From: Vandiemenella viatica
Taxonomy: Eukaryota; Arthropoda; Insecta; Orthoptera; Morabidae
Reading direction: 5' to 3'
Length of the DNA stretch: 64,000 nucleotides
Assembly: GCA_031002005.1 (NCBI GenBank)
Contig: CM061919.1
Coordinates: 16,191,687 to 16,255,686, forward strand
Shown piece by piece: positions 1 to 64,000 of this stretch (position 1 is its first letter; the number at the start of each line of letters is the position of its first letter). A program made the position numbers and the translations under genes. A model generated the notes under the pieces. That model was not told the DNA's origin, did no database searches, and saw nothing but the letters and a program-made list of their open reading frames with translations.

Positions 1-402
1 CACCCGAAGATCCGATTGGGGAACTATTTTACGTCCAGAATATTTTACCCAGGAAAAAGTTATCATACTATAAGTAAATTGAGGGGATTCCATTGCCTCG
101 GGATACCCCTTGGGTCTTTCATGCAGTGGTTTCCCGTTGCCTTCTACTTCCCCATGCCATTGATCATTTCTGATTCATCCGCCTTTAAGGGCCGTTTCCA
201 ACCCAAGAGGAAAGAGGGAGCCCTGAATCACTCTCCGCTCTTGGCAGGCAGTGGACAACTCCATATACTGGGAATCTTTCAGTTACCAGAGCTTCATCCG
301 TGCAAACGGAGTGCACCACGTGAAGGAGAGGCTGACATTTGGTTGGAAGAGGCTAATGTAGTCTCTCCCAAAACCTTGCATACCTCAAACGACTCAGAAA
401 CC
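1..402 (+). pseudogene. Probable LINE reverse-transcriptase remnant (left flank of the LTR element)
   Basis: An open frame runs from position 16 across this flank into the LTR. Its start is not gene-like, but the last codons before the LTR are in frame with sequence just beyond the 3' LTR (from 13884), which reads as the region of a jockey-like reverse transcriptase before its YLGI motif. I infer that the LTR element split one LINE. The first 300 bases give no recognisable motif themselves. Confidence 0.3.
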
Positions 403-1372
403 TTTAATGAATTAAAAGGTACAGTGCCATTGGGCACTAAGTGATCCCACGGTGTGTGTGAATATTGCCGATGCGTCGTGTCAACTAACAGAAACGTGAC
501 GGAACTAAAGCGTCCAGATTTACACACACCTTGGGGGGTGCTGACAACGTCCTACTCAACGTGGACATAAAGCGGATTTATAACCCCCATAAATAACTGA
601 GACCCGCTTTCTATTTTCGCACGTTTCGGAAAGTTCCCGCCGAAAACTGGCGCAGACTAGCAAAAATAAACCTTAGTGACGTTTCCTAGTAAATGAGTGC
701 TTTATGAGAGTAGGGGAAGACGATCCAGCCAATAGAGAAGCCGCCTCAATTTATTGCCGTGTTGGTGTTTTTTCTTGTATGTTCTGGGGCCAATGTGGCG
801 CTGGTCCTTTGGCGCGGATTGCGGTGATTCGCCAAGAGCCGGACCCGACATCGCATTACGACAAGTACAGAGTCTTGCTCGGAGGAGAAGAACGGACGAC
901 GAGACACTCTGATGCAGATCTTCATGTAGTACGGCCGAAGTGACCTTCGCTGAGTACGAGTCGGCAGCTGGGGACGCTGCCATCACGCTGGGCCGGTCGA
1001 GGAAGCTGCACGACCCCATGTGGCGCGGGTCTTGCCTGGTCGCTGATCTGGGCTGTGAATAATGGTAAAAGCTAAGACCCGGACGGAAACTCATGCAATC
1101 GTTCCACCCAGTAATGACCCTGAGATTTTGCTCTGGCTGTTTGATATTCAATGATATGTAATTGTTAACCTCAGAATAAAAACAAACTTCATGTTTGACT
1201 AATTTCACAATAATAAATTGTACACCCAATTTTCAGTTTTCCTATTCATTACAATAATATTTCATGTGATAAGCTGAAGATTAAGTATGACTTTTGATAT
1301 TCCAAATTGATAATTTTGTTAATGATAAAACAGTGTGACCCAAATATAAACGTCCGCAATGGAGACGTTACA
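403..1372 (+). repeat. 5' LTR of outer element
   Basis: This is the 970-bp left LTR. A TTTATAACCCCC stretch near 577-588 could be a TATA-type promoter, and AATAAA occurs near 665 and 1173 as possible polyadenylation signals. The second base is T where the 3' LTR has the canonical G. Open frames inside the LTR (for example minus strand 702-1229) are conserved only because the two LTRs are nearly identical, and they resemble no protein I recognise. Confidence 0.92.
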
Positions 1373-1375
1373 ACA

Positions 1376-1392
1376 TGGCACCCTAAACGTGG
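1376..1392 (+). other. Putative primer-binding site, outer element
   Basis: TGGCACCCTAAACGTGG starts three bases after the 5' LTR. It resembles the tRNA-Lys-type site of insect gypsy elements (TGGCGCCC followed by AACGTGG), with one substitution and a two-base insertion. Position and initial TGG are right; the tRNA assignment is an inference. Confidence 0.45.
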
Positions 1393-2797
1393 AGCTATCG
1401 AAATACGAATGATTGCAAGAGTTTCTATGAAACATTGATATTAAATAAATGGTGAAATTTTATTTCAGTGGAAACCAGATGAGCCAGCAGAAAATTTTAT
1501 TTGATGTTATATGTGATATGTTAATGCTATAGCATGTGAATTGTTTTATTTTTAGTCCTGCAACGGAGAAGGATGCAGTTTGAAAATCATACTATATGAT
1601 GTATTGTGTTGATACATGTTCAAATCGACGTTGAAAAATTGTTTTGTTTGTCAATGGTGGAAATATGATGTGATGATTGTCTTTCATTTGATATGTTGTT
1701 GTGTTGTTGAAATATGATTTTGGTTTTCTTTCGATTGTGATGTGGTTTTGTCGAATTTTGGTAGTGAATGGTAATGGATCTGTTGAGACGATTTCTCGAG
1801 ACTGGTGTGTAATGGTAAGATTGTTTCGTCGATTCAGCGTTGAAAAACGGCATGTTTGATTTTTTAATGTCTGCTGGAACGGCTATTACTTCTTATCTTT
1901 TTCGTATCTTGCTTATTCGTGTTTTATGCGTGCTGACGTGTCGACAGAATATTCATTGTGATTTACCTGTGGTATCGGAAGTAAAATTACGTTTGCTGGA
2001 AATTATATGTCACGAGAAGTGTTACTGCACGTATGTGTTTTTAAGTTGATGGTTGATTTTAAATTAAAGCGGGCTGACATATATTTTTGGTTTGATCTCT
2101 TTCCATATCTATACTATTATAAATCTGTAAGCAAGCTGCGTTTGTAGTGAGGCTTGATCTCTAATAACGCAAAAACTACCGCATCAATTTGCATGGTGTT
2201 TCCAAATTTTTAAAGCTAATGTTGCTGATCAACATCTGCAGAAGTAGCTAAAGACTAATATGTACCATGGGAAGAAGCAAGTCAGTAAAAAACTTCAGAA
2301 ATGTGAAACTGTAGACCACAGATAATTATACACATTCAGACGGTCACTCCTTTCATAAAGAGACCTGACAAAATTTAGGATTTCCCCTTTTTTTTTTTTT
2401 TTTTTTTTACTTCTGCGATTCATTTTTCTGGACCGCAGTACTTCAAAATAAAAAGAATACGTGAATCAAGTTTAATCAGCATTTACTTGAATCGTAACAG
2501 GTCTCTTGAATTACGAAAAAGTTATATTACTAATATTGAAGACATGTATTGTCTCTGGTAGACTGTTATACAGTTTGTCTCTGGAACAAAATTGCTACGT
2601 GAACGCTGTACAATACAGCCACAATAAGCCAATACTTAATACGAAATTCAGTTTTTTCTCGAAGAGCGATGTCTGAAAAACAGCTATTATAAATATCAGC
2701 AAGTAATAAAACATACTTCATTCATAATGACTTGTGCGGAATTGCACATATTTGGAAATACTTTATTCGATTAATATGTCTCGTGGCTATAACGTGC

Positions 2798-3895
2798 AAA
2801 TATAACTAGGCATCCGAAAATTCAGGTACATGCGACTCAAATAATTACATAGAAAATACGGATATATTGAAAGAAACTCAAATAAAAAAAATTTCATATC
2901 CTAATGCTACACCGCGTAAATTATAAAGCTAAAAGCATCGTCCCTTTGGCCTATAACAAAGCATCATCATCACTGTCCAGGTTGCATTTCAATCGATTTA
3001 CAACTTGCGATAATTTTGCCACTCAGAAATAATTGCTTGAGTTACATGCACATTAGTACATATACTGTACCGTGATCCATTTTGACATTTTTGAATTAAT
3101 TATATCTGACTGAAATAATGACAATAATGATACGACGATTTGAAACCAAGATTAACTCCAATTCACGTAAATTTCTATTTTAAAGCAGGAATAATTGATG
3201 GTGTATCAACATAAATTAAAAACCAATATCCAAACAGCAAAAAATAAATAAATCAGAAAAAATTGAGATGCTGTGATTATTGGTAACGAATTTTTATTTC
3301 AAATATAACTAGGCATCCTAAAATTCTATTCTACACCGCGTAAATTTTAAAACTAAACCCGTTATGCCTGATGCTAAACAAAACGAGTCAATTGTCATCT
3401 GGTCCAGGCTGTTTTTTCGCCAGGTACTTACATGCGACTGAAATAATTACATAGAAAATAGGGCTATATTGAAAGAAACTTAAATTAAAAATGTTTCATA
3501 TCCTAATGCTACACCGCGTAGATTATAAAGCTGCAGGCATCGTCTCTTAGGCCTATAACAAAGCATCATATCAGCTGTCAGGTTGCATTTCAAGCGATTC
3601 ACAACTTGCGATAATGTTGCCACTCAGAAATAATTGTTTCAGTTACATGCACGTTACTACATAAACTGTACCAAGATCACATCTCGACATTTTTGGATTA
3701 ATTATATCTGACTGAAATAATGACAGTAATGATACGATGATTTGAAATCAAGAGTAGCTCCAATTCACGTAAATTTCTATTTTAAAGCAGGAATAATTGA
3801 TGGTGTATCAACATAAACTAAAACCAATATCCAAACAACAAAAAATAAATAAATCAGAAAAATTGAGATGCTGTGATTATTCGTGGCGAATTTTT
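2798..3895. repeat. Diverged tandem duplication inside the Helitron
   Basis: Two units start with AATATAACTAGGCATCC, at about 2798 and 3301, and run about 500 and 595 bp. The second has about 100 extra bases near its start. They share long blocks (for example around CCTAATGCTACACCGCG and GATGGTGTATCAACATAAA) with scattered mismatches, so the duplication predates the current insertion. Confidence 0.85.
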
Positions 3896-4442
3896 ATATT
3901 TCAGCACACTTCCAAGAGGACTAAGTCGTAGATTACTGCTATATTTACATAAATTTATGGCACCGCGGTTATGTTGCAATCCTTGGTATCCACATTTAAA
4001 AATAAACTTTTTTTAGTTAAGTATCATGGAAAAAATATTTTTCATTACCTATATCCACAGATACATCCTTAACAAAGCTTATACCTAACTATATAATCCC
4101 AGGCAAAGTTTACACATAAAATCGCCAAAAAAAAAACTACACATAATGATTATAATATCAGCTTTCTTAACGTTACAACTGTTATATATCGATTTAAATT
4201 TTCGGTACCACGGTTAACGTGCAATCCTCCATATCAGCATTTAAAAATATTATGTTTTAGCTGAGTTAAATATTGCTTTCAGAAATAATATTATTTATTA
4301 CTACCACAGATATTCTATATTGTAACAAAGTTTATGCTCATCTATATACTCGCAGCCAAAGTTCACGCATAGTGATAATTGCAGCTGTGAAAACGTTTTA
4401 ATTGTTAGTGCTGTGAGTTGGGTAAGTATAAAAGTTTATGAT

Positions 4443-4712
4443 ATGCCCTTGCGAAAGAGATCTAATCTGTCGGGGTCAACTTCTGCAGCTAAAAGATGTC
4501 GCCGAAATCGGCTAAATGAGAGTGAAATAGACCGACAACATCGTCTGCAACGTCAAAGAGAACGAGATGAAATAGCTAGAGCAAATGAAAGTAACCTGCA
4601 CCTAGAAAAGCGATTGACCTATAACCGGGTTCTATACGCTAAATCCATAGCTTCTGAAAGCGCACAGAAGAAAGAATGTCGTTTGAACCGTGAAAGCCTT
4701 TCTAAACAATAA
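4443..4712 (+). pseudogene. Helitron helicase N-terminal remnant
   Basis: An 89-residue frame rich in Arg and Glu starts MPLRKRSN and contains the repeated pattern ARANES typical of the N-terminal region ahead of the Rep domain in arthropod Helitron proteins. The usual protein is well over 1000 residues; here a stop ends it about 290 bp before the Helitron 3' end. The ATG at 4443 is chosen because the upstream extension uses GTG and the family normally begins with a similar MP-basic start. It is probably non-functional. Confidence 0.7.
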
Positions 4713-5385
4713 ATGTTTATACTTCGCACAATAATTACAACCACGAATTACTACTGTTAATTTTTTCAGGAACCTTTTCTACTATTGAATCAATTGCATC
4801 ACGTTAAAATATGAATAAAACAACTCTCTGACATCAGTATGAAAACCGAACCTAACGTATTAACCGAAACAAACGAAACTATTCAGAATACATTAACAGT
4901 TCATGCCTTTCCACGTTAATGTCTGATAAGGGAATAAAATCGGTAAATAATTTCTACACATGCCAAGGCACGCGCGCGTGAAGCAGCGGGCAACTGCTAG
5001 TGATCACTAAGATCTCGCGTTATGCTGAAATTTTTTCTAATTGGTTTTATTGAAACAAATTCCAAAGACTAATGATACGAGATTTATGTGCGCAAAGGTA
5101 AATTCTGTGATTGAGTTTTTAATGTCTTGCGGAAAATGCGAAGGCTGGTCTCGGTTCATTTTCTTTGATACCATTGTGTGATCGAAATTTGTATTGATTC
5201 TGATGATCCAGAAGCTTGTTCAAGTTGTTTATTTTATTTTCCTAGTGGTATTCGCGGAGTGTTCGTGGAGATTGAATTACGGGGGGTCGTAAAGATAATT
5301 TAAAGGAGGGTTGACTAACTTTTATGGCGTAACGATTCTCTAAATTAACACTGATTTCAAATGCGATCGCTAAAAGTTAAATTGA

Positions 5386-6421
5386 ATGCTGCTCCGGAGT
5401 GGAAAGATTATTAAAATGACACAAAGTTTGAATCAAACGGAGTTAGGAAATCTTGACGTAGCGATGGAAGGAAATAACGCGAATTTGATAGATAACTCCG
5501 CGATCGTGAATTTTGAACAAACTCCTAGTGAAGCGGGTAATATAGATTGCGCTCCCATCAATGATTCCCGGGACGAAACAGTGAACCCATTGCAAAGCAA
5601 GCCGGACGAAATTCTAGCGCCTCCTGTAATTGATTTAGTTACTTCTAGCCAGATTTTGCGGATGTTACAACACATTAGCGACCAGCATGAAAAATCCACA
5701 GCGGAAATGAACGAAACGTTTACTGCCCAAATGAGCAACATGAACGAAAAATTTACTGCCCAAATAACGGGAGTGAATGAAAACGTCACTGCCCAAAGAA
5801 CGCAAATAAACGAAATAAATGAAAAATTTACTGCCCAAAGAGCGGAAATAATGAAACGTTTGCGGCCCATAGAGCGGAAATGAATGAAAAACTTACTGCT
5901 CTTAGCGACCGGCAAGAAAAATCCAAAGAGCAAATGAAAAAATTGACACAAAGCTGGATGACTTCGGGAATAAACAGGTTGAAATAATGGAACAATTTAA
6001 AGCAGATTTGCGGAGAGAAGTGTCTGAAATGATTCTTGGCCATTCCGAAACAATGCAGTCTTCCGTAATGAGCGAAATAAGGATTGTCAGGACGGAATCA
6101 CAAGCAAGAATTAAAGTGCAACAAAATCAAATGACTGAAGAGGAAAGTTCTAAAGAAATAGTAACCAGAGATATTGATAGAGAATCTAAATCTGATGTGC
6201 GCATAATAAAATCAGGCAGAAAATTGGTTGAAACTGGGAAGAAACAGGAAGACCGCGTGTGTGAAGATATCAGTTTTGCATTTTCAACTACCGAATCTAC
6301 TAAAATCAGGATGGTTGAGGAAATCAAGTCCATCAGGAAACAGCTGTGCGCTATCGCACCTATCGCACCCAAACCAGGAAAAGGAAAAGTCATAAAAATG
6401 AAACCATGGTTATATGGATAT
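5386..6421 (+). pseudogene. gag-like frame of outer LTR element, first part
   Basis: The frame starts MLLRSGK, a start seen in gypsy-type gag proteins. It is dominated by coiled-coil repeats of about 11-14 residues built around NEKFTAQ, NETFTAQ and similar. Two frameshifts break it: one near 5850 and one in an A run near 5935, after which the original frame resumes from about 5955. At 6421 it is cut by the inner LTR element. The downstream part at 10196 continues in frame once one copy of the ATAT duplication is removed. No zinc knuckle is visible. Confidence 0.7.
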
Positions 6422-6785
6422 TGTCGTTTTGGAACCGGGGCAGGTGTGAATTCGAAGGTTACTTGTCAATGAACACAGCACTTAAACTGAGAACAGGTTT
6501 ATTGAGAACTCAAACATACACGCAGCACTGACTGCCTCTTGGGCAGAATGCTCTTCTATTTATACACAGATAGAACGTACTAGAGATTACAAGAGTAGTT
6601 AACAAGTGAGATGTGTAGAAGTTACAAGTGACCTTAGGAAACATGTAGAATCTTCTGGAAATAATAAACAGAATTAAATAATTTTTGTCAGTGGGCGGGA
6701 TTGAACCGGCGACCCTCGGTACCGCAATTCGTGACGCTACCCGCTGCGCCATGCTGGCAGACGGTACACTGGCGTTCATGCGGCA
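6422..6785 (-). repeat. 3' LTR of inner Ty3/gypsy element
   Basis: This 364-bp LTR reads TGCCGCATGAACG... to ...CCAAAACGACA on the minus strand. It is near-identical to 9828-10191. It holds a tRNA-like A-box/B-box segment close to its 5' edge and the sequence CTATTTATACAC (plus strand) in its middle. Confidence 0.92.
6690..6760 (-). promoter_or_regulatory. tRNA-like RNA polymerase III promoter inside LTR
   Basis: On the minus strand TGGCGCAGCGGG (6740-6751) matches the A-box consensus TRGCNNAGYNGG completely. GGTTCAATCC (6698-6707) matches the B box GGTTCGANTCC at all but one specified base. The spacing of about 33 bp is that of a tRNA gene. The same block occurs at 10096-10166 in the other LTR. 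It may be a captured tRNA/SINE head or a genuine second promoter. Confidence 0.6.
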
Positions 6786-6820
6786 TTGCTCCCTCTCCTG
6801 AGGAAAACAGCGTCCCGCTG

Positions 6821-7639
6821 TTAGATTTCTTTTGGGGCACGCTGAAGTGTCCTGGATCTTGATCTTGTCGTGGGTCCTCTGTATGGCAGTTCTGGAGGGC
6901 CCCTCCTGTTTGTACTATTATCTTCCTGTCCGACTTCCTCAGTATCCAAACCGTCCTCAGAGTCCTTGAACAAGAAGCTGGTTGTGCCTAGCTGCTCATC
7001 AGGATTGTAGTAAGGCTTCATGCGGAGGACGTGAACAATGTCCCTTCGCTTTCGTCGTTTCGAAGACGGCTCATAATCCTCGACTTCGTATGTGACGTCT
7101 GACCGGCGGCGTATGACACGATACGGACCAAAGTACCGCTTCAGTAACTTTTCTGATAGCCCAACCTTCCGGACAGGGGTAAAAATCCATACGAGATCTC
7201 CTGGGTTGTACGCAACAGGTCGGTGCTTGCCGTCATACCGCTGACGGTCCTTCTCCTGGGTGGCCAGTGTTCGTATGCGAGCCAGCTGTCTTGCTTCTTC
7301 GACCCTGGTAATGAGCTGTTTTATATAGTCATCCTGAGTGTCGTCCGGCTGGAATGGGAACAGCGTATCCATTGTGGTCTCAGCTTCACGGCCATGGAGC
7401 AGAAAAAACGGAGTGAAGCCTGTCGTATCTTGCCTTGCTGTATTATAAGCAAATGTGACCACTGGCAGTATTGTATCCCAATCCTTCTGCTCAACATCCA
7501 CATACATCGACAGCATATCGGCTAATGTCTTGTTGAAGCGTTCTGTGAGACCGTTTGTCTGAGGGTGGTATGCAGTTGTCATCCTGTGGACAACGTCGCA
7601 TCTTGACATGACCTTTTTTTTGCTGGGGTGTGAATACAC
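6821..7639 (-). pseudogene. Integrase C-terminal half of inner element
   Basis: About 265 residues start shortly after the deletion junction. They contain YHPQTNGLTERFN, the classical end of the Ty3/gypsy integrase core including its catalytic Glu, then the GPY-like segment (KRYFGPYRVI, GDLVWI) that binds DNA, and a basic tail. The zinc finger and the first two catalytic Asp residues are missing. The open frame continues upstream only a few codons before the junction near 7618. Confidence 0.85.
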
Positions 7640-8438
7640 CAGAGAATTGGCGTAGTATAGCTAACACCCGGTGGTGTTGTTCCTTGGTCAGGCCGGACCC
7701 TATTGGCAGTTCCATAGTTGTTTCCTCCAGCGTGTTGTCGGTACTAGTAACAGAGCATGGATCTTCGTTAATGACGTTGAGCTCGCCCTCCTGGACTGGT
7801 TCAGCTGTCCCTATGCACATTCCCATGGGGATAATTTGTGACTGCTCGTGACAGTTGGTGATCCAAATGTCTCCTCGACCACCGATAATGCTTATGATAG
7901 CCGCTGGTATGTAGATTTCTTTCGTGAGCCTAATAAACTTTCTACTATCGACAAGCACTTCAAGGTTGCGGTCGTCCGTGTTTTTGACTGGGACTCTTCT
8001 CATTGCGAACGGCGGGATTGTCACGTTGTCAACGGCGAATAACTTCCCAGAAGATTCTGAGTTACGTGTACCCGTCGCAACGACTTCTTCAATTTGCAGC
8101 TCAGATGTTCCACAGTCAATGACAGCTTGGGATGCCTTAAGGAAGTCCCATCCAAGGATGACATTATGACTACATTCTGTTAAAATGACAAATTCAACTG
8201 GCTGGGTCCTGTTGTTGATGGTTATTCTCGCGACACAAGCTCCAGCTGGCTGGACGTACTTTCCATTTGCGACCTTTAGCACAGTTGCCCCCGTATCACG
8301 GAACATTGTCTTCTTTAGTGTGCGACGATAATTGTCCGACAATACGGAGAAAGAAGCTCCTGAATCAACCAGCGCCCGGACAGGTTGGCCGTCGATTATA
8401 ACGTTGATGAGATTTCCCGACATCTTAGTGACTGTCAT
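7618..8438 (-). pseudogene. Retropepsin (protease) and start of pol, truncated
   Basis: The frame contains ALVDSGASFSVL, the aspartic protease active site (DSG), and the ILGWDFL motif typical of Ty3/gypsy proteases. It continues to FSGVFTPQQK, the stretch just ahead of the reverse transcriptase domain, and then hits a run of A residues (minus strand) at about 7613-7620. There the sequence jumps into the integrase in another frame. About 2 kb of pol is therefore lost at a single point. Confidence 0.85.
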
Positions 8439-8491
8439 CCATGGAGGATTTTCATCTGCGGCGGCCTCACCTCCGTAGATGGTCGCCTTGC

Positions 8492-9673
8492 TTAGTTTTC
8501 CTGCGTGCGGCGGCTAGGGGAGCGGCTGGTAGCTCTGTCCGGCGACGATGAACGGCAGCGGCGCGTCGGGGATCGACCTCGTCTAGGGTACGGCGATGGG
8601 CTTCTTCCCGTAGGTCGACCGAACTCGTCAGCGGGTGGCTGCCTGGGGTAGAACTGTTCTGATGGCGGACGTCTTGCGGCAAAATAATCGTCAAATACTC
8701 GTCTTCTCTCTCTGCAGTAGCGTGCGACATGTCCAGGGCGCCCACAGTGGAAACATACTGGCGCGTTGTCTTCTGTCCTCCAGACGTCCGTTCGTCTGCG
8801 GGACGTCATAGGTGCCGGAGGATTTGGTTGTGGCCGTGTCGGCCGGTTCCTAGGCTGCCGTTTGGCAGCTGCAGCATACGTCATATCAGGGCGAGGCCAT
8901 TCTTCACGTCGAGTGCGATTGGCTCGGCAGACAGGAGCTATTGTCTGAAATACCTCTTTTTCCGCCGCGTCGGCTCCTTCATGACCCACTGGGCTTACAT
9001 CCATGGCCATGATCTGATGCTCACTCGGTTCAAGAGTCCCAGCTGCCATGAACTGTTGTAATTCTTCTCTCACAATTTGTCGTATGAGAGACGCAAAGTC
9101 GTGCTGGTCTTCCACAACTGCCATAGGGACTACGTTGGGAAGTCTGTCATACTTCTTTCGCCCAACCCTCCTTTGTTGCATCTCCTCAATCCGCTGGCAC
9201 CACTTGATGAACTCTTCCGTCGTAGCGACGTCTTTTATCAAAAGAGCTTGGTACATGTCTTCTGCAATACCTTTCATTAGGTGCGTGATTTTGTCGGCTT
9301 CAGTCATATTCGGGTTGACTACGTTGCATAGGGCCAAAACATCCTGTACGTAAGATTGCGTCGGCTCCCCATGTCGTTGGGCCCGGTTCTTCAGTTGTTC
9401 TTCCGCCGAGCGGATTTGTCGCTGGTGGTCCCCAAACGTTTTCTTAAGTTCCGTCTGGAACATTTCCCAGTTATTCAGTTTCTCTTCGTTGTTCTCGAAC
9501 CACTGCTGGGCGGTTCCGTCCAGATAGAAATAAACATTTGCCAAGCACATGGTATGATCCCACCTGTTGTACTTGGCGACTCGGTCGAACCCTTTTAGCC
9601 ATTTGTTAGGATCCTGTCCAGCGTCTCCAGAGAACACCGATGGGTGTCGAATGTGCAGCTGGCTTGCCGCCAT
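8492..9673 (-). CDS. gag polyprotein of inner Ty3/gypsy element
   Basis: About 393 residues when started at the first in-frame ATG after the primer-binding site (9673); the frame is open further upstream into the primer-binding site. The N-terminal half is a retrotransposon gag capsid domain (WLKGFDRVAKYNRW, AQQWFENNE, GDHQRQIRS). A proline/arginine-rich linker follows, then one CCHC zinc knuckle (CFHCGRPGHVARYC) and an Arg/Ser-rich tail that would bind RNA. The frame is intact, so it could still supply particles. Protease lies in a different frame just downstream. Confidence 0.88.
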   Translation of the reverse strand: MAASQLHIRHPSVFSGDAGQDPNKWLKGFDRVAKYNRWDHTMCLANVYFYLDGTAQQWFENNEEKLNNWEMFQTELKKTFGDHQRQIRSAEEQLKNRAQRHGEPTQSYVQDVLALCNVVNPNMTEADKITHLMKGIAEDMYQALLIKDVATTEEFIKWCQRIEEMQQRRVGRKKYDRLPNVVPMAVVEDQHDFASLIRQIVREELQQFMAAGTLEPSEHQIMAMDVSPVGHEGADAAEKEVFQTIAPVCRANRTRREEWPRPDMTYAAAAKRQPRNRPTRPQPNPPAPMTSRRRTDVWRTEDNAPVCFHCGRPGHVARYCRERRRVFDDYFAARRPPSEQFYPRQPPADEFGRPTGRSPSPYPRRGRSPTRRCRSSSPDRATSRSPSRRTQEN

Positions 9674-9805
9674 GGGTTTCCTAATGACGCGGACTTTCGG
9701 AAGGACGTACTGAGTATATCCTTTGTAGTCCGGTTCCAGTCCGTGTAGGCGGCGACTTTTACGTTGCCTAATCGGAGCCACGACGATGCAGCTGTTGCAC
9801 AGGGT

Positions 9806-9823
9806 ACCCGGCGTCTCCACCAA
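9806..9823 (-). other. Primer-binding site, inner element
   Basis: Five bases after the 5' LTR (minus strand) is TGGTGGAGACGCCGGG. Its complement, CCCGGCGTCTCCACCA, looks like the 3' end of a tRNA (T-stem side, acceptor stem and CCA). I do not assign the isoacceptor. Confidence 0.6.
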
Positions 9824-9827
9824 ACTA

Positions 9828-10191
9828 TGTCGCGTTGGAACCGGGGCAGGTGTGAATTCGAAGGTTACTTGTCAATGAACACAGCACTTAAACTGAGAAC
9901 AGGTTTATTGAGAACTCAAACATACACGCAGCACTGACTGCCTTTTGGGCAGAATGCTCTTCTATTTATACACAGATAGAACGTACTAGAGATTACAAGA
10001 GTAGTTAACAAGTGAGATGTGTAGAAGTTACAAGTGACCTTAGGAAACATGTAGAATCTTCTGGAAATAATAAACAGAATTAAATAATTTTTGTCAGTAG
10101 GCGGGATTGAACCGGCGACCCTCGGTACCGCAATTCGTGACGCTACCCGCTGCGCCATGCTGGCAGACGGTACACTGGCGTTCATGCGGCA
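9828..10191 (-). repeat. 5' LTR of inner Ty3/gypsy element
   Basis: Partner of 6422-6785, about 1% different by eye. It carries the same tRNA-like segment at 10096-10166. Confidence 0.92.
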
Positions 10192-10195
10192 ATAT

Positions 10196-10432
10196 GGTGA
10201 AAGAGGATATCTGAAATATGTAAAATTTTTGCAAGTGCAAGAAACATTTGACGTGATCCGAAGGAACCGTAACTGTTGCGATAGACTCCAGGTAGAACAC
10301 CACTGGGGGTCTGGTCTAACGACACAACAGGCCTTTCACAGAGAGCTAAAAGGAATTCCCGAGACGACTGCAGTGCCAGAACATAATTATGTCTCGCCAG
10401 AATGCTTGTGTAGACAAAGCGACAATAAGTGA
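10196..10432 (+). pseudogene. gag-like frame of outer LTR element, second part
   Basis: After the ATAT duplication at 10192-10195 the interrupted gag-like frame resumes in the same phase and runs about 78 more residues to a stop. It starts GERGYLKYVKF and is Cys- and His-bearing near its end (NCCDRLQVEHH, PECLCRQ). I cannot match this to a canonical knuckle. Phase continuity supports the insertion model. Confidence 0.65.
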
Positions 10433-12909
10433 CCAACAAAACCATAACAGATCGTTGATCGTCGATGAACAGATATGTTTGATGCATCGAATGATTTTTA
10501 GTATCGATGTGCGTGAGAGCACAAATTTTGATTGCGAAAAATGGATTCAAAGATTACATGGCCGTTTGAAATATTAAAAAGATGACGGAGCTAGTTTTGA
10601 AATCCCAGATTTATGTAAATGACCGTGCAAGATATTGGTTAGGTTGTAAGTGAAATATAAATGCAGTATAGATGACGTAATTTTAAAATTTTGTCCTGCT
10701 AACTAAGAATCCGTAGAGGTAATCTTAAATTGATAAATTAAAGATATTTTGGTCTAAGAATGACATTTTAGTTTGTGTGTAGAAAACATTTCAAACCTAT
10801 GACGAGCGGCAACAATAATAATACAACCCTAGAGTAAAAAATTAAACGTTGATTGTTTATTAATATAAAACTTCCACACGCAGCAAAAGCTATTATAAAA
10901 ATAATAATAATAATCCTCGGAGAAATTGTTAGAAGTGAAAGATCGTGTTTGATTACGGTTTCAATTCGAGACGGGTTTGCCAAAATAGTCGCGACGATTG
11001 TAAAATCATTAATATTCCGTGTCATAGGGTTGTGAATTAAAATTGGTTGGAGTTTGACCTTTGAGAAGAATAAATTTTAGCAGTGTGTTGATGTGTTAAA
11101 ATATTAAGAGCTGAAAGAAATGACGTGTTCGCTATAGCGCTGAGTAGATAAAGTTTGTTAAATGTAGATCAGGAAATGATCGTCTATGAAGAGTTTATAA
11201 AGAAGAAACAAAAATATTGCGGACCGTGAAACCAAAGAAGGTATCGGCCAATATTATTGTAATGACGAAAGAAACCGTCAGTTTGATCAAGAAATGATCG
11301 TCTATGAAGAGTTTAATGAAGCAAAAATATTGCGGACCGTGGAACCAAAGAAGGCATCGGCCAATATTATCGTCAGTTTGAGTTTAGAGGATGACAGATA
11401 GTCATCGAACTTAATAGCCGAAGCTAGAATGAACATGTACTTAATAAAATGAGAGTAGGGATTTTTACAACACGCTAATAATTTCAAGAAGAGGAAAGTC
11501 GAAACCATGAATAGATGAAACACTGATGACACGAAGTTATTTAAAGAGAAATGGCTAAGGACGTAATCGTTTGTTGATTAAGAATAAAGTGTTGGGTGAA
11601 CTATGATACGATAAGAAACAAGAAGTATTGATGAAACCGCTATGAAAAATAAATTATTGCGTATAGAATCAGAGGATATGGTGTAAAACAATAAATTTTC
11701 GAATACAGGGAAGAAGATGTAATTAAGAAGAATGAAAATGTTGGTTGCCGCTAGAAATATGTCATTACCTTTAAGTCTATGGTTACAAGGGCTTATAAAA
11801 AGTAGTAGTAAAAATTAACAATACGAAATAATCACAGGAAATATTATCTAATTACCTATGTGAATAAACCTATCAGTGCGGTAGATGTTGAGGATTTATT
11901 ATAATTTTTAATTTTATTGAAATAAGAGATTTTAAGAGATCGTTTGACAAGTGAACGCTAAAGTTGATTGTCAAACTTGGCGAATGCAGCCTAAACCGAA
12001 CGGCAGGCAACTGTAATCTTTTGTCCAAAAGCCACAATAGGGAAACGACTCGTCGCGCTGTCGAGAACCAGTGTCTCTGCTACCTGCCCTTTTGAAAGTG
12101 AAAGCGTTCCTGGAAACAGGTGGGGTTTGTTTACTCCAGTCAGATGGCCTTGCAAAGTTGACCAGAGACGCTGTTAATGGAAAACATTCAATAAAATAGT
12201 ATCTGTTTTAAATAAATAAATGGAAAAAGATACCAGTCTGGGAAATTATTTCAACAGAGGTTGTTAAAAAAGGAGGCTGTAAATTTTTTTTTGTAATTAA
12301 TTACAAGCATTAGGATTTAAAATGCTAGTATTTAAAATGCTAGTTCATGTCATGTATTGATTTGACAAATATAACTGTCAGGATACTTTTGTGATGAAAA
12401 ATTGAATTAATAAGTAGTTATAAGAATAATTGTTAAAAAATTATAGATAATAAATAATTTTGCATATTACAATAATAAAATGATGTAATTTTATTTTAAT
12501 TGAATATTTTTTTTAAAAAAAAGGGCAATCTAAGAAAGATTTAAATTAGTTGTATAGAGAATGATATATGTCACATGCTACTCATAAGATATGTAATATG
12601 TAGTTATAAGACATGCTGGATTGTCTCGCGAGTTCACTGAGGAATCAAGTAGGGCACAAGAGTAATTCGTGAAGTACAAAGCTATCACATGTTGTATTAA
12701 AATAGAGAACTGAAGATGGGTATATCTTTAGAAGTTTGGTAATGTAACCATTAACAAAGATCACAAACAGTTAGAGAATATTAGAACGAACTAATCTCAC
12801 TCACAAGGAACATTAACCCAATGACCAAAAATAAGTGAAGTTATAGTGAAAAACTGAATTGAAAATTATCCCATAGAATAATTTTCAATTGTACGGGTGA
12901 TGGGGTAGT
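10433..12909. other. Noncoding remainder of outer LTR element
   Basis: Very AT-rich, with no open frame over about 85 codons and no pol motif on either strand. It holds one short tandem repeat (11167-11379). A purine-rich GATGGGGTAG abuts the 3' LTR and is the likely polypurine tract. Confidence 0.6.
11167..11379. repeat. Two-copy tandem repeat, about 118 and 95 bp
   Basis: Units begin GATCAGGAAATGATCG and GATCAAGAAATGATCG and end at CGTCAGTTT. The second unit lacks about 20 bases. Confidence 0.85.
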
Positions 12910-13879
12910 TGTAATGAATTAAAAGGTACAGTGCCATTGGGCACTAAGTGATCCCACGGTGTGTGTGAATTTTGCCGATGCGTCGTGTCAACGAACAGAA
13001 ACGTGACGGAACTAAAGCGTCCAGATTTACACGCACCTTGGGGGGTGCTGACAACGTCCTACTCAACGTGGACATAAAGCGGATTTATAACCCCCATAAA
13101 TAACTGAGACCCGCTTTCTATTTTCGCACGTTTCGGAAAGTTCCCGCCGAAAACTGACGCAGACTAGCAAAAATAAACCTTAGTGACGTTTCCTAGTAAA
13201 TGAGTGCTTTATGAGAGTAGGGGAAGACGATCCAGCCAATAGAGAAGCCGCCTCAATTTATTGCCGTGTTGGTGTTTTTTCTTGTCAGTTCTGGGGCCAA
13301 TGTGGCGCTGGTCCTTTGGCGCGGATTGCGGTGATTCGCCAAGAGCCGGACCCGACATCGCATTACGACAAGTACGGAGTCTTGCTCGGAGGAGAGGAAC
13401 GGACGACGAGACACTCTGGTGCAGATCTTCATGTAGTACGGCCGAAGTGACCTTCGCTGAGTACGAGTCGGCAGCTGGGGACGCTGCCATCACGATGGGC
13501 CGGTCGAGGAAGCTGCACGACCCCATGTGGCGCGGGTCTTGCCTGGTCGCTGACCTGGGCTGTGAATAATGGTAAAAGCTACGACCCGGACGGAAACTCA
13601 TGCAATCGTTCCACCCAGTAATGACCCTGAGATTTTGCTCTAGCTGTTTGATATTCAATGATATGTAATTGTTAACCTCAGAATAAAAACAAACTTCATG
13701 TTTGACTAATTTCACAATAATAAATTGTACACCCAATTTTCAGTTTTCCTATTCATTACAATAATATTTCATGTGTTAAGCTGAAGATTAAGTATGACTT
13801 TTGATATTCCAAATTGATAATTTTGTTAATGATAAAACAGTGTGACCCAAATATAAACGTCCGCAAGGGAGACGTTACA
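12910..13879 (+). repeat. 3' LTR of outer element
   Basis: 970-bp partner of 403-1372 starting TGTAATG and ending GACGTTACA, followed by the duplicated AACC. Confidence 0.92.
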
Positions 13880-13883
13880 AACC

Positions 13884-14240
13884 TTACATGCGTACTATCT
13901 GAAGCGGAGACTTTGGACCAATGAAAATAGAAATATGAGAATTCCACTTGAACAATAAAATAGCACAGCAGCTAAAAGTGAACTTCTGCCACCAGAGAGT
14001 GAAACATAATTTGTACCCTAAATACCTTGGCATCACCTTATACCAGTCCATCACGTTCAAAAAACACAAGTCAGAAACTCAAAACACGCAATAACATCAT
14101 GAAGAAGCTAGCAGGTACTTCATGGGAAGCTGATGCTGACTTACTTCGAACAAACGCTCTCACAATAGTTTACCCTTTTGCTGAGTACTGTGCTCCAGTG
14201 TGGCTTCATAGTGCTCACACTAGAAAAATATGAACGAGTG
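13884..14240 (+). pseudogene. LINE reverse transcriptase C-terminal fragment
   Basis: Reads through frameshifts as the region after the RT catalytic core: KYLGITLYQS, then KLAGTSW with AEYCAPVWLHSAHT. These are characteristic of a widespread jockey/CR1-like arthropod LINE. It is the right half of the LINE split by the LTR element. Confidence 0.7.
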
Positions 14241-14506
14241 TATGAGAGTAATAACTGACCACCCCAATCCCCTGATTACATATTATGAGCAATATATCAC
14301 CTCCGGAGGTAAGACCCCAAGAAGCAACGGCAAGTGAATGGATAAAACTACATCATCCTGACCATTCACAGGATCTCAAATCCACGAGGTCTTAAACGAC
14401 CCCCTCACCTTCCCCCATTCGTCTTAAATCAAAAAATCCAGTATGGCATGACGTATTTGACTTCAATGTCAAGGAAAAATGGGGACAAAACTGAAAATCT
14501 ATATCT

Positions 14507-14744
14507 GTGAAACATCCAAATATTGAAGATCCTACAACTGGACTTTCAGGGTTCCATTTGAAGAGTCAGTGGGTCAAACTAAATCGCCTAAGAACAGGCC
14601 AAGCCAAATGTAACGTCATGCTCTATAGGTGGGGACTTCAGGATTCTCCTCTCTGTGACTACGGAGCTCCTTTCCAAGGTGTGGAGCATATCATCAAGGA
14701 AAGACCCCTAAGGAACTACTATGGGCCATTTCAAGATGTTTTCA
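14507..14744 (+). pseudogene. LINE C-terminal zinc-finger-like tail
   Basis: The frame contains LNRLRTGQAKCN, WGLQDSPLCDYG and VEHIIKERPL, matching the conserved CxC/H-C tail (RTG...C...H.. C) after the RT domain of jockey-group LINEs. It continues the preceding fragment after a degraded stretch at 14241-14506. Confidence 0.7.
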
Positions 14745-15070
14745 GTGCTACAATCATCTACTGCACCTTAGTAAGACCAATACTTGAATATGCCTGTCCT
14801 GTGTGGGGATACACAGCTAAAACAAATCTTGACCGACTTCAAATTATTCAGAATCGAGCGTTGAAGAGAGCACTTCATCTTGACTGCAGATTTCCCACAA
14901 TTGCCCTTCATGAAGCCACAGGGCTACCAACTTTAAAACAACTATTCAAGGATCTTGCCACCAAATTTTATAATACAGCCCATAAATCCAACAACCCACT
15001 AATCAAGGATCTGGGAAATTATCCGGTAGGAATAGGTCCACACATAGGACCTATCTCACTTGTACAATAA
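14745..15070 (+). pseudogene. Second LINE RT tail fused in frame to the first
   Basis: From about CTLVRPILEYACPVWGY the frame switches to a different jockey-like tail (RLQIIQNRALKRAL). The 187-residue open frame (14507-15070) is thus a chimera of two LINE C-termini, made by one LINE landing in another. It is not a functional gene. Confidence 0.65.
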
Positions 15071-15345
15071 ATCCCCAAACCATCTGAAAATATCTACGCC
15101 AAACGTTAAGACAAATCTAACCTGAAGCAAGTATCCATCTATAAGACTAGGAGTAAATGTCGCAAGACAAACACTCCACCCCACTCTGCCCAAGGAGGAC
15201 ATGGGCAGTTAATGGCGTTGTCGTCGTCACAAGCAGTCCTCTGATGAAAGCCACAGCAAGATGGCAGAAACGTTAGGTTTTAACAAATCGACGCGGCTCC
15301 ACCCGGAGAACCAAGATATTACATACAGTGACCGCGGAAGCCTTC
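15071..15345 (+). other. Probable LINE 3' untranslated remnant
   Basis: No frame. A stretch around 15240-15290 (CTGATGAAAGCC...GAAACGTTAGGTT) resembles the direct-repeat/hairpin style 3' UTR of jockey-like LINEs. No poly-A tail is seen. Confidence 0.35.
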
Positions 15346-15875
15346 GTAATCATTAGAGTCCTTGCATGTTCGCATTAACAAATCAAAGCTTTGCCAGACG
15401 AGAAAATCAATTTTAAGGCCTGTAAACATTGCATCCTAGACCCGGTGACCTCCCATATCCGAATCACACGCCGCAAGCATCTGAATCTAGAAGTACTGAA
15501 AAATATGTATTCAATCATACAATATTTGTTTTTTGGGATAGCAAAAATAAATTATATAGAATAAAAGTAAGTTTATTTTATTATGTTTTAATATTAATTT
15601 TTGATTACATCCAGATTTGTCTCTTGGCTCAGATGGTTACGGCGTACGATTGGGGAACTGAAAGTCCCTGGTTCAAATCCCTGCCTCACCTATAATTTTT
15701 CCGGCTCTTAAAATTGACATTCACGTCTGTCAAAGCTTTGATTTGTTAATGCTAAGATGCTAGGACGCTTCATGGTTCGAATTTCACGTTAATCTGTAGT
15801 TTTCCTTTTCAAATTAGGTGACAACGATAAAGGTATACTGCGCCGCTGATAACTCTGTGATTGGAATTTATAGAG
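15346..15875 (-). mobile_element. Left part of Harbinger-like element D, split by the palindrome
   Basis: Reverse-oriented copy of the interior of elements 29273-30696 and 31768-33246, with the same order: SINE-like inverted dimer, then GGTGACAACGATAAAG and AACTCTGTGATTGG. It ends at ATAGAG (15870-15875), where the giant palindrome enters, and resumes at 28691. Its left end is truncated against LINE debris near 15346. Confidence 0.85.
15372..15752. repeat. Inverted tRNA-like dimer R, copy 1
   Basis: A 381-bp unit framed by GCATTAACAAATCAAAGC and its inverse. Near the right end (plus strand) is a tRNA-like block: TGGCTCAGATGG as A box and GGTTCAAATCC as B box, about 30 bp apart. The left half carries an inverted, more decayed counterpart. 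The other copies are 29987-30373 and 32508-32887. Confidence 0.75.
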
Positions 15876-15919
15876 AGTAGTGTTATATTGTCTTAGCTAG
15901 CCAGAAACCGGGAAAACCC

Positions 15920-16130
15920 GTGACGTCACAAGATGGCCGCCCGTTAGTTCTTTGGCCGGCCAAGATGGCGGGGACCGTTAGTTCTTTGGCCGGCCAAGAT
16001 GGCGGGCCGTTAGTTCTTTGACCGGCCGCACAGATGGCAGCATCTCCTGGGGGCGCTGGACCGTTAGTTCACCGACCCGCTGGTAGATGGCAGACACCGT
16101 TAGTTCTTTGGGCGACTGGTAGATGGCGTG
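15920..16130 (+). repeat. Subterminal array with AAGATGGCGG motifs, left
   Basis: Five copies of CCGTTAGTT or CGTTAGTT alternate with GGCCGGCC and ATGGC-containing segments. Repeated units of about 35 bp carry AAGATGGCGG, the core bound by YY1/Pleiohomeotic-type zinc-finger proteins. Whether such proteins bind here is inference. The mirrored array is at about 28425-28630. Confidence 0.8.
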
Positions 16131-16559
16131 GCATGCATCATTTTGGTCTGGGGCGTGTTTACACATGATACGCGCTCTGTTAGACGTTGCGACAGGTGTG
16201 AACTTGCTCATCCGAGACATCGCGCGTTCGCCTTGCATCACTGTCACCAGATGGCAGCACCTAGAGTTGCTATAGTCACCGCTAGATGGCCTGGCATGCT
16301 TCATATGCGTGAAATATTTCGGAATCCCCGTTTTCGGGCCTGCGTGAACACGCTCTGTTTGCTCTCAATTATGCATTGCGAAATGTGTGCCGCGCGGGTA
16401 TTCCTAGCGTCCTGTTAAGCAAGCACTGAACATCTTGGCTACTATCGACACACAGTAAAATATTTTCTTCAGTTCTGTGTCGTGAAAAATACTTAAGCGT
16501 GAACCATTGCGATTTTTTTACTAAAAAAAATAAAGTCCACATCAACGGATATTACGTGA

Positions 16560-16740
16560 ACAGACATCGGCAGTGTTGGGGCTAGAGTGCCGAAGGTCGC
16601 CGGTTCGAGTCCGGCCGCGGTGTTTAAGTGTTTTGTGAAAAAGCCGTTCCAACTCGTCAATTTCCACTGCCTAGAGAGTATGGCGCCAGCTTGACTTGTT
16701 ATAATTGAATAAAAAAATAATTTGATAAGCATACATTCTT
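16560..16740 (+). repeat. tRNA-like SINE scrap in left arm
   Basis: GGTTCGAGTCC is a perfect B box, preceded by GAAGGTCGCC. An A box is not clear upstream (TGGGGCTAGAG is the best stretch). The AT-rich 3' part suggests a decayed SINE. The mirror copy is near 27830-28010. The GGTCGCCGGTTC context matches the tRNA-like block in the inner LTR. Confidence 0.4.
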
Positions 16741-16971
16741 CCTTTTAACGTTCGATATGGAAAAAAAAACAGTCATAAACTCCAGATATAAAACCGAGTA
16801 AGAATTCTATGTGTACCTGTTTTCATGAAATTATTTAGCGTTCTGGCCTTGCATTCGGGAGGACACCGGTTCCGAGCATCCAGATTTGGGTTTTCCATGG
16901 TTTCCCAAATCACTCCAGGCAAATGCCGGGATGCTTCCTTTAAAAGACCATGGCCGAATTCCTTCCCATTC

Positions 16972-17393
16972 CTTTCCCGTCTCTAAAGACCTCGCTGTTA
17001 ACATAAATTCCGTTCATCGAAGCAGGCAGACATTAAAAATTAATTCACCGACGAAGAGACTGGAAACAAATTCACTTTTTCACATCATGATGGATTCATT
17101 ATGAACAATATAATATAACTCACGAGTGTCACCTACAGTCCGTGTATTTTAAAGGATGTATTAAATTAGGGGTACCTTGCCCCCCCCCCCATCCTTTCCC
17201 GTCTCTAAAGACCTCGCTGTTAACATAAATTCCGTTCATCGAAGCAGGCAGACATTAAAAATTAATTCACCGACGAAGAGACTGGAAACAAATTCACTTT
17301 TTCACATCATGATGGATTCATTATGAACAATATATAACTCACGAGTGTCACCTACAGTCCGTGTATTTTAAAGGATGTATTAAATTAGGGGTA
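16972..17393. repeat. Tandem duplication of about 215 bp in left arm
   Basis: CCTTTCCCGTCTCTAAAG through ATTAAATTAGGGGTA occurs twice in a row, joined at a C tract (about 17180-17189). The mirror in the right arm lies at about 27170-27592, with a G tract. Confidence 0.88.
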
Positions 17394-17921
17394 ATGAAAC
17401 ACAGACACTTTTTGAACTCAAAGAGGCATTGAAGTGGGTTTACTGATGTATGTAAGTATGACCTCGATGAATTGAGAGCCGCTAAAATAAAGCAAAGTTG
17501 TCGATTTGAAAACCAGTTTCTTTCGCTACAGACATTTCTGAAGTGAATACATGATGTCAAACCAATCAGCCTGTAATTTTTTCAAGCTTATTTCTCAACC
17601 CTGCAGACTCAGTCTTTCGACAAGAGCCCCACATGAAAATACTTGTGACAGTCGATTTGAAAACCAGTTTCTTTCCCTACAGACATTCCAGAAGTGAATA
17701 CACGTTAATCTCTCCACTTATATCAAACCAATCAGCATGTAATTTTTTTTCAAGCCTATTTCTCAACCCTGTCTTTGGACAAGAGGCCACTTGAAAATAT
17801 TTGTGACAAAGCCTTTCCCACATCAAAGCTAGAAAAAATCAAAGTTTCCAGTATGACCATGGCAAAGCTCATGAAATGCAGTGAGGGAAGATAGAATTCA
17901 TATTAGCATCAGTACGACGCC

Positions 17922-18374
17922 TTATTTATCTAACTTATATCTGCTGCCATTGGTATAAAATATTTCATTGCACTCGTAATTGTTGCCACCAAGGTCAAAC
18001 CTTTGTCGTCTGTCAATCCAGACCAATCTATGTATCAATTCTGTTATGCTTTCGTAAGCAATCACAAATTGAGTGTCCTTAGCTGCACTTTGTCTAAAAT
18101 TCCAATAAATCCCTTGTGATACATCAATGATTGACACCTTTAACTGTATTTTACAGCTCAGCACGTATGTTCCAGGAACGAGACACCGTCTGTTAATCTT
18201 ACTAATTTCACCCCTGTCGAATCGAAGTACGCCAGTCCTATGTGATAAAAATCGAGTCACGCTAAGCACAGAACATGCCTGAGACCATCGCCTGTGACCA
18301 AGGTGGAGATATAGAAAATTTACCCACTTCCTTATAGAAGAAATCCAGTGCACTATTCCTAATTCTTTCACCAA
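17922..18374 (-). CDS. Unrecognised 150-residue open frame (mirror at 26186-26638 +)
   Basis: I do not recognise this frame. It lies in both palindrome arms with the same residues, so arm conservation alone keeps it open. It is Arg/Lys- and aromatic-rich with no signal peptide or membrane segment. A chance frame within old LINE-like sequence is as likely as a gene. Confidence 0.2.
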   Translation of the reverse strand: MVKELGIVHWISSIRKWVNFLYLHLGHRRWSQACSVLSVTRFLSHRTGVLRFDRGEISKINRRCLVPGTYVLSCKIQLKVSIIDVSQGIYWNFRQSAAKDTQFVIAYESITELIHRLVWIDRRQRFDLGGNNYECNEIFYTNGSRYKLDK

Positions 18375-19009
18375 GATCCACCCCTAGCCTCATCGCCAAC
18401 ATACGCCCAGCACTTCGTCAAACCACCTTCTGTTTTCCAATGATTCCCATTCAAACCCCTGATCAGTTACAGACAGGGTTACCTTCTGTTCGTGCGTTAA
18501 AGTAAACCAAAAATTCAAAATTCGCAAAGTCTTCTCCTAATCAGTAGCCAGGTACCAAAATGTTCACTTAAGGTGCTTCTACTGCAGTTTTCCAGGAAAT
18601 TATTTTTCAATAAATCAGGACCCAGGAGAGTTCTCCATTCGGTTTAAAATGTTCCCATCTAACGCCAACCTTCGGATTCAGGGCCAAGTGTGACATTTGT
18701 TTGTAATTGCATGCTTCGTTCAAGTAACCACGATAAAGTTACCATAATGCTCTTAGCTAACTGATAGTTTCTTGGTCATCAAACAGACATCATAACCCAC
18801 ATTTTCATAGAAGATCCCCACACATCGACAAGTATCCATAGGTGCAGACACTAGTTCTATTACGCCTAAGATAGTGCTCACACCTGAACTGTCGTAAATT
18901 GTTAGGTCAAAGTGGGTGTTTAGATATTTTATCCACTCAGGCCTCATCACCTAAAGTCTAGTGCGAGATTGTGGTCATGGTCAACTTAGGCTCCATACAC
19001 CACTCAGAA

Positions 19010-19210
19010 TTATTCCACCAATATCCATTCTAACAGCATTATACGCCACCTACAGCCCCTCAACAATCTTCCTATCTTCCAATGACATACCAGCTCCAGC
19101 TCCTTTATTATGTCACTTACTGAATATTTTCCACAGATAAATCTAGCTGCATTCCTTTGCACCTTGCATTTGATGTACAAAAAATGTGGACTCCATACTA
19201 CACCACACAA
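19010..19210 (-). pseudogene. LINE RT tail scrap in left arm
   Basis: Contains VWSPHFLYIKCKVQRNAARFICG and DIIKELEL, the post-core segment (VW.PH...VQRRAARFV.G) of the LINE also found in element C at 33560-34880. Stops and frameshifts surround it. Confidence 0.6.
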
Positions 19211-19419
19211 GTCCTTCGCTTCTCTGGTACATCACCCCTCTCTGTTAAATGATTTTTATGTAGTGAGAATCACAATTCGTATGCCAATACAAACGGTAGT
19301 AAACTGTAAAGAGCACATCGAAATGGGAGATTGCCTAAGCCCTGAAACAATGGTTAGAAGCACACGTTGATGGTGAGCATAATTCTATAACCATATATTT
19401 TAGACTCAAATCCACATAG

Positions 19420-22020
19420 GAATGACACACGCACACACTTGTACATGCATACAGCGAGGTCGACAGAACTAACAGCAAGCATCACGGAAACGATGAAGTG
19501 GGGGGCAGAATTGTCGTTACAACTGATTAACTGGACAGAACTATCGTTACAAAAATCATCAGACAGACGAGTTACTTACGCTTACATGCACAAAGAGAGA
19601 CGCAGATACACATGTCCAAGACTACACAACTACCGGTACCAATCATGGAAACAAAAAAGTGGTGTAGTACTCTCTTGCCTCATGACTGGCTGAAAAACAG
19701 AAGTCTCCTTACATATCATCAGCCTGGCGAGATAGAAGATGTGCAAAAGATGACATGTTTTCACCATAAACCTAAGTGTTTATACCATAAATAGTGTTCA
19801 TCGCGCCCCAGTTGATTATATTTACCATCAACACGTCTCTCCCACACCGCAACCCTTTCTACCATTCAGTAAAAAAGTGACGCAGGTACCATGAGTTGCA
19901 ATAGACACTTGGCTATCAGATCTCACCCACAAATCCATACATCTCAATACACTAGCACAAACAAACATAAGTGGAGGGGACAGCAAAATCATTCGTCCAG
20001 ACAGACGTGTTTATAGAAGGTATCACCATATTTACACATACAGACACAGAGAGAGACGCACAAACACTCACATTTCCATGCCTTCAGCGAGCTAGACACA
20101 ACAACCAGCCCCAATCATGGCGACGAAAAAGTGGGGTAGAACCCCCATGGCTCATAACTGACCAAAAAATCATCAGTAACATATGTTCCAGGCACCATAC
20201 TCTTCACATCAACATCATCTCATTTATTTCACACTACAGACCTCACTACCATCCAGTATCATGTGTGCTAGGTACAAAACTGTTCACATCAGCACCAACA
20301 CGTCTATCCCACACCTAAGCTTTTTCTGCCATTCAGTAACATGTGCTCCCCATGTACCACGAGTAGCAGTAGACACTTGGTCATCAGACAGATATCATAA
20401 CTCCCATATTCATACTAGGTCTCACCCACAAATCCATATGTCACCTCACACAAGCATCAGTGCAGGAACAGCACATCATACATCCAGACAAACGAGATAA
20501 AGGAAGGTATCACCACATTTACGCAAAAAAAAAAACACACACAGAGATAGAGACGCATACACACGTACATTTCCATGCCTACAGCGATCTCGACTCAACA
20601 ACTAGCCCAATCGTGGCAACGAAAAAGTGGTACAGAACACCCATGACTGGCCAAAAATCATAGAAAGACACACATACACACACACACATGTCAATGCATT
20701 CACACAGTTCCATTCATCACCACACATAACTGGAGGAAAGAGACTGAACATGCTAGATCCAACTAAAGAGTTACAGGATGTGTGAAGTTTGAAATCACAG
20801 CCACATCTCTCCCACACCGCAACCCTTTCTGTCATTTAGTAACATGTGACCCAGGTACCATGAGTTACAATGGACACTTGTCTATCAGACGGATATCATA
20901 ACCTCCATATTCATACTAGGTCTCACCCACAAACCCATACGTCTCCACACAAGCACAAACATATGGGAGGAACAGCAATTCATACGTCCAGATAAATGAG
21001 TTTAAGGAAGGTATCACCATACTTACGCATACAGACACAGAGAAAGACGCACACAGACACATATATCCATGCCTACAGCGAGCTCAACACAACAACCAGC
21101 CCAATCATGGCAAAGAAAAAGTGGGACAGAACCCCCATGGCTCAAGACTGACAAAAAAAAATCATCATTAACATGTGTTCCAAGTAACAAACTCCTCACA
21201 TCAAAATCATATCATTTAACTTACACTACAGACCTCTCTGCCATTCAGTATCGTTGGTAATATGTACAAAGCTGTTCACATGATCAGCACCACCTCTATC
21301 CCACGCCACAAGCCTTTTCTGCTGTTCAGTAATATTTGTCCGACGTACCACGAGTATCAGTAGGCACATGGTCATCAGACAAATATCATAACTCCCATAC
21401 TCATACTAGGTCTCACACACAAACATAACTGACCAAAAAACCATCAGACAGACGTTAGAGTGTGTGCAATGGATGACATGTTTTTGCCATACACCTCAGT
21501 ACTTATCACATTATCAATTAATTACATCAACACATAGGTAGCCAGTCATTGTGAAATCTCAAAGTCGAGTAGAATCCTATCGGGATAGACACACAACCAC
21601 ATAGAAAGACACACACTCACATGTCCATGCATACACACAGTTACCATACATCACCACACACATACACGTAACTGGAGGAAAAGGACTGAACACCCTAGGT
21701 CCAGACTGAATAGCTACAGGATGTGCGAAATATTTCATTTCTTTGCCACAAACCTCGGTGCTCATCATACCCAAATGATTACATCTACATAGGTGGCCAC
21801 TGATGGAAAAATCTCAAGTAGACTCCTACCACCATAATTACACACATAACCACACAGGAACACGTACACACACATATGTCCATGCATATACCACAATTTC
21901 ATAAGTTACCACATACATACAAGTAACTGCAGGAAAGGGACCCGACACACGACGTCCACACTAAGGTGTTACATGATAGGCAGATGATAGCATGTCTTTA
22001 CAATACACCTCAGTGCTCAC
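19420..22020. repeat. Array of diverged units of about 495 bp, left arm
   Basis: Landmarks such as CATGCCTACAGCGAGCT, AGAAAAAGTGGG and GGTCTCACCCACAAA recur about every 490-500 bp (for example near 20045, 20536 and 21036). Units have diverged by substitutions and AC-rich slippage. There is no coding pattern; the short frames here are by-products of the repeats. Confidence 0.75.
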
Positions 22021-22191
22021 CACACATACTTGATTTTTAATGTGCCATCAGTATAGCTGGTGGCTGGAACTAAGCTCTTGGCAATGTTTGGCCAAAAGTC
22101 ATTTGTTAATAGCAGCTCATCAAAGACAAATTTTGGGTGAACCTGCCCAGGCGGGCGCGGCGAGAGGTGGCCACCCTTCCCCACTGCGGAC

Positions 22192-22369
22192 AGAAATACC
22201 GTAATACGCCGGTCTAAAAGCGCGGACCGCGATGGATTACCGGAGTTTTCCGACCGGGACCTACTACCGGTAACCGCATTTTTAGGACCGCACTGAAGAC
22301 CGGAATTTCATTGCGCTCGAGGCGGTAATATGCGCCGGTATACCGACCTACTAAAACACGATGTACGCG
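22192..22369. other. GC-rich spacer at palindrome centre
   Basis: About 178 bp without an inverted partner. It is crowded with ACCG/CGGT tetranucleotides (ACCGGTAACCGC, CGGTATACCG and others) and has a different base composition from the AT-rich arms. No frame or known motif. Confidence 0.8.
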
Positions 22370-22544
22370 TCCGCTGTGAGGAAGGGTGGCCACCTCTCGC
22401 CGCGCCCGCCTGGGCAGGTTCACCCAAAATTTGTCTTTGATGAGCTGCTATTAACAAATGACTTTTGGCCAAACATTGCCAAGAGCTTAGTTCCAGCCAC
22501 CAGCTATACTGATGGCACATTAAAAATCAAGTATGTGTGGTGAG

Positions 22545-25130
22545 CACTGAGGTGTATTGTAAAGACATGCTATCATCTGCCTATCATGTAACACCTTAGT
22601 GTGGACGTCGTGTGTCGGGTCCCTTTCCTGCAGTTACTTGTATGTATGTGGTAACTTATGAAATTGTGGTATATGCATGGACATATGTGTGTGTACGTGT
22701 TCCTGTGTGGTTATGTGTGTAATTATGGTGGTAGGAGTCTACTTGAGATTTTTCCATCAGTGGCCACCTATGTAGATGTAATCATTTGGGTATGATGAGC
22801 ACCGAGGTTTGTGGCAAAGAAATGAAATATTTCGCACATCCTGTAGCTATTCAGTCTGGACCTAGGGTGTTCAGTCCTTTTCCTCCAGTTACGTGTATGT
22901 GTGTGGTGATGTATGGTAACTGTGTGTATGCATGGACATGTGAGTGTGTGTCTTTCTATGTGGTTGTGTGTCTATCCCGATAGGATTCTACTCGACTTTG
23001 AGATTTCACAATGACTGGCTACCTATGTGTTGATGTAATTAATTGATAATGTGATAAGTACTGAGGTGTATGGCAAAAACATGTCATCCATTGCACACAC
23101 TCTAACGTCTGTCTGATGGTTTTTTGGTCAGTTATGTTTGTGTGTGAGACCTAGTATGAGTATGGGAGTTATGATATTTGTCTGATGACCATGTGCCTAC
23201 TGATACTCGTGGTACGTCGGACAAATATTACTGAACAGCAGAAAAGGCTTGTGGCGTGGGATAGAGGTGGTGCTGATCATGTGAACAGCTTTGTACATAT
23301 TACCAACGATACTGAATGGCAGAGAGGTCTGTAGTGTAAGTTAAATGATATGATTTTGATGTGAGGAGTTTGTTACTTGGAACACATGTTAATGATGATT
23401 TTTTTTTGTCAGTCTTGAGCCATGGGGGTTCTGTCCCACTTTTTCTTTGCCATGATTGGGCTGGTTGTTGTGTTGAGCTCGCTGTAGGCATGGATATATG
23501 TGTCTGTGTGCGTCTTTCTCTGTGTCTGTATGCGTAAGTATGGTGATACCTTCCTTAAACTCATTTATCTGGACGTATGAATTGCTGTTCCTCCCATATG
23601 TTTGTGCTTGTGTGGAGACGTATGGGTTTGTGGGTGAGACCTAGTATGAATATGGAGGTTATGATATCCGTCTGATAGACAAGTGTCCTATTGTAACTCA
23701 TGGTACCTGGGTCACATGTTACTAAATGACAGAAAGGGTTGCGGTGTGGGAGAGATGTGGCTGTGATTTCAAACTTCACACATCCTGTAACTCTTCAGTT
23801 GGATCTAGCATGTTCAGTCTCTTTCCTCCAGTTATGTGTGGTGATGAATGGAACTGTGTGAATGCATTGACATGTGTGTGTGTGTATGTGTGTCTTTCTA
23901 TGATTTTTGGCCAGTCATGGGTGTTCTGTACCACTTTTTCGTTGCCACGATTGGGCTAGTTGTTGAGTCGAGATCGCTGTAGGCATGGAAATGTACGTGT
24001 GTATGCGTCTCTATCTCTGTGTGTTTTTTTTTTTTGCGTAAATGTGGTGATACCTTCCTTTATCTCGTTTGTCTGGATGTATGATGTGCTGTTCCTGCAC
24101 TTATGCTTGTGTGAGGTGACATATGGATTTGTGGGTGAGACCTAGTATGAATATGGGAGTTATGATATCTGTCTGATGACCAAGTGTCTACTGCTACTCG
24201 TGGTACATGGGGAGCACATGTTACTGAATGGCAGAAAAAGCTTAGGTGTGGGATAGACGTGTTGGTGCTGATGTGAACAGTTTTGTACCTAGCACACATG
24301 ATACTGGATGGTAGTGAGGTCTGTAGTGTGAAATAAATGAGATGATGTTGATGTGAAGAGTATGGTGCCTGGAACATATGTTACTGATGATTTTTTGGTC
24401 AGTTATGAGCCATGGGGGTTCTACCCCACTTTTTCGTCGCCATGATTGGGGCTGGTTGTTGTGTCTAGCTCGCTGAAGGCATGGAAATGTGAGTGTTTGT
24501 GCGTCTCTCTCTGTGTCTGTATGTGTAAATATGGTGATACCTTCTATAAACACGTCTGTCTGGACGAATGATTTTGCTGTCCCCTCCACTTATGTTTGTT
24601 TGTGCTAGTGTATTGAGATGTATGGATTTGTGGGTGAGATCTGATAGCCAAGTGTCTATTGCAACTCATGGTACCTGCGTCACTTTTTTACTGAATGGTA
24701 GAAAGGGTTGCGGTGTGGGAGAGACGTGTTGATGGTAAATATAATCAACTGGGGCGCGATGAACACTATTTATGGTATAAACACTTAGGTTTATGGTGAA
24801 AACATGTCATCTTTTGCACATCTTCTATCTCGCCAGGCTGATGATATGTAAGGAGACTTCTGTTTTTCAGCCAGTCATGAGGCAAGAGAGTACTACACCA
24901 CTTTTTTGTTTCCATGATTGGTACCGGTAGTTGTGTAGTCTTGGACATGTGTATCTGCGTCTCTCTTTGTGCATGTAAGCGTAAGTAACTCGTCTGTCTG
25001 ATGATTTTTGTAACGATAGTTCTGTCCAGTTAATCAGTTGTAACGACAATTCTGCCCCCCACTTCATCGTTTCCGTGATGCTTGCTGTTAGTTCTGTCAA
25101 CCTCGCTGTATGCATGTACAAGTGTGTGCG
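22545..25130. repeat. Array of diverged units of about 495 bp, right arm
   Basis: Mirror of 19420-22020, GT-rich on the plus strand. Confidence 0.75.
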
Positions 25131-25349
25131 GGTGTCATTCCTTTGTGGATTTGAGTCTAAAATATATGGTTATAGAATTATGCTCACCATCAACGTGTGC
25201 TTCTAACCATTGTTTCAGGGCTTAGGCAATCTCCCATTTCGATGTGCTCTTTACAGTTTACTACCGTTTGTATTGGCATACGAATTGTGATTCTCACTAC
25301 ATAAAAATCATTTAACAGAGAGGGGTGATGTACCAGAGAAGCGAAGGAC

Positions 25350-25550
25350 TTGTGTGGTGTAGTATGGAGTCCACATTTTTTGTACATCAAATGCAAGGTG
25401 CAAAGGAATGCAGCTAGATTTATCTGTGGAAAATATTCAGTAAGTGACATAATAAAGGAGCTGGAGCTGGTATGTCATTGGAAGATAGGAAGATTGTTGA
25501 GGGGCTGTAGGTGGCGTATAATGCTGTTAGAATGGATATTGGTGGAATAA
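25350..25550 (+). pseudogene. LINE RT tail scrap in right arm
   Basis: Mirror of 19010-19210 with the same residues. Confidence 0.6.
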
Positions 25551-28424
25551 TTCTGAGTGGTGTATGGAGCCTAAGTTGACCATGACCACAATCTCGCACT
25601 AGACTTTAGGTGATGAGGCCTGAGTGGATAAAATATCTAAACACCCACTTTGACCTAACAATTTACGACAGTTCAGGTGTGAGCACTATCTTAGGCGTAA
25701 TAGAACTAGTGTCTGCACCTATGGATACTTGTCGATGTGTGGGGATCTTCTATGAAAATGTGGGTTATGATGTCTGTTTGATGACCAAGAAACTATCAGT
25801 TAGCTAAGAGCATTATGGTAACTTTATCGTGGTTACTTGAACGAAGCATGCAATTACAAACAAATGTCACACTTGGCCCTGAATCCGAAGGTTGGCGTTA
25901 GATGGGAACATTTTAAACCGAATGGAGAACTCTCCTGGGTCCTGATTTATTGAAAAATAATTTCCTGGAAAACTGCAGTAGAAGCACCTTAAGTGAACAT
26001 TTTGGTACCTGGCTACTGATTAGGAGAAGACTTTGCGAATTTTGAATTTTTGGTTTACTTTAACGCACGAACAGAAGGTAACCCTGTCTGTAACTGATCA
26101 GGGGTTTGAATGGGAATCATTGGAAAACAGAAGGTGGTTTGACGAAGTGCTGGGCGTATGTTGGCGATGAGGCTAGGGGTGGATCTTGGTGAAAGAATTA
26201 GGAATAGTGCACTGGATTTCTTCTATAAGGAAGTGGGTAAATTTTCTATATCTCCACCTTGGTCACAGGCGATGGTCTCAGGCATGTTCTGTGCTTAGCG
26301 TGACTCGATTTTTATCACATAGGACTGGCGTACTTCGATTCGACAGGGGTGAAATTAGTAAGATTAACAGACGGTGTCTCGTTCCTGGAACATACGTGCT
26401 GAGCTGTAAAATACAGTTAAAGGTGTCAATCATTGATGTATCACAAGGGATTTATTGGAATTTTAGACAAAGTGCAGCTAAGGACACTCAATTTGTGATT
26501 GCTTACGAAAGCATAACAGAATTGATACATAGATTGGTCTGGATTGACAGACGACAAAGGTTTGACCTTGGTGGCAACAATTACGAGTGCAATGAAATAT
26601 TTTATACCAATGGCAGCAGATATAAGTTAGATAAATAAGGCGTCGTACTGATGCTAATATGAATTCTATCTTCCCTCACTGCATTTCATGAGCTTTGCCA
26701 TGGTCATACTGGAAACTGATTTTTTCTAGCTTTGATGTGGGAAAGGCTTTGTCACAAATATTTTCAAGTGGCCTCTTGTCCAAAGACAGGGTTGAGAAAT
26801 AGGCTTGAAAAAAAATTACATGCTGATTGGTTTGATATAAGTGGAGAGATTAACGTGTATTCACTTCTGGAATGTCTGTAGGGAAAGAAACTGGTTTTCA
26901 AATCGACTGTCACAAGTATTTTCATGTGGGGCTCTTGTCGAAAGACTGAGTCTGCAGGGTTGAGAAATAAGCTTGAAAAAATTACAGGCTGATTGGTTTG
27001 ACATCATGTATTCACTTCAGAAATGTCTGTAGCGAAAGAAACTGGTTTTCAAATCGACAACTTTGCTTTATTTTAGCGGCTCTCAATTCATCGAGGTCAT
27101 ACTTACATACATCAGTAAACCCATTCAATGCCTCTTTGAGTTCAAAAAGTGTCTGTGTTTCATTACCCCTAATTTAATACATCCTTTAAAATACACGGAC
27201 TGTAGGTGACACTCGTGAGTTATATTGTTCATAATGAATCCATCATGATGTGAAAAAGTGAATTTGTTTCCAGTCTCTTCGTCGGTGAATTAATTTTTAA
27301 TGTCTGCCTGCTTCGATGAACGGAATTTATGTTAACAGCGAGGTCTTTAGAGACGGGAAAGGATGGGGGGGGGGGCAAGGTACCCCTAATTTAATACATC
27401 CTTTAAAATACACGGACTGTAGGTGACACTCGTGAGTTATATTATATTGTTCATAATGAATCCATCATGATGTGAAAAAGTGAATTTGTTTCCAGTCTCT
27501 TCGTCGGTGAATTAATTTTTAATGTCTGCCTGCTTCGATGAACGGAATTTATGTTAACAGCGAGGTCTTTAGAGACGGGAAAGGAATGGGAAGGAATTCG
27601 GCCATGGTCTTTTAAAGGAAGCATCCCGGCATTTGCCTGGAGTGATTTGGGAAACCATGGAAAACCCAAATCTGGATGCTCGGAACCGGTGTCCTCCCGA
27701 ATGCAAGGCCAGAACGCTAAATAATTTCATGAAAACAGGTACACATAGAATTCTTACTCGGTTTTATATCTGGAGTTTATGACTGTTTTTTTCCATATCG
27801 AACGTTAAAAGGAAGAATGTATGCTTTTCAAATTATTTTTTTATTCAATTATAACAAGTCAAGCTGGCGCCATACTCTCTAGGCGTGGAAATTGACGAGT
27901 TGGAACGGCTTTTTCACAAAACACTTAAACACCGCGGCCGGACTCGAACCGGCGACCTTCGGCACTCTAGCCCCAACACTGCCGATGTCTGTTCACGTAA
28001 TATCCGTTGATGTGGACTTTATTTTTTTTAGTAAAAAAATCGCAATGGTTCACGCTTAAGTATTTTTCACGACACAGAACCTGAAGAAAATATTTTACTG
28101 TGTGTCGATAGTAGCCAAGATGTTCAGTGCTTGCTTAACAGGACGCTAGGAATACCCGCGCGGCACACATTTCGCAATGCATAATTGAGAGCAAACAGAG
28201 CGTGTTCACGCAGGCCCGAAAACTGGGATTCCGAAATATTTCACGCATATGAAGCATGCCAGGCCATCTAGCGGTGACTATAGCAACTCTAGGTGCTGCC
28301 ATCTGGTGACAGTGATGCAAGGCGAACGCGCGATGTCTCGGATGAGCAAGTTCACACCTGTCGCAACGTCTAATGGATAGTAAACAGAGCGCGTATCATG
28401 TGTAAACACGCCCCAGACCAAAAT

Positions 28425-28630
28425 GATGCATGCCACGCCATCTACCAGTCGCCCAAAGAACTAACGGTGTCTGCCATCTACCAGCGGGTCGGTGAACTAA
28501 CGGTCCAGCGCCCCCAGGAGATGCTGCCATCTGTGCGGCCGGTCAAAGAACTAACGGCCCGCCATCTTGGCCGGCCAAAGAACTAACGGTCCCCGCCATC
28601 TTGGCCGGTCCAATGAATCTAACGGGCGGC
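28425..28630 (-). repeat. Subterminal array, right
   Basis: Mirror of the left array with CCGCCATCTTGG and AACTAACGG repeats. It differs slightly in the outermost unit (CCAATGAATCTAACGG). Confidence 0.8.
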
Positions 28631-28696
28631 CATCTTGTGACATCACGGGTTTTCCCGGTTTCTGGCTAGCTAAGACAATATAACACTACTATAGAG

Positions 28697-29265
28697 CACA
28701 CGAAATTATTATTTTACAGAATCTTTGCGGTCTGCATTTAAATAGAAATGTATAATAATCATATTCTTTTTTGTTATAAATAATATTGAGTGATTCGAAA
28801 GTAACCTCAACCAAAATAAACATGTTAAATGTGAATTGAGAGACGCTTGACATTTCATTGTGACTATGTAGAGATACACGAGAATCTTTCAATCCAGTAC
28901 AGTGTGACGACCATTTGTTAAAACTACTTTGGAATACTATTTTTGTCCATAAGAGTTCAAACAATTGGGAGATAACAGGCAAATTTTTTTATTTTAACCT
29001 ACTTTATTATTTAGTAGATTATAAAGTACAATACTCTATAATAAAGTACCGATGGTAGCCGCAGCTCCGATCCCCAAATCACTTTTTAGGTAATTTTTTA
29101 ACATTAATTCCGTGAAACAGCCAAGTGTATGCGTTAAAGGAGACTGAAGACTGAGTAGGAACCCGTCCGTCACACGGCGGTGCTACGGACCAGTGTGGAC
29201 GCGAGGGGGCGAGCCTATACTCGGCCGAGTGTCGGTGCGGTGGCGGCTCGGCCTCGGAGCAGTAC
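28697..29265 (-). mobile_element. Right part of Harbinger-like element D
   Basis: Continues element D after the palindrome (GAAATTATTATTTTACAG...CTTTGCGGTCTGC). It is the inverse of 29335-29865 in element A and reaches the CCACACTGG/CGGCCGAGTG subterminal zone. Its own terminal repeat is eroded near 29260. It lies head-to-head with element A, giving an inverted pair of about 520-bp arms. Confidence 0.8.
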
Positions 29266-29272
29266 CGGATTA

Positions 29273-30696
29273 AGGTCGGGCCACACTAGACCGCACCGCA
29301 CCTAACCCGCAACGCACCATCACTCGGCCGTGTGTCGGCTCGCTCCCCTCGCGTCCACACTGGTTCGTAGCACGGCCGTGTGACGGACGGGTTCCTACTC
29401 AGTCTTCAGTCTCCTTTAACGCATACACTTGGCTGTTTCACGGAATTAATGTTAAAAAATTACCTTAAAAGGGATTTTGGTATCGTAGCTGCGGCTACCA
29501 CCCGTACTTTATTATAGAGTACTGTACTTTATAATCTACGAAGGTAATAAAGTACGTTAAAAAACTTTTTTGTGTGACTCCTGTTATCTCCTAATTGTTT
29601 GATCTCTTATGCACAAAAATAGTATTCCAAAATTGTTTTAACAAATGGTCGTCACACTGTATTGAAAGATTTTCGTGTAATTCTATATAGTCACGATTAA
29701 ATGTCTAGCGTCACTCACTTCACATTTAACGTGTTTGTTTTGGTTGAAGTTCCTTTTCGAGTCACTCAATATTTTTTTAACAAAAAAGAATAAGATTATT
29801 ATACATTTTTATTTTAGTGCAGACCGCAAAGATTCCGTAAAATAATAATAATTTCATGTGATCTAAAAATTCCAGTCACAGAGTTACTTATCGGCTGCGC
29901 AGTACACCTCTATCGTTGTCACCTAATTTGAAAAGGAAAACTGCAGATTAACGTGAAATTCGTAACACGGAGCGTCCTAGCATTTTATTAACAAATCAAA
30001 GCTTTTCCAGAGGTGAATGTCAATTTTACGATCCATAAAAATTACAGCTGAGACAGGGATTTGAACCATGGACTTTCATTTCCCCAATTGTACGCCGTAA
30101 CCTTCTGAGACAAGAGACAAATCTGGTTATAATCAAAAATTATTATTCAAACATAATAAAATAAACGTACTTATAATTTATTTTTGCCATGCCAAAACAC
30201 AAATGTACTTTATTATATGATTGAATACATATTTTCCATTACTTCTAGATTCAGATTCTTGTGGCGAGTGATTTGGGTACGGAAGGTCCCCGGTTCAAAA
30301 TCCGGATCTCGGATGCAATTTTTACAGTCCTTAAAATCGACTTTCACCACTGGCAAAGATTTGATTTGTTAATGCGAACATGCAAGGGCTCTAACTACAT
30401 TTTACGAATATCTGATGAACCTGAAGTGAGGCTGAAAAAAAAGACACACTTCTAAATCAATTAGTAACGTTTAAACAATATTTAGTCGTAAAGGACCGGC
30501 AACCAGCCCGACAGCAGACCGACACCGGGCCGCACAATCAAAATATAAACCAAATTTATTGGGGCCAACACACGGCCGTGTGTCGGCCGACACGCGGTGT
30601 CGTTTGAACTCACTTCAATCGAGTGAGCGACAACAATAAAAAAAAGTGACAGTGGGGTGCGCCCCCGTTGCGTTGCGGTCTAGTGCGGCCCGACCT
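29273..30696 (+). mobile_element. Harbinger-like non-autonomous element A
   Basis: 1,424 bp with terminal inverted repeats AGGTCGGGCCACACTAGACC and flanking TTA (29270-29272, 30697-30699). A TTA/TAA TSD is the PIF/Harbinger rule. No transposase. It carries R copy 2 and GC-rich subterminal repeats with CGGCCGTGTG. Confidence 0.83.
29987..30373. repeat. Inverted tRNA-like dimer R, copy 2
   Basis: Bounded by ATTAACAAATCAAAGC and its inverse. It holds GGGATTTGAACC on one side and GGTTCAAAATCC on the other, i.e. B-box-like sites facing opposite ways. Confidence 0.7.
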
Positions 30697-30729
30697 TTAA
30701 CCACGTAGCAGGAGGTAGCAAATGCTATG

Positions 30730-30897
30730 GGCCTCGCGCCTTCTAGGGGGCCTCGCGCCTGCTAGGGGCGTCCGGCACCTAGTCTAGATGGGCGACCTTT
30801 TTTTTTTTTTTAGCTCTACAATTTTATACAGGACGGCAAAATCAAGTGTCACTTTTTCACATTTGCTACGGGCCCGCGCTGTCTTAATCCGGCCCTG
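30730..30897. repeat. hAT-MITE remnant
   Basis: Ends with TTAATCCGGCCCTG, a hAT-type terminus. Its interior GGGCGACC plus T run plus AGCTCTAC is shared with the hAT MITE at 35161-35424. The left terminus is not found. Confidence 0.5.
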
Positions 30898-31108
30898 GCT
30901 CGATCTAATGAGGCCCGACATGGTTGTACTCGCACGCCAAAAGTTGGTCGTGAACCGAGACCACTATCCTCAGTCAACTGTCTGTCTTGTACCTGTTTAC
31001 ACGAGGAGAGTGGACTATCCAGTGCTGCGCGCGCAGCAAGACAGTACACTCGTTCCAGTCAACTCGCATCGTGTAAACGGAGCATTAGGCAAGGTTTCTG
31101 AAAATTAA

Positions 31109-31609
31109 ATCCCACAAAAACAATTCTTGTAAAAAGCAGGCCAAGTCTCGTGTTCGTGTAGAGATCTTATTCTGAGCCAAGTCTACACTTTACAGTTGTA
31201 TTCACTTCACTTTATGAAACAGAATGGTTTCTCTCGGTGTCATAGATCGTTTATTTAGAATTTAAAAAAATTCTGGTGACTTGGCCATTATGCGCGCCAT
31301 GTTTTAGTTAATGTTGCTGCTTCATCAAACCTATAAATTCGTAAAAGCCAAGATATCCCTCGTTCTTTTTCGAATTTGACAAATATGTACTAAGCCCACA
31401 ATTTCAGTAAGAATTATGACGTGCATAATGGCCGATTCACCAGAATGTATTTAATTCGAAATAAACGATCTATGACACCGAGATAAACCATTCATTTCAT
31501 AAAGTGAAGTGAATACACATGTAAAGTGTAGACTTGGCTCAGAATAAGATCTCATAACTACACGAACACGAGACTTGACCTATTTTTACAAGAATTGTTT
31601 TTGTGGGAT
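31109..31609. mobile_element. Foldback MITE of about 500 bp
   Basis: Arms of about 180-195 bp, starting ATCCCACAAAAACAATTC and ending with its inverse, surround a spacer of about 130 bp. No TSD is obvious. Part of the spacer (TTGGCCATTATGCG) recurs near 36185. Confidence 0.75.
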
Positions 31610-31767
31610 CTCATTTCTTTTTGTTAGTTTATCGCTTATTCTAAATCACCGCTCAGATGTAATCATTCCATTTGAAAATCGGCGAATAAGAACGTTTCAG
31701 AATTGAAGATATCAATATACATTACCAAAAATGCCCCACTTTCTGAAAACAAAGATTGTGCGCCTTA

Positions 31768-33246
31768 AGGTCGGGCCACACTAGACCGCACCGACACCGC
31801 GCCGCGTCTGAGCCAACACTCGGCCGTGTGTCGGCTCGCCCCAATCGCGTCCACACTGGTCCGTAACACGGCCGTGTGACGGACGGGTTCCTTCGCGGCC
31901 TGCAGTCTCCTTTAACGTATAAACTTATTTGTTTCACGAAATTAATCTTAAAAAATTACCTTAAGAGTGATTTGGGGATCATAGCTGCGGCTACCACCCG
32001 TACATTATTATAGAGTACTGTACTTAATGATCTACGAACGTAATAAAATATGTTAATTTTTTTTTGTTTTTCCCTGACTCCTGTTATAACCTCACTGTTT
32101 GATTTCTAATGCACAAAAATAGTATCCCAGAGCAGTTTTAAAAAATGTTCGTCACACTGTACTGAATTGGAAGATTTTCGTGTATCTCTACATAGTACAT
32201 ACAGTAGTCACAAAGAAATGTCAAGCGTCTCTCACTTCACATTTAACATTTTTATTTTGTCTGAGGCTACTTTCGATTCACTCAATACTTTTTTTTTACA
32301 AAAAAGAATATGATTATTATACATTTTAATTTAAATACAGAATGCAAAAATTGTGAAAAATAATAATAGTTTCATGTGATCTAAAAATTCAAGTCACAGA
32401 GTTTCTTATCGGCCGCCCAGTACACGTCAATTGTTCTCACTTAATTTGTAAAGGAGACCTACTGATTAACGAGAAATTCGAACAACGGAGCGTCCTAGCA
32501 TCTTAGCATTAACAAATCAAAGCTTTGCCAGAGGTCAGTTTTAAGACCCATAAAAATTACAGCTGAGACAGGGATTTGAACCAGGAAATTTCAGTTCCCC
32601 AATCGTACGCGGTAACGTCAGAAGACAAATCTGGATGTAATCAAAAATTATTATTCAAACATAATAAAATAAACGAACTTTTATTCTATATAATTTATTT
32701 TACCATCCCAAAACACAAATGTACTTTTATTTGATTGAATACATATTTTCCAGTACTTCTAGATTCAGATGCTTGTGGCGAATGATTTGAATACGGTAGG
32801 TCCCCTGTTCAAAATCCGAATCTCGGATGCAATTTTTACAGGGCTTAAAATCGACTTTCACCACTGGCAAAGATTTGATTTGTTAATGCGAACATGCAAG
32901 GGCTCTAACTACATTTTACGAATATCTGATGAACCTGATGTGAGGCTGAAAAAAAAGACACACTTCTCAATCAATCAGTCACGTTAAAACAATATTTAGT
33001 CGTTAAAAGGACCGGAAATTTCCGAACTCTTTCTATACAGTTCTCCATACCGACCAGCCCAACAGCCGACCAACACCGGGCCGCACCGTGAAAATATAAA
33101 CCAAATTTATCCGAGCCAACACACGGCCGTGTGTCGGCCGCCACGCGGTGTCGTTTGAACTCACTTCAATCGAGTGAGCGACAACAATAAGAAAAATGAC
33201 GGTGCGGTGCGGCCCGGGTGCGGTGCGGTCTAGTGTGGCCCGACCT
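31768..33246 (+). mobile_element. Harbinger-like non-autonomous element B
   Basis: Sister of element A, 1,479 bp, with the same terminal repeats and TTA on both sides (31765-31767, 33247-33249). It carries R copy 3 (32508-32887). Its right TTA is also the left TTA of element C. Confidence 0.85.
32508..32887. repeat. Inverted tRNA-like dimer R, copy 3
   Basis: Same position within element B as copy 2 within A, so R was already part of the family ancestor. Confidence 0.7.
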
Positions 33247-33559
33247 TTAGGGCCTTATTACACTAGGCGACTTGGCGGCGCAACCAGCCGGGCCACTGGT
33301 GGCTCTGCTCGTCACTGGGCACTGAGTCTTATGGAGCTTATTACACTAGGGCGGCCAGCTGGCTGCCCTACCCGGCGACCAGGCCGGCAACCACTGGTGG
33401 CCGAGAGTCGTGGCGGGGCATTGTATCTTACGAAGCTTATTACACTAGGCCACCAGGCGGCGCCGCCAGACACGCCACCACGCGTTCAGTCTACTGTTCA
33501 TACGCCCCCTTCCTACTTTACAATTTTAAAATTGCAGAGATACTGAGTGTCAGGTTTGG

Positions 33560-34880
33560 TGAGACAACTATGGACAGTTATCCTGTGATGGGAGGGAATG
33601 AATCAGAGCAGATTATAAATGACGAACCTACAAAATTTGAAATAAATTCTCAGGAAATTGCGAAGTAACTCAGAAAGCTAAAACTGGTGTAACTGGTGTA
33701 GGTAATATTACTACAGATTTATTAAAGATTGTGGGATAGGATATTGTACCTTACCTTGAAATTTTGTTTAAAATGAGTTTGGAGACTTGCTGCTTACCGA
33801 TTGGAAAAGACCGATAGTAGTACCAGTTCATAAAGGAAGGGTTAAAAATATGGTGAAAATTCCTGGCCAATTAGTTTGTCATCAGTGATGGGCAGAATGA
33901 TTGAGAGATTGATATGCAACTATATCAGAAATGTCTGTGTAGAACGAAACTAGTTTTCAGATCGACAACATAGCTTTAGGCAAGTATATTCATTTGAATC
34001 TCAGATAGTGGGCTATATGCAAGATATTTCAAATGAATTTGAAATGGGAGGCCAAGTTTATAGTGTGGCACTAGATCGTTCTAAGGCATTTGACAGAGTG
34101 AGCTATAAAATGGTTTTGAATAAACTGAAATGTATTGAATTGGATGAAAAAGTTTCTTGCTGGGCACAGGAATTCTTAAAAGTCAGAAAGCAAAGGGTTA
34201 GAGTAGGAAATAAATTATCAAGAGAAGTGGAAGTAAATATGGGAGTTGCTGTTTATTATTCTAATGAATGACTGTGTTACGGTCAGAATCTAGGTATTTT
34301 ACAAATGATACAATGGTATACAATAGGATAAAAACAGGTGAAGACTGAACAACTGCAGGATGATATGGATAGAATATCTAAATGGGTAGGTCAGCATGGA
34401 ATGAAGATAAATGCCAAGAAGAGTCGGCTTATAAGATACAAAGATAAATACATCTAAAGGTTAATTATGATTACAGAGTGGGGTCAGATTTGCTTTATGA
34501 AGTGTAAATTCTTTGCATAACGTTTGATAAACTCAATTGAGCAGGTGGTAGAAAAAGGTTACAAAATCCTTCATTTGCTGAAGAGGGTGATGAGAGGATG
34601 TAAGTTAGGGAGTTGGGTTACAAAACTTTGGTCAGAGCATTTGTTGAATATGGTCGTGTAGTTTGGGACCACATTTTGGAGATCAAATACAGGAGTTGGA
34701 AGGTGTGCAAAGAAGAGCAGCTAGATTTGTTTGTGGAAATTATTGCAGGACGCAGTCAGTAACTGATATGATACAGGAGCTGGATTGGGACTCATTGGGG
34801 GAAAGGAGGAGGGTGAAGAGAGTGCTGTAAATGTGCAAATTGCTACCGGAGTGTTAGCTCCATCGCAATTAAACTGTATT
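33560..34880 (+). pseudogene. Decayed LINE reverse transcriptase inside element C
   Basis: Interrupted by many stops. Recognisable parts in order: DWKRPIVVPVHKG, a finger/palm piece; VALDRSKAFDRVSY (34008-34271), the first catalytic block with its Asp; DDMDRISKWVGQHGMKINAKKS after the lost YxDD; then VQRRAARFVCG-like sequence. It ends with a tail motif (ACCGGAGTGTTAGCTCCAT) also seen at 50780 and 52370. The copy is old. Confidence 0.75.
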
Positions 34881-35160
34881 CAGACGACAACAAGTTTTTT
34901 AATTACTTAAGAATGTCTAAATCGTCTTTCTTTCAATCATTGTACTTAGTAAAGGTTGATATTACCTGGAAAGATACGAAAATGAGAAATTCTTCTTGCT
35001 TTACCCCTTTGTCTTCTCTACACTTTCACTTCCACTCATTTCCACAGTGACATTCTGTAGTTCACTGGACATATTCAAGTACACAAATCGCATACTGTGC
35101 GAGGATAACAGCAAAGTGGCTGCTCGGTTGTGCGAGTGGCTGGCTGGCGGCGCCACCAGA

Positions 35161-35424
35161 CAGGGCCGCATTTAGGCTCTGTGGGCCCCTAGGCTATACA
35201 TGTGGTGCGGGCCCCCTGTCGGCAGTGGCTGGATTCTTAAATTTCGAAATATTCGAAATTCGACCTAAAGAATTTATGGGCGACCTTTTTTTTTTTTTTA
35301 GCTCTACTACCTGCCCAGGCGAGGTTGTGGGAGGTGAGGGGCCCCTCTTTGTGGTGCGGGCCCCCCTTTGTGGTGCGGGCCCCTAGGCTACAGCCTATGT
35401 AGCCTATGCTTAAATGCGGCCCTG
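35161..35424. mobile_element. hAT MITE with perfect 8-bp TSD
   Basis: 264 bp, starting CAGGGCCGCATTTAGGC and ending GCTTAAATGCGGCCCTG. CCACCAGA is duplicated at 35153-35160 and 35425-35432. Inserted in element C. Confidence 0.92.
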
Positions 35425-35512
35425 CCACCAGAATCCTGGTTGCGTCGCCAACAGAGACACCAGTGCCGCGGCTGGTTGCGCCGCCAAGTCGCCTAGTGTA
35501 ATAGGGCCCTTA

Positions 35513-36309
35513 GCCGAGCAATGCGGATTGCCGCTGATTTACCTACACCTCAAATAAATTACTAATATCTTCCAAACTAAGCATAGGAATAAAGTAAAAT
35601 TACGGTATTAGTTAAACTTGCTGATTTCTATTCATTGAAAAATTCTTAAGCGTGTAACTTCATCAGGAGCAAAGTAATTAAGCCGCATATATGTGCCAGA
35701 ATTTTTCATGTTTGGGATTGCAATTAAATAAATACGGGGAAATCAATTTACTGATGAGTCTGAGAAGAACCATTTGAAGTTGACAATATTGTGCTGTGTC
35801 ATAAAGCTGTTAGTCCAGCAACCAGTTGAGATGTAGACTATTCAACCGCGGCTTTACCACGTTGCCCAGGGTGCACCACGAGGGGGCTAGTCTACTGTTA
35901 CACCCCATGTGCATAGTTAGTATTAGGACTTGGTTTATTTCAAGAATTCGTTAGTTTCCAAACTGGAGCATTTTCTCTCCTTTCGTGTAAGGAATTTATG
36001 GTGAGCTTGTCGTAATAACTTACTTTTTTTCGTGTAATTTGAGTCAAAGCGCACTTATTTCAGGAGTAATGGTACTGACATAGAGGTATTATATAAACTT
36101 TCTTTGTACGTTCGCTTGATTATGTCGCGTGACCAAAAAGTTTGTTGAATAGTATGCCAGAGAGAAAAGAGTGCACATATTATATGGCCAGTTGGCCATT
36201 ATGCGTGCCATATTTTAGGTAACCTGTGTAAATACAAATGCGCAGCATTATCAAGCTTAAATATACAAAAGCCCAAGATTTCTTTCGGTTTTGACAAGTC
36301 CTAAAAAAA
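35513..36309. other. Noncoding repeat debris
   Basis: No frame. A block around 35520-35740 (CATCAGGAGCAAAGTAAT, GTGCCAGAATTTTTCATG) recurs, diverged, at 37560-37800, and TTGGCCATTATGCGTGCC matches the foldback MITE spacer. Confidence 0.55.
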
Positions 36310-36549
36310 TCTATACTAATATTATAAATGCGAAAGTAACTTTGTCTATCTGTCTCTTTGTTACATTTCTTGGGCTAAACTGCTAATCCTATCGTGATGA
36401 AATTTGACAAGAGATGCTATTTGGTATTAGGATGGACAAAGCATACTTTTTTCTGTATAAATAATACATGTTACATATTTTGAAATATTACTGATCAGCA
36501 GTAGACAGAAGAGTAGGTTGTTTACGTCTCTGAAGTACAGTTACGCGTA
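36310..36549 (+). mobile_element. Helitron-type 5' end
   Basis: A|TCTATACTAATATTATAAA followed by a GTAACTTTGTC leader and GATGAAATTTGACA is the style of arthropod Helitron 5' ends and parallels the start at 2108. A matching CTRR 3' end was not found. A diverged second head lies at 36776-36910 (CTAATATCATAAATGCGG). Confidence 0.5.
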
Positions 36550-36670
36550 GCTGTCTGGTAACTCAGTGGTTAACGCGCTTGCTTACTGATGTTTGGACCG
36601 TGGTCTTCGGTTCACATCTCGGTGGATACAAAGATTTTCAAGAGTTGTTTTTGATCGTATGAGCCACGCC
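36550..36670 (+). repeat. tRNA-derived SINE
   Basis: TGGTAACTCAGTGGTTAACG serves as A-box region and GGTTCACATCTC as B box, about 45 bp apart, with a body that continues to about 36670. It sits between the two Helitron-like heads. Confidence 0.6.
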
Positions 36671-36910
36671 TGGATGCTTAGTTGTTCGGATTCCATGTTA
36701 AACTGTTGATATCACAAATTTATGGGTGCAATGCTGTAAATGTACACTTATTTACGCTATATTGATCAGTGTTCAGTGCTAATATCATAAATGCGGAAGT
36801 AGGTCTCTGTCTTTTAGTTACATTTTGACGACAAAATGGCTATATCGATAATGATTGAGTTTGACAAAGAAATGCTTTGTATCTGTAGGAAGGACTCAGA
36901 ACATTATTAT

Positions 36911-38389
36911 TATTATTTTCTGTATGAATAACAGTTGTAGTCACGAAATCTTGAGAACTTATGGAATGGTGACATACAGACGGATGCGTATGTTAGTCTG
37001 TAATGTTACGTCGGTTGCTCAAGCTGTGTTTCTCGCGTGTGTGATTTGTTAGTAAATTTCGTTTAGAAACGTATTATTTAGTATAGAGCTCGATATGCTC
37101 TGCACTGTACTATTATTTTGTGTTTGCCTAAAAGAGTCTGGCACCAGTTTATTTTGTCTTATTTTCTGATATGCCTTGCGGGCCTAAAGTGTAGCTCTAG
37201 CAGAACACGAGCAGCTTAAGTTATTAGAACCCAAGAATATGATGCTCATGCTAAAGAAAGAAGAAAAGATCATGCTGAAATAAAGCCACCCTTAGTTACA
37301 AGTTACACATCCCCCTCCCCCCAACCACACAAACACACATACATCCCCCCACCTTCTTTTGTTTTTCTGTTTTTAAATATGTTGGAAATTGATTCTCTTC
37401 ATTAGACAGGTTCGACTGTTTGAGCATATAGCTTCGTCCAGAACAAAGCAATTAACCTGCAAACATGTACTGGAACGTTTCACGTTTGGGTTGCCATTCA
37501 ATAAATACAGGGAAAATTAGCAATATCATTACCAATAATGCCCCACCCTCTGCAAACAATTAATGTGCGTCGTAACCGAGCAATGAACATTGCAGCTGGT
37601 TTAACTACCACCTCAAATAAATAACAAATAACTTCAAAAATAATCATAGTAACAAAGTAAAAATTAAGGCTTTGGTTAAACTTGCTTGCCTCTATATAGT
37701 ATGGAAATATCAGGTTTGTAGCTTCATCAGGAGCAAAGTAATCAAGCCGCAAATATGTGCCAGAATTTTTCATGTTTGCGACTGTAATTCAATAAATACG
37801 GTGAAAAACTCCAATATCAGATTTTTCTGGTGATTTAGGGATGAAACCATGTATGTGTACCAAATTACTTGTTTCTAGGGTTACTGTAAGTACAATGGAA
37901 TTTTTATGTCGGTGTGTTGCCGAAATAAAAATTTGAATTTCAATAACTTCAAAAATAAGAAATGGAAAGAAGTAAAATTAAATATATTAGTTTAACATAT
38001 TAAGCTCACTATACAGTGACAATCTGAGGATTATAAAGTAATTTGGGCAAAAACCGATTTCACGTTAGGGGTAGGTATATGGAAATTTACGTGTTTTAGA
38101 CTTTTCTTATAATATGTGGGTAAAATGTTATCTGTGTACCAAATTTCAGCTTTCTACGGCTATGGGAAATGCCTTAGAATTTTGATGATCATCAGTCAGT
38201 CAGTGAGTGAGTGAGTGACAAAATCGCTGTAGTTTGCATCCGAATAACATACGAACTAAGAACAGTAACAAAATAAAATTTAGTACGTTTGCTAAGATTG
38301 CTGACATCTATGCATAGCAAAAATTTTAGACATGTAGCATAAATACGACCGAAGAAATTGAGGTTCAAAAATGGCCCGAATCGCTTCGA
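36911..38389. other. Old repeat debris without genes
   Basis: Contains the diverged copy of the 35520 block (37560-37800), a C-rich stretch near 37310, a weak Helitron-like fragment near 37190-37280 (AQEYDAHAKERRKDHAE-type composition), and a LINE-like 3' segment ending in a GTGA/GTCA microsatellite (about 38190-38220). Confidence 0.45.
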
Positions 38390-38589
38390 GAAAAGGGCTG
38401 GGCCGTAGCTAGAGTTAAATTTAAGATAGGGCAGCGATGGTTACAGGTAGGGCGGAAGTTAAAATTTTACTTGATCTAATCTGGTGAATTGATTTTTGTC
38501 GTATTTGTGATTGTGAGTGAGTGAGGTATTACTTAATAATCGGGAGGGGTGATAGATAGATAAGAGAAAGAAAATCATTTATTCAGTGT

Positions 38590-38720
38590 AATCGTATGCC
38601 AGTACTCAGTTGATTCTTGGCTGTCCGAATGACGCTGTGTCATGTTTCGTGTAGCCGATGTTTCGACCATCCTGTGGTCTTCTTAGAGGGCAGAACTGCG
38701 TCTTTAATCATATATATATT
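38590..38720 (-). repeat. Penelope-like or LINE 3' hairpin piece
   Basis: On the minus strand CACAGGATGGTCGAAACATCGGCT resembles the GGTCGAAACNTCGGC element found at the ends of Penelope-like and some LINE elements. It may be the downstream part of the Penelope-like element whose GIY-YIG piece is at 45720-45990. Confidence 0.4.
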
Positions 38721-38929
38721 TATTATCGTTTCATTCCTTCCCCTGGTGGGAGAAGTCGGGGTAGCAGTACACAAATTGCTACATATTTTACAATTGATGA
38801 AAGCATAAATATAAATGTTAAAATTTCTTATAACAATAGATTTTTTTCAGTTTTTTACATAATCAGAAGGCTGTTATTTTTAGTTTTTACAACATTTCAA
38901 GCAGGTTTACAGATGATAGTTTTCAGATA

Positions 38930-41900
38930 ATCGGTTAAAGGGTGGGGTATAAACTTGGATCGTTTCTCTTCGTCGGGTATTGGTGGTGGTCGGTCTATGT
39001 GTTGGGTTGGGATAAGGATGTTAAGGAGGTGGAGTGTGGGTGGTACTTGTTTGTAGAAAGTGGGGAGGTGATAGGATTCGGTGATTAGTTTAGAGTTATA
39101 GGATTGTTGTTATGGAGATTATTTAGTACGTATTTTATGCGGAGGGATTCTAAGTGGATCAGGGTGTGGGGAAATTTAATTCAGGTGTAAAATAGGTGGG
39201 CGGGTGATAGCAGTCGGATTCGTGTCGTTCTATAATTTAAGGTCTATTGTAGAAGCGATCGGGAGCGGATAACCAATAGAGGTGACCATAGGTGAGGATG
39301 GGGCAGAGGAAGGCTTTGTAGGTGTTGATAACGTTGCTGCGGAGTCCCCAGGAGTAGTTTAAGAAGGTTGAGTCGGATATTTGCTTCGGAAGTGATCATT
39401 TTAAGGTGGGGTGTCTAGGTTACATGTTGGTCGAGGATGATGCCTAGGTATTTAACAGTGGGTTGTTGCTGGATGGGATGATCGTAGAGGCGGTGTCTTC
39501 TGCTTGTCTTTCCGAAAATGATGGCTTGGATTTTGTTAGGATTTATGATTCATCTCCAGCGGTTGCACCATTGTACAAATTTATCCAGTTCTGTCTGTAT
39601 GGATTTTTGCGATTGTTGTAGTGATTTATAGATAGATAGATAGATATGTTCACTTTGATCCCATGTGAGAATAATCTCGGGGATGTGGAACAGTACATAC
39701 ACTTATTAGTAATGTCAATATTACTATATAATTGATAATATTATATATTGACAAGAAGTTAGTTATGACCCATTAGTATAACCAATATTTCCTGTAATCT
39801 ACAAATACAATCCCGAGTTAGTTAATACTTATTATGTGGAACAGTGTATAAACTTGTTACCAGCATCTAACAACCAGTTATTTTCTTACCAACCAGTTAC
39901 CACAACTCATAAGCAGTCAATTACTTAAAAACCTGTTAGTATCATAATTTTTACAGCAGTTTTTGAGTGCATGCTATCCCATGTTAGTTACAATATATGA
40001 GTGAAATTTTGTAAACAGTGTAATTACTTCATTTGTCAAAAGTTTCAACAGAAAGAAAAACCATATATCAATTTAGTAATTGTGGACAACTTTGTCACCT
40101 TTCCCTTCCATACACCATATATACTATTTTATCAGTCATTCTTAGTTACCAAATTCCAAGAAGAAAATTCTTTTACAGAGTAAAATGGATTCTGAAGCAG
40201 AAACTCTTTCAGTTTGGACTTAAAGTAGTTGAGTTTTTGTAGATAACATTTAATTTCTGTTGGTAAGACATTGAATAAGGAAGCTCCAGTAAATGTTAAC
40301 CCTTTCTGTACAATTGACAGTGATTTGTAATCCTTGTGAATATTATATTTATTCCTAGTATTATGGCTATGTATGTCAGCATTAAGAGTGAAGTGTTCAG
40401 GGTTTTCCACTACAAATGATAGTACAGAGTATACATACTGTGCTGGCAATGTTAGTACACCCAGGTTTTTAAATAGATTTCTGCACGACGTCTGTGGGCT
40501 TGCTCCATGGCTATGTAGGCGGTGTCATCGGCGTATTGGAGGATGTATGTAGTTACTGCAGGTATAGGTATGTCAGAAATGTATAAGATGTATAGGAGTG
40601 GCGAGAGTACGTATCCTTGGGGGGACACCTGCGGTACGGGAGAAGATGCGGGAGAAGAAGTTATTTATGGTTACAAACGAGGTACGGTGTGTGAGGAAGG
40701 AGGCTATTGTACGAATGTAGGTGATGGGTAAGGCGAAGGTTTGCAGTTTAAAAATGATTCCGACGTGCCATACTCGGTCGAAAGCTTTTTCCATGTCTCA
40801 CAAGAAGAGAATTGCGGACCGTTGGGTGTTGATGTGGGTGGTCAGGAGGTATACTAGTTCGAGGAGTTGATCTTGGGTGGATAGTTTGGGCGGAAGCCTC
40901 ACTGGCCTGGGGATAGGAGTGAGTGTTAAGATATGTGTTGGTGGATTCTTTTTGATAATATGGTTTCAAATATTTTGCTAAAGACGGAGGTGAGGCTGAT
41001 GGGCTGGTATGAGTTGGGATCTGATTTTGGCATATTTGGTTTGGGAAACATCAGTATTATTTTAGATTTACCATTTAGGAGGGTAGATGCCGAAGTATAT
41101 GGTATTTGTATACAGGTGGGCTAGGAGTTGATGGAAGGAGCTGGGTGCTTCTTTGATGTGTCTATATGTGATTGAGTCAGGGCAAGGAGCTGTATTTTTC
41201 TTGGTATGAAGGACAGATAGGATATCGTTAGTAGTGATGGGGGGTGTTAAGTCCAGTTCGGCTGACGGTTTGGATGTAGTTGAAATCGGGTTTGAGCGGT
41301 AGTAATGGCGGGTCAACACCCTGTTCGATTATGGCGGAGTCAGCGTAGTCAAATTAGGGGTCATTTGGTGTGGTATGGATGGTTTGGAGTTGGTCTGCGA
41401 AGAGATTTGGTTTTTTGGTGTTTTCGGGTACCGGAAGGTTATTGTGGAGGAGGGGGTTGGTGGTGGCGGGTTTAAGACCAGTTATGCGTCGGAAGGTGGA
41501 CCAGTATTGTGAGGAGTTCTGTATATACTTTTTATTTAGCTAGTTGCAGGTGTCCCTCCAAGTTTGTGGCGGTTATATAGTTTCGGACTGTTCGTTAGAG
41601 CTGACGGTGGAGGATGGATCGTGGGTGCGCTGATAAGTGCGGAAGAGGTCACATGAGAGATGAAGGAGTTTGTGTGTTCGTCTTGGTAGTGATGATTTGT
41701 GAGGGCTGATAGGAGTCAGGGGTGATGTGAGCGTCAGTAGCGTCTATGATGGTGTGTTGCAGGTATTTGGTGGCTTTATGTAGGCTGTCAGCGTCGGTGT
41801 TATTTGGTTTGTCTGCGTCTATTTGGTCATCGATGAATTTTCTGTAGTTATTCAAGTTGGTATTGCATCGGTGGGGTGTAAGATTGGGTGGGCGTGGGGT

Positions 41901-42460
41901 CTTATTCGATGGAGAGCATGGTCGGGAGGTGGTCGCTGCCAATGGGATCGAGAACATGATGGGTGGTGCGGGTTAGGATATTTGGGGAGGCTAAAACTGT
42001 ATCAGGGATTATGTTTGATTCAGGGCGCGTGGATGACAGGATGTTAATGATGTCATCTCTCATGGTTGCTAGGGTTTGATGGAGTTCTTGTTGGGTGCGA
42101 CTATGGATATCGATGTCTGCCATGATGATATATGAGTTGTGGTGATTATCTATGTAGGATATGAAATTGATTGGGAGTGGAACGCGGGGTCGGATGTATA
42201 TGGTGAGGAGGGTGACAGTGAGGGATTTTAGGAATGATGTGACTATGACATGTTCAGATGGATGATGATTGAGGGGTGGGATATGATTTTTATAGCCAAT
42301 GACCACGCTCCGCGCGCTACTTGTGAAGGGTTGTCGGATATGGTGAGTTGATAAGGGGATATAATAATTTGATGATGTGGTTGGAGGAAGATTTCGTTTT
42401 GAGGCAAGTGAATGGATGTTGTTAAATAAAATGTAATGAAAAAGAGGCATATTTGGGTTT
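38930..42460 (-). pseudogene. Jockey-like LINE ORF2: endonuclease and reverse transcriptase
   Basis: On the minus strand, frames in order: an APE-type endonuclease end (41902-42450, with PIGSDHLPTML); a linker; RT start with KKNTAPCPDSITYRH (41068-41319); EKAFDRVWH (about 40790), the first catalytic Asp block; YADD at 40524-40535, the RT active site; then, beyond the LINE B insertion, KYLGIILDQH near 39450. Stops and frameshifts break it throughout. Confidence 0.85.
39620..40455 (-). mobile_element. Second LINE, 3' fragment inserted in the first
   Basis: The frame 40132-40449 has the pattern HNTRNKYNIHKDY...KGLTFTGASLFNVLP..IK, with YSVKEF at the end, the C-terminus of a different LINE family. 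Its 3' UTR runs to a GATA-type microsatellite (39629-39647). The host LINE resumes on both sides within a few codons after YADD, and ATCTAT occurs at both junctions, fitting a TSD. Confidence 0.75.
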
Positions 42461-42469
42461 TTCGGAGTG

Positions 42470-43407
42470 AGGTTGGGGGCTTATACGAGGGTTTCTAGCG
42501 TGAGGAATTTTAAGTGGGAGTTGTTGTATGAACAGGTGGCATTTTTGTGAATTCCAAAAACTGCTTGGACTGTGATAGATATTTGTGCGAGTGTGTGATC
42601 TCGCGAGAAGGGGTTTAGATATTTCAAAGTAATGATAATGAATCATAGGATATCTTCTATGGTTTGTGATCGGCATATGGAATTGGTGGGTGGTATGGGA
42701 GTGTCAATGGGTCAGAGGGGTAGAGTAAGTTCAGGTTTCATGGGGGCTGGTTTGAATTTGCATTTGGTGGAGAAGGTAGGGTGGTGTTCACTGCATGTGT
42801 TCCAGGTTGGTGTTTTCTGCAGGTTAGGGCAGGTATTTAGGAAGTGATTCTCTTTGTAGTGGGGACAAATAGAAGGGTTTTTACACTTCTACGTGAGGTG
42901 GTCGCTGTATTGTAAGCAGCGGGCACATTTAATAGGTTGGGGAGAGGGAATTTTTGAAGGTTCCACTCTGTGTTTTTGGTAGAGGATCGCGGCCCATTGC
43001 GTGGTCATTTTTGATGGATCTTATGTTAGGACTCTGATCATCTAAGTGGGCCCAAAGTTATTTCTGATTCTGAGGTACATGTAGGTTTTCGTTTAAGTTT
43101 AGCTCCGTGACTACTTCTTCTTCGGTGATAGATGGATTTACCGCGCGGATGACGGCTGTGAGTGTTGGGGGTCTGTGGGGTTGGTTGTTTAGGGGGGGGG
43201 GGTGAAGGTAGCATTGTCGCCAAAAAAAGTTAGGCCAATTTTGTATTTAATTAGCTTAAAGAGGTCTGTATTGTTGCTTTTCATAATGATTCCATTTTTT
43301 TGTGGGAATGAGTTGTTCTATTGATATCTTTGGTATGTGAAGCTTTATGAATTTGGTTAAGGTTTTCCTATTGGTGTATTCAGGGAACATTCCCTCCAGT
43401 ATATATA
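42470..43407 (-). pseudogene. Jockey-like LINE ORF1 (gag-like), downstream part
   Basis: On the minus strand, translation through frameshifts shows zinc-knuckle cysteines (CPNLQKTPTWNTCSEHHPTF and a preceding C..C...H..C-like segment) typical of jockey ORF1 proteins. The upstream part of ORF1 continues at 44700-45140 on the other side of the mariner. Confidence 0.6.
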
Positions 43408-44697
43408 CGAGGGTGAGTCAAATAAAAACCTTAAATTTGTAATAAAAAATCGAAATTTCACGCCGTTTTCCTGTAATTTGGTAAGCATGCCACAAGCAGC
43501 GTGCAGAATGGCCTGTAGGTGGCAGCATAGTGCAGATGCACAAATACTGTCGCAGTATCAGTATAAAGATGGCTGCCCCACCTGAGACTTGCACCAGGGA
43601 AGAACAGCGTTCTGTTATTTGGTTTTTGAGTGGTGAAGGTGTGAAACCTATTGAAATTCATCGAAGAATGAAGGTTCAGTACGGTGATGCATGTTTATCA
43701 CAGCAGCAAGTCTACCAATGGAGTAGGAAGTTCGCAAATGGTGTGACTTCAGTGGAAGATGCTCCTCGTCCAGGTCAGGAGTTGTGACTCCACAGAACAT
43801 TGCAGCAGTTGAAGCCATAGTGATGGAAAACCGCCGAGTGACACTGAATGACATTGCGGCATGTTTAAAGATTAGTCATGGTTCAGCACTCCACATTGTG
43901 CATGATGTGCTCCAGTTTCACAAAGTGTCTGCAAGATGGGTGCCACGGCAGCTGACTCCTAATATGAGAGAACGACGTGTTGATGCTTGTAAAGAACTTC
44001 TTCGGCTCTTTGAATGAGAAGGTAATGGCTTCCTTACTGGGGACGAAACCTGGGTTCACTTCCACCAACCGGAAACGAAGAGAGAGAGCAATGAATGGCG
44101 CCATTCCTCATCAGCAAAACCAAAGAAGTTTCGAACAGAACCATCAGCAGGGAAGATTATGCTGACTCTCTTTTGGGACGAAAAAGGCATCATTTTGGAG
44201 CATTACAGGCCTAGAGGGACCACTGTCACCAGTGCATCATACACAGATCTCCTAAAAAATCATCTTCGGCCTGCAATCAAATCAAAGCGACGTGGATTGC
44301 TGTCATCAGGTGTCCTTTTGCAACATGACAATGCAAGGCCCCACACTGCCCGTACAACAGTTCAACAATCACAGACCTGCATTTTGAGAGTCTTCCTCAT
44401 CCACCATACTCACCAGACCTTGCCCCAAGTGATTTCCATATATTTGGACCACTCAAAGAAGCAATGTGAGGAAAGAAGTTCCGTTCTGATGAAGAGGTAC
44501 GCCACGCGGTGCATGAGTGGTTGCGCGGACTACCAAAAGAATTTTTTTCTAAAGGAATTTATGCACTTTGTAAGCGCTGGAGGACTTGCATTGAGCGTGG
44601 GGGAGATTATGTTGAAAAGTGATACAGTTTTGTGCCACTTCTGCAAAATAAATAATACTTAAAAAAATATTTAAGGTTTTCATTTGACTCACCCTCG
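43408..44697 (+). mobile_element. mariner element
   Basis: 1,290 bp with inverted repeats CGAGGGTGAGTCAAATAAAA at the left and the matching inverse with one mismatch at the right, and TA at each side (43406-43407, 44698-44699). It carries one broken transposase. Inserted in LINE ORF1. Confidence 0.95.
43530..44640 (+). pseudogene. mariner transposase, frameshifted
   Basis: About 345 codons when complete. The N-terminal helix-turn-helix half is open at 43530-43787 (REEQRSVIWF...VYQWSRKF). Breaks occur near 43787, 44017, 44160 and 44380. Catalytic blocks are visible: GDETWVHF near 44040, HDNARPHTA near 44330, and PYSPDLAPSDF near 44405. The second and third Asp are 101 nt apart, i.e. D34D less one base. 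Inactive. Confidence 0.9.
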
Positions 44698-44699
44698 TA

Positions 44700-45140
44700 C
44701 GTGAATTGTCTGAGAAGTAGTAGGAGGTGTTGGTGTGGTTTTTAGGACTTCACATGTGGTAAATGTAGTTTTTGTTGAGGAGGTTTGTGCAGACCGCGAA
44801 GTTCCGCATTTTGACTGGTCATAAGGTTTGGCATTGTTCCTGTTTGTTTGCAGATAGCTAGTACCCCGTGTAGGTTTTTACACTATCTGTGGAATATGAG
44901 GGTTTATGCCTTCACATGTCGTGGGGCTGATGATTGATGACGTGGTAGGAGTCATGGTGGTTGCAATTGTAGTTGAAGTTGTGTCTATGGTGGAAAGGTG
45001 GCTGCTGGTAGTGACAGTGGGTGGAAGGATGGTAGGCTTTGTGCCGGAAATGTTTACAGCGTTACTGTTTTGTTGCTGAGTGTAGCCCACTAGGCAGGCA
45101 GATCGATGGAAGCCCATTTGTGAGCAGCGGCGAGAGCAGG
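44700..45140 (-). pseudogene. Jockey-like LINE ORF1, upstream part
   Basis: Thr/Ser/Pro-rich frame (44878-45156, with TTSSHLSTIDTTSTTIATT), the low-complexity N-terminal part of ORF1. It is separated from the zinc-knuckle part by the mariner. Confidence 0.5.
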
Positions 45141-45169
45141 CGTTGTTAGTCAGCAAGCTGGTGTAGACC

Positions 45170-45430
45170 GGTGGCAGGTAGGGCAGGCGCAGTCGGATGG
45201 CCGACGTAGTCCGAAGCAGACAGAGGAAAGCAGGCAGGCAGGCATAGTATGAAAGAAGGCAGGCAGGCGTAGTCGCTGAGCTGGCAGACAGATATGCGTA
45301 GTCCTAAAGTAGGCAGACAGGCGTAATCCGAAAGCAGGCAGGCAGCCAGCCACAGTCCGAAGGCAGGTAGGTGAGTTCCAGAAGCTGATAGTCGAAGTCC
45401 AGGGGCAATCAGGTGATATCCATAAATTAG
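45170..45430. repeat. GGCAGGCAGGC tandem repeats
   Basis: Imperfect units of about 35-45 bp built on AGGCAGGCGTAGTCCGAAAG. They may be a LINE 5' UTR or Penelope 3' UTR expansion. The long minus-strand frame over them is a by-product. Confidence 0.7.
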
Positions 45431-45719
45431 CAGGCGAAGTATCAAAGAGATAAAACTAGAAGTGTATTCCAGTAGTAAGCGTAATCCGGTAGGCGGCGAC
45501 AACTTGAAGAAAGCCAAGGAATCCAGGTTGAACTGTTATGTGTTCCTCCTCTTCAGTCAGTGTGTAGTGTTGTTATATAGTCGATCCGTGACCCATCTAG
45601 AGCGTTCAGGCTACCCCGCCAATGAGAATATGCGACCATCATGTGTTTCGTTGGCCTGGTGGGGCGCGGCGCGGTCTGGAGGGAGGTGACACGTGACCTA
45701 CACTGTCTACTCGTACATT

Positions 45720-45990
45720 AGCGACAGTCAGGCGTCAGGTAATTTAAGCCCGTTGTCTTCGTTTATATTTTTTGGGCGTTTGGCAATTTCCAGCGCCTCC
45801 CTGACCCTCCTTGGTCACCATTTATCTTCGCGCACTATAAGGATGGTGTTTTCGAAGTTTATGGCATGATTAGTTTCGGCTGCATGCCATGTAATGTCGG
45901 ATTTATCGATGTTGTTGGATCCATAATTGCGGATGTGCTCACGCAACCTGTCCCCTTCTTGGTAACTCAGCAATTAGTATGTCCAATGTT
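45720..45990 (-). pseudogene. Penelope-like element, GIY-YIG endonuclease end
   Basis: Minus-strand translation (one frameshift) gives LREHIRNYGSN, then HAAETNHAINFENT and REDKW.PRRVREALEIAKRP and ends LPDA. This is the H..E-containing C-terminal end of the GIY-YIG domain of Penelope-like elements. The RT part is absent. Confidence 0.7.
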
Positions 45991-46029
45991 TCAAAATAAT
46001 CAAATTTAAATGGCTGAGCATCCGGTCTT

Positions 46030-47690
46030 CTATATTTTGTAGGAAGGGCCAGCATCAAGTAATGATCCATCCGATTTGATTTTCCTCTTGAGCCTGTTCT
46101 GGATCTGGGTTCTATTTTCAGAATTGCGACTTGTCATAGAATTAGCTCCTTCCAAAATTTGATATATTTCATCTGATCTTAGGCAGTTTTTTTCATTTTG
46201 GACACACTTTACTATTGTTATGGCGTCTTTTAATCCTGCGCTTTGGGCTCGTAAAGCTGCGTCTGCAGGCTGAAGCATGAATAAGATTTTTTTTACCCAC
46301 AACCATGGCCATTAGGAATTCCAAGTTGAGTATGACTTTTAATGCCAACACTCTTAGCGATATCATCACCATTCAATCTGTCTTTTTTAATTTTATCTTA
46401 TGTCATCAAAATTGATGAATAATTATTGTTTACAACTTTTGTAACTGCCAAGTGTCCTGACCAATGCTGTTCGAGGAGCCAGCCAATCCTTTTTCCACCA
46501 TATGAGGCAGCTGTTTTGCTATAGTGAAAGAATTCATGTAACATGGTGCATTTATAAAAAAAAATTATTAAAAAAATAAAAAAAAAAAAAATTAAAAAAT
46601 GACGAATGAAAGTCTTTTCCGAGATTGTCCTGGTGTCTATAAAATGCAAGAGATGGTTGTAGCAGTGGACGTGAGGAATTTTTTGGCTAAATTTATTTTT
46701 TGTTCTGTTTGCAACTTCTGAAACTTTCCAAAACATTACACTTGCGCCGTCATAGCATACCAGAGAGGTCAAAGTTATTTCCCGTAAGCGTATTAAACGT
46801 TAATTCGGTGAAAGTGGCTGCATCAAGGTTTTCAATATTTGTAACTGCCAGCAACGAGTCATTGACAAATTGCTATAACAATATATTCTCGGTTATTTTT
46901 GTCTCTCGTCCCATCTTCCATTAGAGTAAACCAGTTCACGTCAGATTCCTCAATATCTTTAAGAATCGAACTTGAACCATTGCTTGAATTATTTGATTTT
47001 GAATTTCGCATGAATGACATATTGCAGTTTGTTTTATATGACTGATAGCCTCCTTCAAATTCGTATGTTTCATGCATGTTTATTCAAACATATTATGAAA
47101 TAATACTTGTTCTTTTCTTCCTCTAAAATATAATTTCCACGCAAAGCCAATTCATTAACAACTAGAAAGTCTATTACTTCAATAATACTTCATATAAGAC
47201 CTATTTTTTTTTTTTTTAAATCCGTTTCGACCTATTAACGTTTCATCACTGCTAGTTGTAGATATTACATGAATTTTTCCTGCCACATCGCCATGGCTTG
47301 TGTATGAGATATGGATTTTTATCAGTGAAATTTTCAAGTTTCTGAATCCTGCGTAAGTGTATAAAGTCTGTTTGCTTCCATAATAATTTCTGGCAAGAGT
47401 AGCAAAAAGCAACATCTTTCTCGACTGAATCCTACAACCACTACAAAGGTCCTGTTATTTTATTTTAGATGTACATCTAAATTAACTTGCTTTATCCGTT
47501 CTCCGATTTGTGCAATATCAGAGGGAATACTACAGCTAACATTACCAACATGTTTCTCCAAACCTGTTTCCATAGGACTAGGAGTGGTAATTTCATTTTG
47601 TGCTTCCAACTGTTTTGAGGAAAGAGGTCCTTCTTGGTAAATTTCCTCTTCAACTCTTCGTTTTTTGCTAAAGAAAGCCCGTATACTCAT
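46030..47690 (-). pseudogene. hAT transposase (ZMYM/DUF4371-like), broken
   Basis: Fragments in order on the minus strand: MSIRAFFSKKRR start (47690), a typical nuclear-targeted N-terminus; GFRNLKISL near 47340; CYDGASVMF with VHCYNHLLHF (46398-46772), the catalytic-core region with the C..H insertion motif; and a C-terminal helical stretch (46030-46302). Stops and a long A/T run near 46555-46600 interrupt it. Confidence 0.8.
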
Positions 47691-48055
47691 CGCAAAATCA
47701 ATTTTTCTTCAGTTCACAGCAAAAATAATAAACAAAAAATTGTCAATAACTACCTGAAACATTGTACCTACAGTACACTAACGAACATCATAGACAATAT
47801 ATACTTCAAATGGCATCTGTGAGCAGAATAAAGAATTGGTATATATGATAGTGACGAACTGTAGTTAATTCGTAATTGTTTACATGTTACTATGTTACAA
47901 ATTAATTTTTTCCCATCATTTCATACTATGAACAAACAGTTTAGGTAAATAGCGTATTAGCTTAGTTGATGGTATCTTTTAAGGTAGGGCATTGGAATTT
48001 TAAGGTAGGGCATTGCCCCACAATGCCCCCCCTTAGCTACGGCCCTGGAAAAGGG

Positions 48056-48600
48056 TAGGCAGTGCCGCTGTTGACTCGACTTGGCGGGTGCACTGCCGTG
48101 CACCCAAATCCACTCCAACACACACAAGTTTGTTTATTGCCATCTTGACGTGAATTGAATTTGTGATGATATGTGTAAACGAAAAGTGAATTCACTTTCA
48201 CTGCTAGTGAATCATCCTGAGTGATTACGAAAAGTGAACCGCGTAAACCCACCTTTAGTAAACCGGACATTTGAGTCCGGTCGCTTGCAGTAAACTTGAC
48301 ATGGACAAATAGCGAACGGATAGTCCGGTCGAAAACCTGACGGTTGGGGCGTTTTCACATGCAACGATTTTGGTCGTACGTTAAAAAGTCGTACGACCAC
48401 AATTAATTAGTGAAGTGAAGAGATTCATGGGACTTTTCACACGGAACGACAATAACACAACACAACAACGACACGGCGTCTTGATTGTGTCGCTCAGCAG
48501 TCGTCCTGTTCCTACGGTCGTTTTCACACGCAACGATTTTTGGTCGTACGATAAAAGCTCGGGCGACAATTTGTCGTAGCTACAAGTAGGGTTGCCAGAT
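48056..48600. repeat. Cluster of Harbinger-type termini
   Basis: GTGAACCGCGTAAACCCACCTTTAG near 48235 (inverse of a TTAAGGCGGG-type end, compare 60690), then GTTTTCACATGCAACGATTTTGG near 48350 and a close relative near 48528. All run in one orientation and lack partners, so these are truncated or nested MITE ends. Confidence 0.5.
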
Positions 48601-50324
48601 ATAGTATTACAATTACCGGGACATTTCTGGGGTTAAAATTTTTTTTGGTGATACAGGATTATAATTTTCATGTCGTTTATGGGGTTAAAAAAAGTACTTT
48701 AGTGGTATGTTTAAGGAGTGAACAAATATTCAAATTAATTAAAAAAGGTGTATTTTAGGTAAAAACTATGCTACATAACATATTTATAAGATTATTAATT
48801 CAACTTTGGTTGAAAATCATTATGACATAGTTGAACAGTCTATATATATTGTGGTGAGACATAGAACCACATTAACATGAGGTATGTGGGTAAAGAAACA
48901 AGGCTCGCATTACGCTGGCTTAGAAGGACACTCTCCAGGACAGGTGTCAGCGAATTCAAGTGCATTACGGCGAATTCTCCATTCAGGCTGGAAGAAAGAC
49001 GAAACACAAGGGGACTTGCCAGTTTCTAAAGGCAGATTTACGACCTTTCACTGCTCAGTATGGGGTCGGCCGCAGTTCGGTGGACGGATAGCGTTGACGG
49101 GTGAGATATATATCGCGTGACGACTGCAGAAACGTGATAACGTCAAGACACGCCAAATTAGAGATTCTGTGAGTGCTCACTGCGTGAAAATAGTCAAACC
49201 GAGTGGACACGAAAGAAAAACGACACTTTCCGAAGAAATTCTCCAACCCCGTCATAGGACCAGAGAGTGCTTGGAGGGGCGAATGTTTTGCCAATAGTAT
49301 TTTAGGATATAGAATAGTTCTTATTTTTTTTGTATAATCTTGTTTCATGTCCGCCAATGAGAAGAGAGACAGGAACGTCTACATCGACGATAGGGCCAGA
49401 GAAAATCGGCTGGAGGAGGAGAAGAGCATGCCGAGGTTTTAAAAGGTGCTGCGAGATGCTCTTCGTGGTCTTTCTGGTCGTCTTTTGGGTCACGCTGGTT
49501 GATCTACTCTTGTGCTTCCGCACGAGAACGACCCAGAAAGCCGACAGCATATCATGCGATCGGTTGTGTCTGCATTTTGAGTCACAAGGTGACAAATAAA
49601 TTCAGTGTGGGTTCGGAGTTTGCTGACTTCGCCAATGCCGGACAGACGGTAAAAGACAAACATTGCAGCAGTTAGTAATATTGTGTTTGCACTCTACCCA
49701 ACATAACGCTCTGAGCGGAGAAGTCCGCACGATAAGAATTCTCACTCTCCGATAGATAAACTGAGATATTAGCCGTGGCATTTTTTTAAACTTGATTCAG
49801 TAGTTTCTGTGATTGAAACGGACATCAGCTTGTATCAAATAGTCTCATTACGTGTCTTGCCGAAGACTGTAAACTGTTATTTTATATATGAAAATCTGAA
49901 CGGATATTTTGTCGTTTTGTATTGCTTAATTTAGTGGCCATTAATGTAGGGCAAAGGTGTTGTTTGTAAATAATTTTGTTTGTGTATAATTATTAAAGTT
50001 AAATTCACCTTATGTCAGTTGGCCTTCATGCACAGAGAATATATGGTCAGGTTATGACTCTTTCATTCTTATTAGTGATTATAAATCATTTTGAGAACCC
50101 TTTTCAATCCATAATAAAATTAATCATTTGCATTTTGGTAAAATTAAAATAAATATTAATTACCATTCAGTACAGCGGTATACCGCACCCGCTTCAATAT
50201 TGTCTCTGGTCGTCGCGTCGGTTAGGTGGAGTGCTCCTCTACCTCCCGATGCGAGCGCGGCATGGCCACCACGGTATCTTAAGTTTGAGAAAAAAACTGG
50301 TATTCGGGAATTCCGGAACAGTAA
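48601..50324. other. Unassigned, mostly noncoding
   Basis: GTTGCCAGATATAG near 48594 resembles a hAT terminus. The rest is unique-looking. One short frame (49330-49599) stands out; otherwise no gene evidence. Confidence 0.4.
49330..49599 (+). CDS. Small membrane-type open frame, unrecognised
   Basis: 89 residues: a basic stretch (WRRRRACRGFKRC), then one hydrophobic helix (MLFVVFLVVFWVTLVDLLLCF), then a short polar tail with AATAAA just after the stop. I do not recognise it. The pattern suits a single-pass membrane peptide, but there is no splice, promoter or conservation evidence and chance is likely. Confidence 0.2.
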   Translation: MYNLVSCPPMRRETGTSTSTIGPEKIGWRRRRACRGFKRCCEMLFVVFLVVFWVTLVDLLLCFRTRTTQKADSISCDRLCLHFESQGDK

Positions 50325-50689
50325 AGCGGCCTGTAGGCGATCAAATTGTTTGTCAAACTTTACGTGTTTGTCAAATTATTTGACAGTCTGCGGCATTGTT
50401 TGACGCGTTTGTCAAACAGTCGACTCGTTTGACGTGTTTGATGGAAATTTTGATTGACGGCGTGTTTGTCAAATAAGTTTGAAGGTGTGCTGCGGTGTTT
50501 GTCAAACATTATTTAATTTATCGCCTAGTGACCATGGAGAACACATCGCCGTGCGCCAAGTGACAACAGCAGGAATGATAATTGGCCGAGTGGACATAAT
50601 TTATCAGACGAAGGATTCCTTTTACAGTTCATGTCCATATATCGCGATCTGCCGGTGCTATGAAAATAAAATCTAAAGTATCGAATAAC

Positions 50690-50825
50690 TTCAATATTTA
50701 GCCAAATTTATCAAAAACGTTGAAAGAATTTAAAGTTAAAATTTTTAGAGTGTGCAGAAAAGGGAGAAGATGGGGTGTTTAGCGAAATTGTCACCGGAGC
50801 GTGGGCTCCATTGCAATTTTATTAA
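50690..50825 (+). repeat. LINE-type 3' tail scrap
   Basis: GAAGATGGGGTGTTTAGCG and CACCGGAGCGTGGGCTCCAT recur inverted at 52365-52475 and in part at the end of the LINE in element C (34845). Confidence 0.6.
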
Positions 50826-50828
50826 ATA

Positions 50829-51350
50829 TTAGCATCTGGTTTGGCTCATTTCTCCAAGAACCCTGTATAATAGTCTCCATAACACCATCCTCCATGTCTT
50901 CTTCTCCATGTCGGATGTATTTTTTTCCCTTAGTAAGTAACTCGTGTAAATGACAACACACCATAACCTCTTGCTTTCGTTAGAGATAATTACGTGGGTT
51001 TCTAAAAAAAAAAAAAACAATAAAATGACATGAGAGAATGCCAAATACTTTTCCAATAACCCGCGCGAGATAAACGATAGTTGAAAATTCTTCCGTTATC
51101 ATTTAACACTTGTATATTGCAAGGTTTCATAAAACTTCGTAGCAGCTGGAAAGCTTCATCTCCTACAAATACGGAGGGCATTTTTTAAAATTAGGATTCG
51201 GCAATTCATCTGGATCTGGAATCTGCAATTGATTATTTTTAAACAAATTCCAAAATGTTGTATTTTTAATCACTCCTCCATCTGACGCTCTGAAATTTGT
51301 ATCGACATCAACCGTAAGAAATTCATAATTTGCAGTGGCTATAATCATTT
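50829..51350 (-). pseudogene. HARBI1-like DDE transposase, C-terminal half
   Basis: On the minus strand: ANYEFLTVDVDTNFRASDGGV with TTFWNLFKNN and LPNPNFKKCPPY (51163-51348); then GDEAFQLLRSFMKPC and RIFNYRLSRA (about 51150-51060); and a degraded end (50829-51056). These are the core blocks of the Harbinger nuclease with the second catalytic Asp in GDEAF. Frameshifts separate the pieces and the N-terminal half is missing. Confidence 0.85.
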
Positions 51351-51641
51351 CTCAATAAATTTTCATGTGTATATCTCTCTCTCTTAATTTCATTCATTCT
51401 CTATACCAACCTCTACTTTTTTTTCTTAACACACAGTGCTAGAGTCAACGATAAAAATGCGTTGTCTTTATTCCTCATTGCGGCACGCGTCACGTTCCGA
51501 CAAGGCAACAATCGAAACTAAAGGCAAGTTTGACAAATTTGTTTGATCTCAGGTTTGAGCGTTTGCACTGTTGTTTGATGAAAACGTAATGTTTGACCAG
51601 CAAATTTGTCGAATAAATTTGATCGTTTACAGGAACCTTAA

Positions 51642-53060
51642 CGCTTAATTCCTGGACACGGCACCAGACACAAAATTCCGGATGAGCTACAAGGCTTGTT
51701 TCACACGCAACGATTTTTAGTCGTTGCGTGGTCATTGTTTGTGCGCAGATTTTTATTATTGACCGCATCATTAAAAGCTCGTTCGCACTAGGCTAGTAAT
51801 TTAGTCGAGTATCGAGCAATTTAGTAATTAAACGTATAGCAGGCCATACACGTTACGACGGTCGCAAAGACTGTCCGTCGAACCGTCGCAACGACAGTCT
51901 TATTACCACACACACGTTGCGACTTGTCGCATAGACGGTTCTATAAAATTTCACCACAGTCGTCGAATTGTCTCTTTTAGTGTCTAATTAATAGGGTCTA
52001 TCACTAAAATATATTGTATATTTTCATTAATATTCACATGTAAACAAGCAAAAAAAAATTAAAAAACTGACTCCTAGTTATGTTGGTACCTTTTTTCTGA
52101 TGTTACTTTCGATAATTTAATAAAATTTGTATGGTGTAATCTAATGTTAATGATACAACTTGTGAAGCATACTTATTTTTGATAAGAAACTGGTTTAGAT
52201 TTTATAAATTGGAAATTATATAACTATTTTTAGCAAATATTTCAGATACTTATTATATTACAACTCAGGAGCTATTGCTTCGATTATTTTAATTTTGCTT
52301 TACAGATCGTGATTTATAAGCGTCTGTAAAGGTGCAAAATTTCAAATTTAATTTCATTGCAATGGAGCACAGGCTCTGGTGGCAATTTCCCTACACCCCA
52401 TCTTCCCCCTATCCTGCACCTATCTACATTTTCCCTCTACAAAGTTTATCTTTAAATTCTTTCAACGTTTTCGGTAAATCATTCATCATTTCAAGTTAAT
52501 TTAACATTCCATTCCTGAGTAGAAGGTACATAACGTAGAAATTTTCGAGATTTGAGAAATATCAAGTAGGTGTGTGTCTGAGTGTACGGTTAATGTAAAT
52601 CGTCAATAACACCTCGAAGAATTGTATTATGCCAATAAACTGTATTTCATTGTAATCAGGAAAGTTTGTAGATTATTTTTCACTCAAAAAATAAAAATGC
52701 CAATTTTTGACATTTTACACTACCCGGTTCTGATAGCTTGGTTGCACGGACCGTCTCAAACAACACCTCTCACGTTACGACCGGTGCGATCGTGTACGAT
52801 CGGAGCGTGTCGTGTAAGATCGGGTCGTGTCGTGTCGCAAGGTTCGATGGAAATTTCAACGGAAATTTCAACGGACCTGCGACATGAACTTGGTCGTACA
52901 GTCCGCTTTACGACCAGCCCATTCACGTTCGGATTTGTCGCAGACGAGCCTGTTTATGTGAACAATGAAAATTTAGTAGAGCAGTTTAGCCAGTAGTTTA
53001 GTCGAATCGATCCGTTTCGTTCTATTATATCGGGCGAGTAGCTTCCCCCACTGCCCACTA
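51642..53060. other. Harbinger-type termini and noncoding debris
   Basis: Unpaired ends include GTTTCACACGCAACGATTTT (51701), CGTTCGCACTAGGCTAG (51781), CCATACACGTTACGACGG (51845), and near 52780 a block of GTCGTGTCGTGTCGC repeats. An inverted LINE-type tail lies at 52365-52475. There is no gene; the frame at 52622-52996 crosses repeat borders. Confidence 0.5.
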
Positions 53061-53121
53061 GCTCACTGGCTAAACAAGTCTGAACCTATTGTTTAAGTCG
53101 AGTTCATTAGCTGCCGCAAAA

Positions 53122-53315
53122 ATGTCGTTTCGCTGGAGCGAAGAAACTATTTTAAAATTTGTTTCTAAATATGTATAACATGAATACTTGTAGAATATTA
53201 AGACCCCACATTATAAAATCAACCAAAGGAAGCAATCTGCGTACATGGATTTGGAAAATACAATTAACATACCTGGATTTGGTGAGAAGTAAATTGAAAA
53301 TTAAAAACATCTGCT
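53122..53315 (+). pseudogene. MADF-domain protein remnant
   Basis: From ATG 53122: MSFRWSEETILKFVSKY, two in-frame stops at conserved positions, then KTPHYKINQRKQSAYMD, LNIPGFG-like NINIPGFG, and after a frameshift VRSKLKIKNI. This is the order of a MADF (Myb/SANT-related) DNA-binding domain. Such proteins are encoded by many PIF/Harbinger elements beside the transposase. The copy is dead. Confidence 0.7.
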
Positions 53316-53397
53316 TAGTGCACAATTTTATTAGTTATTTTATTTATTACAATAGCATCTGCATTATAGAATAAGATATTATTATTTTTTGTTATCA

Positions 53398-53641
53398 GGG
53401 CCTCCGTAAGCGGGCGTGCAAGGCGGGCACCGCACGTGGGCGGCACGTCGAGGGGGGCGGCAAATCGAGTGATCGACAGTCACTGTCGCCGCGACTTTGC
53501 ATTATTATGTAGAGTGCGACCCTTTTTTTTTTATCTCAACTGCTGCTTCAGGCGGCCGGCGACAGTCGGGGTGGCAACAATGGGGGCGGCAATCTCACAG
53601 TATTTTGACCCGGTTCGGAAAATTCCTAGATCCACCACTGG
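53398..53641. repeat. Two hAT-type termini facing each other
   Basis: CAGGGCCTCCGTAAGCGGGC at 53398 and CCTAGATCCACCACTG at 53625-53641 are both hAT-style ends in inverted orientation, 244 bp apart. The flanks do not show a matching 8-bp TSD, so they may come from two elements. Confidence 0.45.
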
Positions 53642-54413
53642 CTGTAGGTGTAGTTGCACGCGGGCGCTCAAACAACTAGCGGCGGGCCTGATCGCTATTA
53701 CAAGTACTGAACTACCTAACGCGATAAAAATCTTTTTAGACTTATCTACTCGCAGAAATTTAAAAAAAAAAGTAGTCCAAAATTTTAGGTTCAGGTACTG
53801 AAACAGTATACGTTTCTTCAGAAAAATGATTCACTTTACTGGATGCATCTCTAAGAAACATTACTTAAATTCGCTTAATGTTTCACAGATTCCTTCACGC
53901 TGTGATGAATAAGGAAATAGCTGATTTTCCGTGTGACTGTTCTTAAATTACAATTAATAAATTACATCCAGTGGCAATAAAGTAGAAAACTGCCTGTAAT
54001 TTCGTAATTGCCGGAATTACACTTCATAAATAGGTATATTCACGCTGAATTTGCGACTGCATTTTCATTAACACAACTTTTGGACTTACCAAACTATTCT
54101 AATGCCCCGGCTACACGCTCCGTCTTGCATGTGCAGGTAAACTGCGCAGTGAAAAACTGTACAAAAAGAAGGAACACTGAAGTGTGGCCACACGGTACAG
54201 GTATGCTTGTGCAAACCTAGTATCTCGACATCTGTGAGTCTGTGACGATGTGGCCAACACAAGAGTTTTTTTTAATGGAATCATTATTTTATTGATTGCT
54301 TATAAAGAAATAATGGACACATAAGTGAATATATGCATTGTCTAAAATTATCCATGTTTTTCAATTCAAACAAACGAAGAAAAATAAAGAATTATGAGCT
54401 CTGTGGCAGTAGC

Positions 54414-55732
54414 AACTAGCGTTGCCAGGTGTCCCGATTTGCGCGGGACGTCCCGATTTTCGGAGGTCTGGGCCGCGTCCCGATTTACCCTCGATCGGGA
54501 CGCCAAATGTCCCGATTTTTTAGCTAAGTGATAAAAAGTCGTCACTTATCGCAAAAAATGAAATCGCGAGTCCATGTCAGACGCAACGCACCCAACCAGC
54601 AGTGCTATTCCGGCTTATGGTTCAACTGATCCTACTAACCTGCGCATTGTGCCAAAAACAGTTTAGCATATTTCATGGTGGCAAAAATGACAAAGCAGTA
54701 CACCAGAAATGTAATGAAAAAAAGAGAAAAATGAAAAAAAAAGAAAAAAAAGGGAATGTCAGTTGAAAAAAATCGCTTAAAATATTCTTAACAGTGATCA
54801 GATGAGGACCCTAGAATCAAGCAGTGATAGCTGCTTAAGTTAAAAAGACAGATCACTCGGTTACGCACACCTTGTCATTCTGTTAATTCCGTTGTGAATC
54901 AAAACTCGATAGTGATTTGCATAATGATTCTCAAATTACTGAGAAATAGTCACTTGGAAGAAGAAAGGCTATTGGGATTGCACATACGGGTAATGGTTTA
55001 GATTCGGCATCTGCTCAAGAAGCGATCGAAACTATCAAAATTATGCATTTCATACTGTTGCTACTGACGCCTCCAATCACGGTAGTACATAAATTTTTTG
55101 CTGATGGTAAGATTTTACAGACCAACAAGAAATTCAGAAACTTGAGTTTTATGAAGACGCGAATAAAGCATCACCCACATATAAAAATTTAATGACATGA
55201 CTTAAGAAGCCCGGTATTGACTGTAAACACCTTAATAGTTAGTATGCAGACAGCGCAGATGTGAACTTCAGTTGCCGCAATCAAGTTTTTCCAGTTACTG
55301 CACCATAGTAATACTCAAATTGTATCAGCGGCATGTCCTGCACACATTTTGCATAACAGTGTGAAATATGCTCTGTGTATGAGTAAAGTTTAACTGGAGA
55401 ATTTCATCCTGAAACTTTATTGTCATTTCTCATACTGTGCCAAATGAGCTCAAGCTATTTTGATGAGACGCATGAATCTGAATATTTTCTTTCATGACAT
55501 CACTACCGGTTTCAAACGCGGCAGCTGAAAGGAAAGTATCCCAGGTTAATATAATTTGGTCTAAGAGCTTGAATAATCACTCGAACATGTCAAAGCAGTT
55601 AAAACCAGTTTCACTTTGTCTTATAGCTAATTTTGTAATTACTTTATAAAAAAAACTCTGATAAAAGCAGTGAAATCAAGCATTAAGTACAATTGCTGGA
55701 GATGTAGAAGACCCACAAATTTTTATGGGACG
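54414..55732 (+). pseudogene. Decayed hAT-like element and transposase
   Basis: The start CTAGCGTTGCCAGGTGTCCC with TCCCGATTTT repeats resembles a known hAT terminus style. Downstream frames through many stops give RCALCQKQFSIFHGGKND, a BED-like finger, then CPAHILHNSVKYALC and ENFILKLYCHFSYCAK, matching the DUF659-type hAT core. It is cut by the element at 55739 and probably continues from 57744. The right terminus was not found. Confidence 0.6.
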
Positions 55733-55738
55733 CCTCAT

Positions 55739-57737
55739 ATAGGGTTGACAACTAATTTAGAAAAAAAAAAGTATTTTTGTCTTTTGAAGAGAACTAATAC
55801 ATACATTTTCGAGCTTACGGGACTAGCTATTAATTTTTATTTCATTTCAAAGTGACACAGCTGGGGTCAAATTCTAAATTTAGTACTATAAGTAAATTTA
55901 AGGACGCTCTGTTTCTGCCTTTCCACCATCTTTCATTTATTTCGTTCCATCATAAGCACTAACATGTAGCTTGGAAATTAATTGAATTGTATAGTTTACC
56001 AAAAATAAATTATTTCCGCATACTTTATGGTTAGGGTAACGTATACCGGCCAAAAATAAAGTATGAAAGCATTTCAATCGTTGGCATTAATCAGAAAAGT
56101 AGTGATTTATCCAACACCCAAAAGGGCATGATTATTGGCTTTCAGGCCAAGGGTGGAAGCATTTCGGAAACGGCTAATTTTGTGAACTGTTCACGTGCCG
56201 CTGTGGTGAAAGTATACCGTGCATAGCAAAATGGCACTATTCAAAATCAGCGGCGTGGAACATGTGGTGCAACACAGGCTATAGATGACAGAGGCAAACA
56301 AAGGCTATGGAGATGCGTTCGGGCAAATAGACGTGCAACTGTTGAGAAACTGACCACCCAGATGAACCAAGGGGCCACCAAGAGTGTATCCCCAACAATG
56401 GTTCAGCGAACGTTGCTGCGCATGGGCCTCCACAGCAGATGCCTGGTTAATGCACCTATGCTGACTGCTGTTCATCAGCGACAAAGGCTGTAATTTGCAC
56501 ACCAGTACCATAACTGGACATTCACAGAGTGGTGACAGATGGACGTTGGTGCATACAGCGTGAAACGTCTGAAAGCAAACACCCTGCAACAATTGCCGGA
56601 AGGATCCAGGGTGGAGGAGGGAGCATTATGGTTTAGGAAATGTTTTCCCGGCATTCACTGGGTGAAATCATCATTGCGGAAAGCACGATGGATCAGCACA
56701 AGTACGTATATGTCATTGCAGACCATGTCCACTCCTACATGCGAATAATTTTTCCTCAGAATGATGGTATCTACCAGCAGGACAATTCGAGGTGTCATAC
56801 AGCTTGCAGTGTGTGTGCGTGGTTCAAAGAGCACCAGGATGAGTTTACCTTACTCTCCTGCCCAGCAAACTCACCAGATTTAAACCCAATTGAGAATCTG
56901 TGGGACCACCTCGATCGGGTTGTTCACGCCATGGATCCTCTACCGCGTAATCTAGCGCAGCAGGCCACGGCACTGGAGTCAACATGGCTCAACATCCCAG
57001 TGAACACCTTCAGAAACCTAATTGGCTCTCTTCCTGCACGCCTCGCAATGGTCCGCTCTGCCAAAGGTGGTAATTCCGGTATTTGAGAGGTGGTCACATT
57101 AATGTGACTGGACTGTGTAATTTATTCAACAGAAGATTATGCTCACAATATTCTGAAATTTACTGAAAATCGATATTGACTGACTTAACTGTCAAGTACC
57201 AGGTGACGCAATAATAAAACCCACAGTGCAGATAGTGCAATTCGCAAAGAATTTATTTTGAAGATCCCTTCTTATCCAGTTACATGTTCTCTCCCAAAAA
57301 TCTTTATGTTTTTGAAATAATTTAGGTTTATTCAGTTTTGCTTCCTTTGGAGTTCAATTATCACTATAGCAAACAGAATCTGAATTACTTACCATTTTAA
57401 ACAATGTAAAAGAAAAAAAAAATGCAGTTGAAAACCCCAACCTCAAAACGACGAGAAACAGAAGAAACCACAAATTCTCCACTTATTAATCCACCGTTCC
57501 ATTAAGAAATAACGGCGATCGGACACTAGTCGACTGGAGTACAACAATGTGAATGATCCGCTATTATTGCCTCGACTGCGATCAAAGGAGGCGAGCAAAC
57601 AAAATATCTCTGGCCGATAGACACATTTTCTTACAGAATATGAAACTAGCAGAACGACGTTCAGTTACATATATTTTATTGGTAGGAAAAAGAATAAAGT
57701 CTGATACTTCATAATAAAGTATGGTTGGCAACCCTAT
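55739..57737. mobile_element. Element F, 2.0 kb, 6-bp TSD, unknown superfamily
   Basis: Termini ATAGGGTTGACAAC and the inverse of ATAGGGTTGCCAAC, flanked by CCTCAT (55733-55738, 57738-57743). The interior is AT-rich with GTATACC and ATAAAGTATG motifs and a Tc1-like gene. The TSD length does not fit Tc1/mariner (TA), so the Tc1-like gene is either a nested passenger or the TSD is a misread of an 8-bp hAT-type duplication. Confidence 0.65.
56090..57085 (+). pseudogene. Tc1-like transposase, DD36E spacing, broken
   Basis: The N-terminal helix-turn-helix reads GMIIGFQAKGGSISETANFVNCSRAAV, then stops. After a segment that has lost the first catalytic Asp region (56530-56640), the frame 56640-57086 has YQQDNSRCHTA and SPDLNPIENLWD. 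There are 36 residues between the catalytic Asp and Glu. The right inverted repeat (GGTCACATTAATGTGACTGG) follows the stop at about 57090-57110; the left one is missing. Confidence 0.8.
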
Positions 57738-57743
57738 CCTCAT

Positions 57744-58109
57744 ATGTCCTCTATTATAAAAAGACGCGAGAAATGAGGCATTTCATGTGTCATCCGCTAG
57801 AAATTCCGGAAATCTTCACCATCGAACAACATCTAAACCTGTGACTTCACCTTTTGTAAATATAATTGCTTGCCACAAGACTTTTTCTTAGTCTTTTCGC
57901 ACAATGTCAAGCAGTCAGGGTTACACCAAGAATCTGTGGTTTTGATAAATATGTACATATTTAAATATTAGAACATTAAAAAATGTGTAACTAACTAATT
58001 TTATTACTAGTATTACCATTAAATGGAACGTACAAATTTCAGAACAACACGGGATATGAGCATGGTGTTAGGATGCTAGCAACCAGATCGGGCCGACCGA
58101 CGGGTCGTC
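57744..58109. other. No assignable feature
   Basis: May contain the tail of the hAT-like pseudogene (CTCTATTATAAAAAGACGCG reads on from 55732). Otherwise nothing. Confidence 0.35.
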
Positions 58110-58112
58110 TAA

Positions 58113-59922
58113 TGGCGGCTACACACGAGGCAATTTCGGTCCCAATCGACAGGGACAATCCACCGGCAGAGGCCCTGCAGATTGCCGCATGAGTAGGCTA
58201 ATTGGGCATGTTGCTCCCGTTATCGGGAGATCGGCAGATTTCGACCAAACAATTTACAGATTGTCCCTGCAGACAGGGAGCAAATTGAGACGTGCGTAGC
58301 ACGATTGCAACGATTGAGACTATTTCGGCCCAGTCGGCTTTGGGCAGCGAACGAGTGCGGTTCGTGCCATTGGTTGTGTGTATCGTCAGAAATGTCTAAA
58401 AAAAAAAGGTGTGGACTAATATTTTTGAAGTTTATAAAGATATGCCCCAGTAATGGGACAAATTCAACAAAAATTACATGCGACATGCGGGAAGAAGGAG
58501 TTAGAGTTTTTCTAGAAATTTACGAAGAATTGGATTAGGAACCAACAGTTGCAGTTCTGAAAAAGAAAATATCCGAATAAATTACTCGCGTGAATTAAAA
58601 TAGGTAAGTAAAGGCTCAAATACCTAAATAATTATTGTTTTATGAAATGTAAATTCATCATTATATTTATAGCAGATAAAAAATTTTTTTGAAAAATTCT
58701 TTGAGGAACATAAGGGTAATAGATAAAATAACAGAAATAAATAACTTTTACTATAAATGTATTTATTGAACGTTGTTCAATTTAAATTATTTTAAAGGAA
58801 AAGTAACAGATTGGTTTTTACAAATTTATTTCATAGTTAAGTTTAACAAAGTTTCCAAGACATGTTGTATAGAACTAAATTCTGCCTTAACTGAAATGTG
58901 AATAAAAAATATAATTTCATTAATAATGTGCTTTGTATTTACAGATGAAATGGCACAGAAGACATGTATGTACCGTCCCTTTGGTAACCACTTTAAAATC
59001 AAGAAGAAGCAGCTCAAGCACAAGAAAGAATTACATTTAAAAAGAAGAAACCAAGAATAAATATTGCCATAAAACAAGAAGAGCTCAGAGATTCTGCCCA
59101 ACGGCTATTAAATTGAAAGGAAGATGAATGGTAGATCGCGGGAAAATCAGTCGGCATTCAATTAAAAGACCTAAACAAGGACCAGATAGCAATTGCCAAT
59201 AAACTTATATCAAATGCTATTTTATGCTAAGCTGGAAGGTTACCTATGGAATCTTGTATCTATTTAGAACCCCATGATAGCAGATACAAAGTTCAGCCAT
59301 CTACAGAGCGATTTATGTATCCTCCTGAATCATCTCCACATTTATCATCTGATTCGCCGCCCTTGCAATACCCAGTTCAAAACTAGCAGATGATGAGAAT
59401 AAATTCAGGAAAAAATTGAAAGAATTTTTAATTGACAACTCCTTCTGCTCTTTTGAAGAATTTTCTTTTTCAGAACTGCAACTGTTGGTTCCTAGTCCAA
59501 TTCTTTGTAAATTTCTAGCAAAACTCTAAATCCTTCTTCCCGCATGTTGTGGTTCATGTAATTTTTGTTAAATTTGTCCCATTACTGGAGCATATCTTTA
59601 TAAACTTCAAAAATATTAGTCCACACCTCTTTATCTTTAGACATTTCTGACGATACACAAACAAATGGCACGAAACGCACTCGTTCGCTGCTCAAAGCCG
59701 ACTAAGCCGAAATTGTCTCAATCGTTGCAATCGCGCTACGCACGTCTCAATTTGCTCCCTGTCTGCAGGGACAATCTGTAAATTGTTTGGTCGGGCTCTG
59801 CCGATCTCCCGATATCGGGAGCAACATACCCAATTAGCCTCCGCACGCGCCAATCTGCAGGGCCTCTGCCGGCGGATTGTCCCTGTCGATTGGGACCGAA
59901 ATTGCCTCGTTTGTAGCCGCCT
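58113..59922. mobile_element. Harbinger-like element G with long TIRs
   Basis: 1,810 bp; TAA duplicated at 58110-58112 and 59923-59925. Inverted arms of about 450 bp start TGGCGGCTACACACGAGG and end with the inverse of AGGCGGCTACAAACGAGG. The arms reach into a reading frame, so each end carries part of an accessory gene. No nuclease is seen. Confidence 0.83.
58945..59390 (+). pseudogene. MADF/BESS-like accessory protein remnant of element G
   Basis: Broken frames give ERITFKKKKPRINIAIKQEELRDS, then DEW..AGKSVGIQLKDLNKDQIAIANKLISNAIF. The latter recalls the C-terminal segment (GK.VA..LR.L) of Harbinger-associated Myb/MADF proteins. It ends with a Ser/Pro-rich tail. A CAG before ATG at 58944 could be an acceptor site. 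The N-terminal piece is MSKKKRCGL...DMREEGVRVFLEIYEELD at 58390-58540. Confidence 0.5.
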
Positions 59923-59925
59923 TAA

Positions 59926-60480
59926 AAGGAGTTAAAAGTTACATTGAAAAAAGAGAAGTCTGTGGACGAGAAATTGGATCTTGCAGCGTGGTAGAAAGGG
60001 TATTGCAGGTTGAAATGGCATATAAAAATAATCTTTGAATGTATGAATCAGAAAGTTTTGGTATCAAAAAACACACCACGAATTACAAAACAGGACACTA
60101 ATGAGAAAATGTCTTCCGGCTAAACTGAAGACGGAAACTATTCTCAGGTTTTTTGCAATTGATAACTGCTTTGAAACACTTTCACTTTACCTAGAAGCAC
60201 AATTTACACCACCTTTTTCTGATTGAACACCTGGTTCGGATTGTTTTAATTTTGCACTTGATGTCTACTATCGTCAAAAGTGTGAGATTCTTTAATCATT
60301 TCCTCCGTAGCACTATCTTTTATGTTTTTATTTTCATATCTTTCAAATTTTGTTTTCTATAAACAATGGTTATGGAAAAATTTAAAAATTAAGCAAATGT
60401 TTCTTCTCCCCATTTAAAAACAATTATGTGTTGAAAACAACAACAATCAGAAACAAACAATTGCGATCGATCCAGGAGAA
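59926..60480. other. No assignable feature
   Basis: AT-rich; short frames only. Confidence 0.4.
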
Positions 60481-60705
60481 GGTTTCACTTCGATATTTTG
60501 ACTGTTTATAGGCGTCACTCTTGATGATTCATCCGAGTGAAACACTAAAAGTGAACTAAAAGTTGAACCCGAGCCAACTTCTTTCATTCATCATCTTGGA
60601 TAATCACTTTGGATGATTCTCTGTTTGCGCAGTTCACTTTCCTTTCATTGCGAGTGATTCATCCGGAGTGTGATTGCGAAAAGTGAACCGTGTAAACCCG
60701 CCTTA
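60481..60705 (-). repeat. Harbinger-type terminus rich in GTGATTCATCC repeats
   Basis: On the minus strand it starts TTAAGGCGGGTTTACACGG and continues with several GGATGAATCACT-like sites (60525, 60590, 60650). It matches the fragment near 48235. No partner end in the window. Confidence 0.55.
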
Positions 60706-63700
60706 AGAAATTTTAAAAATCATTGGTTAACAGATTTTTCCCTATTAGCAGCCCATTATTGTTTCAGTAACATCATTAGTCGTCGACGGAACGTCGTGCT
60801 CGTTTTGTTCGCGGAAAATTATAGACTGAATCCCTTTGCAATTAAATTAAATTAAATTTGCATGTTATACATACATAAAGAGTGAATTACCAAAGAAAAC
60901 ACACGAACGTTATTGTAGTTTTAGAGACACGTGTTTGTCAATTACGAGTTTAAAACTTGGCTGCGCGTTTTGTAACATGTGTAAATTTTATTAAGAAATT
61001 TGATTGCATAAAGGCAGTAAAAAATCATGAGATAAAAACGAAATATACATCTTAGACTGCAGGTTTAACAATTTTTTTATTTACAAAAAAAAAAACTTTT
61101 AGTGCTTAAGATGACATGGTTTCCTACGCAGAAGTTTTTGTTATTTTTTATTTCGCGATTGTCATAATAACAATAATATGTAAAAATAAAAAACCTAATA
61201 TCTTTGTAAATTTTACTTTTCATATCATACACACCTCCTCCTCTCGCGGTCATTTGTCTGGTCATGTACACTTCAAATTTGACATTTCTCCGGGCGCGGA
61301 AATATGAAAAGTTGGCAAGCCTAGTTATATTTAATGATGAAAATATCAAATGATTACGATTTGAAAATCTCCTCAGAAGGGCATTCGAGGGAAACGAACC
61401 AATACGGAGCACTTAAATTCTTTATCATTGTGTAGTGGGAATCCCCGCCGCCCCTCCCCCCTCTGCCCACAGTGTTGCTCAATCCTATGTGGCCAGTGGT
61501 AGTTTGGCTTTGTGCGCTTGGCAGTGAGGTTGTTTGAAGCATTTGAGGCGAAGTTTTCGTTACTTCATAACTATCTTGAAAAGATAATATTTATCTTCGG
61601 TGTCGAAGCAGCTAGTACGTTCTTATCAGAAGAATGGCAAGTACATCTAAGGCTGAGGCATGTATCAGTATTTGTGATTTGCACTTAGTATTTAACAGCT
61701 CACTACAGTGTGGCTAAGCTGGCAGATGTATTAATAGAATACAAATTTAACTGCTTATTGCTGACGAATGAAATATTGGCTAAACATAATTTTTTTTAAT
61801 GTGTTGTTTAATCCTTTTTGGTGCCAGTTCGCGGTGTCTACAACTTGTATCATGAATTAGCACTTCTGATATTAATAAAAGCTCGGTGCCTAAAATTTCC
61901 ACTTGGAATTAATTTTTATCGGTAACGTAAGTGTTGTTTAATGGTACAAGTTGTGTTCAAGGAAAAAATAAACCGCAGATGGCAGTAGAACTGGACAGGT
62001 TTACATCGCTTATAGTGTATAGTGGATGCGTTATTGCGGTTGAGTTATTCTAGTTCATACTTAAGGTGTTTGATGAAATTAATTGTGGTAGTTTATGCTG
62101 CGTGAAGTAGGAATTTTGACGTGTACAACGTTATTATTACCTAAAATGTAGTTCGCGATGCATTATTTTATTCTGCGGGAAGTAGAAATCTGGATGTAGA
62201 CAACGTTGCCTCTATTATCCGAAATGTAGTTCGCGATGCTTTTCATGTGTTTAGGTGTTTCTGCATAGTTTGTGTAGTGGTTATGTTGAAATGCAGCCTG
62301 TATCAGATTACTCTTGTTCTAGAATAAGGCACGAGGATTTTGGTTATTATCAGTAATTTCATGAGTGCCATGTTAATGCATGTATTGCAATGTAAATGAT
62401 TCCCGGTAGGAGCTGTATTCTTCTAAACCATCGCGTTTTAATTTCATGAATACCAAGCTAAGCGCATAAACGGATCAGTTCCAGAAGAAATCTTAATTAA
62501 GCTGATAGCTATTAATGGACAACCCTGGGTTTCTTTGAATGATTCATACTTCGCTACTTTATTTTGGAAACGATTTTATTTTATTATTAATAATAATTTA
62601 TTTATTTCGTTGTCATGTTACTGTAAATAATTTATGAGGCTGCCAACACTCGCGCTTGTCCTTTTTATATATATTTTCTTTATTGTGGTGCTGTTTTTCT
62701 TCATTTTCTAATTATTCAAGTCTATTCAAAAAGTCTTACCTAATACGCTCATTTTTCTTGTTTTTTGTTACGCATATTGTATACCGAGGCAAAGCATTTT
62801 TAATGACGATTGTTTCTATTTGCTACTATTTTTGCAGAAAAAGTAACAAGTAATTAATATTTAAAATCCATCAAATTCAAAGTCTTAACTATCAGGCGTT
62901 AAGACGTTAATAGACAAAGCAAAAACTCTCATTGTGTTTGGATCCGTAAAATCAATTTTTTAAAAAGAGAGAGAGAACAATTTGAAGAATTTATCGATTG
63001 TCAGTTAGATGATATTGCGTAATATCACTTGAGTTCCCCTAGCGTTTTGCAGGGTTTTCTTTGTTAGGGACTGAACGATTCCCAATTAATGATAATCAGG
63101 CGTTCGTATTAATTTTATAAAACCATGTCACCTAATTTTGTGTTAATGGAACTGACATAAATCTCGAAAGTATGTACATTTGTTACTAATTTTTCGTATT
63201 CTGTTTCTAATATAGTAGTGTTCATACAATCAAGTATTACTTTAACCTCCCCCGATCATGACGCTGCTATACCTCCCAAGAGTATACAAAACCTCCCTGG
63301 TCGTAATAAAGTTATTAAATGTGGAAATTATTAAGAACCCATATTGCTTAGGCAGTACATCTAAATACACTTTGAAATAAGAATCAAGTATTCCAAACGT
63401 TGGTTTAAACGAAGTACTGAATGATAGTACTAAACTATATCGCTTAAATTTTTTAATGGGAGTCAATCTCCAGTAAAATATATACGCTGGGTGTAATTTA
63501 AAGATGGATTGATAAAGTGCTCTAATGTTCCATTAAAATGGGTTAGCGGAAGAGAAGGAGATTCAGATTATAAGAATATAAAATGTAAGGGAGGCAAAAC
63601 CAACTGTGGTTACATATGAATTTACCGTAACTAAATAAAAATGTTTTGAGAATTTAAATAGCCTGCCTAAATCTGAGTAACATGAGTAATACTAGCTGAA

Positions 63701-64000
63701 CCAGATAATGTACTTATTATATCAAAAGAAGTTTCTAAACCAACTGGCATTAAATATATTGAGTCTATTGGAGATCGCGATTCCGTAACAACAACATTAA
63801 ATAATATCGTTATAAAATTGCTGCAGTCAGTAGCAAAACGTATTATTTGCAAGCAATAATTCAGTTGTAATACAGCCAGGACAATTATTTTCAACCAGAA
63901 ATTTGGTTGTAATGCAGCCTGGACCAGCATGAAACAGTTATATGTACTTCGGAAAGAATTTCGGTTTATTTCTAGATGGGGATACCGCTGCCTCGCGACT
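60706..64000. other. Unassigned AT-rich sequence
   Basis: No transposon terminus or protein family recognised on either strand. A GC-richer patch lies at 61435-61560. Short frames near 61634 (plus), 63242-63466 (minus) and 63690-63860 (plus) have protein-like composition but no motif. If a host gene or promoter exists in this window, this is the best place to look. Confidence 0.35.

What the first reader, a model, noticed from the sequence alone, without database searches (positions are those of the whole stretch)
15876..28690. A 12.8-kb near-perfect palindrome that behaves as one transposon
Arms of about 6.3 kb, mirrored at about 99%, end in exact inverse termini (AGTAGTGTT/AACACTACT) with ATAGAG duplicated at both sides. 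Beyond the duplications the left and right flanks join into one older Harbinger-like element (D), whose intact relatives A and B show what the empty site looked like. Fully palindromic elements of this size are not among the standard classes I know.
Basis: partly seen in the sequence, partly recalled or inferred. Interest (0 to 1): 0.92.

Follow-up and report, generated by a model that had tools for sequence, protein, structure and literature searches.

The report
Giant mirror-image Polinton satellite transposon
This 12.8-kb stretch is a jumping DNA element made almost wholly of one sequence and its mirror image, carrying the ends and 6-base target duplication of the virus-like Polinton transposons; it is likely moved by their enzymes, and its two halves are probably kept alike by copying one from the other.

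Summary
Window 15876-28690 is a palindrome: two ~6.32-kb arms that differ at 23 places, an asymmetric 177-nt centre, exact ends AGTAGTGTT/AACACTACT, and a 6-bp duplication ATAGAG. The joined flanks align through two older elements (85%, 81%), so this is one clean insertion. It is not an unknown class: ends and duplication are those of Maverick/Polinton elements. A 21.8-kb coding Polinton in the same genome shares 391 bp of terminal repeat at 97-98% with a relative that has the palindromic core. The palindrome shows no coding capacity, so it is best read as a non-autonomous satellite. It is a family: 40 of 40 scored centre matches are at least 99% identical (1,333 first-look candidates), and 20 of 20 centres fetched have mirrored flanks. 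Two-armed copies differ by up to ~9%, yet 6 of 10 copies carry more private variants in both arms than in one, and a 621-nt deletion has the same breakpoints in both arms of 5 of 20. Two markers beside the centre keep their side in 20 of 20. I infer one fold-back origin, spread as a palindrome, and arm-to-arm copying. Mobilisation in trans and timing are inferred.

The parts
15870..15875 (+). left target-site duplication ATAGAG
15876..22191 (+). left arm, 6,316 nt, starting AGTAGTGTT
15876..16149 (+). terminal 274 nt, 89% identical to the left end of the coding Polinton at C4537:381798274-381820029
   Evidence: L025, arm positions 1-274
15929..16027 (+). subterminal ~32-nt tandem repeats, mirrored at 28537-28637
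16965..17393 (+). tandem duplication of ~222 nt inside the arm, mirrored at 27164-27590
19826..21423 (+). degenerate internal repeats of the arm (71-79% alike), mirrored in the right arm
22192..22368 (+). asymmetric 177-nt centre (loop) shared by other copies
22369..28690 (-). right arm, 6,322 nt, ending AACACTACT
28415..28690 (-). mirror of the terminal Polinton-like stretch
   Evidence: place G000:C6:16219939-16220376
28691..28696 (+). right target-site duplication ATAGAG
15353..15869 (.). left part of the older interrupted element D (matches A and B reversed)
28697..29263 (.). right part of element D
29270..30699 (.). element A, uninterrupted relative used for the empty site
31765..33249 (.). 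element B, uninterrupted relative used for the empty site

Best explanation
The palindrome is one insertion with Maverick/Polinton-type ends and a 6-bp target duplication, a member of a family without evident genes that is likely copied and inserted in trans by the protein-primed polymerase and integrase of resident coding Polintons, and whose two arms are probably kept alike by arm-to-arm copying. The palindrome probably arose once, when the end of a Polinton derivative was copied back on itself (fold-back synthesis) and left the 177-nt loop; it then spread as a palindrome. When one strand is displaced during protein-primed replication it would snap back into a 6.3-kb hairpin, and repair of mismatches in that hairpin would make one arm follow the other. 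Shown: insertion, ends, duplications, shared loop, shared terminal repeat, concordant arms in most older copies tested. Inferred: helper in trans, fold-back origin, hairpin repair, and its timing before insertion.
For: C8a stands for the copy at C8:165657193-165670681 (L009/L010). Ends: in 11 end pairs read by hand from the 40 matches, the 6 bp beside the ends are duplicated exactly in 9 and with one mismatch in 2; slid controls reach one mismatch or fewer in 2 of 330. Vertebrate Mavericks most often end in (AGT)2//(ACT)2 and have 6-bp duplications (PMC8097293, section 7 and passages). Helper candidate: C4537:381798274-381820029, 21,756 bp, GCCGGC at both sides, with DNA_pol_B_2 (1e-24), rve integrase (2e-16), Pox_A32-like ATPase (4e-6), phospholipase A2 (4e-10) and double-jelly-roll capsid (4e-124); its left terminal stretch matches both ends of the copy at C8:190361846 over 391-392 columns at 97.4-97.7%. 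Common origin: the same loop in the window, C8a, L015, L017, L027, L028 and 20 of 20 sampled copies, with two arm-specific markers always on the same side. Concordant arms: in a tree of arm positions 1501-3000 the arms of 4 of 5 two-armed copies (C8a, L012, L016, L028) form a pair, and those of the fifth, the window, are identical there; holding one arm of each apart is rejected. Private alleles: 205 in both arms against 90 in one arm over 10 copies. Both arms of C8a share 18 indels of 8 nt or more. A 621-nt deletion relative to the window has the same breakpoints in both arms in 5 of 20 copies.
Against: Outside the terminal repeat the arms share nothing detected with the coding Polinton, so the source of the arm payload is unknown. 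In the young sample (12 copies and the window, both arms matched over 300 nt) non-major alleles are in one arm 60 times and in both 21 times, private ones 28 against 8, and arms of a copy differ nearly as much (0.92%) as copies do (1.16%): arm copying is not seen in most recent changes. By copy, 4 of 10 have more one-arm than two-arm private alleles: the window (7 against 2), L017 (33 against 19), L013 (6 against 1), L011 (1 against 0). In one search arms are closer to each other than to any other copy in only 9 of 20 bins for the window (7 ties), 7 of 14 for L017 and 3 of 14 for L028 (whose nearest is mostly its duplicate L027). One-arm indels are also many (L028 13 shared against 9 and 23; L021 12 against 10 and 13), partly from alignment in repeats. 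The loop-side markers have never been overwritten in the sample, which speaks against rebuilding the palindrome from one arm at every round. The two ends of L013 differ. No replication intermediate or transposition was observed; the genome-wide count of polymerase genes did not complete.
Confidence: 0.7

Rival explanations
1. Same Polinton-type palindrome, but the arms are kept alike after insertion by ordinary gene conversion between inverted repeats in the chromosome, as in other large palindromes; replication plays no part.
For: Concordant arms do not by themselves date the copying. The markers 7 and 11 nt from the loop survive, as expected if conversion needs paired DNA away from the loop.
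Against: Copies with many one-arm changes exist: L071 has 14 differences in 504 nt, with 11 private alleles in one arm, and L068 12 in 496 with 10; efficient conversion in place should remove them. Short terminal repeats of the deletion derivatives L011, L014, L015 and L020 also share their own tip variant at both ends, though L013 does not.
Confidence: 0.3
2. A Foldback/Galileo-like element: a cut-and-paste transposon of another superfamily whose inverted repeats grew until they filled the element.
For: Galileo has non-autonomous two-TIR copies and TIR growth by internal tandem repeats (PMC3573991, passages); the window arm also holds internal tandem repeats.
Against: Galileo copies carry 7-bp duplications and TIRs up to about 1.26 kb; here 6 bp, with terminal repeats shared with a coding Polinton.
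Confidence: 0.05
3. Assembly or read artefact: a one-armed element whose reads folded back, or arms made alike by consensus polishing.
For: One locus (C1:41359450, L041/L042) also mirrors at least 420 nt of flank beyond the presumed tip, as a fold-back read would. Polishing could erase small differences between arms.
Against: The window's flanks differ, carry a duplication and rebuild an older element. Other loci with different flanks and duplications have the structure, and some have asymmetric deletions. Polishing would hardly copy a 621-nt deletion into the other arm.
Confidence: 0.05
4. Many independent fold-back events, each making a palindrome from a different one-armed element at the same hot spot.
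For: It would explain why both arms of a copy share private variants.
Against: The loop and its arm-specific markers are the same in 20 of 20 sampled copies (these were chosen as best matches to the window centre) and the loop is shared by older copies. A fresh fold-back would erase mismatches beside the loop.
Confidence: 0.1

Closest known systems
Maverick/Polinton elements (polintoviruses)
   Same: 6-bp target duplication, AGT-repeat ends, terminal repeat shared with a coding member in the same genome
   Different: no evident genes; arms of 6.3 kb make up nearly the whole element, against terminal repeats of 46-1,447 bp in intact vertebrate Mavericks (PMC8097293)
Galileo two-TIR elements and Drosophila Foldback
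   Same: non-autonomous, built of two long inverted repeats with internal tandem repeats
   Different: Galileo belongs to the P-element superfamily, with 7-bp duplications and TIRs up to about 1.26 kb (PMC3573991 passages)
AAV snapback subgenomes
   Same: defective genomes in a folded-back form arising beside a full virus (PMC8235507, abstract)
   Different: a parvovirus that replicates by rolling hairpin (abstracts listed), particles in culture; here a chromosomal family, replication inferred
Hairpin plasmid of Kikuchi 1985 (reference and one sentence seen in PMC4443254; paper not held)
   Same: palindromic derivative of a protein-primed yeast linear plasmid (recalled)
   Different: cytoplasmic plasmid, not an integrated family (recalled)

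Membership tests
Maverick/Polinton | 6-bp target-site duplication | tested here: met
   window exact; 9 of 11 end pairs exact, 2 of 11 one mismatch
Maverick/Polinton | ends (AGT)2//(ACT)2 or similar short repeats | tested here: met
   window AGTAGT/ACTACT; in other copies AGTAG with a varying sixth base, L021 left AATAG and L012 right AGTAC; motif
Maverick/Polinton | terminal repeat shared with a coding Polinton of the same genome | tested here: met
   89% over 274 nt for the window; 97.4-97.7% over 391-392 columns for copy L017/L019
Maverick/Polinton | encodes protein-primed polymerase and integrase | tested here: not met
   only one frame of 150 aa or more in the arm (153 aa), no Pfam match, intact in 5 of 24 rows; hence a non-autonomous relative, not a Polinton proper
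Maverick/Polinton | terminal repeats of ordinary length | tested here: not met
   6.3 kb here against 46-1,447 bp in intact vertebrate Mavericks
Maverick/Polinton | moved by Polinton integrase, copied by protein-primed polymerase | not testable with these tools
   inferred from ends only
Galileo/Foldback | 7-bp target-site duplication | tested here: not met
   6 bp match, a seventh does not (sequence; 7 bp)
Galileo/Foldback | P-superfamily transposase in a relative | not tested
   no search made
PIF/Harbinger | 3-bp target-site duplication | tested here: not met
   6 bp at this palindrome; 3 bp stated in the abstract start listed (PMC2213677)

The most novel reading that the evidence does not exclude
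A class of virus-like satellite: a Polinton parasite whose genome is one giant hairpin, which replicates by snapping back on itself, so that its two 6-kb arms proof-read each other when it moves. It has spread to dozens of loci at least, perhaps over a thousand, with no gene of its own.
Probability: 0.35. Interest if true: 0.85.

Novelty: new variant of a known kind. Interest (0 to 1): 0.64.

Why it matters
Polintons are thought to copy themselves by protein-primed synthesis, a view that to my knowledge rests mostly on their genes. A natural family whose body is entirely palindromic makes this testable: displaced strands should be hairpins, and the arms record which one was copied. It also suggests that a virus-like transposon can be parasitised by a gene-free, mirror-image derivative, and it puts up to 12.8 kb of inverted repeat at a locus of a 3.7-Gb genome.

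Tried and rejected
Coding arm: the 153-aa frame (17922-18383 and mirror) has no Pfam match, no likeness to the coding Polinton's polymerase, and is intact in 5 of 24 rows only (window, L012, L011), so it was dropped. Payload from the resident coding Polinton: no match outside the terminal repeat in the stretches compared (L025, L029). Structure of the centre: 22180-22380 folds better than most shuffles (z -2.8, 3 of 200 as good), but the stretch holds 12 nt of each arm, so this was not used. Rebuilding of the palindrome from one arm at each round: at first favoured, then dropped because two loop-side markers persist in 20 of 20 copies. Copy number: only first-look candidates (2,749 for the tip; 1,333 for the centre) and 40 scored per search are available. 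The Pfam polymerase count was asked repeatedly and never answered. Of 10 centres whose presumed ends were fetched at a fixed distance, 4 showed matching left and right arms there: L039/L040 with ends and a duplication with one mismatch; L041/L042 with mirrored flank; L043/L044 beside a run of N; L045/L046 with the left end outside the stretch. The other 6 showed no pairing there, so their ends lie elsewhere or are lost; this was not followed. Rows dropped before counts: L027 (same flank as L028); rows over 12% from all other copies; L027, L021, L017 and L014. Eight of 20 copies were left out of the allele count because an arm stretch over 300 nt did not match; seven of these eight carry the 621-nt deletion in at least one arm. 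In one search the L017 bins at arm positions 3901-4500 compare different internal repeats. The control for L012 used a first, wrong right boundary, mended by eye. In print: of the papers listed, none shows a palindromic Polinton in title or abstract start; those are listings only, parts of longer hit lists, and the library lacks most subscription journals. Searches looked for hairpin plasmids and adenovirus parallels (one search found none).
Full report
What is there. The window lies in an unnamed 3.72-Gb genome (G000, contig C6). Positions 15876-28690 form a palindrome of 12,815 nt. The arms, 15876-22191 and 22369-28690, show 23 differences in the list (14 substitutions and 10 indels by my count; one row holds two substitutions). 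Between them lie 177 nt that are not palindromic. The element starts AGTAGTGTT, ends AACACTACT, and is flanked by ATAGAG on both sides. When the flanks are joined, they run in one alignment through reversed elements A (85%) and B (81%), which read TTAGAT at the junction. So the insertion is clean and duplicated 6 bp of its target.

It is a family. The first 425 nt match 40 scored places in the genome (2,749 first-look candidates). By hand I paired 22 of these 40 matches into 11 left/right pairs of 2.6-22 kb. In 9 of the 11 pairs the 6 bp beside the ends are identical, and in 2 (L016, L017/L019) they differ at one base (with L012 settled). Comparing stretches at 30 slid positions per pair gave one mismatch or fewer in 2 of 330 cases. 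A second long palindrome, C8:165657193-165670681 (called C8a), has duplication ACTGAG and lacks about 98 nt at the inner end of one arm. Several other copies read as palindromes that have lost unequal parts around the centre (L012, L015, L016, L020). Some places are duplicates of one insertion: L027 and L028 share their flank, as do L014, L023 and L024.

It is a Polinton relative. Six-bp duplications and (AGT)2//(ACT)2 ends are typical of vertebrate Mavericks (PMC8097293, passages and section 7). In this genome a 21,756-bp element, C4537:381798274-381820029, has the same kind of tip at both sides, with 173 nt of inverted repeat at 97.7%, and duplication GCCGGC. Its frames match DNA_pol_B_2 and rve integrase, a Pox_A32-like ATPase, phospholipase A2 and the double-jelly-roll capsid; of the 10 frames scanned, 5 matched no family and one only a family below its cut-off. 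Its left terminal stretch is 97.4-97.7% identical over 391-392 columns to both ends of the copy at C8:190361846-190384058 and 89% identical over 274 nt to the window's left end. The copy at C8:190361846 holds the palindromic core with the loop, but is 22 kb long, less regular outside the core and interrupted by a run of N. The arms share nothing else detected with the coding element, and the one frame of 150 aa or more in the arm is intact in 5 of 24 rows. The palindrome is therefore taken as non-autonomous. That Polinton enzymes move it is inferred from the ends.

One origin of the palindrome. The 177-nt centre is present at the same place in the window, C8a, L015, L017, L027 and L028. A search with 297 nt around it gave 1,333 first-look candidates; all 40 that were scored match at 99% or more over at least 295 of 297 nt. 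Of 20 of these 40 fetched with 600 nt on each side, 18 have inverted arms over 483 nt or more; L062 has 215 nt and L069 two shorter pieces. Two sites, 7 and 11 nt outside the loop, differ between the arms, and each keeps its side in 20 of 20 copies; these copies were chosen as best matches to the window centre, so this sample leans towards such agreement. Among the older copies the inner marker is kept in L015, L017 and L028, while the outer one is kept in L028 and alike on both sides in L015 and L017.

The arms of a copy change together, with exceptions. In a tree of arm positions 1501-3000, 15 rows, the arms of C8a, L012, L016 and L028 each form a pair (support 93-100), and those of the window are identical and sit in an open fork with L011 and L012. 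A tree that holds one arm of each of these five copies in one clade is rejected (log-likelihood 687 lower, p 5e-32; only one way of labelling the arms was tested). Two-armed copies lie up to about 9% apart in this tree, arms of a copy under 1%. Over 10 copies, alleles seen in no other copy are in both arms 205 times and in one arm 90 times. Six of the 10 have more in both (C8a 93 against 10, L028 26 against 11, L012 21 against 11, L021 18 against 1, L020 14 against 7, L016 11 against 3), four have more in one (L017 19 against 33, window 2 against 7, L013 1 against 6, L011 0 against 1). By 300-nt bins, arms are closer to each other than to any other copy in 16 of 19 bins for C8a, 7 of 9 for L012, 5 of 6 for L016, 3 of 3 for L021, but 9 of 20 for the window (7 ties), 7 of 14 for L017 and 3 of 14 for L028. 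Relative to the window arm, both arms of C8a share 18 indels of 8 nt or more, with 6 left-only and 9 right-only, 14 of these 15 in the tandem-repeat stretch where alignment is unsure; the other four copies share 5 to 13 with 9 to 32 one-arm ones. A 621-nt deletion (arm position 5398 joined to 6020) has the same breakpoints in both arms of L054, L056, L060, L066 and L067, is found in one arm by the same test in L064 and L069, and in neither arm of the other 13 of 20. The simplest reading is that one arm was copied into the other.

When does the copying happen? Against frequent copying in the chromosome, some copies carry many one-arm changes: L071 14 differences in 504 nt, L068 12 in 496. In that sample non-major alleles are in one arm 60 times and in both 21 times, and arms of a copy differ on average by 0.92% against 1.16% between copies. 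I read this as copying mostly before insertion, then slow divergence; it can also be read as copying being rare. The surviving loop-side markers speak against rebuilding the palindrome from one arm each round. Repair of mismatches in a snapped-back hairpin, with the last bases at the loop left alone, fits both facts. This is inference.

Mechanism. A Polinton derivative probably folded back once and was copied into a mirror dimer. Since then it has likely been replicated and inserted by Polinton proteins supplied in trans. Comparable folded-back derivatives are known as AAV snapback subgenomes (PMC8235507, abstract) and, from recall, as a hairpin plasmid from a yeast linear plasmid (reference seen in PMC4443254; the paper itself is not held). 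Galileo two-TIR elements resemble it in shape but have 7-bp duplications and TIRs up to about 1.26 kb (PMC3573991, passages).

Verdict. The class is not unknown: it is a new, extreme form of non-autonomous Polinton. What would surprise a specialist is a gene-free, fully mirrored Polinton satellite, with its centre at 40 or more places, whose arms tend to change together.

Noticed in passing
L041 and L042 (C1:41352600-41353400, C1:41365500-41366300): At this copy the mirror symmetry runs at least 420 nt past the presumed end AGTAGATATAATACC into the flank: a fold-back in the assembly or a real mirrored flank.
   Followed up: partly
L025:475-9901, L029, L051:1-2329 (C4537:381798274-381820029): A 21.8-kb Polinton with polymerase, integrase, ATPase, phospholipase and capsid frames and an exact 6-bp duplication GCCGGC.
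   Followed up: partly
L026 (C5:7254300-7264200): Another Polinton-like left end, with a 1,000-base gap of N and gypsy-type frames further in.
   Followed up: no
window 6422-10191: Two 364-nt direct repeats 98.9% alike with retroelement-like frames between them: looks like an LTR retrotransposon (by eye).
   Followed up: no
window 405-1373 and 12912-13880: 969-nt direct repeat, 98.5% identical, 12.5 kb apart, enclosing the LTR-like element.
   Followed up: no
window 44018-44662: 214-aa frame that looks like a mariner transposase by eye.
   Followed up: no
window 38001-44000: Strong G-over-C strand bias (skew 0.30-0.43) over 6 kb.
   Followed up: no
window 29011-29208 and 29345-29542: 198-nt inverted repeat, 94%, where the right end of element D meets element A.
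   Followed up: no
contigs C7, C8, C4537, C7729 of G000: Four contigs with nearly equal lengths (388,957,591-388,957,675), which looks like a cut made in the record rather than chromosome ends.
   Followed up: no
L014, L023, L024; L027 and L028: The same insertion flanks appear at several places, so larger duplications or unmerged haplotypes are present.
   Followed up: no
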